Assembly: GCF_008119665.1 (NCBI RefSeq)
Contig: NZ_CP043046.1
Span: 3,100,001 to 3,164,000 of the forward strand
Source of the DNA: Pigmentiphaga aceris
GTDB taxonomy: Bacteria; Pseudomonadota; Gammaproteobacteria; Burkholderiales; Burkholderiaceae_B
Reading direction: 5' to 3'
Length of the DNA: 64,000 nt
Shown here in pieces: positions 1 to 64,000 of the stretch (within the stretch, counting starts at the first letter, position 1; every line of letters starts with the position of its first letter). The position numbers were made by a program, and so were the translations under genes. The notes beneath the pieces were generated by a model. That model ran no database searches and had not been told where the DNA came from. It saw nothing but the letters and a program-made list of their open reading frames with translations.

Positions 1-491
1 CCATCGTGGGCCAGACGGCGTGCCAGTTCCGGGAAACGCACGTCGTAGCAGGTCATCAGGCCGATCTTCAGACCGCCTACGTCCACCAGCGGCGGAACAG
101 CCGGGCCGGGAATCACGTTGACCGACTCTTTCATCATGAACGCGTCGTACAGGTGCAGCTTCAGGTATTGGGCAATGATCTGGCCGTCGCGAATGGCGAT
201 CAGGTTGTTCCAGACACGACCATCGGGTGCGGGGTTGTGAACGCACATCATGGTTGTCATGTCGTTGCCACGGCTGACTTCCAGCAGGCGGGTGACGAAC
301 GGGCCATCGAGCGGCTGGGCCGACTTGCGCACCAGATCCGGGTCGGTGATGTCACGGGCCAGGATGCCTTCGGGCAGCACCAGCAATTGCGCGCCACCGG
401 CCCTCGCCTGTTCCATCAGGCGCACGCAGGTGTCGGCGTTCTCTTCCCAGACGCGGGCCACCGCGAACTGTCCCAACGCTACTTTCAACAT
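1..491 (-). CDS. Carbon-nitrogen hydrolase, deaminated-glutathione-amidase (YbeM)-like, 3' part beyond window
   Basis: Nitrilase-superfamily amidase, presumably cytosolic, hydrolysing a small amide to acid plus ammonia. The visible 163 residues carry the full catalytic triad: Glu41 in LPEG, Lys111 in KLHLYD and Cys148 in TCYDVRFPE. The N-terminal half, including the LARD and KSAQ stretches, resembles E. coli YbeM from memory. The ATG at 491 is preceded by a good GAGGGGA ribosome-binding site. It lies 39 bp downstream of the dihydroxyphthalate-decarboxylase-like gene on the same strand, so the two are probably co-transcribed. About 100 C-terminal residues lie outside the window. The family is secure; the substrate is inferred. 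Confidence 0.85.
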   Translation of the reverse strand, partial: MLKVALGQFAVARVWEENADTCVRLMEQARAGGAQLLVLPEGILARDITDPDLVRKSAQPLDGPFVTRLLEVSRGNDMTTMMCVHNPAPDGRVWNNLIAIRDGQIIAQYLKLHLYDAFMMKESVNVIPGPAVPPLVDVGGLKIGLMTCYDVRFPELARRLAHD

Positions 492-530
492 GTGTGATGT
501 CCCCTCTATTTATAGTGATATTGAATCTGA

Positions 531-1490
531 TCAGCGCGCCGCGAAGTGCGGGAACAGGTCGGCGGGCGACAGGCAGCGATCGGTGATCTGCTGCGCATAC
601 AGTTCGTGGCCGAAGTCGGCCACCATCGGCAGGTTGATGGCAAAACCGTTGTCGTTCCAGCCTGCTGGCAGGTCGCTTGCGGTCTGGCGCAGTTCGTCGA
701 TGATCCACGGCGTGGTGTCGGCGTACTTTTCGCGTTTGGCCAGCCACATGCGGCTGGATTCATCCAGCAACTCGCTCAGCGCTTCGGGCAACCAGGGGTG
801 TTCGGCCACGATCTCGGGCTTGATGCCCAGGACGTGAATGCCAGGCACGTAGCCCACGGCCTTGAAATACGCCACTTCGGTTTCGCGGCAGTTTGGCAGC
901 AACTGGCGCAGGCCGGAACCGGCATCGAAGAAACCCTTGGGCATGAACGGGGTGAACACCGCGTCCAGATCGCCGCTGTGCAAGGCGTCGACCAGGGGCT
1001 GCTCGTTGGGCATGGCCATGATGCGACCCGGCCGGCCAAAGCCGCCCAGGCGATCGGTGATCGGATGATCTTCAGTCAAACGGCCCACGTACCAGTCCAC
1101 ATCTTCCAGACCGATGTTCTCGCGGCTGAGAATGGCACGCGTCCAGGTGTTGCCGGAATCTTGCCAACCCGTCATGCCGATGCGCTTGCCAGCCAGGTGG
1201 TCAATGCGGGTCAGCGGGCTGTTGGCGGCGGTGATGATGCAGCGATGGCGGAAGGCGCGCATCAGGAAGTGCGGCACGCCGACCAGTGATTCGTCGCCGC
1301 GTGCACGGGCTTGGGCATAGCGGCTGAACGACACTTCGCCTGCGTCGTAGCGGTCGTCGGAAGCCAGGTCTTCCGGCAAGGTGCCGACCCGGTGCACGTC
1401 GAGATTGAAGCGTTCGCTGCGTACATCGCCCAGCGCCAAGGGGACGATGTAGTCCCAGTCGCGAACGGCCAAACGTAGGGTGAAACTCAC
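531..1490 (-). CDS. 4,5-dihydroxyphthalate decarboxylase-like protein (periplasmic-binding-protein fold)
   Basis: About 319 residues related to the Pht5-type decarboxylase / substrate-binding-like family. Supporting stretches are FRHRCIITAANSP, then the LAGKRIGMTGWQ segment, then NTWTRAIL and the DAVFTPFMPKGF region. No signal peptide is visible, which favours an enzyme over an ABC binding protein. I prefer the GTG at 1490 because family proteins begin close to the LRLAVRDWDY segment. A TTG at 1562 would add 24 residues and run into the regulatory region. It is first in a two-gene unit with the amidase and diverges from a MocR regulator that probably controls it. The substrate is unknown. Confidence 0.72.
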   Translation of the reverse strand: MSFTLRLAVRDWDYIVPLALGDVRSERFNLDVHRVGTLPEDLASDDRYDAGEVSFSRYAQARARGDESLVGVPHFLMRAFRHRCIITAANSPLTRIDHLAGKRIGMTGWQDSGNTWTRAILSRENIGLEDVDWYVGRLTEDHPITDRLGGFGRPGRIMAMPNEQPLVDALHSGDLDAVFTPFMPKGFFDAGSGLRQLLPNCRETEVAYFKAVGYVPGIHVLGIKPEIVAEHPWLPEALSELLDESSRMWLAKREKYADTTPWIIDELRQTASDLPAGWNDNGFAINLPMVADFGHELYAQQITDRCLSPADLFPHFAAR

Positions 1491-1582
1491 GTTGATGATT
1501 CCGGAAAGTGGCTGCCACGACACGGGCAATGCGCGGCCAGTAATCAAATCGTAATTGTTCAATTATCGTCGTACAATCACAT

Positions 1583-1600
1583 CTTTGTTATCGAACAAAG
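1583..1600. promoter_or_regulatory. Perfect inverted repeat CTTTGTT-N4-AACAAAG in the divergent promoter region
   Basis: Seven-base arms separated by ATCG lie 9 bp upstream of the MocR-type gene ATG (1610) and upstream of the opposing operon. The position suits an autoregulatory operator for that regulator. The T-run that follows could suggest a terminator, but the stem is AT-rich and sits directly before a start codon, so an operator is more likely. Confidence 0.5.
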
Positions 1601-1609
1601 TTTTTTTCC

Positions 1610-2950
1610 ATGAGCATTGACCTGCCGATAGCTTGGTACGCCGAGCGCCTGCAAGACCGCACGACGCGGGGCATTGCCCTGGAAACCACCGCGCTGATCC
1701 GGTCGGGTGCCATCCCGATCGGCACCCGCCTGCCCGCCGTTCGTGACCTGGCGGCGGTGCTCGATGTCAGCCCGGCCACGATCTCTGCCGCATGGAGCCA
1801 GCTGCGCCGCTTCAAGGTAATTTCGGGCACCGGCCGCAATGGGGTGTGGGTGTGCGGCGATCAGGTGTCGCTGCGCCCCGTGCGCTTCGAGACCATCGGC
1901 GACTTCGGTGGTCGCATCGTGGCCGACCTGACCTACGCCACGCCCGACCCTGCCCTGCTGCCGCCTTTGGCCGATGCGCTCGCCGCTGCCGCCAAGACCC
2001 CGGATCTGAACAGCTACCATCGCGTTCCCATTACCGATCGGCTGAAGGAAAGCGCGCTGGCTCGCTGGCCGTATCAGCCGGAATCGCTATTGGCCGTCAA
2101 TGGCGGTTTTGAAGGTGTCTACGCGACTTTGCAGACGCTGGTGATGCCTGGCACAGTGGTCGCGATTGAACAACCTTCGTCCTTGCGACTGCTGGATATC
2201 CTGGACAGCCTGGGTGCACAGGTGCTGCCGGTGCAGTGCGACGAAGATGGCCCGATGCCCGATGCCTTGCGTGCCGCGTTAAGGCAGAAAGCGTCCATCT
2301 TCCTGTATCAGCCACGCACCCATTCGATTACGGCAACGGTGGTTTCTGCTGAGCGCATGGCTGCGCTTGCCGACGTGCTGCAAAAGAGCACAACCATCGT
2401 GATCGAGGACGATGGCGTAGGGGATATCTCACGTTTTCCGTCGATCAGTCTGGGCAAGTGGTTCCCGGAACGGACGGTGCATATCGTGTCCTATTCGAAG
2501 ACCTTGGGGCCTGACCTGCGCGTGGCGGTGTTGTCGGGGCCAGAAAAAATCGTGCGCGAGATCCGCGCGTATCGGAACTTCGGTGCCGGCTGGACCAGCC
2601 GGGTGATGCAGGACGCCACAGCCTGGTTGTTGGACGACCCGCAGACCGGGCAGCTCGTGGAGCAGGCCCGGAACATCTATGCAGCCCGTCGCGGGGCCTT
2701 GGTCGATGCGCTGCAAGCGCGCGGCATGACAACGGCAGGTAAGGATGGGTTGTGCGTGTGGGTACACGTGCCGTCCGAGCAGTTTGCGCTCGTCACCATG
2801 GCGGCACGCGGCATTGCGGTGTATCCGGGGTCGCTTTGTTCGGTCAACAACGACACGCAGCATATTCGTATCGCAACAAGCCTGCTGACCGAGCACGTGG
2901 ACGTGGTGGCCGAGGCGTTGGCGCTGTGTCAGACGGGGCGTGGCATCTGA
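1610..2950 (+). CDS. MocR-type (GntR/aminotransferase) transcriptional regulator
   Basis: 446 residues. A winged helix-turn-helix of the GntR class occupies roughly residues 15-75 (RLPAVRDLAAVLDVSPATIS, then the LRRFKVI segment). An aminotransferase fold-type I domain follows, with the PLP-lysine motif SYSKTLGPDLR near residue 305 and the NGGFEGVYATLQ segment. Members of this family use PLP or an amino-compound adduct as effector. The gene diverges from the decarboxylase-like/amidase pair, its probable target. The ATG lies just after the palindrome at 1583-1600. The C-terminal domain looks complete. Confidence 0.9.
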   Translation: MSIDLPIAWYAERLQDRTTRGIALETTALIRSGAIPIGTRLPAVRDLAAVLDVSPATISAAWSQLRRFKVISGTGRNGVWVCGDQVSLRPVRFETIGDFGGRIVADLTYATPDPALLPPLADALAAAAKTPDLNSYHRVPITDRLKESALARWPYQPESLLAVNGGFEGVYATLQTLVMPGTVVAIEQPSSLRLLDILDSLGAQVLPVQCDEDGPMPDALRAALRQKASIFLYQPRTHSITATVVSAERMAALADVLQKSTTIVIEDDGVGDISRFPSISLGKWFPERTVHIVSYSKTLGPDLRVAVLSGPEKIVREIRAYRNFGAGWTSRVMQDATAWLLDDPQTGQLVEQARNIYAARRGALVDALQARGMTTAGKDGLCVWVHVPSEQFALVTMAARGIAVYPGSLCSVNNDTQHIRIATSLLTEHVDVVAEALALCQTGRGI

Positions 2951-3093
2951 CGTGCGGGGTTGAATCAGGGAGTTCGAATCAGGGGGCCGGGATTCGACAA
3001 ATGCATGCGGAAATACGGGCGGATAACTGATCCATATGCATATAACCCACCCTTAAATACGCCCAATATCGTCTATTTGGATGAGTATGGCAC

Positions 3094-3122
3094 GCTAGCC
3101 GCATTCGGAAAACCGAGCTAGC
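3094..3122. repeat. Short inverted repeat between MocR and GIY-YIG genes
   Basis: Two copies of the self-complementary hexamer GCTAGC (3094-3099 and 3117-3122) flank a CGG-AAAA-CCG mini-hairpin. It lies about 100 bp upstream of the GIY-YIG gene. There is no T-run, so a terminator is unlikely; an operator is possible but unproven. The rest of the 275 bp gap shows nothing I recognise. Confidence 0.3.
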
Positions 3123-3225
3123 ATCCCGCGCTGGGACAACGTCGTCCCGCCGACGCGTGTGACCGCAGTATTTGTGGCGCACGCGATCGTTCCGGCACGT
3201 GGCCGGGATGCCCGGAGACCGCCCA

Positions 3226-4038
3226 ATGCTTGTATTCGATCTTGTCCGCCTGATGGACCCGGATGTCACGCCGGACAACACCAAAGTGCACCTGGCTGCC
3301 TGGAATGGCTCTGAAGACCCGCTTCAGGTGTATTTCCAGGGGCAGTTCGATGATTGGCAGGCCTGGCAGACCCAGCGCAACTTCGATCAGCCCTACGTGC
3401 TGTCGCTGATCAAGATGCCAGAACAGGATCGCTGGCTGTATGCCGGCGTGTACGCATCCGGCGGTTATGACACCTTGGACGATGGGCAGCACTTCAAATA
3501 CCGCCTGAAGCCGGTAAAAGCCTGCGCCGAGATGGCCGGCCGGCTGATGGCCAACTTCACCCGCCCTGGGCGACAGTCCTATCTGGAAGCCGCCGACTAC
3601 GACCAGGACATTCTGGTGCACGAGCTGCGGCCAGAACGCATTCACATGGCCGAGTTTCCGGGCTTCAAGAAGGTGGATCTGGCCTATCGCGATCTGAATA
3701 TCCTGGTTCGTCAGAATTCCACGTCATGGCGTGTGGCACTGTCCAATGTCGCGGGTGTCTATCTGGTGTCCGACCCCGAAGCGGGCAGACTGTACATCGG
3801 CAGCGCGCATGGCGAAGGCGGCATCTGGTCGCAGTGGAGCCGCTTCATTCACGGCAGCGGCGACGACGAAGAATTGATGAATGTGATTGCCGAGCTGGGT
3901 GCGGAACGTGCCCGCCTGTTCCGCTTTTCCATTCTGGAAATTGCCGACATGCATGCCAGCCCCGAAGACGTGCTGGACCGCGAGGCGCACTGGAAAGGCG
4001 TGCTGCTGTTTCACGGGCATGGGTATCGGACGGGGTGA
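3226..4038 (+). CDS. GIY-YIG nuclease family protein with an unknown N-terminal domain
   Basis: 270 residues. The C-terminal third has the GIY-YIG layout: GVYLVSD for the GIY strand, LYIGSA for the YIG strand, then GG and an arginine-containing helix, and a late acidic WK motif (DREAHWKGVLL). The N-terminal ~165 residues (opening LVFDLVRLMDPD) match nothing I recognise. They resemble the specificity portion of stand-alone GIY-YIG proteins that pair with restriction or defence functions. The ATG at 3226 follows GGAG at 3213; an in-frame ATG at 3208 is possible. It is monocistronic. Whether it cleaves DNA is unknown. Confidence 0.7.
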   Translation: MLVFDLVRLMDPDVTPDNTKVHLAAWNGSEDPLQVYFQGQFDDWQAWQTQRNFDQPYVLSLIKMPEQDRWLYAGVYASGGYDTLDDGQHFKYRLKPVKACAEMAGRLMANFTRPGRQSYLEAADYDQDILVHELRPERIHMAEFPGFKKVDLAYRDLNILVRQNSTSWRVALSNVAGVYLVSDPEAGRLYIGSAHGEGGIWSQWSRFIHGSGDDEELMNVIAELGAERARLFRFSILEIADMHASPEDVLDREAHWKGVLLFHGHGYRTG

Positions 4039-4138
4039 GCGTGCACAGGCATGCGAAGAAAGTCGAATTTCCGAAATCTTCCGGTCACCGGCGTAGTTCA
4101 CGCTTGCGGATCGCGATAACCGAATCTTTGAGACTTCG

Positions 4139-4630
4139 ATGACTTCTGCCTACAACGTATTGTTCATCTGCACTGCCAATTCCGCACGTTCGATCATGGC
4201 CGAAGGCTTGCTCAACAGCCTGGGTGGCGGCCGCTTCCAGGCCTTTTCTGCCGGCAGTTTCCCCAAGGGCAGCGTCCACCCACTGGCACTGGCGACCCTG
4301 GAGCAAATGGGATTGCCCACCGACGGTTATCGAAGCAAGAGCTGGGAAGAGTTTGCAGAACCCGGCGCGCCGGAATTGGATTTCATCTTCACGGTATGCG
4401 ATGACGCAGCCGGCGAGGTTTGCCCGGTCTGGCCTGGTGAGCCGATCTCGGCACACTGGGAGGTACTTGATCCGGTCAGAGTCGACAGCAGCGAAGCGGC
4501 ACAGAGCAAGGCTTTCCTGGAAGCTGCAGTCGTGCTGAAGCGTCGCATCGAACTGTTGGTGTCACTGCCGGAAGCGCATCTGGACGCGATTTCGATTCAT
4601 CAGCATCTGCACGACATCGGCAAACAATAA
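4139..4630 (+). CDS. arsC: Arsenate reductase / low-molecular-weight protein tyrosine phosphatase family
   Basis: 163 residues with the CX5R phosphatase loop CTANSARS near the N-terminus and the ArsC-like VCDDAAGEVCPVWPG stretch. ArsC enzymes of this family reduce arsenate to arsenite using a cysteine relay. The second cysteine in CPVWPG and the HW that follows fit that group better than a pure tyrosine phosphatase. No arsB, acr3 or arsR neighbour is present, so an arsenic role is not supported by context. The ATG at 4139 has a weak GAG ribosome-binding site. Confidence 0.78.
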   Translation: MTSAYNVLFICTANSARSIMAEGLLNSLGGGRFQAFSAGSFPKGSVHPLALATLEQMGLPTDGYRSKSWEEFAEPGAPELDFIFTVCDDAAGEVCPVWPGEPISAHWEVLDPVRVDSSEAAQSKAFLEAAVVLKRRIELLVSLPEAHLDAISIHQHLHDIGKQ

Positions 4631-4826
4631 GCCAGCAGCAATCCATCGGCGGTCCACAAGACACCCCGCCGATAAACCTGTCTGACCAAACCCAGACCTG
4701 GCACTAACCCTTATTCGATGCAGGTGTCCCAGAATCGACACCTGCACCGATGCGGTGCGCAGTATCATTTCGAGGCTTTCTGATGCGGCACCAGACCGGT
4801 CCGCGCGGCTTGGCGCTTCCTCGGCA

Positions 4827-5732
4827 ATGAACTCCCCTTCTCTTACTATTCGCGGCGGTCTAGACCGCGTCGCGCTGGCCGGCATCGGCTTGATGCTGCT
4901 CGGCTATTTCATGTTTTCTCTGAACGATGCCATGGGCAAATGGCTGGTCACCGGTTATTCGGTTGCCCAGGTGCTGCTGGTTCGTTCGATCGGTGCATTT
5001 CTGCTGATTACGCCGGCGCTGCTGCGCCAGCCTGCCGGAACACTGTGGCGGCTTGAGCGCCCTGGCCTGCAAGGCTTGCGCGCATTGATGGCTACCTTGG
5101 ATACCTTGCTGTTTTACAGCGCAACGGTGTACATGCCGCTTGCCGACGTAATGACTTTCTACATGGCCGGGCCAATCTATATGGCAGCCATGTCACACCT
5201 GTTCCTGGGCGAGCGGCTGAGTTCCCGCCAGTGGCTGGCCATTGGGCTGGGGTTCATCGGCGTGGTGATTGCGTTGCGGCCGTCTTCCGCCGCGTTTTCC
5301 TGGGCCAGCCTGATTGCCTTGGTCGGCAGCGTGTCGTTCTCGGTGTCGCTGATTCTGGGGCGACGCCTGCGCAGCACGGCCGACCCGGTATTGGCGGGCT
5401 GGCAAACCATCGCTGCGCTGGCGTCAGCTGCTGGTTTGCTGATCGGCAACTGGGTGTTTGGCGATGTGGTTCCGGGGCGTTGGGTTGCCACTGACTGGCA
5501 TGCCCTGGGCGCAATGCTGTTGTTGGGCTGCGTGGCCTGCGCCGCACACCTGATGATGACCCGCGCGCTGAAGACGCTGCCCGCATCTACCCTGGCTCCG
5601 CTGCAATACACCTTGCTGCTGTGGGCGGTGATCTTCGGGTATCTGTTCTTTGGCGATCTGCCCGATCTGCAACTGGTGATCGGCTGCTCGGTGATCGTGG
5701 TGGCGGGTGCCTTGCTGCTCCGGCGACGTTGA
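4827..5732 (+). CDS. EamA/DMT-family transporter
   Basis: 301 residues with about ten hydrophobic helices in two EamA repeats. The first repeat starts near GIGLMLLGYFMFSLNDAMGK; the second starts near WASLIALVGSVSFSVSL and ends with GALLLRRR. This is an inner-membrane drug/metabolite transporter of unknown substrate. The ATG at 4827 puts the first helix at residue 15. A GTG at 4755 would add 24 non-homologous-looking residues. It stands alone, with 196 bp before it and a convergent MFS gene after it. Confidence 0.88.
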   Translation: MNSPSLTIRGGLDRVALAGIGLMLLGYFMFSLNDAMGKWLVTGYSVAQVLLVRSIGAFLLITPALLRQPAGTLWRLERPGLQGLRALMATLDTLLFYSATVYMPLADVMTFYMAGPIYMAAMSHLFLGERLSSRQWLAIGLGFIGVVIALRPSSAAFSWASLIALVGSVSFSVSLILGRRLRSTADPVLAGWQTIAALASAAGLLIGNWVFGDVVPGRWVATDWHALGAMLLLGCVACAAHLMMTRALKTLPASTLAPLQYTLLLWAVIFGYLFFGDLPDLQLVIGCSVIVVAGALLLRRR

Positions 5733-5963
5733 TTGCGGCGCGGGTTTGACGCTGAGGTCGTGTTTGTGGGCAAGCGGGCTTAACCGGCTTACCCGATACG
5801 CCAATGGGCAGACACACTAACCCCAGCTTGCTCGACATGACATGGCGTTGAAATTAGCGCCGGGCATCGCAACAAACGTGCAACCGGAACTGCAGCACCA
5901 CAGGCCGGGCGATTCGACCAAGTTCGGCCGGCTTGGACATTAAATCCTGCGTGTCCTGGCCGC

Positions 5964-7355
5964 TTAAACCTTCGACGCCTTGAATATCAAACGCGACACA
6001 CTCGTCACGCTTGCCACGGCCGCAAATCCTGCGGCCAGCCACAACGCCCACATTGCGCCCTGCCCGGTCGATACGTGAAAACATGCGGCCACCAAGGCTG
6101 CGCCAATTGCCTGGCCCAGCAGGCGCACAGTGGCCACCATGCCGCTTGCGCCGCCGCTGCGTGACGGGGGCGCAGCGCTCATGATGGCGCGCAGATTGGG
6201 CGACTGGAAGAACCCGAAGCCAGCGCCGCACACCGCCATGCGCCACAAGATGTCGAACACGCTGGGCGTGGCTGGCATGGTGGCCAGCAAAGCCAGTCCT
6301 ACGCTCAACACGACCAGCCCACCGCCCCCAAGCAAACCGGCTGGGTAGCGATCAGACAAGCGACCCGCGATAGGTGCCAGTGCAGCCACCACCACCGGCC
6401 ACGGCGTGATCAGAAAGCCCGTGTCCACCTGGGAATAGCCCAGCATGTTCTGCAGCAGAAATGGCAAGGAGACAAATGCCAGTCCCTGTGCTGCGAACGA
6501 GCACACAGCGGTGACCGCCGACAGCGCAAACACCGGCCGCCGCAGCAGATCCACGGCCAGCATCGGGGCCGGATGATCGTTCTGGCGCATCATCAGCAAC
6601 ACCAGGCAAACGGCTGCCACGGCAAGCTCGATTCCGACCGCCAGCCAGGTGGCCTGATGCGCACCCTCGCCCAGGCCAAGCACCAACAAGCCCAGTGCCA
6701 CCGCGCACAGGCCTGCTGCCACGCCATCGAACTTATAAGTAGCGCGGCTGGTGTTCGGCAGTCCGCGCAAGCCGAAATACATGGCCATCAAGCAAAGCGG
6801 CACGTTGATCAGGAACAGCCAGTGCCACGAGCCCAGCAGCAACACCGCAGATGCGGCGGTCGGCCCGGCGGCGAACGACAGGCCCACAACCATCGCGTTC
6901 AGGCCCATGCCACGGCCCAACGATGAATTCGGGTAGATATAGCGCAGCAGCGCGCCGTTGATCGCCATGACCCCCGCCGCGCCAAGACCTTGCACCAGGC
7001 GCGCGCCGACCAGCCACGGCAAAGACGGAGCCAGGCCGCATGCCAGGGAAGCAAGCGTGAAGATGATCAACCCGCCCATGAAGACCCGACGGTGCCCCAG
7101 CACTTCGCCCAGCGAGGCCGCAGGCAACAGCGCCGCGACCATCGCAAGCTGGTAGATGCTGACCACCCAAATCGAATTGGCGTCGCTGGTTTGCAATGAC
7201 GCGGCGATGGTCGGCAATGCCGTGTTGGCGATGGCGGTGTCCAGCGTGGCCACACACACGGCCAGCATGACGGCGATCAATGCACTGACGCGCTCCTTGT
7301 CGGGCAGGCCCTGTCCGATGGGATAGAGGCGTTGCTGCGAGAAGGCGAATGACAT
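5964..7355 (-). CDS. MFS transporter, DHA2 drug-efflux type (14 TM)
   Basis: 463 residues and about 14 hydrophobic segments. DHA2 hallmarks include the N-terminal AVCVATLDTAIANTALPTI segment, the loop GEVLGHRRVFMGG and the ARLVQGLGAAGVMAINGALL motif C-like helix. It probably exports hydrophobic compounds by proton antiport at the inner membrane. The start is the ATG at 7355; an upstream in-frame extension lacks family character. The SDR gene lies upstream on the same strand with a 189 bp gap, so co-transcription is possible but not shown. Confidence 0.88.
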   Translation of the reverse strand: MSFAFSQQRLYPIGQGLPDKERVSALIAVMLAVCVATLDTAIANTALPTIAASLQTSDANSIWVVSIYQLAMVAALLPAASLGEVLGHRRVFMGGLIIFTLASLACGLAPSLPWLVGARLVQGLGAAGVMAINGALLRYIYPNSSLGRGMGLNAMVVGLSFAAGPTAASAVLLLGSWHWLFLINVPLCLMAMYFGLRGLPNTSRATYKFDGVAAGLCAVALGLLVLGLGEGAHQATWLAVGIELAVAAVCLVLLMMRQNDHPAPMLAVDLLRRPVFALSAVTAVCSFAAQGLAFVSLPFLLQNMLGYSQVDTGFLITPWPVVVAALAPIAGRLSDRYPAGLLGGGGLVVLSVGLALLATMPATPSVFDILWRMAVCGAGFGFFQSPNLRAIMSAAPPSRSGGASGMVATVRLLGQAIGAALVAACFHVSTGQGAMWALWLAAGFAAVASVTSVSRLIFKASKV

Positions 7356-7544
7356 GACGGGGACCGAAGGCGGAACGCGAGCGCGCGAAATGAGCAGGAC
7401 AGGCCGGTGAACGGCCAAGAGCAGCCGTCGAGTATAGCGGCCGATCCTGCGTGCTGGCCCAGTAGTCTGGCATCAACAGATACTTCGACGGCTAACTTTC
7501 GTGACCGCGGCAACACGACTAGCGTGACCCTGCCCGCCTTGCCA

Positions 7545-8324
7545 TCACACGAACATGCCGCCCGAGGCCTCGACGCGCTGGGCGTTGATCCAGCGGCTGC
7601 CGTCGGACAGCAAGGCCGCGATGGCCCCACCGATGTCGTCGGGCATGCCGACGCGGCCCAGTGCGGTCATGCTGGCAACATATTGATTGACGTCTGCGTT
7701 GTCGCGCACGGTGCCGCCGCCGAAGTCGGTTTCGATTGCGCCCGGAGCCAGCGTGTTCACTGCGATGCCGCGTGCACCAAGTTCCTTGGCCAGGTAACGG
7801 GTCCACACTTCGATCGCGCCCTTCATCGATGCATACGCCCCGTAGCCAGGCAATGCAAAGCGCGTCAGGCCGCTTGATATGTTCACGATCCGGCCCCCAT
7901 CGTTGATCAACGGCAGCAGCTTCTGGGTCAGGAAGAACGGGCCTTTCAGATGGACGTTCATCAATTGGTCGAACTGTTCTTCTGTTGTCTCGGCCAAGCC
8001 GACATGAACGCCGATGCCTGCGTTATTGACCAAAAAGTCGATGCGTTCGCGGCCGAACTTGCTGCGCAGCACATCAGCCAATGCAGCGGTGAAACCGGCA
8101 AAACTGCTGCTGTCACCGACGTCTAGCTGCAGCATTGCGGCTTGCCCGCCGGCCGCCTCGATCTCGGCAACCACGGCCTGCGCGTCGGCCGATTTGCTGT
8201 GATAGGTGCCAATCACCGTGACGCCCTGCGCAGCAAGGTGGATGGCAGCATGCTTGCCAAGGCCGCGGCTGGCACCGGTAATCAGGGCAATCTTTTGCGT
8301 ACTCGTGGCGATGTTGGTGGTCAT
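7545..8324 (-). CDS. SDR-family NAD(P)-dependent oxidoreductase
   Basis: 259 residues with a Rossmann TGASRGLG motif at the N-terminus, NNAG near residue 100, a catalytic serine in NISSG and the YGAYASMK active-site pair. A typical classical short-chain dehydrogenase/reductase. The closing EASGGMFV is the usual C-terminal signature of this group. The ATG at 8324 follows GGAG with good spacing. It diverges from a LysR gene at 8609 that probably regulates it. The substrate is not predictable. Confidence 0.92.
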   Translation of the reverse strand: MTTNIATSTQKIALITGASRGLGKHAAIHLAAQGVTVIGTYHSKSADAQAVVAEIEAAGGQAAMLQLDVGDSSSFAGFTAALADVLRSKFGRERIDFLVNNAGIGVHVGLAETTEEQFDQLMNVHLKGPFFLTQKLLPLINDGGRIVNISSGLTRFALPGYGAYASMKGAIEVWTRYLAKELGARGIAVNTLAPGAIETDFGGGTVRDNADVNQYVASMTALGRVGMPDDIGGAIAALLSDGSRWINAQRVEASGGMFV

Positions 8325-8468
8325 GGTGTGACTCCGGTTCGATATGACGAAGGATGAAAATACTGGCGGCTGTCGGTGAATTGGCGTGATTCAGGTTCGA
8401 CGCTTTTGCCGGCCCGTTCAGCATGAAACGCAGTGTATTGTTCGATCATTGACAGATAAACTTGTGCT

Positions 8469-8484
8469 GACAGGAAACACTGTC
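8469..8484. promoter_or_regulatory. Inverted repeat GACAG-N6-CTGTC, candidate LysR operator
   Basis: It lies in the 284 bp divergent gap between the SDR (starts 8324, minus) and LysR (starts 8609, plus) genes. Outer half-sites TTGT (8462-8465) and ACAA (8487-8490) extend the symmetry with a one-base offset. Position and symmetry fit a LysR recognition site, but no in-frame test is possible from one sequence. Confidence 0.4.
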
Positions 8485-8608
8485 CGACAAAACCGAACAA
8501 TCCAGCGACATCGCACCAAGGCCGTGCAACAGCAGGTGCTAACTGAGCGCCTGCAAGCACGCCAGTCGCGTATCCACTCCGAGGGCCCTCCCCTCGCCGG
8601 CTTTTCCC

Positions 8609-9523
8609 ATGAACAAACTTGACCTGCTGAAAACCTTCGTGCGCGTGACCGAGCTGTCCAGCTTCACGCAAGCCGGCGAAAGCCTGGGGCTGCCGCGCTC
8701 CACGGCGTCGGATCAGATCCGCATGCTGGAAGATCTGGTCGGCGCGCGGCTGTTTCATCGCACGACGCGCAAAGTGCAGCCCACCCAGGATGGCGCGGCG
8801 CTTTACGAGCGCAGCAAGGAATTGCTGGCCGACATGGACGAGCTGGAAGGCTTGTTCCGCCGCGACGGTGCTGTGCTGGCCGGCCGCCTGCGGGTCGACA
8901 TGCCAACGGTGGTGGCGCGCAAACTGGTAATCCCGAAGCTTGCGCAGTTTGTAGACGCCTATCCCCATATCGAAGTCGAGTTAAGCAGTTCCGATCGCCG
9001 GGTGGACCTGGTTCGCGACGGCTTCGATTGCGTGCTGCGGATTGGCGAGCTGCCTGACGCGTCGTTGGTGGCGCGTTCGCTGGGTGCCATGACCATGCTG
9101 AACTGCGCAAGTCCGGCTTATCTGGCGAAACACGGTGTGCCGCATACGCTGGACGACTTGCGCAAGCACCGCGTGGTGCATTACGTGCCGGTCCTGGGTG
9201 CGCGACCCATCGGCTTTGAATATGTGCTCAACGGCGTCACCCACCAGTTGCCGATGGCCGGCACCATCACCGTCAATAACACCGACACCTACGAAGCGGC
9301 TGCCCTGGGCGGACTGGGGCTGATCCAGTCGCCAGTGCTGGGCATTCGAGATCACATCGAAAGCGGGCGACTGGTTCACGTGCTGCCGGACTTTGTCGCG
9401 GCACCCATGGACGTGTCGCTGCTCTACGCGAACCGCCGGCACCTGCCGCAACGGGCACATGTGTTCATGGAGTGGATGACGGCGTTGATCCGGGACGATG
9501 AAGCGCAGTATGCAAATCGATAG
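8609..9523 (+). CDS. LysR-family transcriptional regulator
   Basis: 304 residues. The N-terminal winged HTH spans roughly residues 1-60 (KTFVRVTELSSFTQAGESLG, then the ARLFHRTTRKVQPT wing). A substrate-binding-like effector domain follows from about residue 90. This is the CrgA/DsdC-like group of short LysR regulators often paired with dehydrogenases. It diverges from the SDR gene, the likely target. No strong ribosome-binding site precedes the ATG. Confidence 0.92.
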   Translation: MNKLDLLKTFVRVTELSSFTQAGESLGLPRSTASDQIRMLEDLVGARLFHRTTRKVQPTQDGAALYERSKELLADMDELEGLFRRDGAVLAGRLRVDMPTVVARKLVIPKLAQFVDAYPHIEVELSSSDRRVDLVRDGFDCVLRIGELPDASLVARSLGAMTMLNCASPAYLAKHGVPHTLDDLRKHRVVHYVPVLGARPIGFEYVLNGVTHQLPMAGTITVNNTDTYEAAALGGLGLIQSPVLGIRDHIESGRLVHVLPDFVAAPMDVSLLYANRRHLPQRAHVFMEWMTALIRDDEAQYANR

Positions 9524-9570
9524 GTGCTGCAGTACATAGCTGGTTATCGTGCCCTCGATTCAACATCGTA

Positions 9571-9598
9571 TTGACATATCGGTAAATTTCGATATCAT
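9571..9598 (+). promoter_or_regulatory. Sigma-70 promoter of the arsR-family gene with overlapping operator (9576-9595)
   Basis: TTGACA at 9571-9576 and TATCAT at 9593-9598 are separated by 16 bp. The perfect palindrome ATATCG-N8-CGATAT occupies 9576-9595, covering the spacer and part of the -10. A bound dimer would block polymerase, so autorepression by the ArsR protein is likely. The expected transcription start falls at or next to the ATG at 9605, so the mRNA may be leaderless. Confidence 0.65.
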
Positions 9599-9604
9599 CG
9601 AGTC

Positions 9605-9907
9605 ATGGATCTACTCGACATCTTCAAAGCCCTCTCCAACCGCACGCGTCTCGACATCCTGAAGGGGTTGAAAGACCCGGCGAAGAACTTTCCGCCGCAA
9701 GACGAAGGCGACGTCAACGAGGTCGGCGTCTGCGTAAGCAGCATCCAGGAAGGTGTCGGGCTGTCGCAGTCCACCGTGTCGGACTACCTGGCTACCTTGC
9801 ACCGGGCCGGTCTGGTCGAAGTTCGACGTATCGGCCAATGGACCTACTACAAGCGCAACGAAGCAAGCCTTAAGGCGCTTGCCGAGATCATTGGGAAAGA
9901 ACTGTAG
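9605..9907 (+). CDS. ArsR/SmtB-family winged-helix repressor
   Basis: 100 residues, a single winged HTH (FKALSNRTRLDILKGLKDP, then the LSQSTVSDYLATLHRAGLVE recognition region and a YYKRN wing). It lacks the CxC or His-rich metal sites of arsenic and zinc sensors. Only one cysteine is evident, in GVCVSSI, so a thiol- or ligand-based signal is more likely than metal sensing. The same palindrome lies over its own promoter and in front of the downstream oxidoreductase. No ribosome-binding site is visible before the ATG. Confidence 0.9.
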   Translation: MDLLDIFKALSNRTRLDILKGLKDPAKNFPPQDEGDVNEVGVCVSSIQEGVGLSQSTVSDYLATLHRAGLVEVRRIGQWTYYKRNEASLKALAEIIGKEL

Positions 9908-9962
9908 GAAAAAGCGGTAGGAAAGCGCGGTAAGTTCTTTGGCGCAAAAATTTTAACCCAAA

Positions 9963-9982
9963 ATATCGGTAATTCTCGATAT
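9963..9982. promoter_or_regulatory. Second copy of operator ATATCG-N8-CGATAT, upstream of the oxidoreductase gene
   Basis: A perfect palindrome with the same arms and the same 8-bp spacer length as the site over the arsR promoter. Spacers begin GTAA in both copies. It lies 28 bp upstream of the oxidoreductase start. This supports one repressor acting at both genes. Confidence 0.65.
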
Positions 9983-10009
9983 CCCGTTTTATCGAAACAG
10001 GAGCATTCA

Positions 10010-10999
10010 ATGCAAGCAGCACTACTCACCTCATTTGGCGGTCCAGAGGCATTCGAGCTTCGTGATGTGCCCAAGCCCGTCCCTCAGGCAGGACAAGTTC
10101 TGGTCCGGGTGCACGCAACGTCCATCAATCCGCTGGACTACCAAGTTCGCCGCGGGGATTACGCAAGTCTGGTGCCCTTGCCGGTCATTACCGGGCACGA
10201 CGTATCTGGCGTGGTCGAGGCTGTGGGGCCAGGCGTGACCGCCTTCTCGCCGGGAGACGAGGTCTGGTACACGCCGCAGATATTCGATGGGCCGGGAAGT
10301 TATGCCGAATATCACGTTGCTGCGGAAAGCATCGTGGGCATGAAGCCGCAGTCACTAAGCCATCTTGAAGCAGCAAGCCTGACCTTGGTTGGCGGCACGG
10401 TATGGGAAGCGCTTGTCGCACGGGCGGCGCTCAGGGTCGGTGAGAGTATTCTGATCCACGGCGGCGCGGGCGGCGTGGGCCACGTCGCGATCCAGATCGC
10501 CAAGGCGATGGGTGCACGTGTGTTCACCACTGTGCGTCCCGCAAACTTTGAGTTTGTGCGAAATCTGGGTGCCGACGTACTGATCGACTATCAACAGGAA
10601 AGCTACGTCGACGCCGTCATGCGGGAAACCGGCGGGCGCGGCGTCGATGTCGTGTTCGACACGATTGGCGGCGACACCTTGTCGACCAGCGCGGACGTGC
10701 TGGCGCAGTTAGGTCGCGTCGTGACGATTGTGGATACGGCTGCGCCACAGAACCTGTTGCAGGCATGGGCCAAGAACGCCAGCTATCACTTTGTGTTCAC
10801 CCGACAAAATCGCGGCAAGCTGGATGAGGTGAGCGCGCTGGTCGAGCGAGGTCAACTGCGGCCGCATGTCGGTGCTGTTTATCCGCTGGCGGACATTGCA
10901 CAGGCTCACGCCCGGCTGGAAAGTCGTGATAACGGACTGCAGGGGAAGATCGCGATTGCTGTTGTGAAGTCAGCTGATTCCAGCGACGCACAAAGTTGA
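10010..10999 (+). CDS. NADPH:quinone oxidoreductase-like MDR enzyme (zinc-independent)
   Basis: 329 residues of the medium-chain dehydrogenase/reductase superfamily. An N-terminal GroES-like domain ([26 protein letters not shown]) precedes a Rossmann domain with the glycine motif [19 protein letters not shown] near residue 155. The structural-zinc cysteines of alcohol dehydrogenases are missing, as in quinone oxidoreductases. AGGAG lies 7 bp before the ATG. It is 102 bp after the ArsR gene, with its own operator copy. Likely role: reduction of a quinone or enone that the ArsR protein senses; this is inferred from context. Confidence 0.87.
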
Positions 11000-11025
11000 C
11001 GATCCGTTTCGAGAAAACGACTCCC

Positions 11026-13059
11026 TCAGCCAGCCGCCTTCAGCTTGCGCCACAAGGTCGCCCTGCTGATCCCAAGACGCTCGCAGGCCAGCGCCTTGTC
11101 ACCCCCACATGCGGCCAGCACGTCCAGGATGTAGCGCAGTTCGTTTTCCCGGCGTCCAGAAAGTTTGGCAGTCGACATAGGCGGCGGTGGTGCTGCGTGT
11201 GTCGAGGCGGGAAGGTTTGTAGGTGCCTGCAAGTTTGCGGGTTGCTGCTCAAATGCCAAGGCCTGGGTGGTCGCGTTACGTCGCGCGGCAAACAGTTCGG
11301 GCGTCATCTCGCGCAGTGCAAGATCGATCTCGGCGGTCGATGCCCGGTCCCACTGCGAGCGATATGCCAGCGCACGCTCAAGCAGGTTTTCGAACTCCCG
11401 CACATTGCCGGGCCAGGCATAGCTCTGCCCCGCGTACGCCAGTCTCTGCAACATGGGCTGGACGCTTGTCGCATCAATGTCCAGACGCTCGCAAAGCTTG
11501 GCGACCAAGTGCGCACCGATCTCCGGCAAGTCCTCGGGCCGCTCGCGCAACGGCGGCAATTGAAGACTCAGGATGTTCAGGCGGTAATACAGGTCGCGCC
11601 GAAACTCGCCGGTCTCCACCCGCGCGGCCAGATCACGATGGGTGGCGGCAATCACGCGAACGTCGATGGGCGTGGGTTCAGTCGCCCCCAGTCGCAGAAC
11701 CTCGCGTTCCTGCAGCACACGCAGCAGCCGGGTCTGCAAAGCCGGAGCCATTTCGCCGATCTCGTCCAGAAAGATAGTGCCGGTGTGGGCCGTCTCAAAC
11801 AGACCCGCCTTGCCCCCGCGCCGCGAGCCGGTGAACGCGCCTTCCTCGAAACCGAACAACTCGCTTTCCAGCAAGGCCTCAGGGAAGGCCGCGCAGTTGA
11901 TGGCCACGAACGGTTGCGCGGCGCGCGGCCCGGCGTGGTGAATGCCCTGGGCCAGCAATTCCTTGCCGGTCCCGCTTTCGCCCGCGATCAGTGCCGTGGC
12001 CTGGCTGGCAGCACAGCGCAATGCAAGCGCTTTGGCGTGTTGCATCGGGGTGCTGCTGCCCACCAGATCGTCCAGCGTGTATCTGGCCTGGGCACTGCGT
12101 GCCTGCCCTTTTGCCCGCAGCCGTCGATCTGCGCGCTGGATGGCTTGTGGGTCCTGGCAGACCAGCACGGCACCGGTGTGAATGCCCTGCTCAACAATGG
12201 GCGTACGCGTGGCGACCAAGGTCCGCTGGTTGATACGCGTAATTTGCTCGATATCGCTGCGGCCTTCACGCAGCGTCACTTGCAGGCTCAGCGACGGTGC
12301 GACATCACTCAGTTTTCGCCCGATTACGGTATCGGCCGCGCCCAGCACGGCTTCCATCGCCGGGTTCAGTGTCTCGATGCGCTCATCCAGATCAACGGCA
12401 ACCACGCCGTCCTTCAGGTGCCCAAGAATGATGTTCAAGCGCTCGCGCTTGGCCAGCTCGATGCGCGCGATCCGGCTCATTTCGATGGCAACGTCGATGG
12501 CCTCGCGCACGGCATCGTGGGTGTAGACGAACAGGCCGTGCATGCCCGCCGCCTCGGCCAGATCCGACACCAGACCAGGGGCCACCACCGCTTCGATGCC
12601 GCGCAACTTCATATCGCGCACGCAGGTTTCCGCCTCTTCCGTGGTTCGGTAGCTGTGCTGTTCGATATTCAGCCCGAAGCGTGCACTGAACTGCTCCACC
12701 TCGACCGACACGCCGCCGTAGCTGACCAAGGCGATTTTGCTTGCGATCTGGCGGGCGCGCGCCAGTGCACGCATCACGTCAAAACCGCTGGTTTTGATGA
12801 GCACCACCGGCAGATCCAGCCGTTCGCGCAGAAACGCGCCGTTAGCACCCGCCGCGACCACCACATCCACGACACCGGCTGCTTGCATCGCGCGTAGGTC
12901 GTCGACGGCATCGACGAAACCTTTGTCCAGTACCTCGACCGAGATTGCAGGGCGATAGCTGGGGGCTAGGTCGAGCAGCAGCTCTTTCAGGCGGTGAAAG
13001 CCAACGGCGACGATGCGCGGCGCGGGTTGAGCGGAAGTTTGATGCGCGGTGACGGGCAT
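11026..13059 (-). CDS. prpR: PrpR, sigma-54-dependent activator of propionate catabolism
   Basis: 677 residues. Domains in order: a PrpR N-terminal ligand-sensing domain (about 15-190), a PAS-like region (about 215-290, LKDGVVAVDLDERIETLNPA), and an AAA+ sigma-54 interaction domain. The AAA+ domain has Walker A GESGTGKE, the GAFTG sigma-54 loop and Walker B IFLDEIGE. A Fis-type HTH (ACERLGISRATLWRKLK) closes the protein. In Salmonella, PrpR responds to 2-methylcitrate. I chose the ATG at 13059 over a TTG at 13071. It diverges from prpB, and the palindrome at 13088-13103 is close enough to its start to suggest autoregulation too. Confidence 0.93.
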   Translation of the reverse strand: MPVTAHQTSAQPAPRIVAVGFHRLKELLLDLAPSYRPAISVEVLDKGFVDAVDDLRAMQAAGVVDVVVAAGANGAFLRERLDLPVVLIKTSGFDVMRALARARQIASKIALVSYGGVSVEVEQFSARFGLNIEQHSYRTTEEAETCVRDMKLRGIEAVVAPGLVSDLAEAAGMHGLFVYTHDAVREAIDVAIEMSRIARIELAKRERLNIILGHLKDGVVAVDLDERIETLNPAMEAVLGAADTVIGRKLSDVAPSLSLQVTLREGRSDIEQITRINQRTLVATRTPIVEQGIHTGAVLVCQDPQAIQRADRRLRAKGQARSAQARYTLDDLVGSSTPMQHAKALALRCAASQATALIAGESGTGKELLAQGIHHAGPRAAQPFVAINCAAFPEALLESELFGFEEGAFTGSRRGGKAGLFETAHTGTIFLDEIGEMAPALQTRLLRVLQEREVLRLGATEPTPIDVRVIAATHRDLAARVETGEFRRDLYYRLNILSLQLPPLRERPEDLPEIGAHLVAKLCERLDIDATSVQPMLQRLAYAGQSYAWPGNVREFENLLERALAYRSQWDRASTAEIDLALREMTPELFAARRNATTQALAFEQQPANLQAPTNLPASTHAAPPPPMSTAKLSGRRENELRYILDVLAACGGDKALACERLGISRATLWRKLKAAG

Positions 13060-13064
13060 GTGGT

Positions 13065-13103
13065 ATTTCAATTATGAATTGATGTGCGTTTCATAAATGA
13101 AAC
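13065..13103. promoter_or_regulatory. PrpR-type upstream activating sites
   Basis: The perfect palindrome GTTTCAT-AA-ATGAAAC lies at 13088-13103. A weaker related copy, ATTTCA-N4-TGAATT with one arm mismatch, lies at 13065-13080. They sit about 100 bp upstream of the sigma-54 promoter of prpB, the usual position for enhancer-binding-protein sites. They also lie immediately upstream of prpR. Confidence 0.65.
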
Positions 13104-13189
13104 CACGAATCGGCAGTATGTGTCAGCCGTTTAAGTGTGTAGTTGCCAGGACGAGCAATGACGCCACTTTAGGGAGCCTTTACGCCTGA

Positions 13190-13205
13190 TGGCACAGACG
13201 TTGCA
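13190..13205 (+). promoter_or_regulatory. Sigma-54 (-24/-12) promoter of prpB
   Basis: TGGCACAGACGTTGCA fits the consensus TGGCACG-N4-TTGCA with one change. The invariant GG and GC doublets are at 13191-13192 and 13203-13204, with standard spacing. Transcription should start near 13216, 28 bp before the prpB ATG. Confidence 0.85.
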
Positions 13206-13243
13206 TTGACAGGACCACACTTCCTCAACTGAACAGGTCTGCC

Positions 13244-14134
13244 ATGTCCCGTATCCCCTCCCCCGGCGCAGCTTTCCGTCTTGCCTTGGCCGAAGAATCT
13301 CCCTTGCAAGTGATCGGTGCCATCAACGCCAATCACGCCTTGCTCGCCAAGCGTGTCGGCTACAAGGCGATCTACCTGTCGGGTGGTGGAGTTGCTGCCG
13401 GCTCGCTGGGTCTGCCAGACCTGGGCATCAACACCCTGGACGACGTGCTGATCGACGTGCGCCGCATCACCGATGTCTGCGATACCCCGCTGCTGGTCGA
13501 TATCGACACCGGTTTCGGCCCGTCGGCATTCAACATTGCACGTACCGTGAAAAGCCTGATCAAGGCTGGCGCGGCCGCCTGCCACATCGAAGACCAGGCC
13601 GGTGCCAAGCGCTGCGGCCATCGTCCGGGCAAGGAAATTGTCAGCAAGCAGGAAATGGTTGACCGCGTGAAGGCAGCGGCTGACGCCAGGACCGATCCGG
13701 ATTTCTTCCTGATCGCCCGCACCGACGCCATCGCCAGCGAAGGCCTGGACGCCGCCATCGAGCGCTCGCTGGCCTATGTGGAAGCCGGTGCCGATTCGAT
13801 CTTCGCCGAAGCCGCCTACGACTTGGACAGCTATCGCAAGTTTGTTGATGCCGTGAAGGTGCCGGTGTTGGCCAATATCACCGAATTCGGCAAGACGCCG
13901 CTGTTCTCGGTGCAGGAACTGGCCGGTTCAGGTGTGGCCATCGTGCTGTATCCGCTGTCGGCGTTCCGGGCGGCAAACAAGGCTGCCGAGGCCGTCTACA
14001 CCGCGATCCGTCAGGACGGACATCAGAAAAACGTAGTGGATCAGATGCAAACGCGTGAAGAACTGTACGACCGCATCGGGTATCACGCGTTTGAGGCACA
14101 TCTGGACGCGCTATACGAGCAGAAGAAAGCCTAA
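13244..14134 (+). CDS. prpB: 2-methylisocitrate lyase
   Basis: 296 residues, the same length as E. coli PrpB. It cleaves 2-methylisocitrate to pyruvate and succinate in the methylcitrate cycle. The catalytic loop KRCGH places the active cysteine at 124. DIDTGFG and the C-terminal [17 protein letters not shown] and [10 protein letters not shown] stretches match the family. It has a sigma-54 promoter and PrpR sites. Unusually, no prpC, acnD, prpF or prpE follows; the next genes run toward it on the other strand. A related activity such as 2,3-dimethylmalate lyase cannot be excluded. Confidence 0.92.
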
Positions 14135-14165
14135 GGCGCAGGCTGTAAGTCAAAACAGTTAAGTT

Positions 14166-14187
14166 GGCACCCTTGCCCTGGGGTGCC
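14166..14187. terminator. Possible bidirectional terminator hairpin between prpB and the convergent catabolic operon
   Basis: A perfect 7-bp stem (GGCACCC at 14166-14172, GGGTGCC at 14181-14187) with an 8-base loop lies between two convergent genes. Neither side has a clean T-run, so termination may be weak or Rho-assisted. Confidence 0.4.
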
Positions 14188-14245
14188 GGGCTTAGCTTTC
14201 CCCTGAGTTTTGCCTTGCTTGTACGAAGGCGGTCGGCAGCAGGTA

Positions 14246-15643
14246 TCAACCCGCCTGCCGACACCCCGCCACCAATGCGGCAAGCGTGTCGCCTTCCATA
14301 ATTCCCGCCCAGATCGCATCACAAGCAGCCACCGGCACGCTGCGCGACGCGTTGTCGATGAGCTTCTGGCGCACGCGGTCTGCGCTGGCTGGCCGTTCAG
14401 CGCTGCCAAGCACTTGCGCAATCTGGTGATGCAACACGCTGCCATCCGCCAACGTGACGCTCAAGTCAGCCGCAAAGCGTGCCGGAAAGCCGGAATCCAT
14501 CCACGGTTCGGCCGTTACATGGCCAGCAAGGGCCACGGCTTGCGCATTGATCTTGATGCCGGTCATCGCATCCAGGTCGATTGGTTGACCCAACAAAGCC
14601 AGCGCCACCGTGTAAGGCAAGCTGTATTTGGCGGCATTGCTGTCACGCGGCGACTGCTTGGCGGACCAGGGTTCAGCAATTACCGTGGCCGCACCCGGCG
14701 CAACCTTGCAGTGTGCAGCAACGATGGCAACGCCGTTCACCTGCGCGCGCAGCAGTTCAGCGGCTTCCAGATACGGGTGGATGTAATGGCAGCAGGGATA
14801 GAACTTGAAGGCCGCTTCGCTCAAAGCCCATCGCTCGCCCAACGTTGTCAGCGAGGCTGACAAGCGGGCTCCGGCCTGCGTGTCGTCGGCGTAAGCCGCG
14901 AAGATACCGTGCTTGCCTTCAAGCACCGTCATCGGCCCGGTCATACCGGACTCGGCCAGCATGGCTGCCCAGATCGCACCGTGCGCGGCCCAACCTGGGT
15001 GCAAGGCCTTGACCTTGGACCCATTGCTGAGAAATTCAAAAATGCCGCTGCCCTGGCTGCCCGCAATGCCTGCGGCATGGGCGGTCTGCTGGGCATCACA
15101 ACCGCGCGCCGTTGCAGCCAGAATCGCTGCTACCACCACGCCGCCTACAGACGTCACCTGAAACCCCCGGCGCTGAAAACTACCCGGCGACGCTTCGCCC
15201 AGCCGCACCAGCAATTCCCAGCCGATGATCGTCAAGCGCAGCGCGTCGTCCAGCGTCAGCCCTTGCTCTTCCGCCACGGCCAGCACCGTGGCCACAATCA
15301 CCGCGCTGCCATGCACGATCGACCCCATGTGGGTGTCGTCGTACTCCAGCGAATGCATGGACGTGCCATTGATCAACGCCGCCACGCTGGCCGGCGCGGG
15401 GTCGGCAAAACCCAGCACAGTCGCCGCACCAGTCTGTGGAGAAGCCCGGCGCAGCTTGGTGAGCATGCTGCGGTGCGCAGGCACCGAAGCCGCCGCCAGG
15501 GCCACGCCAATGGCGTCCGCTAGATGCAGGCGGGCAAGCATGACGACTTCAGCAGGGATCTGGGCAAGATCTAATTGCCGGGCGAAGTCGATCATGCGTT
15601 CGGTGGCTGAAGATGTGGGCATATTGGCAGAGATTGAAGTCAT
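14246..15643 (-). CDS. MmgE/PrpD-family protein (second copy in the cluster)
   Basis: 465 residues. The family contains 2-methylcitrate dehydratase and cis-aconitate decarboxylase, which act on tri- and dicarboxylates without a metal cofactor. Family-like stretches are DTHMGSIVHGSAVIVATVLAV, HPGWAAHGAIWAAMLAESG and KFYPCCHYIHPYLEAA. The ATG at 15643 overlaps the stop of the flavoprotein gene as ATGA, so translation is coupled. The frame stays open far upstream, but that part is a shadow of the flavoprotein gene. It is the last gene of the operon. The sequence does not tell whether it dehydrates, hydrates, isomerises or decarboxylates. Confidence 0.87.
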   Translation of the reverse strand: MTSISANMPTSSATERMIDFARQLDLAQIPAEVVMLARLHLADAIGVALAAASVPAHRSMLTKLRRASPQTGAATVLGFADPAPASVAALINGTSMHSLEYDDTHMGSIVHGSAVIVATVLAVAEEQGLTLDDALRLTIIGWELLVRLGEASPGSFQRRGFQVTSVGGVVVAAILAATARGCDAQQTAHAAGIAGSQGSGIFEFLSNGSKVKALHPGWAAHGAIWAAMLAESGMTGPMTVLEGKHGIFAAYADDTQAGARLSASLTTLGERWALSEAAFKFYPCCHYIHPYLEAAELLRAQVNGVAIVAAHCKVAPGAATVIAEPWSAKQSPRDSNAAKYSLPYTVALALLGQPIDLDAMTGIKINAQAVALAGHVTAEPWMDSGFPARFAADLSVTLADGSVLHHQIAQVLGSAERPASADRVRQKLIDNASRSVPVAACDAIWAGIMEGDTLAALVAGCRQAG

Positions 15644-17049
15644 CCTTCCACACCCGCTGCCGTCTTGCCCGCCATATACCCCAGGCCAATTGCCGTCAGC
15701 AGGCCATTGCCTGACGAATACCCAGCCGCCCCTGCCTGACCGCTGATGCCAGCTGCTGCACCACCACCGGCAAACAGCCCCGGAATCGGTGCACCATCTG
15801 CCCGCAATACGCGTCCGTGCATGTCGACGGCCAAGCCGCCTTGCGTGTGGAACAGCCCTGGCGTCACACGGCAGATCCACAGCCGCCCCTGCAGTGGAGC
15901 CATGCCAAAACGCTTGCGGTTGAATGGGTCCAATCCGGCATCCGGGGAAGCAGCCGCACGGGCATACGCGGCGAGCGTGGCAGACAAGGCCTGAACCGGC
16001 ACGCCAAACACGGCGGCCAATTCCTCCGCACTGTCCGCCGACTTCACGCCGCCGTGGTCCACCAGTTCCTGGAATTCTTCTTCTTTGCTCGCCAGCGCCT
16101 TGATGCGGTCGTCGAAAATCGCATAAACCGACGACTGCTCGGCCAGAACGAAGCGCGCATAACCGGAATACCCCAAGTCTTCGTCGCCAAAGCGCTCGCC
16201 CTGGCTGTTGACCAGAATCCCGCCTTTCTCGATCGTGGTCCACGACAGCAAGGAACCATGCGGATATGCGACTGCTGCATAGCCCTGGTAGGCCTGCATG
16301 TTTGCCATGCCTGCGCCCAACTGCTCGCCCCAGGCCACCGCTTCGCCTTCGCTGCCCAGCGCGCCAAAGTACTCAGCACCGGCGATTTCCGGGCAGTACC
16401 GCTGCACTAGCGCACGGTTTGCGCCGAAGCCGTTGGTGGACAAGATCACCGCCCTTGCGCCGATACGCGATGTCTCAATCCCCTCGCCTTGCACGGCCGC
16501 GCCAACGATTGCGCCGGATTCATCCACATACAGGGTGCTGACGCCTTGGTTGGTCGCCAGCGGAATGTCGCGCTGCGCTGCTGCCGACAGCAGGTCGTCC
16601 ACCAAGTCCTGCCCGCGACGCGACACGGGTGCGTGCAGGCGCGGCACGGTGTGGCCGACGTGGCAGTAGTCGGTGATCAAGGCCATGCGCGCGCCTACTT
16701 TGTCGACCAGCCATTCGCACAGTTCTGCCGACACTTGCGCCATGACGCGCGTCAGTTCGGGCAGTTCACTGGGGCCGGCGGTGCGCTCTAAATCGGCAAT
16801 CATGTGCTCAGGGGAATCGACAATGCCAGCTTCACGCTGAAAACGGCTGCCCGCACCGGGGACTGATCCGGTGCTGAGCGAGGAGTTGCCGCCCGGTCGA
16901 TCACGTTTTTCCAGAATGGCGACTTGCGCGCCGGCATCGTGCGCGGCAATGGCAGCGGCCAGGCCGCAGGCTCCGGCACCGACGACCAGCACGTCTACGT
17001 CCAGGTCCCAGTCGATGTCGGCAGTCAGGCGTTCAATCACGGCTTTCAT
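15640..17049 (-). CDS. FAD-dependent oxidoreductase, fumarate-reductase / ketosteroid-dehydrogenase flavoprotein family
   Basis: 469 residues. The FAD-binding GAGACG motif is at residues 24-29, followed by EKRDRPGGNS. The C-terminal FHTQGGLAVDMHGRVL and GLFAGGGAAAGISGQ segments close the FAD site as in soluble fumarate reductases and 3-ketosteroid dehydrogenases. It probably oxidises or reduces a C-C bond next to a carboxylate or carbonyl. There is no signal peptide or heme motif, so it should be cytosolic. AAGGA lies just before the ATG at 17049. It sits between two MmgE/PrpD genes and overlaps the downstream one by 4 bp. Confidence 0.88.
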   Translation of the reverse strand: MKAVIERLTADIDWDLDVDVLVVGAGACGLAAAIAAHDAGAQVAILEKRDRPGGNSSLSTGSVPGAGSRFQREAGIVDSPEHMIADLERTAGPSELPELTRVMAQVSAELCEWLVDKVGARMALITDYCHVGHTVPRLHAPVSRRGQDLVDDLLSAAAQRDIPLATNQGVSTLYVDESGAIVGAAVQGEGIETSRIGARAVILSTNGFGANRALVQRYCPEIAGAEYFGALGSEGEAVAWGEQLGAGMANMQAYQGYAAVAYPHGSLLSWTTIEKGGILVNSQGERFGDEDLGYSGYARFVLAEQSSVYAIFDDRIKALASKEEEFQELVDHGGVKSADSAEELAAVFGVPVQALSATLAAYARAAASPDAGLDPFNRKRFGMAPLQGRLWICRVTPGLFHTQGGLAVDMHGRVLRADGAPIPGLFAGGGAAAGISGQAGAAGYSSGNGLLTAIGLGYMAGKTAAGVEG

Positions 17050-17231
17050 AAATTCCTTGGGAGTCGGGGTGCGGTCGTGCGGGTGCTCTGACAAACGCAG
17101 TGCCAGCACGACTGAGATAGGGAATCAACAGATGGAGAAATGGCGGGTTCGTTCGTCAGCAACGCGGTCAATCGCGTGGGTAACAGCAGCCGTGCACGGA
17201 ACGTCAGCGAGTTGCATCTTGAGTCGGGAGG

Positions 17232-18827
17232 TCAACGCAACGCAGGCGACGCGAACAGCGCGTCCAGCCAGTTCGCCCACGATGCATTCAAGCCATCAGC
17301 GGGGCCGATTACGGGGTCGGAGACAGCGCCAACAAGGTCCGCCGTTGCAGGATCACTCGACAATCCGTTTGCCTGCCGACGCACAAACGCGTCTTGCTCA
17401 CTTGCCCAGATGGCCGCTTGGTCTGACTTGGCAGAACCTGCGCCGGTCAATGCTCCCTCACCTGCAGCAAGCGCCAAGGCCTGCAGCACCTGTGCCGCCT
17501 GAGGCGCAACCGGTTCGCACAATGCCGCCACCTTCGCCCAGACTTCCGCCTCGCCGAAGGGGCGATCCGGCCCGCCGCGTGCGCTCCAAACCGTCTCTGA
17601 CACGGTGCCTGCGTGCGTAGAGATCGTCACCGTAGCCGGTCGATCGTGGGGTGCCGGGCGTTGCTCGGCAAATGGCACGATCTCGATCAGGCCGCGCAAA
17701 CCCGCTACCCGAGGGTCGTCCAGCGACGCGGCATCGAAGGACTGCACGCCCCCGTCACCATGCACCACAGCCGCTGCCACCGCATGCGGCAGGGAGAACT
17801 TCGCGCCCAGCGTGGTAGCCGGCGCACGATTGTCCAGCCTCAAAGCCAGCGGATGCGCATCGACGCGAATGCCGGTCACCCCTGCCCCGCCCTTTATCGA
17901 CGGATCGCGGGCAATCAGGGCTTGCACCGCTTCGATTGCCGAGTGTGCGTACTGGCAGCAGGCATTCATCTTCTGATAGCCCGATTCCACTGCCCATTCG
18001 CCGTCATCGGCAAAAGCTGTCAGATCGGTCGTGGCGCAACCCAAGCCCGTCACATACACATCAAAAGGCGTGCTGGCCAGACCACCGATGCCCGCACGCG
18101 CATGCTGCACAGCCAACAGCCCGGCATTTGCACCGTGCGCGGCCCACGCGTTGCGAATCAATGACCCCTGCACGGCCTGATTGAACGGCCCGGCCATGCC
18201 AAGCGCCGTAGCACCCGCCACCGCAGATACCAGTTGGTCGGCAGGCAAGCGCATCAGAAAACCCAGGCCTGCTGCTGCACCCACCGGCATCAACAAAGCA
18301 TGCGGGTGCAGCTTCAGGTCCGGGAATCGCCAGGCACGGGCAACTCGGGCTACCGTTTCGTAACCCAGAATCAAGGCACGCAACACATCTTGCGCGCTGG
18401 CACCAGTGGCTTCCGCGCAGGCCAGCAACGCCGGCAGCACATACAGGCCGCCATGGCATACCGCTTTGCGATAGCCCTCGTCCAGCTCGTTCCAGCCCAT
18501 GGTCAAGGCGTTCAAGGCAGCCGCGTCACGCTGCGAGGTACGCGGCCGACCCGGTGAAAACACGCTGACAGACCCTGATTCTGCGTGCGCCATAGTGAAG
18601 GCCCGCATCGCAGCCACTTCCGGCTCCGCCACCGCACTGAAGGCCGCCGCCAGGTTGTCGGCCAGCACCATCGCGCCGCGCGAGCGGGCCGAGGCGGGAA
18701 TATCGGCCCATTCCAAGGAGGCCAGGCGATGCAGGCAAGCCTGGAAAGCCGCAGCAGCGTCCTCGCGCGATGGGTTCAACGCGGTAGCCGCAGCCGTCGC
18801 GCGCGCCGAAGTCAAAACAGCTCCCAC
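17232..18827 (-). CDS. MmgE/PrpD-family protein (first copy in the cluster)
   Basis: 531 residues from a GTG at 18827, longer than the usual 450-480. Family stretches include GWNELDEGYRKAVCHGG, HPHALLMPVGAAAGLGF, IRNAWAAHGANAGLLAV and the KMNACCQYAHSAIEAVQAL substrate region. The start overlaps the end of livF by about 16 bp and has an AGGAAAG ribosome-binding site. It is clearly diverged from the second copy at 14246-15643, so the two probably act on different intermediates rather than being redundant. Its position between the transporter and the flavoprotein places it in the same pathway. The reaction is unknown. Confidence 0.87.
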   Translation of the reverse strand: MGAVLTSARATAAATALNPSREDAAAAFQACLHRLASLEWADIPASARSRGAMVLADNLAAAFSAVAEPEVAAMRAFTMAHAESGSVSVFSPGRPRTSQRDAAALNALTMGWNELDEGYRKAVCHGGLYVLPALLACAEATGASAQDVLRALILGYETVARVARAWRFPDLKLHPHALLMPVGAAAGLGFLMRLPADQLVSAVAGATALGMAGPFNQAVQGSLIRNAWAAHGANAGLLAVQHARAGIGGLASTPFDVYVTGLGCATTDLTAFADDGEWAVESGYQKMNACCQYAHSAIEAVQALIARDPSIKGGAGVTGIRVDAHPLALRLDNRAPATTLGAKFSLPHAVAAAVVHGDGGVQSFDAASLDDPRVAGLRGLIEIVPFAEQRPAPHDRPATVTISTHAGTVSETVWSARGGPDRPFGEAEVWAKVAALCEPVAPQAAQVLQALALAAGEGALTGAGSAKSDQAAIWASEQDAFVRRQANGLSSDPATADLVGAVSDPVIGPADGLNASWANWLDALFASPALR

Positions 18828-19507
18828 AGGCTTTCCTGCTTCAGCAGGTCTTCGCTGGCCCCGTCATAAATGATTCTGCCCGACTTGATGACTACCGCCC
18901 GATCGACATTCTTCAGCGTGGCCTGCACGTTCTGTTCAACGATGATGACGGTGGTGCCGCGTGTGCGGTTGATCTCGCTGATGCTGGCCAGCACGTCACG
19001 CACGATCACCGGTGCCAGGCCAATCGTGGGTTCGTCCAGCAACAGAATCGACGGTTGGGTCATCAGTGCCATGCCCAACGCCAGCATCTGCTGCTGCCCG
19101 CCGCTTAACGACCCGGCGATCTGTTCGCTGCGTTCGGCCAGCAGCGGGAACAGGCCGTAGACCTCGTCGAACGCTTTCTTGCGTGCCGACGCATCATGCT
19201 TCAGCCCGGCAATCGCCAGGTTCTGCTGCACCTGAAGATCACGGAACACGTTATTGCCCTGCGGCACAAAGGCCATGCCAAAGCCCACGTTGTGATGGAC
19301 TTCCGATACCTTGATGGGATTGCCGCGATACGCCACGTGGCCGTCGCAGGTTTCCAGGTCACCCAGGCAGGCCCGCAGCAGCGTGGTCTTGCCCGCACCG
19401 TTGTGCCCGAAGATGCCCAGGCGCTGACCTTCCGGCACGCTCAGGTCCAGGCCGTGCAGCACGTGGAGTTTGCCGTAATGGGCGTTCAAACCCTTCAGTT
19501 CAAGCAT
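18812..19507 (-). CDS. livF: Branched-chain-amino-acid-type ABC transporter ATPase LivF
   Basis: 231 residues, a single ABC domain. Walker A is GHNGAGKTT, the signature is SGGQQQ, and Walker B is SILLLDEPTIGLAP. It begins with LNAHYGKLHVL and has LivF-like size. It energises the LivHM permease at the inner membrane. GAGGA precedes the ATG. It is fifth of the five transporter genes, 89 bp after livG, and overlaps the first MmgE/PrpD gene. Confidence 0.95.
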   Translation of the reverse strand: MLELKGLNAHYGKLHVLHGLDLSVPEGQRLGIFGHNGAGKTTLLRACLGDLETCDGHVAYRGNPIKVSEVHHNVGFGMAFVPQGNNVFRDLQVQQNLAIAGLKHDASARKKAFDEVYGLFPLLAERSEQIAGSLSGGQQQMLALGMALMTQPSILLLDEPTIGLAPVIVRDVLASISEINRTRGTTVIIVEQNVQATLKNVDRAVVIKSGRIIYDGASEDLLKQESLWELF

Positions 19508-19596
19508 TGCTTCCTCTCTTGCGCGAATCGTGGCGAGCTGTCGGTCAGCGGGTAGATCAAGAAATCAATCGCCGTCACAAACATGGCACCCATCGC

Positions 19597-20394
19597 TCAT
19601 TGGCCGAAATAAAGCTCGGCCAACACCTTGCTTTCCAGCAAGGTGGCAACGTCGCCGCGTTCAAGAATGCGGCCCTGGGCCATGAAGACCGCGCTGTTGC
19701 ACAGATCGCGGATGAAGGACACGTTGTGCTCCACCACGCACACCGCCCGGCCCGATGCCGCCTCTTCCCGCACGATGTCGCGCATGGTTTCGTAGGCAAC
19801 CCCTTCCACCCCCGCCATGGGTTCGTCCAGCAGCAGCACCGGCCCATTGCTCATCAGTGCACGCGCCAGGCCCACCAGCTTCTGTTGACCAAAGGTGATG
19901 TCGTTGACGTTGGCATCGGCCAGCGCGTCCAGCTTCATGCGTTTCAGAATCAAGTGCGCACGTTCACGTAATTCGGCTTCCGCCCGGCGCACGGCAGCGG
20001 GCGACAGAATCAACCGCAACAGCGATTCGCCGGGGTAATGCGACGGTGCAACCAGCATGTTTTCCAGCACGGTCAGCGAGCCGAACAGCCGCATGTGCTG
20101 CCAGGTGCGCGCAACCCCAACACGGGCACGTCGGTACAGCGGCAAACCAAGTAAAGACTGCCCGCCCAGCACAATGCTGCCGGCATCGGCCGCCACCACA
20201 CCGGAAATCAGGTTGAACAAGGACGTTTTGCCCGCACCGTTTGGCCCGATCAGCCCCAGGATTTCGCCGCCGCGAATTTCCAGGTCGATCTTGTCGGCCA
20301 CCACCACACCACCAAAGCGTTTGCACACGCCCTTGATGTCGAGAATGGGCGCAGATGCAGCAACACCTGCCTGCAAGGTTTGCGTAGCAGCCAT
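19597..20394 (-). CDS. livG: Branched-chain-amino-acid-type ABC transporter ATPase LivG
   Basis: 265 residues. Walker A is GPNGAGKTS, Walker B is VLLLDEPMAGV, and the long insert after RTWQHMRLFGSLTVLENM is typical of LivG. The C-terminal part (VEHNVSFIRDLCN) is also family-like. The canonical LSGGQ signature is replaced by ITFGQQK, as is common in LivG proteins. The ATG overlaps the livM stop codon as TGATG, so translation is coupled. Confidence 0.95.
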   Translation of the reverse strand: MAATQTLQAGVAASAPILDIKGVCKRFGGVVVADKIDLEIRGGEILGLIGPNGAGKTSLFNLISGVVAADAGSIVLGGQSLLGLPLYRRARVGVARTWQHMRLFGSLTVLENMLVAPSHYPGESLLRLILSPAAVRRAEAELRERAHLILKRMKLDALADANVNDITFGQQKLVGLARALMSNGPVLLLDEPMAGVEGVAYETMRDIVREEAASGRAVCVVEHNVSFIRDLCNSAVFMAQGRILERGDVATLLESKVLAELYFGQ

Positions 20395-21260
20395 CAGTGG
20401 CCTCCCTCGACGCGCTTGGCCGGTGCGATCAAGCCCTGCGGACGCAGGAACAGGAACAGAATCACCAGCGAGGTGAAGATCACGCCTTGCAGCGGGCCCA
20501 TGATGCCCGAGGGCAAGTTCAGGAAAGTGATGGCCTCAGGCAGCAACAGCAGCAGCACCGCACCCACCACCGGGCCCAGCACCGAACCCATGCCGCCCAC
20601 CACCACCATCGTCAGAATCATGGCGGATTGCAGAATCTGGAATTGATCTGGCGTGACGTATTGGTAGTAGTAGGCGTACAAGCCACCGGCCACACCGGCC
20701 ATGCCCGAGCCCAGCGCAAAGATGGCGATCTTAATGTTCATGGCGTTACGGCCTAGTGCCAGAAACGCCAGTTCGTCATCCCGCATGGCCTTGATCGCAC
20801 GGCCATACGGACCGCGCACCAGCGCCCGCACGGCAAGGACCACAATCAGCGCAACCCCCAGCGACACACCCGCAAAGACCAGATTGCGCTGTCCCGACAC
20901 CACGTTGGGAATGCCACCCAGACCGCTGGCACCGCCCACGAAGTCCAGGTTCTTGATGATTTCCAGCAAGCCCAGCTGGAAGCCGATGCTGGTGATCAGC
21001 AGGTAATCGCCAGAAATTCGCAGCGACGGCAAAGACAGCGCAAACGACGCCACCAGGGCCACAAAGAACCCGGCGATCACACTCAAGACCGGATGCACGC
21101 CGAACTTCACGCTGAGCACACCCACGGTGTAAGCACCCAGCGCAAAGAAAATCGGGTGCGCAATGCTGATCAATCCGCCGAAGCCGATGATCAGGTTGAA
21201 GCTGGAAGCCAGGATGATGTAGAGACCCACCAACACCAGCATTGACGCGACATATTCCAT
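20394..21260 (-). CDS. livM: Branched-chain-amino-acid-type ABC permease LivM
   Basis: 288 residues with about eight or nine hydrophobic helices. FNLIIGFGGLISIAHPIFFALGAY is the family N-terminal region (quoted here only as its general location, residues 20-43). GRAIKAMRDDELAFLALG is the conserved cytoplasmic EAA-like loop. Inner-membrane half of the permease with LivH. AGGAG lies 7 bp before the ATG. It is 15 bp after livH. Confidence 0.94.
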   Translation of the reverse strand: MEYVASMLVLVGLYIILASSFNLIIGFGGLISIAHPIFFALGAYTVGVLSVKFGVHPVLSVIAGFFVALVASFALSLPSLRISGDYLLITSIGFQLGLLEIIKNLDFVGGASGLGGIPNVVSGQRNLVFAGVSLGVALIVVLAVRALVRGPYGRAIKAMRDDELAFLALGRNAMNIKIAIFALGSGMAGVAGGLYAYYYQYVTPDQFQILQSAMILTMVVVGGMGSVLGPVVGAVLLLLLPEAITFLNLPSGIMGPLQGVIFTSLVILFLFLRPQGLIAPAKRVEGGH

Positions 21261-21275
21261 TTATTGGCTCCTGGC

Positions 21276-22205
21276 TTAAGCGTCTGCGGGCGTGGCGGAC
21301 ACGGCTGGCGCAGCCGTTGGCTTTTTGGCGCGTCGCGTCAGTCGAACCCCCTGCGGGAAGAACAGAATCGTGATGAACAGCAGCGCGTACAGAATCAGGC
21401 TCTGCCAGGCCGACGGAATCACCAGAATGCTGAACGCGCGCAGCAAGGCCAGGAACACGGCCGCAACCGCTGCGCCAAACACATTGCCCATGCCGCCCAG
21501 CAGGGCCGCAATCACCGCGAACAACATCATTTCCAGCGGCGTGTTGGGCACCATCGAGGCACGCGTGCCGAACAGGTACATGCCTGCGGTGATCAGAATC
21601 GCCGCAACCACAAAGGTCAGCGCGTATACCCGGCGCACGTTAATGCCATACAACCGCGACAGGTGCGGGTTATCGGCCGCTGCCAGCATGAACTGGCCTT
21701 GGCGCGAGCGCTTCATGATCAGGTACAGCAAGCCCATCAAGACAATGGTGGTGGCAATGGCTTTCAAGTCCCACTCGCTGACGACCACGCCGCCCACGAT
21801 GTGTGACGCCGACATCAAGGTGGTGGCCAGGGACACCGGTTCGGTACCGGCTGCCATCGCAAGCAGGTACTGCACCAACTCTGAGACCACCAGGGTGAAG
21901 ATGAAGAAGGTCAGCGGCGGCGAATGGCGGCGGCGGAAGGTCTGCAAGCCCCACACTTCCATGGCCAGCGCAGCGGCAATCGCGGCGGCCGCACCCAGGG
22001 CAATCGCCACCGGGGCTGGCAAGCCGAATTTCTGGATTGCCGCATACATCGTGTAATACGCAATGCCCATCAGGCCAGCCTGGGCGAAGTTCCAAACCTT
22101 GACGACTTTGAGGACCAGCGCAAACGCAGCCGCCAACAGCACCGCGTAGCTGGAATTGGCCAAGCCGGTCCAGAAGATTTGCAACAGGGTCTGGATATCC
22201 AGCAT
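21276..22205 (-). CDS. livH: Branched-chain-amino-acid-type ABC permease LivH
   Basis: 309 residues, multi-spanning. KVWNFAQAGLMGIAYYTMY and the loop MLAAADNPHLSRLYGINVRR match LivH permeases. The ATG at 22205 follows GGGAG with 6-bp spacing; 12 extra upstream codons are open but unlike the family. An inverted repeat separates it from the binding-protein gene. The substrate of this Liv-type system need not be an amino acid; many members import aromatic or cyclic amide compounds. Confidence 0.93.
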   Translation of the reverse strand: MLDIQTLLQIFWTGLANSSYAVLLAAAFALVLKVVKVWNFAQAGLMGIAYYTMYAAIQKFGLPAPVAIALGAAAAIAAALAMEVWGLQTFRRRHSPPLTFFIFTLVVSELVQYLLAMAAGTEPVSLATTLMSASHIVGGVVVSEWDLKAIATTIVLMGLLYLIMKRSRQGQFMLAAADNPHLSRLYGINVRRVYALTFVVAAILITAGMYLFGTRASMVPNTPLEMMLFAVIAALLGGMGNVFGAAVAAVFLALLRAFSILVIPSAWQSLILYALLFITILFFPQGVRLTRRAKKPTAAPAVSATPADA

Positions 22206-22224
22206 CACTGCTCCCGGTAGAGAA

Positions 22225-22257
22225 GGCGGCGGCCGATGCATTCATCGGCGCGCCGCC
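22225..22257 (-). promoter_or_regulatory. Strong intercistronic hairpin between binding-protein and livH genes
   Basis: The stem is GGCGGC plus GCCGATG paired with CATCGGC plus GCCGCC, 13 bp with a one-base asymmetry and a CATT loop. It begins 5 bp after the binding-protein stop codon and ends before the livH ribosome-binding site. There is no T-run. This fits mRNA 3'-end stabilisation or partial attenuation, so that binding protein exceeds permease. Confidence 0.65.
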
Positions 22258-22262
22258 TGGTC

Positions 22263-23420
22263 TTATTGAACGGTCGCGACCGGGACGAATTGCCCGCCCT
22301 TGACCTCGAACAGGTACACCGGCTTGTTCACGCGGTGGTCTGCACCGACCGTCAGCTTGCCGGTCATGGGCAGGTCGAAGTTGGCCACTTCCACCAGCGC
22401 CTTGCGCATGTTCGGGCCAGTCAGCGGCTGCTTGGTCTTCAGCAGATGACCATACAGTTCACCGATCAGGTAAGGCATGTCGTACAGGTACTGGGTGTAC
22501 GGCAGACCATTCGGGATGCGGTTTTCGGCTTTCTTCCAGCGCTCGACAAATTCCGCAATACGCGGGTTCTGCTCTGCCGACGGGGCCAGTGCCGACACCA
22601 GCAGGCCTTCGGCGGCTGCACCCAGCTGCGCGATGATCTTCGGGTTGTAGCCAGCGGAATACGTGGAAATCGGCTGCTTCAGGCCCAGTTGACGCAGCTG
22701 CGCAATCACTTGCGGCAGGTCAGACACCAGGCCCTGGATGTGGATGATGTCGGCGTTCGACGTACGCACCTTCAGCAGCGCACCGGTGTAGTCGGTGGAC
22801 TGCGCATCGTAGGCCTCGTAGGACACCACCTTGCCGCCCATTTTCTCGAAGGCGTCGCGGTAGATCTTCGCGCCTTCCACGCCGCTGTCGTTGTGGATGT
22901 ACAGCACGGCGGCACGCTCCTTCTTCAGCGTTTCGCGGGCGTAGCGGGCTTGCGCCACCACGTCTACGTCAGCCAGCGGATAGGTCGTGTACACGTAGTC
23001 GCCCAGCTTCGCGATTTCCGGCGAATTGGCCCCCACGCTGAGCGCCAGCACTTCGCTGCGGTTGGCAATCGGTGCCACGGCCTTCACCACCGCGCTCCAG
23101 GCGGTACCGAACACCGGTACCTTGTCGACGTTGACCAGGCGGTTGACCGCGTTGATGCCCAGGCGCGGATCGGCTTGGGTGTCCAGCAGGATCATTTCCA
23201 GCTTGTGGCCGTCGATGCCGCCTTTGGCATTGATGTCTTCCACTGCCCACTGGGCCGCCTTGGCCTGATCCGCACCGAACAGGGCCTGCGAACCGGTCAG
23301 CGGCATGGCCAGACCGAAACGCAAGGGTTCCTTGGCTTGCGCCAGGACCTGACCGCCAAGACCAAAACTGGCGGCAATCACTGCCGCCGACAAAATAAGA
23401 GTTCTACGCAAAGGCTTCAT
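22263..23420 (-). CDS. Liv-type ABC transporter periplasmic substrate-binding protein
   Basis: 385 residues with a Sec signal peptide (MKPLRRTLILSAAVIAASFG onward, cleavage expected near VLAQA, residues 26-29). The mature part has the type-I periplasmic-binding fold: LRFGLAMPLTGSQALFG, INAKGGIDGHKLEMI, and a C-terminal PVYLFEVKGGQFVPV. It captures the substrate in the periplasm for LivHMGF. GGGAA precedes the ATG. It lies 88 bp after the isochorismatase-like gene and is the first transporter gene in the operon. Confidence 0.93.
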   Translation of the reverse strand: MKPLRRTLILSAAVIAASFGLGGQVLAQAKEPLRFGLAMPLTGSQALFGADQAKAAQWAVEDINAKGGIDGHKLEMILLDTQADPRLGINAVNRLVNVDKVPVFGTAWSAVVKAVAPIANRSEVLALSVGANSPEIAKLGDYVYTTYPLADVDVVAQARYARETLKKERAAVLYIHNDSGVEGAKIYRDAFEKMGGKVVSYEAYDAQSTDYTGALLKVRTSNADIIHIQGLVSDLPQVIAQLRQLGLKQPISTYSAGYNPKIIAQLGAAAEGLLVSALAPSAEQNPRIAEFVERWKKAENRIPNGLPYTQYLYDMPYLIGELYGHLLKTKQPLTGPNMRKALVEVANFDLPMTGKLTVGADHRVNKPVYLFEVKGGQFVPVATVQ

Positions 23421-23508
23421 GGCAATGTTCCCGGTTTATGGCATGGATCGAAGACGTGGGGGTGGAAAAACTATTGGGGCAAAGGTCTGCGGGTAATTCG
23501 GTCCAGCT

Positions 23509-24216
23509 TCAGCGCCCAACCTGGTTCAGGTTGGCGATCAGGGTGTCAGTCGTGCCAACGTCGGCATACTTTTCAGACATATCGAACAGGTTCACGGCAT
23601 GGGACACCTGGCTGCGGTCATACACCGCGTCCTGCGGCACGAACACCTTGAAGTTCAAGGAAAACGCATCGACCACGCTGCCGCGCACGCAGCCGCTGGT
23701 GGTGCAGCCGGTAACGATCAGGCTGTCGGCCTGAAGGTCGATCAAGTGGCTGGCCAAGGCGGTGCCGAAGAAGGCGCTGGGGTGCTTTTTCGGCAGCAGC
23801 ACGTCACCCTCGCGGGGGGCTACTTCCTTCACGAAGTCGTAGCCATGCGCCGGAATGTTCATGATCGCGGGCACTTTTTCCGCCAGGCGACCGCCGTCCG
23901 TCGCTTTCTTCGGCGCCACGTGCGGGTACAGCACCGGCCAGCCGCGCTCGCGGAAGGTGGCCAGCAGCTTTTCGATGTTCGCTACCGCCTTCCAGCCCAC
24001 GTCTCCGCAGCTGGTGGGGAATTCCTTGATCGATTCCCAGAACGGTTGCGGCGTGGTGCCCACGGTGCGGTACTGCACGTCGATGATCAGCAGTGCCGGG
24101 CGCACGCCCAGGCCAGACGGGCGGCCGAAACCTGCGGCGCGATAGGCGCGCTGTTCTTCGTCGCTGATGATGCCGTCCCAAGGTTTCGGGGGGCTTGCTT
24201 GCTTGTTTTCGCTCAT
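23509..24216 (-). CDS. Isochorismatase-fold cysteine hydrolase (amidase/N-carbamoyl hydrolase type)
   Basis: 235 residues. The catalytic triad is visible: Asp46 in LLIIDVQ, a lysine in KKHPSAFFGT and the nucleophile Cys in CTTSGCVRG. Relatives include N-carbamoylsarcosine amidase, maleamate amidase and nicotinamidase. The KHPSAFFGT and TTSGCVR forms are typical of the N-carbamoylsarcosine-like group. The ATG overlaps the amidohydrolase stop as ATGA, so translation is coupled. This suggests it hydrolyses the ring-opened product made by that enzyme. The exact amide is unknown. Confidence 0.88.
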   Translation of the reverse strand: MSENKQASPPKPWDGIISDEEQRAYRAAGFGRPSGLGVRPALLIIDVQYRTVGTTPQPFWESIKEFPTSCGDVGWKAVANIEKLLATFRERGWPVLYPHVAPKKATDGGRLAEKVPAIMNIPAHGYDFVKEVAPREGDVLLPKKHPSAFFGTALASHLIDLQADSLIVTGCTTSGCVRGSVVDAFSLNFKVFVPQDAVYDRSQVSHAVNLFDMSEKYADVGTTDTLIANLNQVGR

Positions 24217-25586
24217 GCTTTGTCCGTATTCATGGTGCGAGCCAGGTACTGTCCGTAGCCCGGCCTGCCGGTGATCTTGCCGTCCTGCATCACGGTTTCG
24301 CCGCGCACGATGGTGCGAACCGGCCAGCCTTTCAGGTCCCAGCCGTCGTACAGGCTGTAGTCCGAGTAAGAACCCAGTTCTTTTGCACGCACCACGCGAT
24401 TCTTTTGCAAGTCCACCAGCGTCAGGTCAGCGTCCGCACCCACGTCCAGCCGGCCTTTTTGCGGCAGATTGAAGATGTCGGCCGGGCGTCGGGTCAGCAG
24501 ATCGGCAATGCGCGACAGCCCCAAGCGACCCTTGTGATAGCCCTCGGATAACAGCACCGGCAGAATCGTGGCGGTACCCGGAAAACCCTGGGACGCGAGC
24601 CACAGGGTCCGTTCCTTGGTCGCCTTCTTGCGCGGCACGTGGTCGGACGCCACCACGTCGATGCTGCCGTCGCGCAGGCCTTCCCACATGGCCTCGATGT
24701 CGTCCTTGGACCGGAACGGCGGGTTGGCCTTGCCCAGCGGACCCAGGTCGCTGTCTTCGTCGTGGGTCAGATAATGCGGGCAGGTTTCCACGTAGACGTG
24801 TTCGTAACGCTCGCGCCAGCGGCGTACCTCGTTCAGCGCCATTCGGGTGCTCAGGTGCGGAATGTAGATCTGCGCGCCAAGGTGTTCGGCAAACATCATG
24901 GCGCGCACGCAGCTTTCGGCTTCCGTGAATGCCGGTTTGGCATCGGACCAGTCACGCAGCGTGTCGCGGCCTTCGGCCTGGAAGCGTTGGCGGATGCGGT
25001 TCACGATCTCGATGTTCTCGGTGTGGCAGACCACTTTCACGTCGCCCAGCTTGGCCGCCTGAGCCAGCAGGTCGTAGAAGTAGCCGTCGTCGGTGCCGTC
25101 CAGCCCCAGATACCGCCCTTCTTCGCCCTTGAAGTTCATGAAGTACTTGAAGGACGTGACGCCGTACTGCTTCACGTATTCCGGCAGTTCGCGCACGTGC
25201 AATTCATTGGCCACGCTGAAGTGAAAGCCGTAGTCCACGTGGGCGCGCGTGCGGGCGTACTCCTGCTCGCGGCGATACACGTCGGTGTAGTCCTCGTTGT
25301 TCAGGAAGTAGCCCAGCACGGTCGTGAAACCGCCCTGCGCGGCGTACACCGTTTCAGTTTCGTATTCCGTGATCTTTTCGCCGAAGCCGAAGTGGATGTG
25401 CGCGTCGATCAGGCCGGGAAACACATGCAGGCCGTGGGCCGAAACTTCCGGCATGCCTTCTTGAACAGGCGTGCCGGGCAGCAGCCGCGCGGCGATGCGT
25501 CCGTTCTGCACCAGCAGGTCCAAGGCCTGTCCGTCGCTGTCGGTGTCCACCAGCACACCGCCACGCAACACAAAATCCGTAGCCAT
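24213..25586 (-). CDS. Hydantoinase/dihydropyrimidinase-type cyclic amidohydrolase
   Basis: 457 residues of the dinuclear-metal amidohydrolase superfamily. HxH at 63 and 65, Lys147 in TSFKYF as the probable carboxylated bridging lysine, later histidines in CHTEN and PHLST, and the catalytic Asp in ASDHVP are all present. It should open a cyclic amide, imide or hydantoin. The closing part lacks the usual long C-terminal tail of D-hydantoinases. The ATG at 25586 overlaps the upstream GTPase gene stop as TGATG. The preceding TTG at 25589 is unlikely. Allantoinase or dihydroorotase activity is less likely given neighbours. Confidence 0.88.
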   Translation of the reverse strand: MATDFVLRGGVLVDTDSDGQALDLLVQNGRIAARLLPGTPVQEGMPEVSAHGLHVFPGLIDAHIHFGFGEKITEYETETVYAAQGGFTTVLGYFLNNEDYTDVYRREQEYARTRAHVDYGFHFSVANELHVRELPEYVKQYGVTSFKYFMNFKGEEGRYLGLDGTDDGYFYDLLAQAAKLGDVKVVCHTENIEIVNRIRQRFQAEGRDTLRDWSDAKPAFTEAESCVRAMMFAEHLGAQIYIPHLSTRMALNEVRRWRERYEHVYVETCPHYLTHDEDSDLGPLGKANPPFRSKDDIEAMWEGLRDGSIDVVASDHVPRKKATKERTLWLASQGFPGTATILPVLLSEGYHKGRLGLSRIADLLTRRPADIFNLPQKGRLDVGADADLTLVDLQKNRVVRAKELGSYSDYSLYDGWDLKGWPVRTIVRGETVMQDGKITGRPGYGQYLARTMNTDKA

Positions 25587-26794
25587 CAACGACTCTCCGA
25601 ATGAGGGGGGAAAAGACTGTCCAGGGCGGCCAAGTCGCCAGGCAGCAGGCCCGGCTCGTCAATACGCAGGGCAGCCAGGCTGCGGGTGAGCCAGGCGCGG
25701 TCAAGTCCTACGCCAATGCACACAAGCCGCGAACGCGGGTCCGAGTCGGGCCATTGCGCGACCGGCTCGGGACGATGGAAGACCTTGCCCACCGTCTGAA
25801 GGAAAATTTGCGGCGGCTGCGCGTCGGACATGCGCAGCAAGCCTTTACAGCGCAGCAGCTCGTCGCCGTAGTGACGCGACACCAGGTTCCACCAGGCGGC
25901 AACGCCGGGCCAGGTGGACGGGGTATCTATATAGAAGCTCTCGGTCGAGACGCGTTCGTGGAAGCTGTGGGTGTGGTCGTGCGGATGATTCTTTGCATCG
26001 CCCCCTTCCTGTCCGTGCTTGTCCTGGGCGTGTGCTGTGTCGTGCGAATCAAGCCCGTCGCTGCCGTCAGCGTGATGCGCGTGGTCATGCCCACAGTCTT
26101 GACAGTGTTCGTGCGAATGGTCGTGTGCGTGTGCTTCGCCAAGCGCGCCGTCGCCCTGCCCCAGCACCGCATCCCACTGCCGATCCCCACCGCTGCGCGT
26201 GAAGATCGCTTCCGAGCCCTCGCCTTCTGTGCAGGTCGTGACCATTGCCATCGGGTTCAGACGCTGAACCGCCGCACGGGTCGCCGCTACCGTGCTGGCA
26301 TCCGCCATGTCCGATTTCGTAATCACCACCACCTCAGCCGCCGCAATCTGCCGCACAGCTTCCGGTTGGCTGTCGAACTGACGCACGCCTTGCATGCCGT
26401 CCACCGTCACCACCACCTGATTCAGCCGCACCACGGCCGTCAGAATCTTGTCGCCCAGCAGCGAATGCAGAATCGGCAGCGGTTCAGCCAGCCCCGTGGT
26501 TTCGATCACGATGCGCGTCAGCGGCGTGGGCAGACGGCTGGCCTGCGCGATCAAGTCCAGCAGCGTTTCGCGCAAAGACCCGCTCAGCGTGCAGCATAGG
26601 CAGCCTGACTCCAGCAGCATGACGTTGTCGGCCACTTCGGCCAGCACCAGCTGGTCGATACCGATATCACCCACTTCATTGACGATGACCGCCGTGCCCT
26701 TGGACGCAGGCGAACGCAGCCAGGCGTTCAGCAGCGTGGTCTTGCCGCTTCCCAGAAAGCCGGTCAGCAGGTCGCAGTCAATACGCGAAGCCAT
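25586..26794 (-). CDS. COG0523 (CobW/YjiA-type) GTP-dependent metal chaperone with His-rich insert
   Basis: 402 residues. Walker A GFLGSGKTT is at 12-20, the metal-binding CLCC motif at 65-68, and the guanine motif TKSD near 160. A histidine/aspartate-rich stretch occupies about residues 220-272, typical of zinc-handling members. The CobW C-terminal domain follows. It is the first gene of the operon and overlaps the amidohydrolase by one base. I infer metal delivery to that enzyme; a general zinc-stress role is the alternative. The GTG-rich upstream region holds AAGG before the ATG. Confidence 0.9.
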   Translation of the reverse strand: MASRIDCDLLTGFLGSGKTTLLNAWLRSPASKGTAVIVNEVGDIGIDQLVLAEVADNVMLLESGCLCCTLSGSLRETLLDLIAQASRLPTPLTRIVIETTGLAEPLPILHSLLGDKILTAVVRLNQVVVTVDGMQGVRQFDSQPEAVRQIAAAEVVVITKSDMADASTVAATRAAVQRLNPMAMVTTCTEGEGSEAIFTRSGGDRQWDAVLGQGDGALGEAHAHDHSHEHCQDCGHDHAHHADGSDGLDSHDTAHAQDKHGQEGGDAKNHPHDHTHSFHERVSTESFYIDTPSTWPGVAAWWNLVSRHYGDELLRCKGLLRMSDAQPPQIFLQTVGKVFHRPEPVAQWPDSDPRSRLVCIGVGLDRAWLTRSLAALRIDEPGLLPGDLAALDSLFPPHSESR

Positions 26795-27158
26795 GAGCCT
26801 TCACCACTCGAACCGAGGTTCATCAAGGGCCTGAAGGCGTCGCGCGCCTGTCAGACCCCGCGTTGTTCTTTTTGAAGGCGGCACGTGGGCCACCTTTGTC
26901 TCCGTTATTTCTTCGTCAGGCCGTTCATGTTTTCGTAACGACAAGCGAGACAACGTTTCGATAAGCATAACGACGAAATTAAAGTTACGCTAGATGGAAT
27001 GACACGATCAGACAGAAATTGGCACCCTGCTCCAGGCTGGGAAGCCAATCGTGTGTCAGTGATCCACGCGCAATCCCGCGATGTACGGCCAGTTGGCAAT
27101 GCAGTGCCAGCAGCCGGCACCACGGGAGAGCGGCCACCCCGACCTAGCAGGAAGAGAA
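26795..27158. promoter_or_regulatory. Divergent intergenic region between cobW-like operon and iclR
   Basis: 364 bp without a convincing gene. The two promoters for the catabolic operon and the IclR gene must lie here. A TAACGAC direct repeat (26936-26942 and 26968-26974) is spaced 32 bp apart, about three helical turns. It sits in the most AT-rich part of the gap and is the best operator candidate. I could not define a clear -35/-10 pair. Confidence 0.4.
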
Positions 27159-28049
27159 ATGCGTCAAAATGCCCGCCTCCCCGTGCAAACCCACGCCTAC
27201 ACCCGGACGCCTCCCTCCTCTATGGTCGAAAAAAACGCCAACTCCGTCGAAGCCGTGAAAGTCGCGGTGCGTGTGCTGGATGAATTGGCGCTGCAACAGC
27301 GCGCAATGGGCGTCACCGAGTTGGCCGACGCGCTGGGCGAAACCAAGCCGCGTGTGCACCGGCACCTGTCCACGCTGAAAGAAATGGGCCTGATCGAGCA
27401 GGACCAGTCCACCGACCGCTATCACCTGGGCTGGCGCGTGTTCCAGCTGGGCGAAGCCGCTGGCAACCAGTTCGACCTGCGCGCCCGCGCCGAGCCCTAC
27501 CTGATCCGCATCCGCGATGAACTGAAAGAAACCGCCGTGTTGGCCGTGCCGATCAACGGCATGCCAATGGTGATTGCGACCGCCGACAACATCTACGCGC
27601 GGATCTGCATCAGCGTAAAGCCAGGCAACCGGCCGCTGCCACATTGCTCGGCACTGGGCCGCCTGACGCTGGCGTTTTCACCGCGCGCCATGTGGGACAC
27701 CCAGCTGTCGATGCCGCTACTGGCCGAAACCGAAACCTCTTTGATCGACCCGGTGAAAATCCGCGAGCGCCTGGAGGTCATCCGCAACCAGTATTTCGAG
27801 GTGTCGAACGGCGAAATGATGCTGGGCGTGAACACCTTGGCCGTGCCTATTTTCCGAGACGGTGAACAGCTGGCTGGTGCACTGAGCATCGTCGGCTCGA
27901 TCCAGAATATTCCCGAGCCGCCGCGCCGCGCGCAGGTGGAATTTTTGCAGCACTGCGCAGCGGCATTGTCGGCGCAGCTGAACAGCAACGCCTACGCTGA
28001 TTGGCATGCCCGCCAGAGCGCCAATGAAATCCTCGGACGCCTGCCCTGA
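27159..28049 (+). CDS. IclR-family transcriptional regulator
   Basis: 296 residues. An N-terminal winged HTH (LALQQRAMGVTELADALGET, then the LIEQDQSTDRYHLGWRVF wing) is followed by the IclR effector domain with a NGMPMVIATADN and a C-terminal AGALSIVGS segment. The ATG at 27159 has a good AGGAAGAG ribosome-binding site. An alternative ATG at 27222 lacks one, though it starts closer to the HTH. It diverges from the 12-kb catabolic operon, its likely target. The inducer is probably a pathway intermediate. Confidence 0.9.
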   Translation: MRQNARLPVQTHAYTRTPPSSMVEKNANSVEAVKVAVRVLDELALQQRAMGVTELADALGETKPRVHRHLSTLKEMGLIEQDQSTDRYHLGWRVFQLGEAAGNQFDLRARAEPYLIRIRDELKETAVLAVPINGMPMVIATADNIYARICISVKPGNRPLPHCSALGRLTLAFSPRAMWDTQLSMPLLAETETSLIDPVKIRERLEVIRNQYFEVSNGEMMLGVNTLAVPIFRDGEQLAGALSIVGSIQNIPEPPRRAQVEFLQHCAAALSAQLNSNAYADWHARQSANEILGRLP

Positions 28050-28196
28050 TGCGGGTTTTCGGCACGTTTGGCGTTGTATTTTCAGGTACTTGTCAGCCAC
28101 GTCGCAATCGGTAGGAATTTGACACGCGGACGCGCAAAAAACGAAGGTGCCCGCATGCCATAGTGCAGACTTCCCACCCCGTAACAGCTGACCATC

Positions 28197-29060
28197 ATGC
28201 GCCTCGATGACTCCCGAGAAAGTTCCAACGTAGAAGACCGCCGATCCAGTGGCGGCGGTGGCATCGGCGTCGGCAAAGGGACGGTCGGCATCGGCACCAT
28301 CGTGCTGGCGCTGGTCGCCATGTACTTCGGCGTTGATCCGTCTGTCGTACTGAACATGGCCGGGCAAGGCGGCGGCATGACCCAGCAGCAAGCCGCCGGA
28401 CCGCGTGGCGCGCCGTCAGACGCAGAAGGCAAATTCGTTGCCAAAATTCTGGGCGAAACCGAAGACACCTGGAGCGCCGTTTTCAAGCAGCAGACAACGG
28501 GCACCTACAAAGAACCCACCCTGGTGCTGTTCCGAGGCGCAACGCCCACCGCATGCGGCACGGGTCAGTCGGCAATGGGCCCGTTCTACTGCCCGCCCGA
28601 CCAGAGCGTCTACATCGACTTGGCATTCTTTGCCGAGATGAAAAACAAGCTGAACGCGCCGGGCGACTTTGCGCAGGCTTATGTAATCGCCCACGAAGTC
28701 GGCCATCACGTCCAGAACCTGCTGGGCACCATGGACCGCGTAAACCGTCAACGCAGCGCCCAGCCCAACCGCGCCAACGAATTGTCGGTGCGCCTGGAAT
28801 TGCAGGCCGACTGCTACGCCGGCATCTGGGCGAACAAGGCAAATGCCGCCCGCCAGATCGTGCAGGAAGGCGACATCGAAGAAGCGCTGGGCGCGGCAAC
28901 TGCCGTGGGTGATGACACCTTGCAGCGCAAGAGCCAAGGCCGCGTCGTGCCGGAATCCTTCACCCACGGCAGCGCCGCGCAGCGCGTCAGCTGGTTCAAG
29001 CGTGGCTGGCAGCAAGGCACGCTGAAGGCCTGCGATACCTTTGCGAATGCGCAGCGTTGA
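28197..29060 (+). CDS. Neutral zinc metallopeptidase, YpfJ family, membrane-anchored
   Basis: 287 residues. A glycine-rich N-terminus is followed by one hydrophobic helix (about residues 25-47), then a periplasmic domain with the zinc motif HEVGH near residue 167. The distal ELSVRLELQADCYAGIW segment supplies the third ligand. FTHGSAAQRVSWFKRGW is the family C-terminus. Substrates are unknown. No close neighbour on the same strand, so probably monocistronic. The ribosome-binding site is weak. Confidence 0.9.
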   Translation: MRLDDSRESSNVEDRRSSGGGGIGVGKGTVGIGTIVLALVAMYFGVDPSVVLNMAGQGGGMTQQQAAGPRGAPSDAEGKFVAKILGETEDTWSAVFKQQTTGTYKEPTLVLFRGATPTACGTGQSAMGPFYCPPDQSVYIDLAFFAEMKNKLNAPGDFAQAYVIAHEVGHHVQNLLGTMDRVNRQRSAQPNRANELSVRLELQADCYAGIWANKANAARQIVQEGDIEEALGAATAVGDDTLQRKSQGRVVPESFTHGSAAQRVSWFKRGWQQGTLKACDTFANAQR

Positions 29061-29240
29061 TAGATATAGATAACGGAAAGCCAGCAGCCGCGTTGGAGTA
29101 GCCAACCGGAACGAAAATGGCCCCAGGCTGGTGATGTCCTGAGGCCATTTTCATGACTTGGTGCCGATCCGACTTGGCGTTCTCACAGCAGGTCCTTAAC
29201 CAGTTCAACCGCTTGGTGAGATCGCCGACATTTGCAGAAG

Positions 29241-29753
29241 CTACGCCTCGCCTCTTTTCCTGATGTTCTCGAACACGGTGTAGATGAAATCCCCTCTTCT
29301 GCGGTCCACGGAAGCAGACACCAAGGTCATCGGGCAAATCTGCGCGGACTGGCCTCGCATATTTTTCAGCTGGGGCAAGCCGTAGAACGCATTCTTCTTG
29401 TCGCTGTAATCAATGAACCAGATGCCGCCCAAGTTTTTCCGAAAGGTTTCGCCGACATAACGGGTCAGGCCATCCCATACCAAAACTTCGCTGGGTTTCC
29501 GAAGGTCTTCCACACGTTCATAGCTGCGCAAGATGAACGCCTCGACGTTTTTTAAGGAGTCAGCAGAAAAATCGAGTTTTTCTGCTGATTCCCCAGGGAC
29601 CGTCGCATGAAACCGTTCCAACGCGTCGTCCATGTCCATGAGCCAAAGCTCAAACTGATCCTCTTGTTCACACACGTGAAGTTCCTTTGCGTAGATATCG
29701 GTTAGTGCAGAGCTTAAAACCCGCTTCCCGATCGCAGGAAGCGGCGTTTCCAT
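29241..29753 (-). CDS. Hypothetical protein, unrecognised
   Basis: 170 residues, no signal peptide and no membrane helix. Mixed alpha/beta composition with many charged residues (LWLMDMDDALERFHATV, WFIDYSDKKNAFYGLPQL). I do not recognise the family. Its size, acidic character and isolation resemble small immunity-like proteins such as the SUKH and DUF4303 genes about 4 kb downstream, but this is only a resemblance. No clear ribosome-binding site precedes the ATG. It lies 36 bp downstream of argC on the same strand, so co-transcription is possible. Confidence 0.6.
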   Translation of the reverse strand: METPLPAIGKRVLSSALTDIYAKELHVCEQEDQFELWLMDMDDALERFHATVPGESAEKLDFSADSLKNVEAFILRSYERVEDLRKPSEVLVWDGLTRYVGETFRKNLGGIWFIDYSDKKNAFYGLPQLKNMRGQSAQICPMTLVSASVDRRRGDFIYTVFENIRKRGEA

Positions 29754-29789
29754 CCGCTACGCACCCGTCTGCGGCCGCCTGGAGCAGCG

Positions 29790-30725
29790 TCAGACGCCAG
29801 CCGAACCAAGCATCAGATCCAAGTTCTGAACCGCCGCGCCGGATGCACCTTTGCCCAAGTTATCAAGTACGGCGGCCAGCAGCACATGCCCCTCTTTTTC
29901 ATTCACGAAGACGCTCAACTGCATGTCGTTGGTGCCATTCAGCGCCTGAGGGTCCAGATATTCCAGCGCGCTCGACGCCTGCAATGGCGAGACCTGTACA
30001 TGGGCGGCATCGGCATAGTGACGTGAAAGCTGGGCATGCAAGGCGCTTGCGTCCACGCCCTTCTCCAACAGCCGCAACGCAATCGGCACGGTCAGCACAA
30101 TGCCTTGGCGAAACGCGCCATAGGCAGGCGTGAAAATCGGACGATGTGCAAGGCCTGCATGCTGCTGGATTTCAGGCGGGTGCTTGTGTGCCAGTTGCAG
30201 CCCATAGGCCAAGTATGCCGGCGCATCCGACGCTTGCGCTCCCTCATATTTCTCCACGGCAGGCCGTCCACCGCCGGAATAGCCCGACACAGCATGGATG
30301 CTGATCGGGTAGTCAGCTGGCACCAGCCCAGCCTGCACCAGCGGACGCAGCAGGCCAAGCGCACCGGTCGGATAACAACCTGGGTTGGTGACCCGCTTTG
30401 CCTGCGCGATTTTTTCTGCTTGTTCCTGCGTCAGCTCTGGAAATCCGTACGTCCAATCTGCATGCGTGCGATGGGCGGAGCTTGCATCGATGACGCGCAC
30501 CGCAGGATTCACGATTGCAGCCACGGCCTCACGTGCAGCGGCATCTGGCAAACACAGAATGGCGATGTCGCTGGCGTTGATGGCTTCTGCCCGACGCTGG
30601 GCATTCTTGCGATCCGCAGGGTCAAGCGTCAGCAGCTTGATATCGGTCCGACCATGCAGCCGCTGATGGATCAGCAAGCCCGTGGTTCCCTGGTCGCCGT
30701 CGATGAAAATAACAGGAGCGCTCAT
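29790..30725 (-). CDS. argC: N-acetyl-gamma-glutamyl-phosphate reductase, type 2
   Basis: 311 residues, matching the shorter type-2 ArgC length. It reduces N-acetylglutamyl phosphate to the semialdehyde in arginine biosynthesis. The NADP-binding IDGDQGTTG motif is at the N-terminus and the catalytic cysteine is in NPGCYPTG near residue 117. AVSGYSGGG and the late [14 protein letters not shown] follow. AGGAA precedes the ATG. No other arg gene is near. A divergent LysR gene with two palindromes between them suggests dedicated control. Confidence 0.93.
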
Positions 30726-30807
30726 GCTTGAAATTCCTCGGTTCTGAAATGCCAGAAAGCAAATCGATCGCCCATTCTGCTTATCGCTCTAGAATATAAA
30801 AAGTTGA

Positions 30808-30840
30808 ATTTCATGAAATGAACATTCAGATTTTCTGAAT
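30808..30840. promoter_or_regulatory. Two palindromes in the argC-lysR divergent region
   Basis: ATTTCATGAAAT at 30808-30819 is a perfect 12-bp palindrome. ATTCAGA-TTT-TCTGAAT at 30824-30840 is a perfect inverted repeat and contains a T-N11-A LysR-type box. Both lie in the 126 bp between argC (starts 30725, minus) and lysR (starts 30852, plus). The second lies 11 bp upstream of the LysR start and suits autorepression. Confidence 0.5.
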
Positions 30841-30851
30841 CAGGGAGCCAC

Positions 30852-31736
30852 ATGCGAGAGATCAGCCTGGACCGTTTGCGCACGCTGATCGCCATTGCCG
30901 AGCGCGGATCATTCACCGAAGCAGCGCGGGCATTGAACCTGGCACCGCCAACGGTCAGCCTGCACATTGCTGAACTTGAAGACCGCGTCGGGGCACCGCT
31001 GCTGTCGCGCAAGCGCGGAAACGTGAAGCCATCGGCAATTGGGGAATTGCTGATCGAGCGCGCGCGTCGCTTGCTGGCCGACGCCGAGCAGGCCTTGGAC
31101 GACATTCAGCGCCAGGTGCAGGGGCTGGAAGGACGCGTGCGGCTTGGCGCATCAACCGGTGCCATCGCACACCTGTTGCCGCAAGCCCTGGAAGTATTGC
31201 GCCAGAGCCACCCGGCCATCGAAATCCAGGTGGCCGTGCTCACCTCGCATGAAACCTTGTCCCGACTGGCTGACGGAACGCTGGACGTCGGGCTGGTTGC
31301 CCTGCCGCAACCCCCGGTGGCTGGCCTCGTGATCAAGCCCTGGCGGCGTGATCCGGTGATGGCCTTCGTGCCTGCGCATTGGCAGTGCCCTGCGCGCGTC
31401 ACACCTGAATGGCTCGCGGACCAGCCCCTTATTCTCAACGATGCCACCACGCGTCTTTCCCGCCTGACAGCGGAATGGTTTGCGAACAAGGGGCTGCACC
31501 CCGTGCCTCGCATCCAGCTCAACTACAACGACGCGATCAAAAGCCTGGTCGCCGCAGGTTACGGTGCCTCGCTGTTGCCCCACGAAGCAACCGCATCGCT
31601 GCCCGACCCGCGTGTTGTGATGCGTCCGCTGCGCCCTGCGCTGTGGCGTCGGCTGGGGATTGCACATCGTGCGGAATACGTGGAGCGCCCCACGCAGCAT
31701 GTGCTCGATGTGTTGAGCGATCAGCGATTGCCTTAG
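30852..31736 (+). CDS. LysR-family transcriptional regulator
   Basis: 294 residues. The HTH is at the N-terminus (LRTLIAIAERGSFTEAARAL, then the APLLSRKRGNVKPS wing) and the effector domain starts near residue 90 (GRVRLGASTGAIAHLLP). GGGAG lies 5 bp before the ATG. It diverges from argC. Regulation of a lone arginine gene by LysR recalls ArgP-type control, but this protein is not obviously ArgP. Confidence 0.92.
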   Translation: MREISLDRLRTLIAIAERGSFTEAARALNLAPPTVSLHIAELEDRVGAPLLSRKRGNVKPSAIGELLIERARRLLADAEQALDDIQRQVQGLEGRVRLGASTGAIAHLLPQALEVLRQSHPAIEIQVAVLTSHETLSRLADGTLDVGLVALPQPPVAGLVIKPWRRDPVMAFVPAHWQCPARVTPEWLADQPLILNDATTRLSRLTAEWFANKGLHPVPRIQLNYNDAIKSLVAAGYGASLLPHEATASLPDPRVVMRPLRPALWRRLGIAHRAEYVERPTQHVLDVLSDQRLP

Positions 31737-31876
31737 GCATTGAATTTGGGGCCAGTTTGACGGACCTCTGGCTTGATTTTTTAATTCCCAAGCGCAAGAA
31801 ACGGAGTTTCCGTCAGTTCCGGGCACGGCAAAGTGCGTCCACCCGTAGCGCATCGTGCCCCAATCCTGGAACGCCG

Positions 31877-33130
31877 ATGACGCTGCGGAAACGGATACGC
31901 ACCATGCACGTCACCCCGTCCCTGCCACCCGCCTTTCAGCGCCTGGCCTGGTCCAACCTGCTTGCCCAAGCTGCCGAACAGATCGGCTTGGCGACCGCCC
32001 CGCTTTTGGCAGTCTTTCTGTTCCAGGCCAACACCGGCCAGACCTCCACGCTTCAGACCATCCAGAGCCTGCCCTTCCTGCTGCTGGCGATCCCGGCCGG
32101 GTTGCTGGCAGATCGATCATCCCGTCGCGTAATCCTCGCTGCCGCAGAAGGCCTGCGCGCCTTTTCCTTCGGCTTGATCCTGCTGTTGCTGGCCACCCAG
32201 AACCTGACGCTTGCCGCGTTGGCTTGGCTGGGTTTTGTGGGCGCTGCGGGCACGGTGGTCTACAACGTGACCGTGCCTGGGATGGTGCCCTTGCTGGTCG
32301 ACCGGCCGTCTCTACCGCAAGCCAACGGCCGTCTGGAATTGGCCCGCAGCATTGCGTTCACGGCCGGTCCCGGTTTGGCGGGTTTGCTTTTCAGCGCCGT
32401 GGGCGCACCACTGGCCTACGTGCTGGCTTTGCTGCTGTCGCTCGCTGCCATGAACTTCCTGCGTGCACTGCCCGGCAATGTCGTGGTGCCGCAGACCGCA
32501 AGCATCGCGGCTGCACTGCGTGAGGGCCTGATATTCACCTTCCGTCATGACCTGCTGCGCCCTACCGTGATTACTGCGGTGATCTTCAACACCTCGTGGT
32601 TCCTGCTTCAAGCTGCATATGTACCTTACGCCGTCGAGCACCTGGGCCTGTCTGCTGCGCAGGTTGGCAGCACGCTCGCAGCCTATGGCGTTGGCATGGT
32701 GTCAGGGGCATTGGTCGCACCGTGGATCGGCAAGCGTCTGCGTTTTGGATCGCTGGTCATCATCGGCCCTGTCAGCGCCTTCGTAGGTGCGCTGATCATG
32801 GCGGGCACCATCCGTTATTCGTCTCTGGTGTTGGCCTGGATCAGCTTCTTCTTGTTCGGGGCCGGCCCGGTGATCTGGGCGATTGCCACCGCCACGCTGC
32901 GCCAGGCCGTGACCCCGCAGGCGCTGATGAGCCGCGTATCGGCCGTCATCATGACCTTGACCTACGGTGCCCGGCCTGCCGGTGCTGCCATCGCCGTGGT
33001 GATCGGCACGCGCTACGGTGCGGCGACTTGCATGGTGGCTGCGGCGGTGGGGTTTGGCTTGCAGCTGATGATGATTCTGTCGTCTCGGGTACCCAGGCTG
33101 CCCAGCATTCCTGCGGGGCATACGGCATGA
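31877..33130 (+). CDS. MFS transporter, MFS_3/enterobactin-exporter-like
   Basis: About 417 residues and 12 hydrophobic helices. The N-terminal FQRLAWSNLLAQAAEQIGLA and the loop PAGLLADRSSRRVILAAAEG identify the family used for siderophore or drug efflux. The start is uncertain: ATG at 31877 or ATG at 31904, each with only a weak GGA. An open upstream frame is a shadow of the LysR gene. It follows lysR by 140 bp on the same strand and may be co-transcribed. Confidence 0.87.
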   Translation: MTLRKRIRTMHVTPSLPPAFQRLAWSNLLAQAAEQIGLATAPLLAVFLFQANTGQTSTLQTIQSLPFLLLAIPAGLLADRSSRRVILAAAEGLRAFSFGLILLLLATQNLTLAALAWLGFVGAAGTVVYNVTVPGMVPLLVDRPSLPQANGRLELARSIAFTAGPGLAGLLFSAVGAPLAYVLALLLSLAAMNFLRALPGNVVVPQTASIAAALREGLIFTFRHDLLRPTVITAVIFNTSWFLLQAAYVPYAVEHLGLSAAQVGSTLAAYGVGMVSGALVAPWIGKRLRFGSLVIIGPVSAFVGALIMAGTIRYSSLVLAWISFFLFGAGPVIWAIATATLRQAVTPQALMSRVSAVIMTLTYGARPAGAAIAVVIGTRYGAATCMVAAAVGFGLQLMMILSSRVPRLPSIPAGHTA

Positions 33131-33257
33131 ACTGGCGATATCTATCGTGAAGTATCGACGGCGTGCCGCTGTGGAACTGGATAGGTGACGATTCTGACGC
33201 GGTCAACTGGAGCAGACGAGCGACGTCGTGTGGTGCGGGACCGTGCCGACTGATCGG

Positions 33258-33707
33258 TCAGCCCTGCTCGCCATCAAAAAGCTGATCGCGGAATTCCTGG
33301 AAAGACGCAGAAATATAAAAAATGTCTTCCCCACCCGGGGCATACAGGTAAACCGTCCCAGCGTCCTGATCGCGCAGCGAGATGAAGAACGAATTGCCAC
33401 CAGCATCAAACGCAAAGGGCAGGAACTCGCCCGCTGCCCATGTGCCGTATTGCTCATCGTCCGGCACGATGCTGTCCATGTCCTGCGCCAGTTGCTCGAT
33501 GCAAAGCACCCCGTGCTTGATGGCGTTGAACCCATGCACAGGCAAGCCCCAGCGACCCGCTTCGACATCCTCTTCGGCAGGCGAACCACCATTGAATTGC
33601 CGGTAATGCGCAATCAGCGCATCAGGCACGGCTGACCCGAACCGTGACCGGAACGCGTGAATATCCGCGTCGGTAAGCGCCGCTTCGCAATCAACCAGGC
33701 TTGGCAT
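33258..33707 (-). CDS. SMI1/KNR4 (SUKH) family protein, immunity-like
   Basis: 149 residues. SUKH features are the N-terminal FGSAVPDALIAHYRQFNGG helix-turn, the central FLPFAFDAGGNSFFISL strand pair and a late FYISASFQEF segment. Bacterial SUKH proteins usually neutralise nuclease toxins of contact-dependent or polymorphic toxin systems. AGGGAG lies 6 bp before the ATG. It is 51 bp downstream of the DUF4303 gene on the same strand, and no toxin is adjacent. An orphan immunity gene is my inference. Confidence 0.83.
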   Translation of the reverse strand: MPSLVDCEAALTDADIHAFRSRFGSAVPDALIAHYRQFNGGSPAEEDVEAGRWGLPVHGFNAIKHGVLCIEQLAQDMDSIVPDDEQYGTWAAGEFLPFAFDAGGNSFFISLRDQDAGTVYLYAPGGEDIFYISASFQEFRDQLFDGEQG

Positions 33708-33758
33708 CGCTACTCCCTTAGCAAAAACAAATGCTTGTGCTGAACCGCATGCGGTCGA

Positions 33759-34298
33759 TCACTGTTCCCGCCCAAACCGATTCACGAATTTCTCGAAAAC
33801 TTCAGGGCTGTTCAGCACTTTCGCAGACCTGTTTTCAACGTCTTCCGCCTCGTCATCATCGGTCAGCGTCACGAACAACACCGGCGCATCCCCGGATGAC
33901 TGCGGCTTGAAAACGCCTTCCTTGCTCAAGCGGGCCAGCGCATTGGTCATGACTTCATAGACCTTTGCCTGAGTGTGCGCGAAGTCTTCGCTTTCCGGGA
34001 TGTCGCCCAGCTTGGTGCAAATGTCATTGAAGGAATCGGCTTGCCAGCTTTCGTAGGCCCACTCGGATGTGGCCCATCGATAGTAGGCGGCTTCTTCACC
34101 GTCCGGGTCTGTCTCGTCGTTGGCAAGCTCGCGTGTCAGGCCTTCGACAGAATTCGCAGCGGGGCAAATCGTCATCGCGCCGCTGTCGGTGTAGAGCGCA
34201 AACGCATAGAACTGTTCATTCGGGTGTGCGTTCTGCACATTCACAAACACTTCCTTGGCCGCCGCGTACACCTCGTTTTCCAGCTCGTTCCAATTCAT
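33759..34298 (-). CDS. DUF4303-family protein
   Basis: 179 residues. The opening region (NELENEVYAAAKEVFVNV, then FYAFALYTDSGAMTICPAA) and the central YYRWATSEWAYE match DUF4303 as I recall it. Strongly acidic, soluble, no signal peptide. This family often occurs next to toxin-immunity loci. GGGGGA precedes the ATG. It forms an apparent two-gene unit with the SUKH gene. Biochemical function unknown. Confidence 0.8.
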   Translation of the reverse strand: MNWNELENEVYAAAKEVFVNVQNAHPNEQFYAFALYTDSGAMTICPAANSVEGLTRELANDETDPDGEEAAYYRWATSEWAYESWQADSFNDICTKLGDIPESEDFAHTQAKVYEVMTNALARLSKEGVFKPQSSGDAPVLFVTLTDDDEAEDVENRSAKVLNSPEVFEKFVNRFGREQ

Positions 34299-34567
34299 CG
34301 TTTCCCCCGAAAAATAAGATGTGCGATTGATTTTCGAACGCGGGTGATTCTATCAATCGACATGCGGTCGCTTTCCCATGCAGGGGCTGCGGATTGATAA
34401 CAAAGCGTGAGTTACCGGACGCACAGAATCAACGCGATGCACATCTGGTCAAACATCTGACCAGGGGCTTGGCTAGACACGGCGGCGGGCGTAACCTGAC
34501 ACGACGCGCTTTGCGCCTATGTCTGCTTCCCTCTATCCAGTTTTTCCCGTCCTGATACCGAGTCCTG

Positions 34568-35152
34568 ATGTCTTCGCTGCCCCTGTCCTCTGCCCCCCGC
34601 CTGCGCCTGCTGACCCCCGACACGCACAACATCGAGATCGACCTGGTCTACGCGACCGATCTGAACCTGACCGGCAAGGTCATCTACCAACAGGCCCATT
34701 GCCTGCTGCTGGAACCCGCCTGTGCCGGGCTGGAAAAAGCCATTGCACTGGCGGCCGGCATGGGTTTGCGCATCAAGGTGTTCGACGGCTACCGCCCGCC
34801 CGAGGCGCAGCAGGCTTTGTGGGATTTCCTGCCTGATCCGACCTTCATCGCCGACCCGCGCAAAGGCTCGAACCACGCGCGTGGTGTCGCTATCGACCTG
34901 ACCTTGGTAGATGCGGACAACAATGAATTGGACATGGGCACGGGCTTCGACGAAGCCGTGGCCGAATCTGGCCATCATCACCCGAACGTGCCGCCCGAGG
35001 CGCAGCGCAACCGCATGTTGCTGCTGGGCACCATGCTGGCGGCGGGTTTTACTGCCAACCCGAACGAATGGTGGCACTACCAGTTACCGAACCCTACGCA
35101 GTACGCCCTGTTGTCCGATGGTGCGGATGGCGTGCCGCGCATGATGTCGTGA
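34568..35152 (+). CDS. ddpX: D-alanyl-D-alanine dipeptidase
   Basis: 194 residues, VanX/DdpX family zinc dipeptidase that splits D-Ala-D-Ala. The SNHARGVAID motif carries the first zinc ligands and EWWHYQ the catalytic glutamate and last histidine. FDGYRPPEAQ is the conserved arginine loop. No signal peptide, so cytosolic: it acts after import. The next genes encode a dipeptide-type ABC importer, the E. coli ddpXABCDF order, where it is used for D-Ala-D-Ala scavenging. The ATG at 34568 has a weak ribosome-binding site. Confidence 0.93.
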   Translation: MSSLPLSSAPRLRLLTPDTHNIEIDLVYATDLNLTGKVIYQQAHCLLLEPACAGLEKAIALAAGMGLRIKVFDGYRPPEAQQALWDFLPDPTFIADPRKGSNHARGVAIDLTLVDADNNELDMGTGFDEAVAESGHHHPNVPPEAQRNRMLLLGTMLAAGFTANPNEWWHYQLPNPTQYALLSDGADGVPRMMS

Positions 35153-35271
35153 ACCACTGCGCCCAACACTGACGCACACTCGTTTTTTTGTAGACCAAGC
35201 CCTGCAAGCCAAGCCCTGACAGACACCGTTTTCCGACAGTCGTATCCTCCACCCGCCCCCAGGATCGTCCT

Positions 35272-36873
35272 ATGAAACTCGCATTCACCCGCAGTCTGGC
35301 CGCCGTGCTGGTCACCACCGCCTTTGCCGTGTCGGCCCCGGCACCCGCGTCGGCGGCGACGCCCAAGGATTTCCTGGTCATTGCAACCCTGCTGGATGAG
35401 TTCATCTCCCTGGACCCGGCGGAAGTTTACGAGCTGCTGCCGCAGGAATACGTAGCCGCCACCTACGACCGGCTGATCCGTGTGAATCTGGACAAGCCCT
35501 CGGAATTCAAGGGCGATCTGGCGGAATCGTGGACGGTCAGCGACGACGGTCTGACCTTCACCTTCAAGCTGAAGAAAGGCATCAAGTTCCACTCGGGCAA
35601 CGCGCTGACCGCCGACGACGTGGTGTGGTCATTGCAGCGCGTGGCCTTGCTGAACAAGGGTGCAGCCAGCGTGATCGCGTCGATCGGGCTGGACAAGGAC
35701 ACGGCAAAAACGGCCGTCACCAAGGTGGACGACTACACGATCGCGGTAAAAACCGACCGCCGTTATGCATCCACCTTTGTGCTGAACGTGCTGGGTTCCT
35801 GGCCGGCGTCAGTGGTCGACAGCAAGTTGCTGATCAGCAAGGCCGTCGACAACGATTACGGCAACGGCTGGCTGAAGACCAACGAAGCAGGTTCGGGTGG
35901 CTACAAGCTGGTGAAGTGGACGGCCAACGAAAGCCTGATCATGCAGCGCAACGACGACTACCGCGTGCCGCAGGCCATGAAGCGCATCGTCATGCGCCAT
36001 GTGGCCGAATCCGCCAGCAAGCGTCTGTTGCTGGAAGCAGGCGACGTGGATTCCGCCCGCGAGCTTAGCCCGGACGACATTGCCGCGCTGCAGAAGACTG
36101 GCAAGGTCAACGTGCTGGCTGTGCCGCAGGTCACGCTGCTGTACCTGGGCTTGAACGTGAAGAACCCGAACCTGGCCAAGCCGGAAGTGCAGGAAGCCAT
36201 CAAGTGGCTGGTGGACTACGACAACATTCAGGCCAATCTGCTGAAGACCACCTACAAGGTTCACCAAGCCTTCCTGCCGGAAGGTTTCCTGGGTGCGGTC
36301 AACACCAACCCCTACAAGCGGGATGTCGAAAAAGCCAAGACCTTGCTGGCGAAAGCCGGGTTGCCCAATGGTTTCACCGTGACCATCGACGTGCGCAGCG
36401 GTTATCCGTATGCCGATATCGCCCAGGCTGTGCAGGCCAACCTGGCGCAAGGCGGCATCAAGGCGGAACTGATCCAAGCCGACAACAAACAGACCTTGGC
36501 CAAGTACCGCGCCCGCCAGCACGACATCTACCTGGGCGAATGGGCGGCCGATTACATCGACCCGCACAGCAATGCGCAAGGCTTTGCCTGGAACCCGGAC
36601 AACAGCGACAAGTCAGCTTTCAAGCTGCTGGCTTGGCGCAACAGCTGGGACATCCCGGCCCTGACCAAGCGCACCGACGCCGCATTGGCCGAACCTGAAA
36701 CGGCCAAGCGCGAGCAGGCGTATCAGGCGATGCAGAAGGACTTCATGGCGAATTCGCCTTTCGTGCTGATGTTCCAGAAGGTCATGCCGGTGGTTCAGCG
36801 CAAGGAAGTGTCGGGCATTGTGTACGGCCCGATCAATGATTTGACGTCTTATCAGGGCGCGAAAAAGCAGTAA
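35272..36873 (+). CDS. Dipeptide-type ABC substrate-binding protein (DdpA/DppA-like)
   Basis: 533 residues with a signal peptide ending near ASAATP (about residue 28). It belongs to the family-5 solute-binding proteins: LAESWTVSDDGLTFTFKLKK, FHSGNALTADDVVWSLQR and the C-terminal PFVLMFQKVMPVV. CAGGA precedes the ATG. It is 119 bp after ddpX and first of the importer genes, so D-Ala-D-Ala or a related cell-wall peptide is the likely ligand. Confidence 0.92.
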   Translation: MKLAFTRSLAAVLVTTAFAVSAPAPASAATPKDFLVIATLLDEFISLDPAEVYELLPQEYVAATYDRLIRVNLDKPSEFKGDLAESWTVSDDGLTFTFKLKKGIKFHSGNALTADDVVWSLQRVALLNKGAASVIASIGLDKDTAKTAVTKVDDYTIAVKTDRRYASTFVLNVLGSWPASVVDSKLLISKAVDNDYGNGWLKTNEAGSGGYKLVKWTANESLIMQRNDDYRVPQAMKRIVMRHVAESASKRLLLEAGDVDSARELSPDDIAALQKTGKVNVLAVPQVTLLYLGLNVKNPNLAKPEVQEAIKWLVDYDNIQANLLKTTYKVHQAFLPEGFLGAVNTNPYKRDVEKAKTLLAKAGLPNGFTVTIDVRSGYPYADIAQAVQANLAQGGIKAELIQADNKQTLAKYRARQHDIYLGEWAADYIDPHSNAQGFAWNPDNSDKSAFKLLAWRNSWDIPALTKRTDAALAEPETAKREQAYQAMQKDFMANSPFVLMFQKVMPVVQRKEVSGIVYGPINDLTSYQGAKKQ

Positions 36874-36901
36874 GAACGGGCACGTTGGGGGTGCTTGTGT
36901 G

Positions 36902-36923
36902 GTCAGCAGGCACCTCAGCTGAC
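36902..36923 (+). promoter_or_regulatory. Small hairpin between binding-protein and permease genes
   Basis: GTCAGC at 36902-36907 pairs with GCTGAC at 36918-36923 around a 10-base loop. A competing pairing of GGTGC with GCACC overlaps it. It is a weak candidate for the mRNA-stability hairpin often found after ABC binding-protein genes. Confidence 0.3.
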
Positions 36924-36958
36924 TATCCCTCTGATCCGTTTCTCCGGTCTTCCCGCCT

Positions 36959-38035
36959 TTGTCCTCACCCTCGCCCGCCACGTTGCCACCGGCATCCAGC
37001 TCAGCCAAGGTCCTGCGAACCGTGTCGCATGCGGCGAGCGCCGTGGCGCGTTGGCTGCTAACCCTGGGCATCTCGCTCTTAGGCCTGCTGGCCGTCACCT
37101 TCGTGATCGGCAGGCTGGTGCCCATCGACCCGGTGCTTGCCGTATTGGGCGACCGGGCAACGGCCAGTGCGTACGCAGAAACCAAAATCCTGCTTGGCCT
37201 GGATCAACCCCTGTACGTGCAATTCGGCATCTATCTGCGCGACGTGTTCAGCGGCAACCTGGGCACATCCTTGCTGACTGCCCGCCCGGTGCTGGATGAC
37301 ATTTTCCGCGTCTTCCCCGCCACGCTGGAGCTGGCCACCATTGCCACCATCGCAGGCTGTCTGGTGGGCATTCCGCTTGGTGTGGCCGCTGCGGTGTATC
37401 ACAACCGCTGGATCGACCACGTATCGCGCATCATCGGGCTGCTGGGCAGCTCGGTGCCGGTGTTCTGGCTGGCCTTGATGGGGCTGCTGCTGTTCTACGC
37501 CAAGCTGTCCTGGGTTGCCGGGCCGGGCCGACTCGACCCCGTCTTCGACGGCATGGTCGATGCCCGTACCGGCAGCCTGTTGCTGGATTCCTTGATGGCT
37601 CGCGAGTGGGACGTGTTCTTCAACGCCGTGTCGCACGTAATTCTGCCGGCCGGCATTCTGGCCTGCTGTTCGGTCGCCTACGTCAGCCGCATGACCCGTT
37701 CCTTCATGCTGGACCAACTGAACCAGGAATACATCACCACCGCGCGCGCCAAGGGCGTGGCGGAATGGCGGGTGATCTGGCAGCACGCCTTCGGAAATAT
37801 TTCGGTGCCGCTGCTGACCGTCGTGGGCCTGACTTACAGCATGTTGCTGGAAGGCTCGGTGCTGACCGAACTGGTGTTTGCATGGCCCGGCATCGGTTCC
37901 TACCTGACCGGCGCGCTATTGAACGCCGACATGAACGCGGTGCTGGGCAGCACCCTGGTGATCGGTGTGAGTTTCATCACGCTGAACCTGGTGATTGATG
38001 CGCTGTATCGGGTGTTGGACCCGCGCACGCGATGA
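36959..38035 (+). CDS. Dipeptide-type ABC permease (DdpB/DppB-like)
   Basis: Up to 358 residues with about six helices. The EAA loop is YITTARAKGVAEWRVIWQHA. GLDQPLYVQFGIYLRDVFSG is the DppB periplasmic signature. The start is uncertain: a TTG at 36959 gives a 30-residue pre-helix tail, a GTG at 37022 gives a more usual N-terminus. It pairs with the following permease 118 bp downstream. Confidence 0.9.
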   Translation: MSSPSPATLPPASSSAKVLRTVSHAASAVARWLLTLGISLLGLLAVTFVIGRLVPIDPVLAVLGDRATASAYAETKILLGLDQPLYVQFGIYLRDVFSGNLGTSLLTARPVLDDIFRVFPATLELATIATIAGCLVGIPLGVAAAVYHNRWIDHVSRIIGLLGSSVPVFWLALMGLLLFYAKLSWVAGPGRLDPVFDGMVDARTGSLLLDSLMAREWDVFFNAVSHVILPAGILACCSVAYVSRMTRSFMLDQLNQEYITTARAKGVAEWRVIWQHAFGNISVPLLTVVGLTYSMLLEGSVLTELVFAWPGIGSYLTGALLNADMNAVLGSTLVIGVSFITLNLVIDALYRVLDPRTR

Positions 38036-38153
38036 CGGATTGCATCCAAACAATAGGTATCCAGACCAGCGGTTTCCACGTCTGCGGGAGCGGACTCGTT
38101 CTGGTTCTGGTTGACCAACCCCACGCCGCATTGCCCTCGGCACACACCACCCC

Positions 38154-39068
38154 ATGAGTCAGCCCCCCACTACCTTGAAGCAATGGCTGCTTAGCGATAA
38201 CCCCGCATCGCGCCGACAGGCTGCGTGCGGCCTGGCCTACCGCCGCTGGCGACGCTTTGCGCGCAATCCCATCAGTTTGATTGGCTTGGTGATCCTGCTG
38301 ACGCTGATCGTCGCCGCACTTTTCGGCCCGGCCCTTGCCCCGCACGATCCGTATGCGCAGGAACTGGCCAATCGCCTGGTACCGCCCGGCGCGGCTGACC
38401 ACCTGCTGGGCACCGACGCCCTGGGTCGCGACATCCTGTCGCGCGTGATCTACGGCGCGCGCATCACGCTCAGCATTGCCGTGTTGGTGGTCGTGCTGGT
38501 GGTGCCGGTAGGTTTGGCCGTCGGCACGCTGTCCGGCTTCCTGGGCGGTTGGGTCGACACCGTGTTGATGCGGCTCACCGACATCGCCCTGGCCTTTCCC
38601 AAGATTGTGCTGGCACTGGCCTTGGCTGCAGCCCTTGGCCCTGGTGTCATCAACGCGGTGATTGCGATTTCCATCACCGCCTGGCCTGCCTATGCCCGCT
38701 TGGCGCGTGCAGAAACCCTGCGTCTGGTGCAGTCCGATTTCATCCACGCCGCACGCCTGCAAGGCGCAAGCAACACCCGGCTGCTGCTGAAATACATCGT
38801 GCCGCTGTGTTCGTCGTCGGTCATCGTGCGGGCCACACTGGACATGGCCGGCATCATCCTGACCGTCGCCGGGCTCGGATTCCTGGGCCTGGGCGCGCAA
38901 CCGCCCAGCCCGGAATGGGGCTTCATGGTGGCCTCGGGTCGCAACGTGTTGATCGATGCCTGGTGGGTGGCCACCGTGCCCGGCATCGCCATCTTGCTGG
39001 TCAGCCTGGCGTTCAATCTGCTGGGTGACGGCCTGCGTGACGTGTTCGATTCAAGGCATGGTAATTGA
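38154..39068 (+). CDS. Dipeptide-type ABC permease (DdpC/DppC-like)
   Basis: 304 residues, about six helices. LLGTDALGRDILSRVIYGAR is the standard DppC/OppC signature and FIHAARLQGASNTRLLLKYI is the EAA loop. The long N-terminal cytoplasmic tail (AYRRWRRFARNPISLIGLVI) is typical. Inner-membrane partner of the preceding permease. Confidence 0.92.
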   Translation: MSQPPTTLKQWLLSDNPASRRQAACGLAYRRWRRFARNPISLIGLVILLTLIVAALFGPALAPHDPYAQELANRLVPPGAADHLLGTDALGRDILSRVIYGARITLSIAVLVVVLVVPVGLAVGTLSGFLGGWVDTVLMRLTDIALAFPKIVLALALAAALGPGVINAVIAISITAWPAYARLARAETLRLVQSDFIHAARLQGASNTRLLLKYIVPLCSSSVIVRATLDMAGIILTVAGLGFLGLGAQPPSPEWGFMVASGRNVLIDAWWVATVPGIAILLVSLAFNLLGDGLRDVFDSRHGN

Positions 39069-39152
39069 TGATCGGGCCGGACCTCAGCCATCAGCGTGAT
39101 CCACGCACAGCAGCCCGGTTTATCTGGTTTTGAACCTTCGCTTTTGAACCCC

Positions 39153-40022
39153 ATGCAGCCAGATCACATTCAAAGCCACGAGCCGCTTTGCGAAATCGCC
39201 AACCTGCGTATCGGTTTCCGCGGCCACGACGGGCATCTTAGCGAAGCGGTTCGCGGCCTGAGCCTGCGGCTGCAGCCTGGTGAGCGCCTGGGCATTGTGG
39301 GTGAATCTGGTTCTGGAAAATCCCTGACCGGGCGTGCCCTGCTGGGGTTGCTGCCCTCGTCTGCCCACTGGTCGGCCGACGGCATGCGGTTTGGCGGCGA
39401 AGACCTGCTGACCATGCCGGCGCGCGAACGGCGTCGCCTGTGCGGACAGCAGATCGGCATGATTCTGCAAGACCCGAAATACTCGCTGAACCCGGTGATG
39501 ACGGTCGAGCAGCAGTTGAAGGAAGCCTTTCGGCTACGCTCGCCGTCGCTACGCGGTCAGCCGCTGAAAGACCGCGTGCGCGAAGCGTTGGAAGCCGTGC
39601 ACATCCGCAACCCGGACCAAGTCGCCAAGGCGTATCCACACGAACTGTCTGGCGGCATGGGCCAGCGCATGATGATTGCGATGATGGTGTCGTCCGGCCC
39701 GCGCCTGCTGATCGCCGACGAGCCGACCAGCGCCCTGGACATTTTGGTGGCGCAGCAGGTGTTGACGGTGCTGGACGAACTGGTCGCGCAGCATCGCACC
39801 AGCCTGCTGTTCATCAGCCACGACTTGCCGCTGGTGATGTCTTTCTGCGATCGCGTGGCAGTGATGTACGCCGGGCGTGTGGTAGAAACCTGCGCGGCGC
39901 GCGATCTGGCGCAGGCAACGCATCCCTACACGCGCGGACTGCTGGCCGCCACGCCGCCACTGAACAATCCGCCCGCTGCGTTGCCGGTGTTGGCGAGAGA
40001 CCCAGCCTGGTTGTCCCGTTGA
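39153..40022 (+). CDS. Dipeptide-type ABC ATPase (DdpD/DppD-like)
   Basis: 289 residues from ATG 39153. Walker A GESGSGKS, signature LSGGMGQRM, Walker B LLIADEPTSALD. The C-terminus HPYTRGLLAATPPL is the usual DppD tail but is short, without the Cys-rich iron-sulfur-like region seen in some relatives. A GTG at 39096 would add 19 residues. It follows the second permease by 84 bp. Its partner ATPase is displaced 1 kb downstream. Confidence 0.9.
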   Translation: MQPDHIQSHEPLCEIANLRIGFRGHDGHLSEAVRGLSLRLQPGERLGIVGESGSGKSLTGRALLGLLPSSAHWSADGMRFGGEDLLTMPARERRRLCGQQIGMILQDPKYSLNPVMTVEQQLKEAFRLRSPSLRGQPLKDRVREALEAVHIRNPDQVAKAYPHELSGGMGQRMMIAMMVSSGPRLLIADEPTSALDILVAQQVLTVLDELVAQHRTSLLFISHDLPLVMSFCDRVAVMYAGRVVETCAARDLAQATHPYTRGLLAATPPLNNPPAALPVLARDPAWLSR

Positions 40023-40026
40023 TGTA

Positions 40027-40091
40027 GCTGCCAATTGAGGCTGCCGACGGGGGCTACCAAATAAGGCTGCCAACCGACGCTACCAGCCCAC
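40027..40091. repeat. Five degenerate 13-bp tandem repeats
   Basis: Five units of exactly 13 bp, each with the pattern GCTRCC-N7, lie back to back from 5 bp after the ddpD stop codon. The first six bases are GCTGCC or GCTACC in every unit while the rest varies. The region is non-coding and separates ddpD from the opposing HAD gene. Confidence 0.7.
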
Positions 40092-40119
40092 ACCACAAAC
40101 GTCTGGTTCAACTACGCCC

Positions 40120-40764
40120 TCAGGCTGAATCGGCAGAGTCTGCCGGAAGTGGAATGCCAAGCGCCCTCAGCTGCGCGCGCATGCCTTCTGCACCCTGGAA
40201 ATGAATGGCATGAATGCCCTCCAGAGCGGCTGCATGCACATTAGGCAGTGAGTCATCGATGAATACCGTGGTCGCGGGGCGCACCTGGTATCGATCAATG
40301 ATCAGTTTGTAGATGGCTGGATCGGGTTTGACAAGGCGTTCACGGCCAGACACCACGATGCCTTCGAACAAGGCCAGGAACGGGAAACGCGCCTCTGCAA
40401 TACCGAAGGTTTCATGCGACCAATTGGTAAGTGCCAGCAGGCGAATATCCATGTCGTGCAGCTGCTGAAGCGTACGGACGCTTGCTTCCAACGCGCCGCC
40501 CAGGGTCTCTTCCCAGCGGTCGAAATAGGCCCTGATGTATGGCTCATGGGCCGGTGATCGCTTGATCGCCTCGGCCGTTGCATCTTCCCAGGAGCGGCCG
40601 CGGTCTTGTTGTTCGTTCCATTCCGTGTGGCATACCGTTGCCAGAAAATGCTCCATGGCGGCTTCATCAGTGCCAAACATTTTGCTGAACAGGTTGCGAG
40701 GATTCCAGCGAATCAACACATTGCCAAGGTCAAAAATGACGGTATCTACTGCGGGTGAGCGCAT
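40120..40764 (-). CDS. HAD-superfamily hydrolase (YihX/haloacid-dehalogenase-like)
   Basis: 214 residues. Motif I is IFDLGNVLIRW with the nucleophile Asp near residue 12, motif II is ALTNWS, motif III is the KPDPAIYKLI lysine, and motif IV is FIDDSLPNV. It resembles YihX-type sugar phosphatases. GGAG lies just before the ATG at 40764. It runs opposite to and between ddpD and ddpF, splitting an otherwise standard operon. Substrate unknown. Confidence 0.88.
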   Translation of the reverse strand: MRSPAVDTVIFDLGNVLIRWNPRNLFSKMFGTDEAAMEHFLATVCHTEWNEQQDRGRSWEDATAEAIKRSPAHEPYIRAYFDRWEETLGGALEASVRTLQQLHDMDIRLLALTNWSHETFGIAEARFPFLALFEGIVVSGRERLVKPDPAIYKLIIDRYQVRPATTVFIDDSLPNVHAAALEGIHAIHFQGAEGMRAQLRALGIPLPADSADSA

Positions 40765-40864
40765 GACTCTCCATTGATATTTACAAGAAAACATCGCGAA
40801 CTGACCAGCATGGGCAGTGCCGAATTGCTGCAAAAACCGAATATCAGTTAATAAAATGTCATCA

Positions 40865-40893
40865 TTGACAACGAGGCTTCGCGTTCATAAAGT
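40865..40893 (+). promoter_or_regulatory. Sigma-70-like promoter for the separated ATPase gene
   Basis: TTGACA at 40865-40870 and TAAAGT at 40888-40893 with a 17-bp spacer. It points toward the DdpF-like gene and would leave a leader of about 145 nt. It fits a gene cut off from its operon by the HAD insertion. Confidence 0.5.
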
Positions 40894-41044
40894 GCATTGG
40901 CAGCATGGAAACGCCGTCACCATCCGCCGTTACTACCCGTGGTCACTACCATCCACAGTTTACGTCGCCAACTTCTGTCCAGAATTCATTGACCTTATTG
41001 CAGATCCAGTGGCTGATAACTCTGCAGAAGCACCCAGCGTTGCC

Positions 41045-41815
41045 ATGATCGCCATCAACGACCTCAGTATCAGCTTCCGCACGCCCAGGGGCGTGGTCGA
41101 TGCCGTCAAGCACGTCAGTCTGCAGGTTGCACCGGGCGAAGCATTCGGTCTGGTCGGTGAATCCGGCTCGGGCAAATCCACGGTACTACGCGCGCTCGCA
41201 GGCCTTGCCCCGGTGGTTGGCGGCACACTTGAGCTCGACGGACAGGTGCTTGGCAACACGCGAAGCCCCGCCTTCTACCGTCAGGTGCAAATGGTCTTCC
41301 AAGACCCTTACGCATCCCTGCACCCGCGTTTCACCATCGACCAGACCCTGCGCGAACCCTTGGTCATCAACGGGCTGGACAGCCACGATGCCCGGATAGC
41401 CAAGGCGCTGAAAGACGTTGGCCTGCCCGACACCTTCCGCTATCGCTACCCGCACCAATTGTCTGGTGGCCAACGGCAGCGCGTGGCCATTGCGCGCGCC
41501 ATGATTCTTGAACCCCGAATTCTGCTGTTGGACGAACCGACTTCCGCGCTGGACGTATCTGTGCAGGCCGAAATCCTGAATCTGCTGCGCGGCCTGCACC
41601 AATCTCGCGGTTTGACCATGATTCTGGTCAGCCACAACCTGGCGGTGGTGGGTTTCCTGTGCCAGCGCGTGGCTGTCATGCAGCGCGGTGAAGTCGTGGA
41701 ACTTGCCGATATCGACGCCATTCGTGCGCAGCGCGTGAATCACGACTACACCCGTCGATTGTTGGCTGCTACGGAAGGCTACCGGCGCACCACATCCGAC
41801 GCCTTCGCGATATAG
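41045..41815 (+). CDS. Dipeptide-type ABC ATPase (DdpF/DppF-like)
   Basis: 256 residues from ATG 41045. Walker A GESGSGKST, signature LSGGQRQRV, Walker B ILLLDEPTSALDVS. The family-typical VFQDPYASLHPR precedes the signature. An open frame continues about 76 codons upstream without ABC-like character, so I discard it. This should be the second ATPase of the D-Ala-D-Ala importer. It is 1 kb from ddpD, across the HAD gene. The C-terminus ends early compared with typical DppF of about 330 residues, so it lacks the C-terminal oligopeptide domain. Confidence 0.88.
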   Translation: MIAINDLSISFRTPRGVVDAVKHVSLQVAPGEAFGLVGESGSGKSTVLRALAGLAPVVGGTLELDGQVLGNTRSPAFYRQVQMVFQDPYASLHPRFTIDQTLREPLVINGLDSHDARIAKALKDVGLPDTFRYRYPHQLSGGQRQRVAIARAMILEPRILLLDEPTSALDVSVQAEILNLLRGLHQSRGLTMILVSHNLAVVGFLCQRVAVMQRGEVVELADIDAIRAQRVNHDYTRRLLAATEGYRRTTSDAFAI

Positions 41816-41925
41816 CGCAGACACCGTCACCACCCTTACGCCTGCGCCCGGCACTGACACAGAACCGCCGCGCATGACGCGTTATGCTGTTGGTCTTACG
41901 TTGTTCCCCCAAGACAGAGCCCCGC

Positions 41926-43794
41926 ATGCGTAGTTGGTTCGAAAGACTGCTGTACCCCTATCCCGACGACAATATCGGCACGCCGCCCAAGAAATTCTTC
42001 GCGTTCCTGTGGGCGTGCTCGAAAGGTGCGCGCGGCGCCATCGTCTGCATGATCATCCTGACGGGCATCATCGGGGCATTTGAAGCTCTGCTGTTTGCCA
42101 TCATCGGCAAGATTGTGGACTGGCTGGCCAAACTGCAGCCCGACCAGCTGTGGGCGCAGGAAACCACGACCCTGATTGCGCTGGCGGCGGTGTTGCTGCT
42201 GAGCCCGCTGCTGGTCATGGCGCAGACCATGATCAAACACCAGACGCTGGCAGGCAACTTGCCCATGCGGCTGCGCTGGAATTTTCACCGCTTGATGCTC
42301 GGCCAAAGTCTTGGCTTCTATCAGGACGAATTTGCCGGCCGCGTATCGGCCAAGGTCATGCAGACCGCACTGGCCGTGCGCGACGTGATGATGATCCTGG
42401 CCGACATTCTGGTGTTTATCACCATCTACTTCATCACCATGATCGCCGTGGTGGGCAGCTTCGACCTGTTGCTGCTGCTGCCCTTCCTGAGCTGGGGCGC
42501 GTGTTTCGGGCTGGCGCTGTGGTACTTCGTGCCGCGTCTGGGCAAGTCGGCCAAACTGCAAGCCGATGCCCGCTCACTGATGACCGGACGCATTACCGAT
42601 GCGTATTCGAACATCGCCACCGTGAAGCTGTTTTCGCATGCCGGTCGCGAGGCCGGTTACGCCAAAACCGCCATGCAGGACTTCCTGGTTACCGTGCATC
42701 GCCAGATGCGACTGGTCAGCGGTTTTGAAGTCGTCAATCACCTGCTGAGCATGTTGCTGCTGCTATCGACCATTGGCCTGTCCTTGTGGCTGTGGTCGCG
42801 TGGCGTGAATGGCGTGGGAGTTGGCGCAGTCGCTGCCGCCACCGCCATGGCTTTGCGGCTGAATGGCATTTCGCACTGGATCATGTGGGAAACCGCGTCC
42901 TTGTTCGAGCAGATCGGCACGGTGCAGGACGGCATCAACACGCTGTCGCGCCCGCAAACCGTGGTGGACAAGGCAGATGCCAAGCCGCTTCAGGTCACTA
43001 AGGGCGATGTGCGTTTCGAGAACGTAGGTTTCAACTACGGTGGCGATCGCACCGTTATCGAGAACCTGAACCTGCACATTCGTCCCGGCGAAAAAATCGG
43101 CTTGGTAGGTCGTTCGGGTGCCGGCAAGTCGACCATGACCAACCTGCTGCTGCACTTCTACGAACTGGAAAAGGGCCGCATTCTGATCGACGGACAGGAC
43201 ATTTCCCACGTCACCCAGGACAGCCTGCGCGCGCAGATTGGCGTGGTGACACAAGATACGTCGCTGCTGCACCGCTCGGTGCGCGAGAACATCTTGTATG
43301 GCCGTCCCGATGCCAGTGAAGACGACATGCGCGCGGCAGCCAGTCGTGCCGAGGCGCATGACTTCATCCAGACGCTTTCTGACAAAAGCGGTCGCGTAGG
43401 CTACGACGCCCATGTAGGCGAACGCGGCGTGAAGCTGTCGGGTGGACAGCGCCAGCGCATTGCGATTGCCCGCGTAATGCTGAAAGACGCGCCGATTCTG
43501 CTGCTGGACGAAGCCACCAGTGCGCTGGATTCCGAGGTGGAAGTCGCGATTCAAGCCAGCTTGTATAACCTGATGGCGGGTAAAACCGTGATCGCGATTG
43601 CGCATCGTTTGTCGACCATCGCGGCGATGGACCGTTTGATTGTGCTGGACGAAGGCCGGATCGTGGAAGAAGGCGATCACGAAAGCCTGCTGGCCCAAAA
43701 CGGGATTTATGCCCGCCTGTGGGCGCATCAAAGCGGTGGATTCCTGGGGGAATCGGCCGAGGATGAAGACGTCCACGTCACCAGCACGAACTGA
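41926..43794 (+). CDS. ABC exporter half-transporter (fused permease and ATPase)
   Basis: 622 residues. A six-helix ABC transmembrane domain (about 30-330) precedes a nucleotide-binding domain with Walker A GRSGAGKST, signature LSGGQRQRI, Walker B ILLLDEATSALD and the H-loop AIAHRLSTI. It should act as a homodimer exporting lipid, peptide or drug. The N-terminus (LLYPYPDDNIGTPPKKFFAF) is characteristic of a proteobacterial multidrug-like subfamily. ATG at 41926; an upstream TTG at 41884 is open but unlike the family. A hairpin terminator follows. Confidence 0.92.
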   Translation: MRSWFERLLYPYPDDNIGTPPKKFFAFLWACSKGARGAIVCMIILTGIIGAFEALLFAIIGKIVDWLAKLQPDQLWAQETTTLIALAAVLLLSPLLVMAQTMIKHQTLAGNLPMRLRWNFHRLMLGQSLGFYQDEFAGRVSAKVMQTALAVRDVMMILADILVFITIYFITMIAVVGSFDLLLLLPFLSWGACFGLALWYFVPRLGKSAKLQADARSLMTGRITDAYSNIATVKLFSHAGREAGYAKTAMQDFLVTVHRQMRLVSGFEVVNHLLSMLLLLSTIGLSLWLWSRGVNGVGVGAVAAATAMALRLNGISHWIMWETASLFEQIGTVQDGINTLSRPQTVVDKADAKPLQVTKGDVRFENVGFNYGGDRTVIENLNLHIRPGEKIGLVGRSGAGKSTMTNLLLHFYELEKGRILIDGQDISHVTQDSLRAQIGVVTQDTSLLHRSVRENILYGRPDASEDDMRAAASRAEAHDFIQTLSDKSGRVGYDAHVGERGVKLSGGQRQRIAIARVMLKDAPILLLDEATSALDSEVEVAIQASLYNLMAGKTVIAIAHRLSTIAAMDRLIVLDEGRIVEEGDHESLLAQNGIYARLWAHQSGGFLGESAEDEDVHVTSTN

Positions 43795-43798
43795 GCGA

Positions 43799-43842
43799 CG
43801 GACCCGGAAAAGGCTGTGCGAATAGCCCCGGGTCCGCGTTTT
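43799..43842 (+). terminator. Intrinsic terminator of the ABC exporter gene
   Basis: CGGACCCGG at 43799-43807 pairs perfectly with CCGGGTCCG at 43828-43836, and a CGTTTT tail follows. The loop is 20 bases, longer than usual, but the 9-bp GC stem begins 5 bp after the stop codon. Confidence 0.6.
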
Positions 43843-43910
43843 GGACTGATCTAAGATGCGTGGCGGTCTCTCCACGCAGAAGACAGACCGAATTCAGCTG
43901 CTTCGCGAAT

Positions 43911-44726
43911 TCAAAGCGCAGTCAGCGGCTCGGCTTGATATGCCCGATGCAGCAGACGAACGAAATCAGGCGCTTCCGGCAAAGACACCGCCCCGATTCG
44001 GTTCACTGCTACGCCCGGCGTCCACGAATTCATCACCACCGCACCCACCATCGCAGATAAGTCTGCCAGCCTGACAGGCTGGGTTCGCTGCGGAATGCCT
44101 AACTTCACCAACTGTCGCTTCACGATTGCCATCGTCGTGCCCCCAAGCATGGCTGCGTCCGGCCAGATGACGGTGTCGCCATCCCAGAACGCCAAGTTCC
44201 AGATCGTCCCCTCGCTTAACCGCCCTTCTCTGTCCACAAACGCGGCGTCGTCAAAACCTTGCGCGACTGCTTCGCGCAGGAACCAGGTTTTGGCGATTTC
44301 GCCTACGTGCTTGATGTCGGGCAAGACGCGCTCGTGCTCGACGCTTGCCAGGCTTAACGGGCCGTCCGGGCCATTCGAAGCCGGCGCGGTACGCACCAGC
44401 AGCTCGGGCACGGCGTCGGCTCCGGCCACGGTGAATTCTCCAGCTGGCGAATACACCGTGGCGATCAAGGACAGGTCCGGCGGCCCGTTGGCAATCGCCG
44501 TCCGCAGGTGAGCACGCAGCACGCTGTCGGGCAATGCCTGCCCGAACATGCGAATGGATGCCGTCTGCAGCCGGGCCAAGTGCAGGTCAAGTCCCCTGAC
44601 CTGCCCGCCTCGGATCTGCATGGCGGTGAAGTGCGCATACCCGGCGAAGGCCAGCGGACTCAGGTCGTGACTATTGGCGGCTTGTCCGTTGCGTTGGGCA
44701 ACGAAGGTAAGTTCGTGAACTGACAT
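43911..44726 (-). CDS. Class IV aminotransferase family protein (BCAT/ADC-lyase fold)
   Basis: 271 residues. The PLP-lysine lies in the PDIKHVGEIA segment near residue 142, and LSEGTIWNLAFW is the family SEG motif near 170. GGTTMAIVKRQL and a late AVVMNSWTPG follow. The group includes branched-chain aminotransferase, D-amino-acid transaminase and aminodeoxychorismate lyase; I cannot choose. GGAAGA precedes the ATG at 44726. It diverges from a LysR gene, its probable regulator. Confidence 0.85.
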   Translation of the reverse strand: MSVHELTFVAQRNGQAANSHDLSPLAFAGYAHFTAMQIRGGQVRGLDLHLARLQTASIRMFGQALPDSVLRAHLRTAIANGPPDLSLIATVYSPAGEFTVAGADAVPELLVRTAPASNGPDGPLSLASVEHERVLPDIKHVGEIAKTWFLREAVAQGFDDAAFVDREGRLSEGTIWNLAFWDGDTVIWPDAAMLGGTTMAIVKRQLVKLGIPQRTQPVRLADLSAMVGAVVMNSWTPGVAVNRIGAVSLPEAPDFVRLLHRAYQAEPLTAL

Positions 44727-44861
44727 GACTATCTTCCAGAAGAAGCGATGCAACGCGTCGTGACTGACGCCTGATCATCAAGTCGGGCAGTATCTGTCGG
44801 TTGTCGATTCCAACAGAAGCAAGTACTTTTCACGCCATCATCAAATTTTCCTTGAAGATAT

Positions 44862-45812
44862 ATGCGCCGCCTGATGCCCGGCACCCGTGCCCTTCGAACC
44901 TTCGAAGCCGCAGCACGCCATCTGAATTTCACGCGAGCCGGGTCGGAACTCGGTCTGACACCGGCCGCCGTCAGCTATCAGATCAAAGAGATCGAAGACC
45001 AGTTAGGTTTGGTGCTGTTCAGCCGCACCAGCCGCAGCATTCAGCTGACGCCCGCCGGCACTGTGTTGCTTGATGCAGTGTCCGATGCATTGGACGGCCT
45101 GCAACGTGCTGTCGGCCGCGCACATCGCATGGCTCGTGGCACGGCGCAGTTGCGGGTAACGCTGGGTGCCCGCTTCGCCACCAACTGGTTGTTGCCGCGC
45201 CTGCCCAGTTTTCAAGCAGCCAATCCGGGGCTGGATTTGAGCCTGGACATCACCGACACCCTGCGCGATTTCGACACCGACGACATCGATATCGCCATCC
45301 GTTTCGGTGCAGGCGCGTATCCGAATACGCAATCCGACCGGCTGTTCGACAGCGTCGTGGTGCCGGTATGCAGCCCCGCGCTGCTGGCAGCCGGCTTAAG
45401 CCTGAAAACGCCCCAGGACTTGATCGGCCAAACCCTGTGTCATGTGGATTGCAAGGTCGATGGCAAAACCTGGCCGAATTGGGCGATGTGGATGGCTGCG
45501 GCGGGCGTGACAGACTTCGACGACAGCCGATGTGTGGCCTTTGCAGATTCCAGCCATGTGGTGCAGGCGGTGTATGACGGCGATGCGGTTGGCTTGGTCG
45601 AGCTGCCGATGATTGCGCGAGAGCTGGCCCAGGGTCGGTTGGTCAGGCTTTTCGACCTGAGCTTGAACCTTGCACCGGAATACGCGTACCACCTGGTGCA
45701 CGCGGCTGATAGCAACCATGACCCGCGCATCGCGGCGTTTCGGGCGTGGATGTTGGCGGAAATCAATGCCTTGAATCAGTACGGGCCAACGCCCAATACG
45801 CGCAGCGACTAG
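44862..45812 (+). CDS. LysR-family regulator, GcvA-like
   Basis: 316 residues. The N-terminal MPGTRALRTFEAAARHLNF and FSRTSRSIQLTPAG stretches are typical of the GcvA/AmpR branch. The effector domain runs from about residue 95 and contains IDIAIRFGAGAYP. It diverges from the class IV aminotransferase across 135 bp, so amino-acid metabolism is the likely regulated process. The ATG lies directly after an AT-rich stretch with only a weak GAAG. Confidence 0.92.
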   Translation: MRRLMPGTRALRTFEAAARHLNFTRAGSELGLTPAAVSYQIKEIEDQLGLVLFSRTSRSIQLTPAGTVLLDAVSDALDGLQRAVGRAHRMARGTAQLRVTLGARFATNWLLPRLPSFQAANPGLDLSLDITDTLRDFDTDDIDIAIRFGAGAYPNTQSDRLFDSVVVPVCSPALLAAGLSLKTPQDLIGQTLCHVDCKVDGKTWPNWAMWMAAAGVTDFDDSRCVAFADSSHVVQAVYDGDAVGLVELPMIARELAQGRLVRLFDLSLNLAPEYAYHLVHAADSNHDPRIAAFRAWMLAEINALNQYGPTPNTRSD

Positions 45813-45947
45813 GTTGAGGTCATTCCCGCGTAACGCAGGATTCGGCCACCTTCTGCGTAGTGTTACCTTACCTTTGATAAGAAACTGAAACGGGTGTTTG
45901 ACACGTGGCTGCGGCGATAATCGGCGGCTCGACATTCGGGCCGACCC

Positions 45948-46424
45948 ATGCAGAAAATCAAAATGAAGCTACGCGCGGTGGCGATGCTTTGCGCGTCTTT
46001 GGCTACCCCGTCTGCATTTGCCATGAGTTGCATCAGCGATATCAATCAGTTTGATTTCATCAAGACATCTCCCCAGCAGTTCTATTACGGCACGGAAGAG
46101 AAAGTCAGGAACATCTACGACAAGTGGGCAACGGAAGTAAAAGACCCCGCCCGCTTTGATCGAACCACCATTTTCCTGGCAAAAGGCGATTTGCAGCATC
46201 TGTTCACTGCATATTGCAAAGACGAGAAATGCACGGGCATGGACTTCATGAAGGGACTTCAGAACTGCTCGGCCAACGGCCCGCCCAGCCAAGACCCGAT
46301 ATGCCGGCCGGTTGCCGTGGTTTACAACAAGAAAGCGTATTGCCTGTTGGCACCGGGGCTGGACAACTACTCCAGCCAGAAGCCGTATCGCGAATTCGTG
46401 CCGTTCAGCAAACCCGGGCAATGA
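45948..46424 (+). CDS. Secreted six-cysteine protein of unknown family, copy 1
   Basis: 158 residues with a Sec signal peptide cleaved near SAFAMS (about residue 26). The mature part has six cysteines in the order C, YC-x4-KC, NC, IC and AYCLLAP, which suggest three disulfides in the periplasm. It shares this pattern and the VAVVYNKKAYCLLAP-type ending with the next gene, 43 bp downstream. I do not recognise the family. Likely first gene of a four-gene run to 48038. Confidence 0.72.
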   Translation: MQKIKMKLRAVAMLCASLATPSAFAMSCISDINQFDFIKTSPQQFYYGTEEKVRNIYDKWATEVKDPARFDRTTIFLAKGDLQHLFTAYCKDEKCTGMDFMKGLQNCSANGPPSQDPICRPVAVVYNKKAYCLLAPGLDNYSSQKPYREFVPFSKPGQ

Positions 46425-46467
46425 ATAAGCGCGTGAATAAGCTCGTGATTAAGGTCCATGCCTTCAA

Positions 46468-46923
46468 ATGACATACACAAAACCGACACTTCTGACTGCG
46501 CTTGCTGCACTGAGCCTGATGTGTGTGACACAGGCCCACGCGCTGACTTGCGAAGCTGACCCGGCCAAATTTGCATTTACTGACGACAAGCTCACGGTGT
46601 TCCGCTTCGGCACTCCGGAACAAGTTGATCGCGCTTATCAGACCTTGAAAGACACCATCGGCCCGCTGGATAAATATGCTGCCACCACGGTGTTCTATTC
46701 CAAGGGTTATACCAAGCTGACACAGCACGTTTGTGCCGACGGCAAGTGCAGCGTGCCTGATATCGGCAAAGGATTCAGCGCCTGCTCGGCGGGCGGCATG
46801 AGCTTGGCCGATGCGTGTTACCCGCTTGCGGTCGCATATCAAAACAAGCTGTATTGCCTGTTGGCTCCGTCAAACAAGACGGCGTCTGGCGAGTCGGCAA
46901 CGTATGTGCCGCTGAAACCATGA
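46468..46923 (+). CDS. Secreted six-cysteine protein of unknown family, copy 2
   Basis: 151 residues with a signal peptide ending near AHALTC (about residue 26). Cysteine order C, VC-x4-KC, AC, AC and LYCLLAP repeats copy 1, and the LAVAYQNKLYCLLAP region aligns closely. The middle is more diverged. A tandem duplicate that has drifted, or two subunits of one periplasmic complex. Unknown function. Confidence 0.72.
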   Translation: MTYTKPTLLTALAALSLMCVTQAHALTCEADPAKFAFTDDKLTVFRFGTPEQVDRAYQTLKDTIGPLDKYAATTVFYSKGYTKLTQHVCADGKCSVPDIGKGFSACSAGGMSLADACYPLAVAYQNKLYCLLAPSNKTASGESATYVPLKP

Positions 46924-46948
46924 CCGGCTGCGCTGGGCAGTGAAGGCC

Positions 46949-47386
46949 ATGACCGATACCGCAACTGGCCGGGATATTTTCGTTGCGCCTTCTGCGCTTA
47001 ATCCGCAGACAGCCACGGAAATCGGCCTGCTGTTTGCCAATGCATTCGGCGTACCGCCCCATGCGCTGAGCCTGGACGACGATCCAGCCCAGCTTGCCGC
47101 TATTACGCAGCCAACGCGCATCGCCATCTACCATCTTGAACCCGACGGCGACTTCGCCTTCAAGCTGGCCATCGATCTGGACAAACCGATAGCGACGGAT
47201 CGCTTTGCCAATCTGGCTTGCGATCATCAGTTGACCATCGCCTGGGCGGTAGATGAAGCGGCGTTATACGGTGACTACTACGTCGCCTTTCCCAGCGGAA
47301 AGACCGCTGTGCATCCGCTGCATTTCCGCGAAACAGAGGAGTCTTATGCCTGCATGCTGCTACCCAAACCCACATTCGACTGCTGA
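46949..47386 (+). CDS. Hypothetical protein of the unknown four-gene run
   Basis: 145 residues, soluble, no signal peptide. Residues TIAWAVDEAALYGDYYVAFP mark the most conserved-looking part. Unrelated to the six-cysteine pair by eye. AAGG is close to the ATG at 46949; a GTG at 46940 would add three residues. Its last 41 bp overlap the start of the next gene, suggesting coupled translation. Confidence 0.65.
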   Translation: MTDTATGRDIFVAPSALNPQTATEIGLLFANAFGVPPHALSLDDDPAQLAAITQPTRIAIYHLEPDGDFAFKLAIDLDKPIATDRFANLACDHQLTIAWAVDEAALYGDYYVAFPSGKTAVHPLHFRETEESYACMLLPKPTFDC

Positions 47387-48038
47387 GCATAAGCGCCTGC
47401 CACTGAATTCGAACCATGCGGCGTCTTTGCTATGCGCAATGCTGGCTGGCTTGTTCAGCATCAGCAGTCATGCCGACACCGGCGCTGCCCGATCGGACAC
47501 CCGCAACATCAAATCGCAGCTCACCATCTACGTCGATGCGCCCGTCGCGCAAACGGGTGGCACGGTGCTGGTCGTTGCCAAACCTGTGTCGAAACAGGAA
47601 TGGGACAAGCTTCCGGCCGTGCCAGCGCAGCGGCTGGCTTCCGGCAATGCCGCTGACATCACGCCCGGCAGCAAACTGTTCGAGACCGTGATCGCATCGA
47701 AAGTATCGATTGTCGAGTTTGTATACCCCGAGGGCGGCAGCTTCGGATTCAATCTGGTGGCCGCCAACCGTAGCGCACCCGCGCTCAGCACGAAGCGCAT
47801 TCTTGTCGGCAGCGGGTACTACACCGACAGAAAGACCGGCGAACGCGTCGATTGGAAGGATGTATCGGCCATCCATATCCAAGGCCCCGAGGTAGACGAG
47901 CAATTCAGTCGCCGGGTGCGGGTGTCGTCGGGCGAGATCATGAATACCTATCCGCCCGTAACGCGCCAACCCGGGGTCACGGTGCATGCCCCCACGGATG
48001 CGCAGCTTGATGCAAGCCTGGTCAAGGAGCCGGGCTAA
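47346..48038 (+). CDS. Hypothetical exported protein
   Basis: 230 residues. A hydrophobic segment at about 27-42 ending SISSHADTG resembles a signal peptide with a long, unusual n-region that contains two cysteines. The remainder is beta-rich (QLTIYVDAPVAQTGGTVLVV). No recognised domain. AGAGGAG lies 5 bp before the ATG at 47346, inside the preceding gene, which decides the start. It is the last of four co-directional unknown genes, converging on an MFS gene. Confidence 0.68.
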   Translation: MPACCYPNPHSTAEHKRLPLNSNHAASLLCAMLAGLFSISSHADTGAARSDTRNIKSQLTIYVDAPVAQTGGTVLVVAKPVSKQEWDKLPAVPAQRLASGNAADITPGSKLFETVIASKVSIVEFVYPEGGSFGFNLVAANRSAPALSTKRILVGSGYYTDRKTGERVDWKDVSAIHIQGPEVDEQFSRRVRVSSGEIMNTYPPVTRQPGVTVHAPTDAQLDASLVKEPG

Positions 48039-48056
48039 CAGGCGAATCGGTCTCAC

Positions 48057-49607
48057 TCAAGCCCGTTCAGTCCGCGTCAGTACGACCAACACACCAACCG
48101 CCAGGCCCGCCGCCACCAAGTTCCAGCGCATGCCCGCCACAAACGCCGTGGCGTAATGCGCCGCGCCGCTTGTGCCCTCGCCCGCCGCCGCGCTGAACAA
48201 CATGCCGACCACCGCCACACCCAGCGCAGCACCCACCTGTTGCAGGGTCGAGATCACCCCCGCCGCCATGCCCGCCTGTCTGGCATCCACCCCGGCCAAC
48301 ACCAGGTTCAACAAAGGCGTCATCACGAAACCCTGGCCCGCGCCCACGATCACCAGCACCGGAATCAGCCACCAGGGGTCAAGCGCCGCGCCAGCAAGGG
48401 CCACCTGGGCGACCAGCCCGCACAGCGCCAACGCATAGACCAGCGCCCCCGCTGCGATCGCGCGCGTGCCCCACTTTGCCACCCAGCGCGGTGCCGCAAG
48501 CGAAGCAAGCACAAAGCCGACACTGCAAGGCGCGAACAGACTGCCAGCGGTGAACGGATCCAGGCCCAGGCCAGATTGTGCGAGCAAGGCAAAGCACAGG
48601 AAAAAGGAACTGGAGGTGGAATAGATCACCAGCACCAGCAGCCCACCCAACGCAAAATGCCGCTGGCCAAGCAGGCGCATGTCCACCAGGGGCTGCTGCC
48701 CACCACGTCGACGCGCTTCCTGATGGCGATAAAAGCCCGCCAGCAACATCAGAGCTGCCGCCAATGACAGCAGGCTCCAGGCCGGCCAGCCTTGGGCCGG
48801 GCCTTCGATCAGCGGCACCAGCAGCAAGCCCAGCCCGCCGCTGACCAAGGCCACGCCGAGCCAGTCCAGCGTCGGGCGCTCGGCGGCCCGAGATTCCGGG
48901 ATGAAGCGCGCGGCAACCATCGCCAGCAAGCCCACGGGCACGTTGATCAGAAAAATGCTGCGCCATCCGCTGCCGAACAGATCCGCATGCACCAGCCAGC
49001 CACCCAGCACTTGCCCGGCAATAGCTGCCAGACCAAGCGTCATGCCAAGCAGTCCGAAGGCACGACGGCTGTCGTCGCCGGAAAAACCGACCCGGATCGC
49101 GGCGTAGACCTGGGGGAACAACAACGCTGCCGCCAGTCCTTGCAATACCCGCGCAGCGATCAAGAAGCCGGCATCGGGGGCGAATCCGCACAAGGCAGAG
49201 GCCAGCGTAAAACCTGCCATGCCCCACACAAACAGCCGCCGCCTACCGAACAGGTCACCCAGCCGGCCGCCCGTGATCAGCATGACGCCAAACGCCAGCT
49301 CGTAACCCGCGACGATGAAGCCGATCTGCGCAAAGCTCGCACTCAAGCCCGCCTGCATGCTTGGGATGGCCACGTTGACGACAAAGAGATCGAAGATGGT
49401 GACGAAGCCTGCAAGCAGCAGCGCGGACAGGCCAAGCCACGGTGCGGGTGATGCGGTGTTGTTGGCGCTGCTTGCCGAGCCAGATGCTGGCGAGGGTACG
49501 GCGTGTTTGCTGAGTGAATCATTAGCCAGGCAATGTGCCGCGTCGGTATCCGACGTCCAGTTTTCTGCCCGATCTTGCCCCCCTTCACCACGTATTTTTG
49601 AATTCAT
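48057..49607 (-). CDS. MFS transporter, DHA2 drug-efflux type
   Basis: 516 residues and about 14 hydrophobic helices. FVTIFDLFVVNVAIPSMQAG, GGRLGDLFGRRRLFVWGMAG and ARVLQGLAAALLFPQVYAAI are DHA2 signatures. The first 50 residues are a polar, non-conserved tail; a later start is possible. It diverges from an XRE/MmyB-type regulator that may repress it. Confidence 0.88.
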   Translation of the reverse strand: MNSKIRGEGGQDRAENWTSDTDAAHCLANDSLSKHAVPSPASGSASSANNTASPAPWLGLSALLLAGFVTIFDLFVVNVAIPSMQAGLSASFAQIGFIVAGYELAFGVMLITGGRLGDLFGRRRLFVWGMAGFTLASALCGFAPDAGFLIAARVLQGLAAALLFPQVYAAIRVGFSGDDSRRAFGLLGMTLGLAAIAGQVLGGWLVHADLFGSGWRSIFLINVPVGLLAMVAARFIPESRAAERPTLDWLGVALVSGGLGLLLVPLIEGPAQGWPAWSLLSLAAALMLLAGFYRHQEARRRGGQQPLVDMRLLGQRHFALGGLLVLVIYSTSSSFFLCFALLAQSGLGLDPFTAGSLFAPCSVGFVLASLAAPRWVAKWGTRAIAAGALVYALALCGLVAQVALAGAALDPWWLIPVLVIVGAGQGFVMTPLLNLVLAGVDARQAGMAAGVISTLQQVGAALGVAVVGMLFSAAAGEGTSGAAHYATAFVAGMRWNLVAAGLAVGVLVVLTRTERA

Positions 49608-49704
49608 CTTGCCCGCCCGGATTGATCAGGCGAGCATTCTCGAACCCCTTCCAGGCAATTACAATTTAACTACTTATGCTATTACTCAAGACAACAGGCT
49701 AGTC

Positions 49705-50511
49705 ATGCGCACCCTTGAACGCACCCGTGATGACCTGGCCGCATTCCTGCGCACCCGCCGTGAACGGTTGTCACCGGCCGACGTCGGCCTGCCCAGCAGC
49801 GCCCGCCGACGCACCCCCGGCCTGCGCCGCGAAGAAGTCGCCGCACTCGCAGGTGTGGGACTGACCTGGTACACCTGGTTGGAACAGGGCCGCGACATTG
49901 GCGTGTCAGCAAACTTTCTGGACAGCCTGTCGCGTGTGTTGAAGTTGGACGCATCCGAGCGCAGGCACTTATTTCTGCTGGCCCACGCGCGTCCACCAGT
50001 TGAACCCGGCAAGACTTGGTGCGTGCTCCCGCCCTTGGTGCGCCGCTTGGTGCACGATCTCAGCCCGCATGCCGCTTATGTGCTGAACCTGCGCTGGGAC
50101 GTGCTGGGGTTCAACCAACCGGCAGACGCGCTATTCGGCTTTGGTGCGCATGCGCCCGAGCGTCGCAATCTGCTGTGGCTGCTGTTCACCGATCCCGCGC
50201 TGCATGCGCGTTACGTGGATTGGGACGAACAAGCACCGCAAATTCTATCCAGTTTCCGCCGTGATTACGCGCGGGCCACGCAGGAGTCCGATATCCAGGA
50301 CTTGGTACAGCAATTGGAAAAAGTGTCGCCTGATTTCAAGCGCTGGTGGCGTCAGCATGATGTGCACGCGGCATGCAGCGGGTCACGAATGCTGCGGGTG
50401 GATGGCGAAAACACGGTGTTCGAACATACCTCGCTCACCATCGATGAAAACCGGCATCTGCGAATGGTGGTGTATGCGCGGCAGGAAACGAGTGTGCAGC
50501 CAGCGGGCTGA
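49705..50511 (+). CDS. XRE-family regulator with MmyB-like ligand-binding domain
   Basis: 268 residues. An N-terminal HTH (RTRRERLSPADVGLPSS, then the LRREEVAALAGVGLTWYTWL and EQGRDI segment) is followed by the MmyB-type domain (LNLRWDVLGFNQPADALFG). This group controls adjacent dehydrogenases or MFS pumps. The ATG at 49705 is 97 bp from the divergent MFS start. An upstream open frame overlaps the MFS gene and is discarded. Confidence 0.9.
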   Translation: MRTLERTRDDLAAFLRTRRERLSPADVGLPSSARRRTPGLRREEVAALAGVGLTWYTWLEQGRDIGVSANFLDSLSRVLKLDASERRHLFLLAHARPPVEPGKTWCVLPPLVRRLVHDLSPHAAYVLNLRWDVLGFNQPADALFGFGAHAPERRNLLWLLFTDPALHARYVDWDEQAPQILSSFRRDYARATQESDIQDLVQQLEKVSPDFKRWWRQHDVHAACSGSRMLRVDGENTVFEHTSLTIDENRHLRMVVYARQETSVQPAG

Positions 50512-50594
50512 TGCCTGCGGCGATCGGCGCAACAACGGATGCCATCCGCCTGGGTCGACTTCTTGGCAGACGCGATGTCGCCGATGAAATCCAA

Positions 50595-51506
50595 CTAGCG
50601 CCCAGCAGGCTCGACAGCAGCGTCCTTGAACACCCGCGCGCAAAGAAAATCCACAAAGGCCCGCACCTTTGGTGATGGGTGCTTGCTTGCCGGCCACAGC
50701 ACGTGGAACACGCCGCTGCGCTGCACATGATCGACAAGAATGGATTGCAAGGTGCCATTGGCCAGTTGCTCGCGAATCGAGAAGTCCGGCAGGTACGCAA
50801 TCCCCAGGCCACGCAACGCAAAACACACCCGCGTCTCGATGTTGTTGCAGATCATCGAGATTGGAATGTGCAGTTCAGGTGCCCCAGGTGCCTGTTGCAG
50901 CGCCCAGGTTTCCAATTTTCCCGTGGCGGGAAAGCGGTAGTGCAGACAGGTGTGCTGCGTCAGATCGGCAGGGGTAAGCGGCATGCCCCGCTGCGCCAGA
51001 TAGTCTGGCGACGCCACCAGCATCGACCGGAATCCGCCCAGGCTGCGCGCCGTCAGGCGGGAATCATTCGGCGTGCCGGTGCGCACCACCGCGTCAAAGC
51101 CCTCTTCGATCACGTCAACCAGGCGGTCGCTGAAATCCAGATCCAGTTCGATCTCGGGGTAGGCGCGCATGAAGTCGGCCAGCACTGGAAGCATCAATGA
51201 GCTGACCAGCGGGAAACTCAGACGCAAGCGTCCGCGTGGTGCGCCGCTGGCCTGCGACAGTTCAAGTTCGGCGGCTTCGATCTCGGCCAGAATGCGCCGG
51301 CTGCGCTCCAGAAACAGCGTGCCTTCGGCGGTCAGCGTGACGCTGCGTGTGCTGCGATGAAACAGGCGCACGCCCAGCTTTTCTTCCAGGCGTGCCACAG
51401 ACTTGCCCACGGCAGACGCTGACACCCCCAGCAAGCGGCCGGCGGCAACAAAGCTGCGCGTCTCGGCCACCTGCACAAACACTACAAAGCCATTCAGGCT
51501 GTCCAT
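50595..51506 (-). CDS. LysR-family transcriptional regulator
   Basis: 303 residues. HTH at the N-terminus (FVQVAETRSFVAAGRLLGVS, then the FHRSTRSVTLT wing); effector domain from about 90 with DSRLTARSLGGF. The ATG at 51506 is 12 bp from a perfect 20-bp operator-like palindrome. It diverges from a quinone-reductase/MFS operon, its probable target. Confidence 0.92.
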   Translation of the reverse strand: MDSLNGFVVFVQVAETRSFVAAGRLLGVSASAVGKSVARLEEKLGVRLFHRSTRSVTLTAEGTLFLERSRRILAEIEAAELELSQASGAPRGRLRLSFPLVSSLMLPVLADFMRAYPEIELDLDFSDRLVDVIEEGFDAVVRTGTPNDSRLTARSLGGFRSMLVASPDYLAQRGMPLTPADLTQHTCLHYRFPATGKLETWALQQAPGAPELHIPISMICNNIETRVCFALRGLGIAYLPDFSIREQLANGTLQSILVDHVQRSGVFHVLWPASKHPSPKVRAFVDFLCARVFKDAAVEPAGR

Positions 51507-51518
51507 GATCGATCCTAT

Positions 51519-51538
51519 TGCGGACACAAATGTCCGCA
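51519..51538. promoter_or_regulatory. Perfect palindrome TGCGGACA-N4-TGTCCGCA, candidate LysR operator
   Basis: Eight-base arms with no mismatch around CAAA, placed 12 bp upstream of the LysR start and in the 199 bp gap to the divergent dehydrogenase. It is the most symmetric site of the gap. Binding there would block lysR and could activate the operon. Confidence 0.6.
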
Positions 51539-51705
51539 TAACCAGGAACAGTAGCCCACTTTTTCTTTAATCGCAGGTTTTCTATCGTCACGGTCTTGCC
51601 AACTAACCATATTTGATCCATGACCACCCCATCGCTTCGTCCTGCTGGAGCACACCCTTTGCTCGGTGCACAGCGCGCTGCAACCAATCGGCTCTGGGCG
51701 CAAAC

Positions 51706-52803
51706 ATGAGCGGGGCATCTTCACCAATGCGTGCCATTGCGTTTCGCAAACATTCGAAGGCGACAGCGCCCGATTGTCTGACCGACATCGATGCCATCCG
51801 TCCTGTTCCCGGCCCACATGATCTGCTGGTGTCGGTGCGCGCGGTGTCGGTCAATCCGGTCGACACCAAAATTCGCGCAGGCTTGGTCGCAGCACCGGAA
51901 AACGTCACGTCACTGGGCTGGGACGCCGCTGGCATCGTGGAAGCTGTGGGCCAAGCCGTGACGCTATTCAAACCCGGGCAGGCCGTCTACTACGCTGGAA
52001 GCTTCGATCGCAGCGGCAGCAACGCGCAGTTCCATTTGGTGGACGAGCGAATTGTCGGCCACAAACCCCGCACACTTGGCTTTGCACAAGCAGCGGCGCT
52101 ACCGCTGACCTCGCTGACGGCGTGGCAGTTGCTGTTCGACCGTCTGGGCGAGCAGCCCAACAAACGCCTGGGCGCGGAGAGTCTGCTGGTGTTGGGTGGG
52201 GCTGGCGGCGTCGGATCCATGCTGATCCAGCTTGCCAGAAGGCTGACCGGCCTGACGGTGATTGCCACCGCATCGCGCCAGCAAAGCCGCGACTGGTGTA
52301 TGGCGCTGGGCGCACATCACGTGATCGATCACAGGCAAGCCCTGGTCGACCAGCTTGACGCACTGTCGGTACCCCCGGTAACCCGCATTGCCGCCTTGTC
52401 GAATACCGCCAGTCACTTGTCTGAATTGGCGACCGTGATCTCGCCACAAGGCCGGCTTGCGATCATCGACGACCACGACTCACTGGACATCGTGCCCTTC
52501 AAGTCCAAAAGCGTGTCGGTGCATTGGGAAATGGTCTTCACCCGTCCGCTCTTCGGCACCAAAGACATGATCGCGCAGCATCACATCTTGAATGAGGTGG
52601 CAGCGCTGGTCGATGACGGTGTGTTGCGCGGCACAGCCACGCAGGTGCTGTATCCGCTGAATGCCGAAAATCTGATCCAGGCCCATCGGCTGGTGGAAGC
52701 AGGCGGACTGACAGGCAAGGTGGTGGTCGCTATGTCCCGAGCCGATTCCACGGCTGACACCAACACCCTTGCCACCCCTGAAGACCAGCAGGCTCACTCA
52801 TGA
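51706..52803 (+). CDS. Zinc-binding-dehydrogenase-family quinone reductase (MDR)
   Basis: 365 residues. N-terminal GroES-like domain (AVSVNPVDTKIRAG), Rossmann glycine motif LVLGGAGGVGSMLIQLARR near residue 160. Catalytic-zinc ligands are missing, as in the quinone-reductase-like MDR group. ATG at 51706 or a second in-frame ATG at 51727. The stop overlaps the MFS gene start as ATGA, so the two are coupled. Redox detoxification plus efflux of one compound is inferred. Confidence 0.88.
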   Translation: MSGASSPMRAIAFRKHSKATAPDCLTDIDAIRPVPGPHDLLVSVRAVSVNPVDTKIRAGLVAAPENVTSLGWDAAGIVEAVGQAVTLFKPGQAVYYAGSFDRSGSNAQFHLVDERIVGHKPRTLGFAQAAALPLTSLTAWQLLFDRLGEQPNKRLGAESLLVLGGAGGVGSMLIQLARRLTGLTVIATASRQQSRDWCMALGAHHVIDHRQALVDQLDALSVPPVTRIAALSNTASHLSELATVISPQGRLAIIDDHDSLDIVPFKSKSVSVHWEMVFTRPLFGTKDMIAQHHILNEVAALVDDGVLRGTATQVLYPLNAENLIQAHRLVEAGGLTGKVVVAMSRADSTADTNTLATPEDQQAHS

Positions 52804-53972
52804 CACACACTTCCGACAAGCGCCTGCCGCTGGGTTCCTTGCTGGCCCTGGCCATGGGCGCTTTCATCACCATCCTGACCGAAGCGCTGCCAGCCGGACT
52901 GCTGCCGCAGATGGCGCAGAGCCTTGGCGTATCGGAAGCCTGGGTGGGCCAGACCATCACGATCTACGCTGTTGGTTCTCTGGTGGCCGCGATTCCCTTG
53001 ACCATTGCCACGCAGGGCGCGCGTCGCCGCCCGCTGCTGCTGGCCGCCATCGTGGGTTTTGTGATTGCCAACACCGTGACCGCGCTGTCGGGCAATTATC
53101 TGCTGACCATGGTGGCGCGCTTTCTGGCGGGGGTATCAGCCGGATTGCTGTGGGCGCTGCTGGCGGGCTACGCCGCGCGCATGGTGCCCGAGCACCAGCG
53201 TGGGCGCGCAATCGCCGTTGCCATGGTCGGCGCACCGCTGGCTTTCTCGCTCGGCGTGCCTGCCGGCACGTATCTGGGCAACCTGATGGGCTGGCGTTTG
53301 TGCTTCGGCGTCATGAGCATGCTGGCACTGCTGCTGGTGATATGGGTACGCGCCAAGGTGCCTGACTTCGCCGGCCAAGCCGCAGGCAGACAGCTGTCAC
53401 TGCGCCAGGTGTTCACCATGCCGGGCGTGCGTCCGGTGCTGACCGTCGTGCTGGCTTATGTGCTGGCCCACAATATTCTCTACACCTACATCGCCCCCTT
53501 CCTGGTCACCGCCAACATGGTCGAACGTACCGACCTGGTGTTGCTGGTGTTTGGCGTGACATCACTGTTGGGCATCTGGGTAGTGGGCGCATTGATCGAC
53601 CGCCATCTGCGGGTCATGACGCTTGTCAGCACCGTGTTGTTCGGGCTGTCTGCCGTCGCGCTGGGTATGGCGGCCAACAACGCTGCCGTGGTGTACGCGG
53701 CGGTTGCGGCCTGGGGTCTGGCCTTTGGTGGGGTGCCAACGCTGTTTCAGACTGCGCTGGCGAACACCGCAGGCGACGCGGCGGATGTTGCGCAGTCTAT
53801 GTTGGTGACCGCGTGGAATCTGGCGATTGCAGGCGGCGGCGTGGTGGGTGGGCTGCTGTTGGCGCAGTTCGGTGGATGGGCGTTTCCACCGGCTGTGCTC
53901 GCCTTGTTACTTGTGACCCTGCTGGTGGCGGGGCTGGCGAAACAGCACGGTTTTCCTGCTTCGCATGCTTGA
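52800..53972 (+). CDS. MFS transporter, AraJ/DHA1 sugar- or drug-efflux type
   Basis: 390 residues, 12 helices. AMGAFITILTEALPAGLLPQ and the ARFLAGVSAGLLWALLAGYA helix match AraJ-like exporters. Translation is coupled to the quinone reductase by a 4-bp overlap. Divergent LysR control is likely. It converges on a Rossmann protein gene, with a duplicated decamer (GAAAGCAATC at 53971 and 53985) between them. Confidence 0.9.
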   Translation: MTHTSDKRLPLGSLLALAMGAFITILTEALPAGLLPQMAQSLGVSEAWVGQTITIYAVGSLVAAIPLTIATQGARRRPLLLAAIVGFVIANTVTALSGNYLLTMVARFLAGVSAGLLWALLAGYAARMVPEHQRGRAIAVAMVGAPLAFSLGVPAGTYLGNLMGWRLCFGVMSMLALLLVIWVRAKVPDFAGQAAGRQLSLRQVFTMPGVRPVLTVVLAYVLAHNILYTYIAPFLVTANMVERTDLVLLVFGVTSLLGIWVVGALIDRHLRVMTLVSTVLFGLSAVALGMAANNAAVVYAAVAAWGLAFGGVPTLFQTALANTAGDAADVAQSMLVTAWNLAIAGGGVVGGLLLAQFGGWAFPPAVLALLLVTLLVAGLAKQHGFPASHA

Positions 53973-53992
53973 AAGCAATCCGTTGAAAGCAA

Positions 53993-54664
53993 TCAGCGTT
54001 GGCCGCCTGCCTTCGCCAACACATCGGACTTCAGCACGATGACGCCTTGCGCCCTGGGCACAACGCGAACCAGGGCATTTGCCACCGATTGGGCGTGCAC
54101 CGGTCGATACGCCCCAGGAATGACCGGTGCCAGAAGCTTCGCGATCGGGATCGACAGCTTTTCACCCAGCCGCGGGGGCTGCCCCAGGCCGTCTCGGTGA
54201 TCCAGCAGCAAGGACGGCCGTGCAATCACCAGCGCGGTCAGTTCCATCGCAGACAACACGTTTTCCAGCTGACCCTTCACGCGGTTGTAGAACACCGACG
54301 AACGCGCATCGGCACCCGCCGCGCTGACCAGGCCCACGCGCTGCGCACCCGCTGCGGCGGCAGCTTTGGCAACGGCCAGGTTGGCATCCAGATCCACCGC
54401 ACGAAACGCCGCCTGGCTACCCGCCACCTTGATCGTGGTGCCCAAGGCCAGATACACCTCATCAACCTGCGGCAGCTTGGGCAGATTGCGAAAATCGACC
54501 AGGTGCACACGCAACTTGGGGTGGCTGAGGTTCAACCCACGACGACCCAGCGCGTGCACTTCCGACACCGACGCGTCATCAAGCAAGGCTTGCAATATCA
54601 GGCCACCCACCAGCCCCGTTGCGCCGGCAAGCAGCACTTTTCGTTGGTCAACAGTATTGGGCAT
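53993..54664 (-). CDS. NAD(P)-binding Rossmann protein, NmrA/atypical SDR type
   Basis: 223 residues. The N-terminal LLAGATGLVGG nucleotide motif and the YNRVKGQLENVL segment (YxxxK-like) mark an atypical SDR such as oxidoreductase HTATIP2-like proteins. ALVIARPSLLLDHR matches that subgroup. Probably NADPH-binding; substrate unknown. Converges on the MFS gene; no other operon partner. Confidence 0.85.
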   Translation of the reverse strand: MPNTVDQRKVLLAGATGLVGGLILQALLDDASVSEVHALGRRGLNLSHPKLRVHLVDFRNLPKLPQVDEVYLALGTTIKVAGSQAAFRAVDLDANLAVAKAAAAAGAQRVGLVSAAGADARSSVFYNRVKGQLENVLSAMELTALVIARPSLLLDHRDGLGQPPRLGEKLSIPIAKLLAPVIPGAYRPVHAQSVANALVRVVPRAQGVIVLKSDVLAKAGGQR

Positions 54665-54769
54665 GGCGGTTTTTCCCTTGATTCAAGATAAGGCGGAAGA
54701 GACGCACGTGGCGTTCCCGCCTGACGCTGAAGTCTGCGCCAACAATATTGCGCTTGATCTGCGGTGCTG

Positions 54770-54844
54770 CATGTATCTCACTTCATGTATCTCACTTCAT
54801 GCATCTCACTTCATGCATCTCACCTCATGCATCTCACTTCATGT
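54770..54844. repeat. 14-bp tandem repeat (minisatellite), five units plus a partial one
   Basis: Five head-to-tail copies of CATGYATCTCACYT cover 54770-54839, with a partial CATGT after them. Units differ at only two positions. There are no spacers, so this is not a CRISPR. It lies between the convergent-side end of the Rossmann gene upstream region and the pirin gene, and no gene uses it. Copy number may vary between strains. Confidence 0.9.
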
Positions 54845-54882
54845 CTGATCAAAACACTGCTTATCAAGCGCTGGCGTGAATC

Positions 54883-55740
54883 TCAACCCGCCCCGTTCAT
54901 CTTCCCGGCTTGGTAATCCAGAATCGCCTGATGAATCTCGGCCTGCGTGTTCATCACGAACGGGCCATGCGACACCACCGGTTCACCAATCGGTTCCGCG
55001 TGCCCGAACAAGACCACGGCATCTGATGACGCCACGATTTCCACCTCGTCGCCGTCGTGCGCGAATTCGACCAGATTGAATGCCGCCAGCGCGTCGCCGT
55101 TGATGCTCACCTCGCCTTTCACCAGGTAGCAGAACACATTGCGCGAGTTTGGCGCAGGCAGCGTCACGCTTGCTCCGGCACCGATGCGAACAATGGCCAG
55201 TTGCACGTCGATCAAGGTCTGGATCGGCCCCGTCGCACCAAACCAATGACCGGAAACCGCAGTCAGGCTCACACGCGCGTCACCTGCAGGCACGGTCGGC
55301 ATCTCGTTGGCCTGCAGGCCGATGTAGCGCGGCGCGACCATCTTCAGGTTGGACGGCAGGTTCACCCACAGTTGCAGGATTTCCAGCGGACCACCGTCGC
55401 GCTTGAAGGCATCCGGCGACAACTCGGAATGCACCAAGCCACGCCCGGCCGTCATCCACTGCACACCGCCTGCACGAATGATGCTCTCGTGGCCGCCCGT
55501 GTCGTGGTGCGCCAGTTCACCTTCCAGAATGAAGGTGACGGTCTCGAAACCCCGATGCGGATGCGGGCCGAAAGGCAGGCCCTGGTTATTCGGCCGGTAG
55601 ACCTGCGGGCCGTGATGGTTCAAAAACAAAAAAGGGTCGATCTGCTCGACCTTGCGGCCGGGTACAGGCCTGCGGGTAATCAAGTCGCGGATGTCGTCCC
55701 GCTCTGCGGGGTGGACGGCGTGAACGCTTCGGAGGCTCAT
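54883..55740 (-). CDS. Pirin-family protein
   Basis: 285 residues, bicupin. The metal site motif HPHRGFETVT is near residue 62 and HSELSP near residue 104 in the N-terminal cupin. Pirins may act as quercetinase-like oxygenases or redox regulators; the activity here is not predictable. AAGGA precedes the ATG. It diverges from the yheS gene across a long gap. Confidence 0.92.
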   Translation of the reverse strand: MSLRSVHAVHPAERDDIRDLITRRPVPGRKVEQIDPFLFLNHHGPQVYRPNNQGLPFGPHPHRGFETVTFILEGELAHHDTGGHESIIRAGGVQWMTAGRGLVHSELSPDAFKRDGGPLEILQLWVNLPSNLKMVAPRYIGLQANEMPTVPAGDARVSLTAVSGHWFGATGPIQTLIDVQLAIVRIGAGASVTLPAPNSRNVFCYLVKGEVSINGDALAAFNLVEFAHDGDEVEIVASSDAVVLFGHAEPIGEPVVSHGPFVMNTQAEIHQAILDYQAGKMNGAG

Positions 55741-56254
55741 CAGGGGTCCTTGCGAAAAAAGGTGCGGTCATCGAACCCGCATGGCCACCATTATCCCCCT
55801 CGGGTCGGATGGTTCTCGTCTGGCCAGCGGCAAAGGTCCTTCTCAGGAAACGGGGTGATCGCTGGGGGACAACAGTGATATTTGCCCTGGTGGCGTGGTT
55901 TATTCCCGTCAATCCCTGGTGATTGCTACGTCACTACGGGCTTACCCGCGACGCCGAACGCTGGCTCGCACTACAATGTTGCTTCTCATGGCCGTGCCAA
56001 CGCCCAGGATTCAGGCTTGATGTGTACCTGTGCGTGCCCCGGCCGGGCCGCGATGCCCGATTTGCGGTGCACCCTGCGCCGCTGCGAGATCCCAGGCTGA
56101 CATGGCGCTGTGCTTCGAGCCAGCGCTGTCATGACGATGACCAGCCTGTGCGCCAGGATACGAACCTGGCCACGGTGATCGATTGATCGCCCATGTTTTT
56201 CCCCTTTTATCCGGTTTCCCGCGACGTGGCGGGCATTCCTTTTCCTGCGTACCG
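55741..56254. other. Intergenic region between pirin and yheS, 514 bp
   Basis: No gene I can support. Short open frames here (for example 55923-56186) lack ribosome-binding sites and family character. ABC-F genes sometimes carry long regulatory leaders, but I find no convincing attenuator hairpin or leader peptide. The promoters of both divergent genes must lie here. Confidence 0.4.
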
Positions 56255-57892
<1,638 letters not shown>

Positions 57893-57944
57893 GTCTGAAA
57901 GCTTGATCCCTGCGGTTGACCTGAGCAGCAGGGTGACTTCAAAA

Positions 57945-57970
57945 GCAGGCTGCCAACCCAGGCAGCCTGC
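57945..57970 (-). terminator. Intrinsic terminator (minus strand) of the membrane hydrolase gene
   Basis: A perfect 10-bp stem, GCAGGCTGCC with GGCAGCCTGC, and a 6-base loop. Read on the minus strand it is followed by TTTT and lies just after the stop of the 57980-59062 gene. It may also help end yheS transcription from the other side, though the plus strand lacks a T-run. Confidence 0.8.
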
Positions 57971-57979
57971 AGACCAGCC

Positions 57980-59062
57980 TTACTTCCCTGAAGGCACGGG
58001 CGTGGGTGCTGGCGCTTTCACCGGCACCACATGCATCCGCTGCTCCCACTCAGTCAGGGGCAGTGTCGTCCGCCCCAGCAAACGATCCCACAGCATTCCC
58101 AATTCCGCCATGCCGCCTCGGTTTGTGGGCCACATGCTCGGCACCACCGGATGCCACGCGTGCGGCTGGCCTTCGCCCATCTTGAAGCGGAACGAGTAAT
58201 AGCCCGTCGCCAAGCCCATGCGCAGATCGCTGACGACCAGGCTGTTGCCGATCTCGTCATACCGCAGCCAATCGCCGGTGAACCAGCGCAGCCCCGGCAA
58301 GAGCGGGGAATCGGGCAGGTCCATCGCCAGTTTTGCATTCAAAGGTAAACGAGCGCGTTCGAACGGCTTCTGGTCGAACACTCCCACGATGGCCTCGACA
58401 TACTCGTCGCGGTCCACCTGCGCCACCACGCGCCAAGCCAGAATATTGAAGGGCGTGGGCGTGGAGAAGATGCGGACGACAGACGTACCGCCTGCCATTA
58501 GGTCGTTGCGCACGCGCGTTTCGATCACCTGCTTGAACGACAGCGATGCCGCGATATAGACGCAACACCAGGCCAGCGCCCACGCGCAGGTCCGGGGCAC
58601 CCTGCCCTTCATGCCGACAAGGAAGCCCGCTATCGTCACCCCTATCAAGGGCACCGTGAAGAACGGGTCGATGATGAACAGGCTGGACCAGGACGTTGGC
58701 GTCGGTTTCAGCGGCCACCATAGCTGCGTGCCGTAGCTGGTCAGCGCGTCCAGCAATGGATGCGTAATTAGCGACAACCAGATACACAGTAACAAGCGTC
58801 CGAAGCTGTAGTCTGCGGAAGGTCGCCAAGCGCGGAACAATATGGTCAGACCGACCGAGACGGCACTGAGCACGAACAGGGAATGCGAGAAACCTCGATG
58901 GTTTATCATCGCCGACACTGGATCGGGCTGGCCAAGGAATACGTCCAGGTCGGGCAAGGTGGCAATCACCGCACCATAGAGCAACGCCTTGCGCCCCTGG
59001 AATCTACCCAGCAGAGCGCCCTGAATACCGGCGCCAAAAACCGCCTGGGTCACAGAATCCAT
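57980..59062 (-). CDS. Membrane-bound metal-dependent hydrolase, YdjM/DUF457 family
   Basis: 360 residues. The N-terminal domain holds the family motifs: PDLDVF, the INHRGFSHSL histidine motif and THPLLDALTSYGTQ. Several helices follow. The C-terminal ~180 residues (from about 180) form a soluble domain seen in the longer members. AAAGGA precedes the ATG at 59062. It diverges from the DedA gene. Substrate unknown. Confidence 0.88.
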   Translation of the reverse strand: MDSVTQAVFGAGIQGALLGRFQGRKALLYGAVIATLPDLDVFLGQPDPVSAMINHRGFSHSLFVLSAVSVGLTILFRAWRPSADYSFGRLLLCIWLSLITHPLLDALTSYGTQLWWPLKPTPTSWSSLFIIDPFFTVPLIGVTIAGFLVGMKGRVPRTCAWALAWCCVYIAASLSFKQVIETRVRNDLMAGGTSVVRIFSTPTPFNILAWRVVAQVDRDEYVEAIVGVFDQKPFERARLPLNAKLAMDLPDSPLLPGLRWFTGDWLRYDEIGNSLVVSDLRMGLATGYYSFRFKMGEGQPHAWHPVVPSMWPTNRGGMAELGMLWDRLLGRTTLPLTEWEQRMHVVPVKAPAPTPVPSGK

Positions 59063-59121
59063 CTTTTTCAATCCTTTGTCGCGTCACGAATCAGCGTGCG
59101 GCGACATCTTAGCTTGCGTGC

Positions 59122-59772
59122 ATGACACGCCGATCAATGGACAGTTACGTTTCGCAAGTCATCAGCTTCATCGAAACCCATCAACTCTGGGCAGGCCCCG
59201 TCATCGCATTGTTGTGCCTTGGCGAGTCGATGATTCTTGTCGGCCTGTTCATCCCGGCCACGGCTTTGCTGATCCTGATCGGCGGGCTGGTCGGTGCAGG
59301 TGCCCTGCCGCTGACGACAGTGCTTGCATGGGGCATCGCCGGTGCCATTGTCGGTGATGCGATCTCGTATTACCTGGGCCGCTGGATGGGGCCTGGCATT
59401 TTGCGCTGGGGGCCTTTGCGCAGTCAGCGCACACCGGTGGCCCGTGCGCGCCTTGCTTTCTCGCGCTACGGCTTCATGGCGGTGCTGGTTGGCCGTTTCC
59501 TGGGCCCGATCCGGTCCACCATCCCGCTGGTGGCCGGCATCATGCGCATGCCCAATCGATCCTTCCAGCTGGCCAACGTGCTATCGGCCATCGCCTGGGT
59601 GCCCGTGATGCTGGCACCGGGCTACATCGGTGCCCGCACGCTGGGTGCCGCAGACAATGCCAACCAGATCGGCATGATCGTTGGCAGCGGTCTGTCAGTG
59701 GTGGTAGGCGTGTGGCTGCTGGTCAGCATGATGCGCAAACGCAAACGTCAGCCTCCCGCCACCAAGCCGTAA
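59122..59772 (+). CDS. DedA-family membrane protein
   Basis: 216 residues. CLGESMILVGLFIPATALLI, ISYYLGRWMG and the RFLGPIRSTIPLVAG motif with its essential arginines identify DedA, which is thought to translocate lipids and support membrane homeostasis. Five or six helices. ATG at 59122, or ATG at 59137. Divergent from the DUF457 hydrolase across 59 bp; the DUF4153 series begins 67 bp downstream. Confidence 0.92.
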   Translation: MTRRSMDSYVSQVISFIETHQLWAGPVIALLCLGESMILVGLFIPATALLILIGGLVGAGALPLTTVLAWGIAGAIVGDAISYYLGRWMGPGILRWGPLRSQRTPVARARLAFSRYGFMAVLVGRFLGPIRSTIPLVAGIMRMPNRSFQLANVLSAIAWVPVMLAPGYIGARTLGAADNANQIGMIVGSGLSVVVGVWLLVSMMRKRKRQPPATKP

Positions 59773-59803
59773 AAAGCACGGCAAACCACTTCCCCGTCAG
59801 TAT

Positions 59804-59830
59804 GTCCGCCGCGTTGTGCGGCGTGCGGAG
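59804..59830 (+). promoter_or_regulatory. Hairpin over the ribosome-binding site of DUF4153 gene 1
   Basis: TCCGCCGC can pair with GCG-T-GCGGA so that the GGAG ribosome-binding site (59827-59830) is partly inside the stem. An alternative 6-bp hairpin CGCCGC/GCGGCG leaves it free. The ATG is 9 bp downstream. See the matching leaders before the next two genes. Confidence 0.45.
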
Positions 59831-59839
59831 CAATCGTAA

Positions 59840-61618
59840 ATGCCGATCGTCATGCGCAGGATGGCCCTGATCGGGCTTGTCCAAGGTGTGGTCTTGTGGG
59901 TACTGGCCACATTGGTAGATGGCAAACATTGGCCCAGCGACAACATGGCCGTGTTGCTGGGCTTGGTCTACACAGCGGTCGCCATCCCCGCCGCCTGGTA
60001 CTTGAGCGAAGACGTTGCAGGGGTCAGCAAGCAGCGGCGTCGGGTGGTGGTGATTGCACTCGGCGTGGGTCTGGGCCTGCTGGGTGTCTGCGAAGGCTGG
60101 GTGAATCAGGACGTGCAAGGCCCGTTCAAACCTGGCCCATCGCTGCCAGCCTGCATTGCTCTTGGCTTTGTGGCACTGCCGCTATTGCTGCACGCGGGCG
60201 GACGACATACTGACAGCACCGACCGCCGTACCTGGGGTTGGAACTATGCCGATCTGTTCCAGACTACCTGGCGCAATGCCATGGTGCTGGCCATTACCGC
60301 GTTGCTGACTGGCATTTTCTGGGTGGTGCTGCTGGCAGGCGGCCACCTGATGAAGAGCATCGGCATCACCCTGGTGCTGGATCTCATCGGCACAAACTTC
60401 TTCATCTCGCTCGCGAGTTCCATCGTGGTGAGCTGCGCTGCCGCGCTGGCTTTGTCGCGGACAGACACCATCGTGGTGCTGCGCCGATTCTGGCTGTCCT
60501 TGAATCAGGCTTTCTTGCCGCTGGTGCTGCTGTTTTCCACCATGTGGGCAGTCGCGCTGCCGTTCACGGGCGTGGAACCCTTGTTCCAGACGCGCAGAGC
60601 CGCGCTGGTGCTGCTGTGGTTCGCTGTGCTGGCGATTAATTTCGTCAACGCCGCCCGCCAGGATGGCCTGGCCCCTGCGCCGTTTGTGCCCTGGCTTCGC
60701 CGCGCGCTGGCTTATGCCTGGTTGACCATGCTGGTGGTGGTCGCGGTAGCGGCGCTCGCCATCTACCAGCGCGTCGCGCAATACGGCTGGACGGCCGACC
60801 GCGTATGGAGCGTGTTCGTGCTGCTGATGGCTGCCGGTTATGCCATCGGCTATTCGCTCAGTGTCTTCAAGCCCGTGCGCGGCTGGATGTGGAGCATCGA
60901 CCAGACCAATGTAGCGATGGCAATCGTGCTGTGCGTGGGACTGCTTGCGCTGGCGTCTCCGCTGGCCGATGCGCGCCGCATTTCTGTTGCCAGCCAGCTT
61001 GACCGCCTGTTGGCTGGCAAGACGGCGCTGGACGACTTCGACTTCTATTACTTGAAGTACCGCAGTGGCACCTATGGCACGCGGGCCATGCAGGCCATGA
61101 TCGATGGCATTCCCGGGCATGCCCAGGCCGACATGCTGTCGAAAACTGCGCAGCTGGCCCGTGACGGCAAGCTGCGTTCCGGCAACTTGCTGTCCCCGGC
61201 CAACATGGACGACAGCGCAATGCGCAGCAAACTGAAGCCTGTCAATGATCAGACTTCTGTTCCGCCAGCAGTCGTGGACGCCCTGATTGCCCACCTTCGT
61301 ACTGAGTCGGGACCCCGCTCGGAAGATATCTGCGCGTATGACTACGGTAAATGCTCGGTGTGGATGGCCGATCTGGATGGCGATGACAAGCAGGAAGTGG
61401 TGCTGATCGTGAACAAAAGCTGGCAGCACGTTGCACAGGTATTCAACTGGCAGCCGGATACGGCCACCCTGACCTACGCCGGCGAGATCAATGGCGTGAC
61501 CCAGACCTGGATCGACGGCTTGGGCGATGGCACCGTCACTTTCCCGCAAAGCAAATGGCGAGATATCAATGCCGGTGGCGTGCAGTTGCGTGTGACGCCG
61601 CCCGACACCGACCGGTAA
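59840..61618 (+). CDS. DUF4153-family membrane protein, copy 1
   Basis: 592 residues. About ten hydrophobic helices fill residues 1-390; the last ~200 residues form a soluble domain with an acidic DLDGDDKQEVVLIV calcium-binding-like repeat (EF-hand/FG-GAP-like). The first of three tandem homologues; the family has no known function. RBS GGAG. It is 67 bp after the DedA gene and may be co-transcribed. Confidence 0.83.
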   Translation: MPIVMRRMALIGLVQGVVLWVLATLVDGKHWPSDNMAVLLGLVYTAVAIPAAWYLSEDVAGVSKQRRRVVVIALGVGLGLLGVCEGWVNQDVQGPFKPGPSLPACIALGFVALPLLLHAGGRHTDSTDRRTWGWNYADLFQTTWRNAMVLAITALLTGIFWVVLLAGGHLMKSIGITLVLDLIGTNFFISLASSIVVSCAAALALSRTDTIVVLRRFWLSLNQAFLPLVLLFSTMWAVALPFTGVEPLFQTRRAALVLLWFAVLAINFVNAARQDGLAPAPFVPWLRRALAYAWLTMLVVVAVAALAIYQRVAQYGWTADRVWSVFVLLMAAGYAIGYSLSVFKPVRGWMWSIDQTNVAMAIVLCVGLLALASPLADARRISVASQLDRLLAGKTALDDFDFYYLKYRSGTYGTRAMQAMIDGIPGHAQADMLSKTAQLARDGKLRSGNLLSPANMDDSAMRSKLKPVNDQTSVPPAVVDALIAHLRTESGPRSEDICAYDYGKCSVWMADLDGDDKQEVVLIVNKSWQHVAQVFNWQPDTATLTYAGEINGVTQTWIDGLGDGTVTFPQSKWRDINAGGVQLRVTPPDTDR

Positions 61619-61623
61619 AAGCA

Positions 61624-61642
61624 GCGTCTTGGCTCAAGACGC
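61624..61642 (+). promoter_or_regulatory. Intercistronic hairpin after DUF4153 gene 1
   Basis: GCGTCTTG-GCT-CAAGACGC, a perfect 8-bp stem beginning 6 bp after the stop codon. No T-run follows, so it is more likely to influence stability or processing than to terminate. Confidence 0.45.
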
Positions 61643-61665
61643 CCACCTATTTCCCGAAGCGATTT

Positions 61666-61690
61666 GTCCGCGTGTTGCGGACCACGGAGC
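61666..61690 (+). promoter_or_regulatory. Hairpin at the ribosome-binding site of DUF4153 gene 2
   Basis: GTCCGC-N5-GCGGAC ends just before GGAGC (61686-61690). A competing TCCG/CGGA pairing would cover the GGAG. The leader resembles that of gene 1: TCCGC, a short loop with GTTG, GCGG and then CGGAGCAA. Confidence 0.45.
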
Positions 61691-61699
61691 AAGCAAGGC

Positions 61700-63451
61700 A
61701 TGTCGAATACCATGCGCAGATTGGCCATCGTTGGCCTGATCCAGGGGGCGGCGCTGCTGGCCATCTATCTGGCTTCCATCAACAAGGGCTGGTTGTCGAC
61801 CCAGGCCCCACTGTTGCTGGCGTTGATTTACACCAGCTTCGCACTGCCCGCAGCGTGGTATCTGACGGAGGACATCGACGGCCTGCCGCCGCGTCGCCGG
61901 CTGGTGGGCGTGCTGTCCTTGGGACTGATACTGGCATTGCTGGGTGCCTGCGAAGGCTGGGCTGGGGCCGATGCAGACGGCACCGCGCTCCCCGATATCT
62001 CGACGGTGGCGTGCATCGTTCTGGGCTTTGTGGGCGTGCCGCTGTTTGCGCACGCAGAGCGCAGCAACGGCTTCGGCTGGCGCTGGAATTACGCCGCCCT
62101 GTTCCAAAGCGCGTGGCGCAACGCCATGATGTTGATGGTGGCGTTCCTGCTGACCGGCATCATGTGGGGCGTACTGTTAGCCGGCAGCGCACTGATGAGC
62201 AGCATTGGCATCAACATCGTGCGCGATCTGTTGATGCGGCCCTGGTTCTGGATACCCGTCTGCACCACGACCTTTGCCTGCGCAATGGCGCTGACCTTGG
62301 CGCGTGCCGACACCATGATCGCGCTGCGACGCTTCTGGTTGTCGATGAACCAGGCGTTCCTGGTTCTGATGCTGCTGTTCTCGACCATGTGGGCGGTCGC
62401 ACTGGTGTTCACCGGGATCGACCCGCTGCTGAAGACCCGCGTGGCAGGCTTTGCGCTGCTGTGGTTCGCCGCGCTGTCGGTGAAATTTGTCAACGCTGCG
62501 TATCAAGATGGCACCCACGCACCGTTCAGCCCTTGGCTAAGACGCCCGCTCAGCCTCGCCTGGCTGACCATCCCGGTGGTCACCACGGTGGCCGGCGTCG
62601 CCATTTATCAACGCATTGCGCAATACGGCTGGACAGGCGAACGTGTGTGGAGCGTGTTCATCCTGATCATGGCCACGGGTTATGCGTTGGGCTACTCGCT
62701 GAGCGCCTTCGCCCCCAAGCGCGGCTGGATGTGGAGCATCGGGCAGACCAATGTGGTGATGGCGCTGGTACTTTGCGCGGGCCTGATCGCCTTGTCGTCG
62801 CCGATTGCCGATGCACGCCGTGTGTCAGTAGACAGCCAGGTTGGCCGACTGCTGGCCGGCAAGACGCCGGTAGACAAATTCGACTTCCGTTATCTGGACG
62901 AGAAAAGCGGCATCTATGGCCGAAAAGCCTTTGCCGAGTTGAAAGCAGGCGTGCCAGGGCATCCGCAGGCGGCGGCGTTTACCAAGGCGGCAGAAGAATA
63001 CGAGCGCAAGAAAAATCTGTGGCGCACCGATAGCAAAGCGCCGCCGACCGACGACGAGCTTCGCGCCAACTGGACACTGTTGCCCGAGGGTACGCAGCCC
63101 CAGCCCGCATTGGTGGATACCTTGCTTGCCCAACTGCGTGACCAGAAACTGAAGAACAATAAGGCCAGCGCCTGCCTGGAGGCGCGCAACCTCTGCACCT
63201 TGTGGCTGGGTGATCTGGACGGCGACAAAACGCCGGAACTGATGGTGGTAATCGACCAGACGTGGCGACAAACTGCCGTCATCTACCGTTGGCAGGCAGA
63301 AGGCGCGCAACTTGCGCGTGTGGCCACCATCGAGGAATTGACCGAAGAATGGGTGAAAGCTCTGCGCCGAGGCGAAAGCAAGCTCGTGCCCAATCCGTGG
63401 CTGGATATTGAAGCAGGCGGTCAACGCGTGCAGATCAAACCGGAGAACTGA
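61700..63451 (+). CDS. DUF4153-family membrane protein, copy 2
   Basis: 583 residues from ATG 61700, with AAGG and GGAG upstream. Same layout as copy 1: ten or so helices, then a soluble C-terminal domain with an acidic LGDLDGDKTPELMV repeat. Many stretches are shared with copy 1, for example QRIAQYGWTGERVWSVF against QRVAQYGWTADRVWSVF, so this is a tandem duplication. Function unknown. Confidence 0.83.
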   Translation: MSNTMRRLAIVGLIQGAALLAIYLASINKGWLSTQAPLLLALIYTSFALPAAWYLTEDIDGLPPRRRLVGVLSLGLILALLGACEGWAGADADGTALPDISTVACIVLGFVGVPLFAHAERSNGFGWRWNYAALFQSAWRNAMMLMVAFLLTGIMWGVLLAGSALMSSIGINIVRDLLMRPWFWIPVCTTTFACAMALTLARADTMIALRRFWLSMNQAFLVLMLLFSTMWAVALVFTGIDPLLKTRVAGFALLWFAALSVKFVNAAYQDGTHAPFSPWLRRPLSLAWLTIPVVTTVAGVAIYQRIAQYGWTGERVWSVFILIMATGYALGYSLSAFAPKRGWMWSIGQTNVVMALVLCAGLIALSSPIADARRVSVDSQVGRLLAGKTPVDKFDFRYLDEKSGIYGRKAFAELKAGVPGHPQAAAFTKAAEEYERKKNLWRTDSKAPPTDDELRANWTLLPEGTQPQPALVDTLLAQLRDQKLKNNKASACLEARNLCTLWLGDLDGDKTPELMVVIDQTWRQTAVIYRWQAEGAQLARVATIEELTEEWVKALRRGESKLVPNPWLDIEAGGQRVQIKPEN

Positions 63452-63471
63452 ATCCAAGGGAGTAATGGAAA

Positions 63472-63489
63472 CTGAACCCGAGGGTTCAG
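63472..63489 (+). promoter_or_regulatory. Short hairpin after DUF4153 gene 2
   Basis: CTGAACC-CGAG-GGTTCAG, a perfect 7-bp stem 21 bp after the stop codon, with no T-run. It precedes the long leader hairpin of the third gene. Confidence 0.4.
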
Positions 63490-63498
63490 CACGGTATG

Positions 63499-63544
63499 CC
63501 GAAGCACGCCCGCCTGCTACTGTTAAAGCGGGTTTGCTTCGGAG
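63499..63544 (+). promoter_or_regulatory. Long leader hairpin partly covering the ribosome-binding site of DUF4153 gene 3
   Basis: CCGAAGCA (63499-63506) pairs with TGCTTCGG (63535-63542), and CCCGC pairs with GCGGG inside it, around a 14-base loop. The last two paired bases are the GG of the GGAG ribosome-binding site at 63541-63544. The ATG follows at 63552. Opening the stem would be needed for full ribosome access. Confidence 0.55.
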
Positions 63545-63551
63545 CGCATCC

Positions 63552-64000
63552 ATGCAAGACGTTCACGCCGCGCAGAACGCGCCAGGCAGGTCACGCAGGA
63601 CATCGGTCATTGGCATGACCGCATTGGGTGCACTGCAAGGCGTCTGCTGCTACGCGCTGCTGTCGCCAGCGCTGGCAGGCACCTTGCGCGGTTTCGAGGC
63701 GGTCATGTGGATGATGTCGCTGATGCTCGTCATGACCGTGCCGCTGCTGTGGTACTTCACAGAAAACCTGCTGGGCCTGTCGACACTGCGCCGCGTGGCG
63801 ATCGTGGCGGTGCTGGGCTTGATCATCCCCATTATGTTGACCACCGAATACACGGTGATGCAGCAACGTGAATTCCCACAGACCAGTTCCGCGCCCCTGA
63901 TCGCATCGGCAGTGCTGGCGTTCATCTGCTTGCCGCTGCTGGCGCACCTGCGACATGGACAGCAGCCGGGGCGTGGTTTGCAGCGAACCGTATCGGGTTG
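63552..64000 (+). CDS. DUF4153-family membrane protein, copy 3, cut by window end
   Basis: 149 codons visible, frame open at the right edge. The N-terminal helix (IGMTALGALQGVCCYALLSP) and LLWYFTENLLGLSTLRRVAI align with the starts of copies 1 and 2, in which AWYLTED or AWYLSED occupies the same place. It is more diverged than those two are from each other. Length and C-terminal domain cannot be judged. Confidence 0.75.
   Translation, partial: MQDVHAAQNAPGRSRRTSVIGMTALGALQGVCCYALLSPALAGTLRGFEAVMWMMSLMLVMTVPLLWYFTENLLGLSTLRRVAIVAVLGLIIPIMLTTEYTVMQQREFPQTSSAPLIASAVLAFICLPLLAHLRHGQQPGRGLQRTVSG

Follow-up and report, generated by a model that had tools for sequence, protein, structure and literature searches.

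Bacterial metabolism of cyclic imides, as in Blastobacter and Pseudomonas, proceeds through an imidase and then a half-amidase, and the mammalian imidase is dihydropyrimidinase. The cluster described here would follow the same logic, with a cyclic amidohydrolase opening an imide to a half-amide and an amidase releasing a dicarboxylate, but its amidase has the isochorismatase fold and it adds a GTPase, an importer, a flavoprotein, a pair of MmgE/PrpD proteins and a lyase. A related isochorismatase-fold Cys amidase, NicF (3uao), acts in the aerobic nicotinate pathway; however, the window set has no ring hydroxylase or dioxygenase, and hydratase-type enzymes replace maleate isomerase. With the 2-methylcitrate cycle (PrpB, PrpD, AcnD, PrpF) the cluster shares a hydration step of the MmgE/PrpD or aconitase type and then a cleavage of the PrpB type, and an extra prpB adjoins it, but it has no citrate synthase and its two MmgE/PrpD proteins (MmgE1 and MmgE2) are not PrpD by NCBIfam. 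The flavoprotein has the FAD_binding_2 fold in common with flavocytochrome c3 (Fcc3) fumarate reductase and urocanate reductase (model TM 0.81-0.85 by query for most chains) and with 3-ketosteroid and cyclohexanone dehydrogenases (0.72-0.75 by query); unlike Fcc3, it lacks a heme domain, has all six of the active-site residues compared replaced and carries two invariant Tyr. Ergothioneine ErtD (hydantoin-5-propionate amidohydrolase) belongs to the superfamily of the window amidohydrolase, which scores 225 bits against its cut-off of 650. The sequence-only reading knew of no described pathway with this exact set, and none was found in the literature searched: the enzyme families are known and their combination is new.

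Open reading frames and Pfam/NCBIfam matches in the window (the whole stretch of 64,000 nucleotides analysed) bear out the gene set and order of that reading, with eleven genes on the minus strand and a divergent IclR-family gene (27081..28049, plus strand; HTH_IclR and IclR_C). The minus-strand genes encode, in order, a COG0523/CobW GTPase (25586..26794), a cyclic amidohydrolase of the hydantoinase/dihydropyrimidinase type (24213..25586), an isochorismatase-fold amidase (23509..24216), a LivK-type periplasmic binding protein (22263..23420; Peripla_BP_6, 209 bits), LivH- and LivM-type permeases (21276..22241 and 20394..21260), LivG- and LivF-type ATPases (19597..20394 and 18812..19507), MmgE1 (17232..18827), a flavocytochrome c/fumarate-reductase-like FAD enzyme (15640..17049, start ATG at 17049) and MmgE2 (14246..15643). 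Among the Liv genes, the HMM scan covered LivK and LivF (ABC_tran; best NCBIfam models UrtE and LivF, both below cut-off), and LivG, LivM and LivH were called from position, translation and synteny. The overlapping junctions reported earlier are real, namely TGATG where the amidohydrolase ATG overlaps the COG0523 TGA, ATGA between flavoprotein and MmgE2, and a 4-nt overlap of the amidohydrolase and isochorismatase genes, but there are also gaps of 88 nt before the LivK gene and of 182 nt between MmgE1 and the flavoprotein ATG. Terminator-like sites numbered 13 against a shuffled mean of 14.0, with none in the gaps between the eleven genes, and the search for sigma-70-like promoters returned 0 against a shuffled mean of 2.9. 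The divergent intergenic region (26795..27080) holds a candidate IclR operator, a GWWATNNNATWWC-type palindrome in relatives that is weak in the window's own sequence.

The COG0523 protein has both Pfam domains of its family, cobW and CobW_C (PF02492 and PF07683), a Walker A motif GFLGSGKT, CLCC as its CxCC motif and 17 His within residues 201-285; together with its synteny, these features make it a probable metallochaperone for the amidohydrolase. Aligned to D-hydantoinase 1k1d, the amidohydrolase has the binuclear metal site of hydantoinases and dihydropyrimidinases (four His, a carboxylated Lys and an Asp) at H63, H65, K147, H188, H244 and D315, positions that we take to be the metal ligands and that are kept in 50/50 aligned relatives. 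Its closest curated NCBIfam models are dihydropyrimidinase, D-hydantoinase and allantoinase, all below cut-off. A specific D-hydantoinase/dihydropyrimidinase activity is not supported, with 278 against 393 bits and because F152 and N288 (also in 29/29 close orthologues) stand where those enzymes have Tyr155 and Ser288, presumably their substrate residues. Asn occupies the Ser288 position in all 41 cluster-type amidohydrolases, and the nine controls have Ser in eight cases and Asn in one. We propose that the enzyme is a ring-opening imidase. The next protein (Pfam Isochorismatase, 109 bits) has the D46-K143-C176 triad of cysteine amidases of the NicF and N-carbamoylsarcosine amidohydrolase type, and C176 recurs in 28/31, 9/9 and 3/3 isochorismatase-family rows of groups A, B and M, with Ala or Gly in the other three A rows. 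Its nearest structures are 3ot4/3uao, which we take to be NicF, the maleamate amidohydrolase, and N-carbamoylsarcosine amidohydrolase; since the latter is about as close (101 bits) as 3ot4 (108 bits), the substrate may also be a ureido compound. RutB and biuret hydrolase were rejected as identities (43.5 against 378 and 37 against 370 bits, NCBIfam equivalogs). A role as half-amide (amic acid) hydrolase is proposed. The ring opening and nitrogen loss suggested earlier are thus matched by an amidohydrolase with all its metal ligands and a Cys-type amidase; as the amidohydrolase, the isochorismatase-fold protein, the flavoprotein and both MmgE/PrpD proteins fall below NCBIfam cut-offs, each reaction is assigned by family.

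The flavoprotein (FAD_binding_2; AF2 model pLDDT 87) was tried as a fumarate reductase of the Fcc3 type and rejected, with 0/6 active-site residues kept in its alignment: H365, E378, R381, R402, H504 and R544, to which we assign the Fcc3 active-site roles, become Y258, W271, I274, Y295, F401 and Y445. The two invariant Tyr occur in 30/30 rows (25 distinct loci) and in 32/32 rows of a further alignment (A5). Because the enzyme is missing the residues with which fumarate reductase binds carboxylates and donates a proton, C-C dehydrogenation may precede ring opening, with the enzyme acting as a dehydrogenase of the intact ring, rather than follow nitrogen loss as the sequence-only reading had it.

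MmgE1 largely conserves the ELDEG class signature, and its AF2 model (pLDDT 86) finds its best folds among CAD, IDS-epimerase and PrpD (TM 0.57-0.70 by query); MmgE2, like MmgE1 a Pfam member of the MmgE/PrpD family, belongs by signature to the E(Y/F)DDT class, with B. subtilis IRG1 and IDS-epimerase as nearest structures. At D93, T97, H103, H159, K207, K272 and Y318, which we take as the residue set of cis-aconitate decarboxylase (IRG1/CAD), MmgE1 has E, G, H, H, R, K and a gap, and MmgE2 has E, T, H, Q, K, K and W. As neither protein has the full set, this identity was rejected, and the decarboxylation offered earlier as an alternative to hydration becomes the less likely of the two. 2-Methylcitrate dehydratase was rejected as well, as MmgE1 and MmgE2 match only NF042438 (23.5 and 33 against 950 bits), TIGR02330 is not listed, and the host's true PrpD scores 876 bits. 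MmgE2 is proposed as a hydratase and MmgE1 as a hydratase subunit or partner. Just beyond the cluster, 111 nt from its 3' end, lies a second prpB (13244..14134, plus strand) with a divergent prpR-like sigma-54 activator gene (11026..13071, minus strand; PrpR_N and Sigma54_activat; TIGR02329 591 against a cut-off of 499 bits, NF011953 530 against 703). This is a bona fide methylisocitrate lyase gene (526 against 353 and 422 against 354.4 bits, NCBIfam equivalogs), 94% identical to the prpB of the host's separate prpB-prpC-prpD operon; the host also holds acnD-prpF, and only 3/121 family genomes carry two strong prpB copies. In Hydrogenophaga a bona fide prpB follows the isochorismatase gene after 19 nt. 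In the Alcaligenaceae relatives no prpB stands beside the cluster as far as the fetched flanks reach, in most cases only a short way past MmgE2. Some relatives (L012, L021, L046 and L048) have CoA-ligase genes instead or in addition. The adjacent prpB is a possible last step of the pathway.

Searching other genomes, as the sequence-only reading had suggested, recovered the same partners in Alcaligenaceae, on a Variovorax plasmid, on Methylobacterium plasmids and, more diverged, on a Haloferax plasmid. The gene set is a conserved unit whose recurrence goes beyond chance. Among 29 fetched loci with an amidohydrolase 64-88% identical to that of the window, COG0523 adjoins it in 28 and an isochorismatase gene lies within 12 kb in 27; the flavoprotein and Liv labels each occur in 16 and MmgE/PrpD in 13. 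Nine control loci with other amidohydrolases gave 0 for all five labels. One of them (L026) nevertheless has an isochorismatase-family gene about 2 kb and a GTP-binding protein gene about 9 kb from its amidohydrolase, labelled differently or outside the distance limit, which shows that the partnership is less than fully exclusive. As the flavoprotein was undetected in 13/29 and MmgE/PrpD in 16/29 loci, some on cut contigs, COG0523-amidohydrolase-isochorismatase is the core and the remainder is variable. The Variovorax plasmid holds every piece in a different arrangement, Liv-MmgE-FAD-MmgE-COG0523-amidohydrolase-isochorismatase, headed by an orthologue (77%) of the IclR gene, which is presumably the regulator of the cluster. 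Methylobacterium nodulans and M. aquaticum have the set without COG0523 and with a PEP-mutase/ICL-family lyase. All nine fetched paralogous clusters contain an aconitase, a PrpB-like lyase and an isochorismatase gene.

Conserved synteny, and content kept under rearrangement beside an orthologous IclR gene, argue for one catabolic unit, as first suggested, and we give about an even chance to its being an operon for a small cyclic imide. LivKHMGF would import the cyclic compound, which, or a product of which, the IclR protein would sense. With metal provided by COG0523, the amidohydrolase would open the ring to a half-amide, and the isochorismatase-fold enzyme would set ammonia free, leaving a substituted acid that resembles maleate or aconitate. 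Its C=C bond would be formed by the flavoprotein, perhaps on the intact ring before opening. The MmgE/PrpD proteins, or aconitase in the paralogous cluster type, would hydrate this acid to a hydroxy acid resembling malate or isocitrate, which a PrpB/PEP-mutase-family lyase would cleave to pyruvate or glyoxylate and a carboxylic acid. Hydration followed by lyase cleavage is the likely end of the pathway; the cleavage step is probable given the lyases seen in the variants and the extra prpB.

The hydantoin half of the original proposal fits less well. If the substrate were a hydantoin or a dihydropyrimidine, the amidohydrolase would yield an N-carbamoyl acid, the isochorismatase-fold enzyme would remove the carbamoyl group, and the flavoprotein would oxidise the amino acid or desaturate the skeleton. 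The amidohydrolase's closest models, the isochorismatase's resemblance to N-carbamoylsarcosine amidohydrolase and, weakly, to RutB and biuret hydrolase, and a weak flavoprotein match to L-aspartate oxidase (56 bits, NCBIfam) speak for such a route, but all three proteins are below cut-off for those models and the Ser288 position argues against it. Cluster-type loci show no recurrent label for an aminotransferase or an amino-acid dehydrogenase (in a limited label set without ammonia-lyase), although single amino-acid enzymes lie nearby in places, such as an L-serine ammonia-lyase on the stretch from Variovorax and, in Shinella, a class-III aminotransferase. Moreover, carboxylates are the substrates of the conserved steps that come next; an amino acid would not need MmgE/PrpD, aconitase or a PrpB-like lyase. 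We therefore consider this route unlikely, and conversion of an imide to a di- or tricarboxylate the better fit. In one particular form of the imide reading, a six-membered imide of the citrazinate or 2,6-dioxopiperidine-4-carboxylate type would be opened to aconitamide or tricarballylamide and converted by way of aconitate and isocitrate into succinate and glyoxylate. The aconitase near every paralogous amidohydrolase (the one scanned, at L049, exceeds the AcnA equivalog cut-off), the accompanying ICL/PEP-mutase-family lyase, a TcuA-annotated gene some 10 kb away from the cluster in Hydrogenophaga and below-cut-off TcuA scores of the flavoprotein agree with it. However, the lyase is PrpB-like, with isocitrate lyase not listed for three scanned cluster lyases (the window prpB apart), a housekeeping aconitase would be enough, MmgE1 and MmgE2 lack the cis-aconitate decarboxylase residues, and no pyridine hydroxylases appear in the labelled neighbourhoods, a weak point as the reference set contained none; such a substrate is quite unlikely.

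It is very unlikely that two independent modules merely lie side by side, COG0523-amidohydrolase-isochorismatase and a Liv-MmgE-FAD-MmgE set for an unrelated carboxylate. The loci without a detected flavoprotein, the amidohydrolase core with other partners (L007, L012, L014, L022) and the 182-nt gap would suit such a split, but the parts co-occur in differing orders in Burkholderiales, Methylobacterium and Haloferax, the IclR gene is orthologous in Variovorax, the palindrome upstream in both arrangements is suggestive, and the gaps are free of terminator-like sites. The regulator does vary in family, the Methylobacterium sets being bordered by GntR genes. Most unlikely is a lactam or pyrrolinone, with one ring carbonyl, as substrate and a different amide for the isochorismatase: L028 and L030 share the flavoprotein while using ATP-dependent HyuA/HyuB (hydantoinase/oxoprolinase) and an isochorismatase-fold protein without the Cys, but the window-type isochorismatase keeps its Cys and the opener is of the metal-dependent type. 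A long shot is that the imides are tetrapyrrole remnants, alkylmaleimides or succinimides such as hematinic acid, which would be imported, desaturated as intact succinimide rings by the flavoprotein, now without its carboxylate-binding residues, converted by the metallo-amidohydrolase and the isochorismatase to the substituted maleate, hydrated by MmgE1 and MmgE2 as one heteromeric enzyme, and cleaved by a PrpB-type lyase to pyruvate and a carboxylic acid. None of the analyses made ties the cluster to tetrapyrroles. Such a route would give each conserved part a role and account for the varying hydratase and lyase families.

The cluster defines a module that recurs in Betaproteobacteria and has related forms in Methylobacterium and a haloarchaeon; it combines a putative metallochaperone, a ring opener and an amidase with a flavoprotein, a hydratase that can be exchanged and a lyase. 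One study (PMC7318184) found hematinic acid, which remains from the rings of chlorophyll and heme, in leaves; it could not detect maleimides, but cites earlier reports of both from senescent leaves and from lake sediments. No bacterial pathway for these compounds was found in the literature searched; if imides are degraded, the cluster would fill this gap. For biocatalysis, it is a source of candidate imidases and amic-acid hydrolases, and its two unlike MmgE/PrpD proteins form a pair open to testing. Caution is needed with automatic names for such proteins, among them dihydroorotase, fumarate reductase and 2-methylcitrate dehydratase.

The gene set proposed by the sequence-only reading was borne out by open reading frames, HMM scans, translation and synteny. 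On the minus strand, from 26794 to 14246, the genes for a COG0523 (CobW-family) GTPase, a hydantoinase-type cyclic amidohydrolase (Hyd), an isochorismatase-fold hydrolase (Iso), the importer LivK-H-M-G-F, an MmgE/PrpD-fold protein (MmgE1), an FAD_binding_2 flavoprotein (FAD) and a second MmgE/PrpD-fold protein (MmgE2) follow in this order, with a divergent IclR gene on the plus strand (27081-28049); LivG, LivM and LivH were assigned by translation and synteny, without an HMM scan. At the 3' end of the cluster stand prpR and a bona fide prpB (13244-14134, plus strand; 526 bits vs a cut-off of 353). Genuine overlapping junctions occur at COG0523/Hyd (TGATG), Hyd/Iso and FAD/MmgE2 (ATGA), the first and last upholding the motifs claimed earlier, and the FAD start codon is the ATG at 17049, with a gap of 182 nt to MmgE1. 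None of the 13 terminator-like sites found (shuffled mean 14.0) falls in the gaps between the eleven genes, and the search for promoter-like sites gave none. For LivF, UrtE was the top-scoring model yet below its cut-off, and urea import was rejected.

The short palindrome GWWATNNNATWWC, when tested on the very 13 upstream regions that had yielded it, gave 7 mismatches in total against a shuffled mean of 30 and minimum of 23 (200 mononucleotide shuffles). As a shared upstream element it is only suggestive, because derivation and test regions are identical and the window's own site departs from it at 2 positions. Two longer patterns were closer to the shuffled range (59 vs a mean of 67.2, minimum 58; 34 vs 41.4, minimum 35).

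Hyd matches at E <= 1e-80 were present in 33 of 200 genomes of the family, and the 40 places listed separate into two distinct classes, 13 with 66-100% identity (including the window) and 27 with 43-47%, leaving none between; seven family genomes hold both. An order-level search (1e-90) matched 4/399 genomes, among them that of the window itself and a single member of the 43-47% class. At phylum level there were nine Hyd matches besides the window's own, and the eight fetched (L053-L060) are other amidohydrolases without partner genes.

The partners recur in other genomes beside close relatives of Hyd. Each gene was labelled by its top tblastn hit in a reference set of our own choosing, and genes outside the set stay unlabelled. 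Environmental relatives with the complete set include Schauerella fraxinea and Parapusillimonas granuli. Among 29 close-orthologue loci (Hyd 64-88% identity), several of whose contigs stop within the cluster, COG0523 adjoins in 28 and Iso lies within 12 kb in 27; FAD was labelled in 16, MmgE/PrpD in 13 (at least two copies in 10), at least four Liv genes in 16, a lyase in 4 and an aconitase in 1. Two loci are without the Iso label: L012 carries a different isochorismatase-family gene and L016 has none labelled. These counts leave out the window, five repeat copies of contigs already counted (L037, L038, L061, L062, L063), the short re-fetches L017-L020 and L032-L036, and Variovorax SRS16 and Methylobacterium currus, known as search matches only. 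Two candidate genes, L007:3952-5322 and L007:6540-7697, matched no Pfam family and were taken for out-of-frame readings rather than genes. In Variovorax PBL-E5, IclR (77% identical to the window's) is followed by Liv-MmgE-FAD-MmgE-COG0523-Hyd-Iso, and gene content therefore survives rearrangement.

Nine paralogous loci (seven of the 27 family places at 43-47% and two plasmid matches, one picked for its aconitase annotation) all carry Iso, an aconitase and a PEP-mutase/ICL-family lyase, with COG0523 in 7/9 and FAD in 3/9. The diverged loci of M. nodulans, M. aquaticum and Haloferax gibbonsii each have Iso, FAD, two MmgE/PrpD genes and Liv; a lyase occurs in 2/3 and COG0523 in 0/3. The Haloferax locus also holds a LeuCD-type dehydratase, an HMG-CoA-lyase-type lyase and a CoA transferase, possibly another solution for hydration plus cleavage. 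The nine controls (L053-L060 and L026, not a random sample; 32-39% to the nearest reference) gave no label for Iso, adjoining COG0523, FAD, MmgE, aconitase or lyase, while in L026 an isochorismatase-family gene with a label of its own lies about 2 kb from the amidohydrolase, and a gene for a GTP-binding protein about 9 kb from it.

The metal-site residues of Hyd are all retained in 50/50 relatives. The D-hydantoinase Tyr155 position is Phe in 29/29 close orthologues, Tyr in 9/9 paralogous proteins and Asn, Asn and Tyr in the diverged ones; Ser288 is replaced by Asn in 41/41 cluster-type proteins, with Ser in 8/9 and Asn in 1/9 controls. In D-hydantoinase, Tyr155 and Ser288 are substrate residues. 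Iso has the triad Asp46-Lys143-Cys176, and because its nearest solved structures include both 3ot4/3uao (108 bits), which we take to be the maleamate amidohydrolase NicF, and N-carbamoylsarcosine amidohydrolase (101 bits), its fold alone cannot tell amic from ureido acids.

The flavoprotein had been described as fumarate-reductase-like, and an alignment with flavocytochrome c3 (Fcc3) does span most of its length. Fcc3 H365, E378, R381, R402, H504 and R544, however, correspond to Y, W, I, Y, F and Y (numbered on a query that starts one codon ahead of the ATG), and on these residues the assignments as fumarate reductase and as succinate-type dehydrogenase were rejected. The positions of R402 and R544 are both Tyr in 30/30 rows (25 distinct, the rows including the window and five duplicate loci) and in 32/32 proteins of alignment A5. 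Loss of the carboxylate-binding and proton-donor Arg argues against a free succinate-type substrate. Ketosteroid dehydrogenases have Tyr in such positions and desaturate adjacent to a carbonyl; because both Arg are lost and the Tyr are reminiscent of these enzymes, FAD is proposed to act on the ring.

Across 44 MmgE/PrpD rows (duplicate loci counted), the K207 position of cis-aconitate decarboxylase (CAD) is Arg in 25 and Lys in 19, and the H159 position is His in 22/25 Arg-class and Gln in 18/19 Lys-class rows. Decarboxylation by a CAD was rejected on active-site residues. In the window MmgE1 falls in the Arg class and MmgE2 in the Lys class, each without what the other has. On residues this would be compatible with a heteromeric enzyme, though it is no proof of one, and such an enzyme is opposed by the Haloferax pair, both Arg class, and by L040, L042 and L044, which show an Arg-class protein only. 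The predicted structure of MmgE1 resembles CAD, IDS-epimerase and PrpD, and predicted structures confirmed the folds and gave no substrate clue.

A PrpB/PEP-mutase-family gene occurs in 9/9 paralogous and both Methylobacterium loci, and in Hydrogenophaga a bona fide prpB comes 19 nt after the end of Iso. The window genome has two prpB, 94% identical: that of the window (13244-14134), 111 nt from MmgE2, and one at genome position 2338297-2339163. The latter copy belongs to a prpB-prpC-prpD operon with an aconitase-family gene after it, and acnD-prpF lies elsewhere in the genome. Strong prpB is found in 89/121 family genomes and two copies in only 3/121. The link of the extra prpB to the pathway is suggestive only, because both PrpB are equally near that of Hydrogenophaga (75% identity) and the fetched flanks of Alcaligenaceae relatives, most stopping shortly past MmgE2, contain no prpB.

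The best reading is that a compound would be imported, its ring desaturated at this point or later, the imide ring opened, the half-amide hydrolysed and the product hydrated, with cleavage by a lyase as the last step. Of the earlier cyclic-imide or hydantoin proposal, the imide part fits better. The main argument against a hydantoin is that no amino-acid-processing genes recur in the labelled neighbourhoods, the reference labels being without ammonia-lyases; single such enzymes lie nearby, an L-serine ammonia-lyase in the Variovorax stretch and a class-III aminotransferase in Shinella. Alkylmaleimides or succinimides and citrazinate-type imides are candidate substrates. Citrazinate is a rival rather than the sole answer, since the lyase is PrpB-like, and the literature matches listed (20 of 79 in one search) contain nothing on citrazinate catabolic genes. 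In one study, hematinic acid was detected in leaves, where maleimides were looked for and not detected, and its authors refer to previous findings in senescent leaves and lake sediments (PMC7318184). Among the literature matches listed, which cover few subscription papers, none describes a pathway with this gene set, in line with the earlier note; a term check of the main text of PMC4016543 found neither isochorismatase nor MmgE. The observation is confirmed and its earlier interpretation partly supported and extended, and the cluster represents known enzyme families in a new combination.

Related clusters were also seen. A second, commoner type in the same bacterial family (L049, L050, L051, L052, L064, L065, L066) comprises GntR, a PEP-mutase/ICL lyase beside an aconitase, the amidohydrolase, an isochorismatase and COG0523. 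A third type, at two loci (L028:5304-13281, L030:4106-11236), has ATP-dependent HyuA/HyuB replacing Hyd, together with a flavoprotein of the same subfamily and an isochorismatase-fold protein that lacks the Cys. In Methylobacterium nodulans, electron-transfer flavoprotein genes (L025:15707-17435) lie about 2 kb past the amidohydrolase, possibly encoding the electron acceptor of the flavoprotein. The Variovorax cluster (L021:20658-29347) is on a plasmid of a strain from linuron-contaminated soil, adjoined by catechol meta-cleavage genes. On the Aminobacter MSH1 plasmid (L026:10029-15215), a 35% amidohydrolase relative accompanies dipicolinate-synthase-like, tautomerase and isochorismatase genes, probably another ring-opening pathway, and the dipicolinate-synthase neighbour also lies beside the Shinella and Phyllobacterium plasmid matches.
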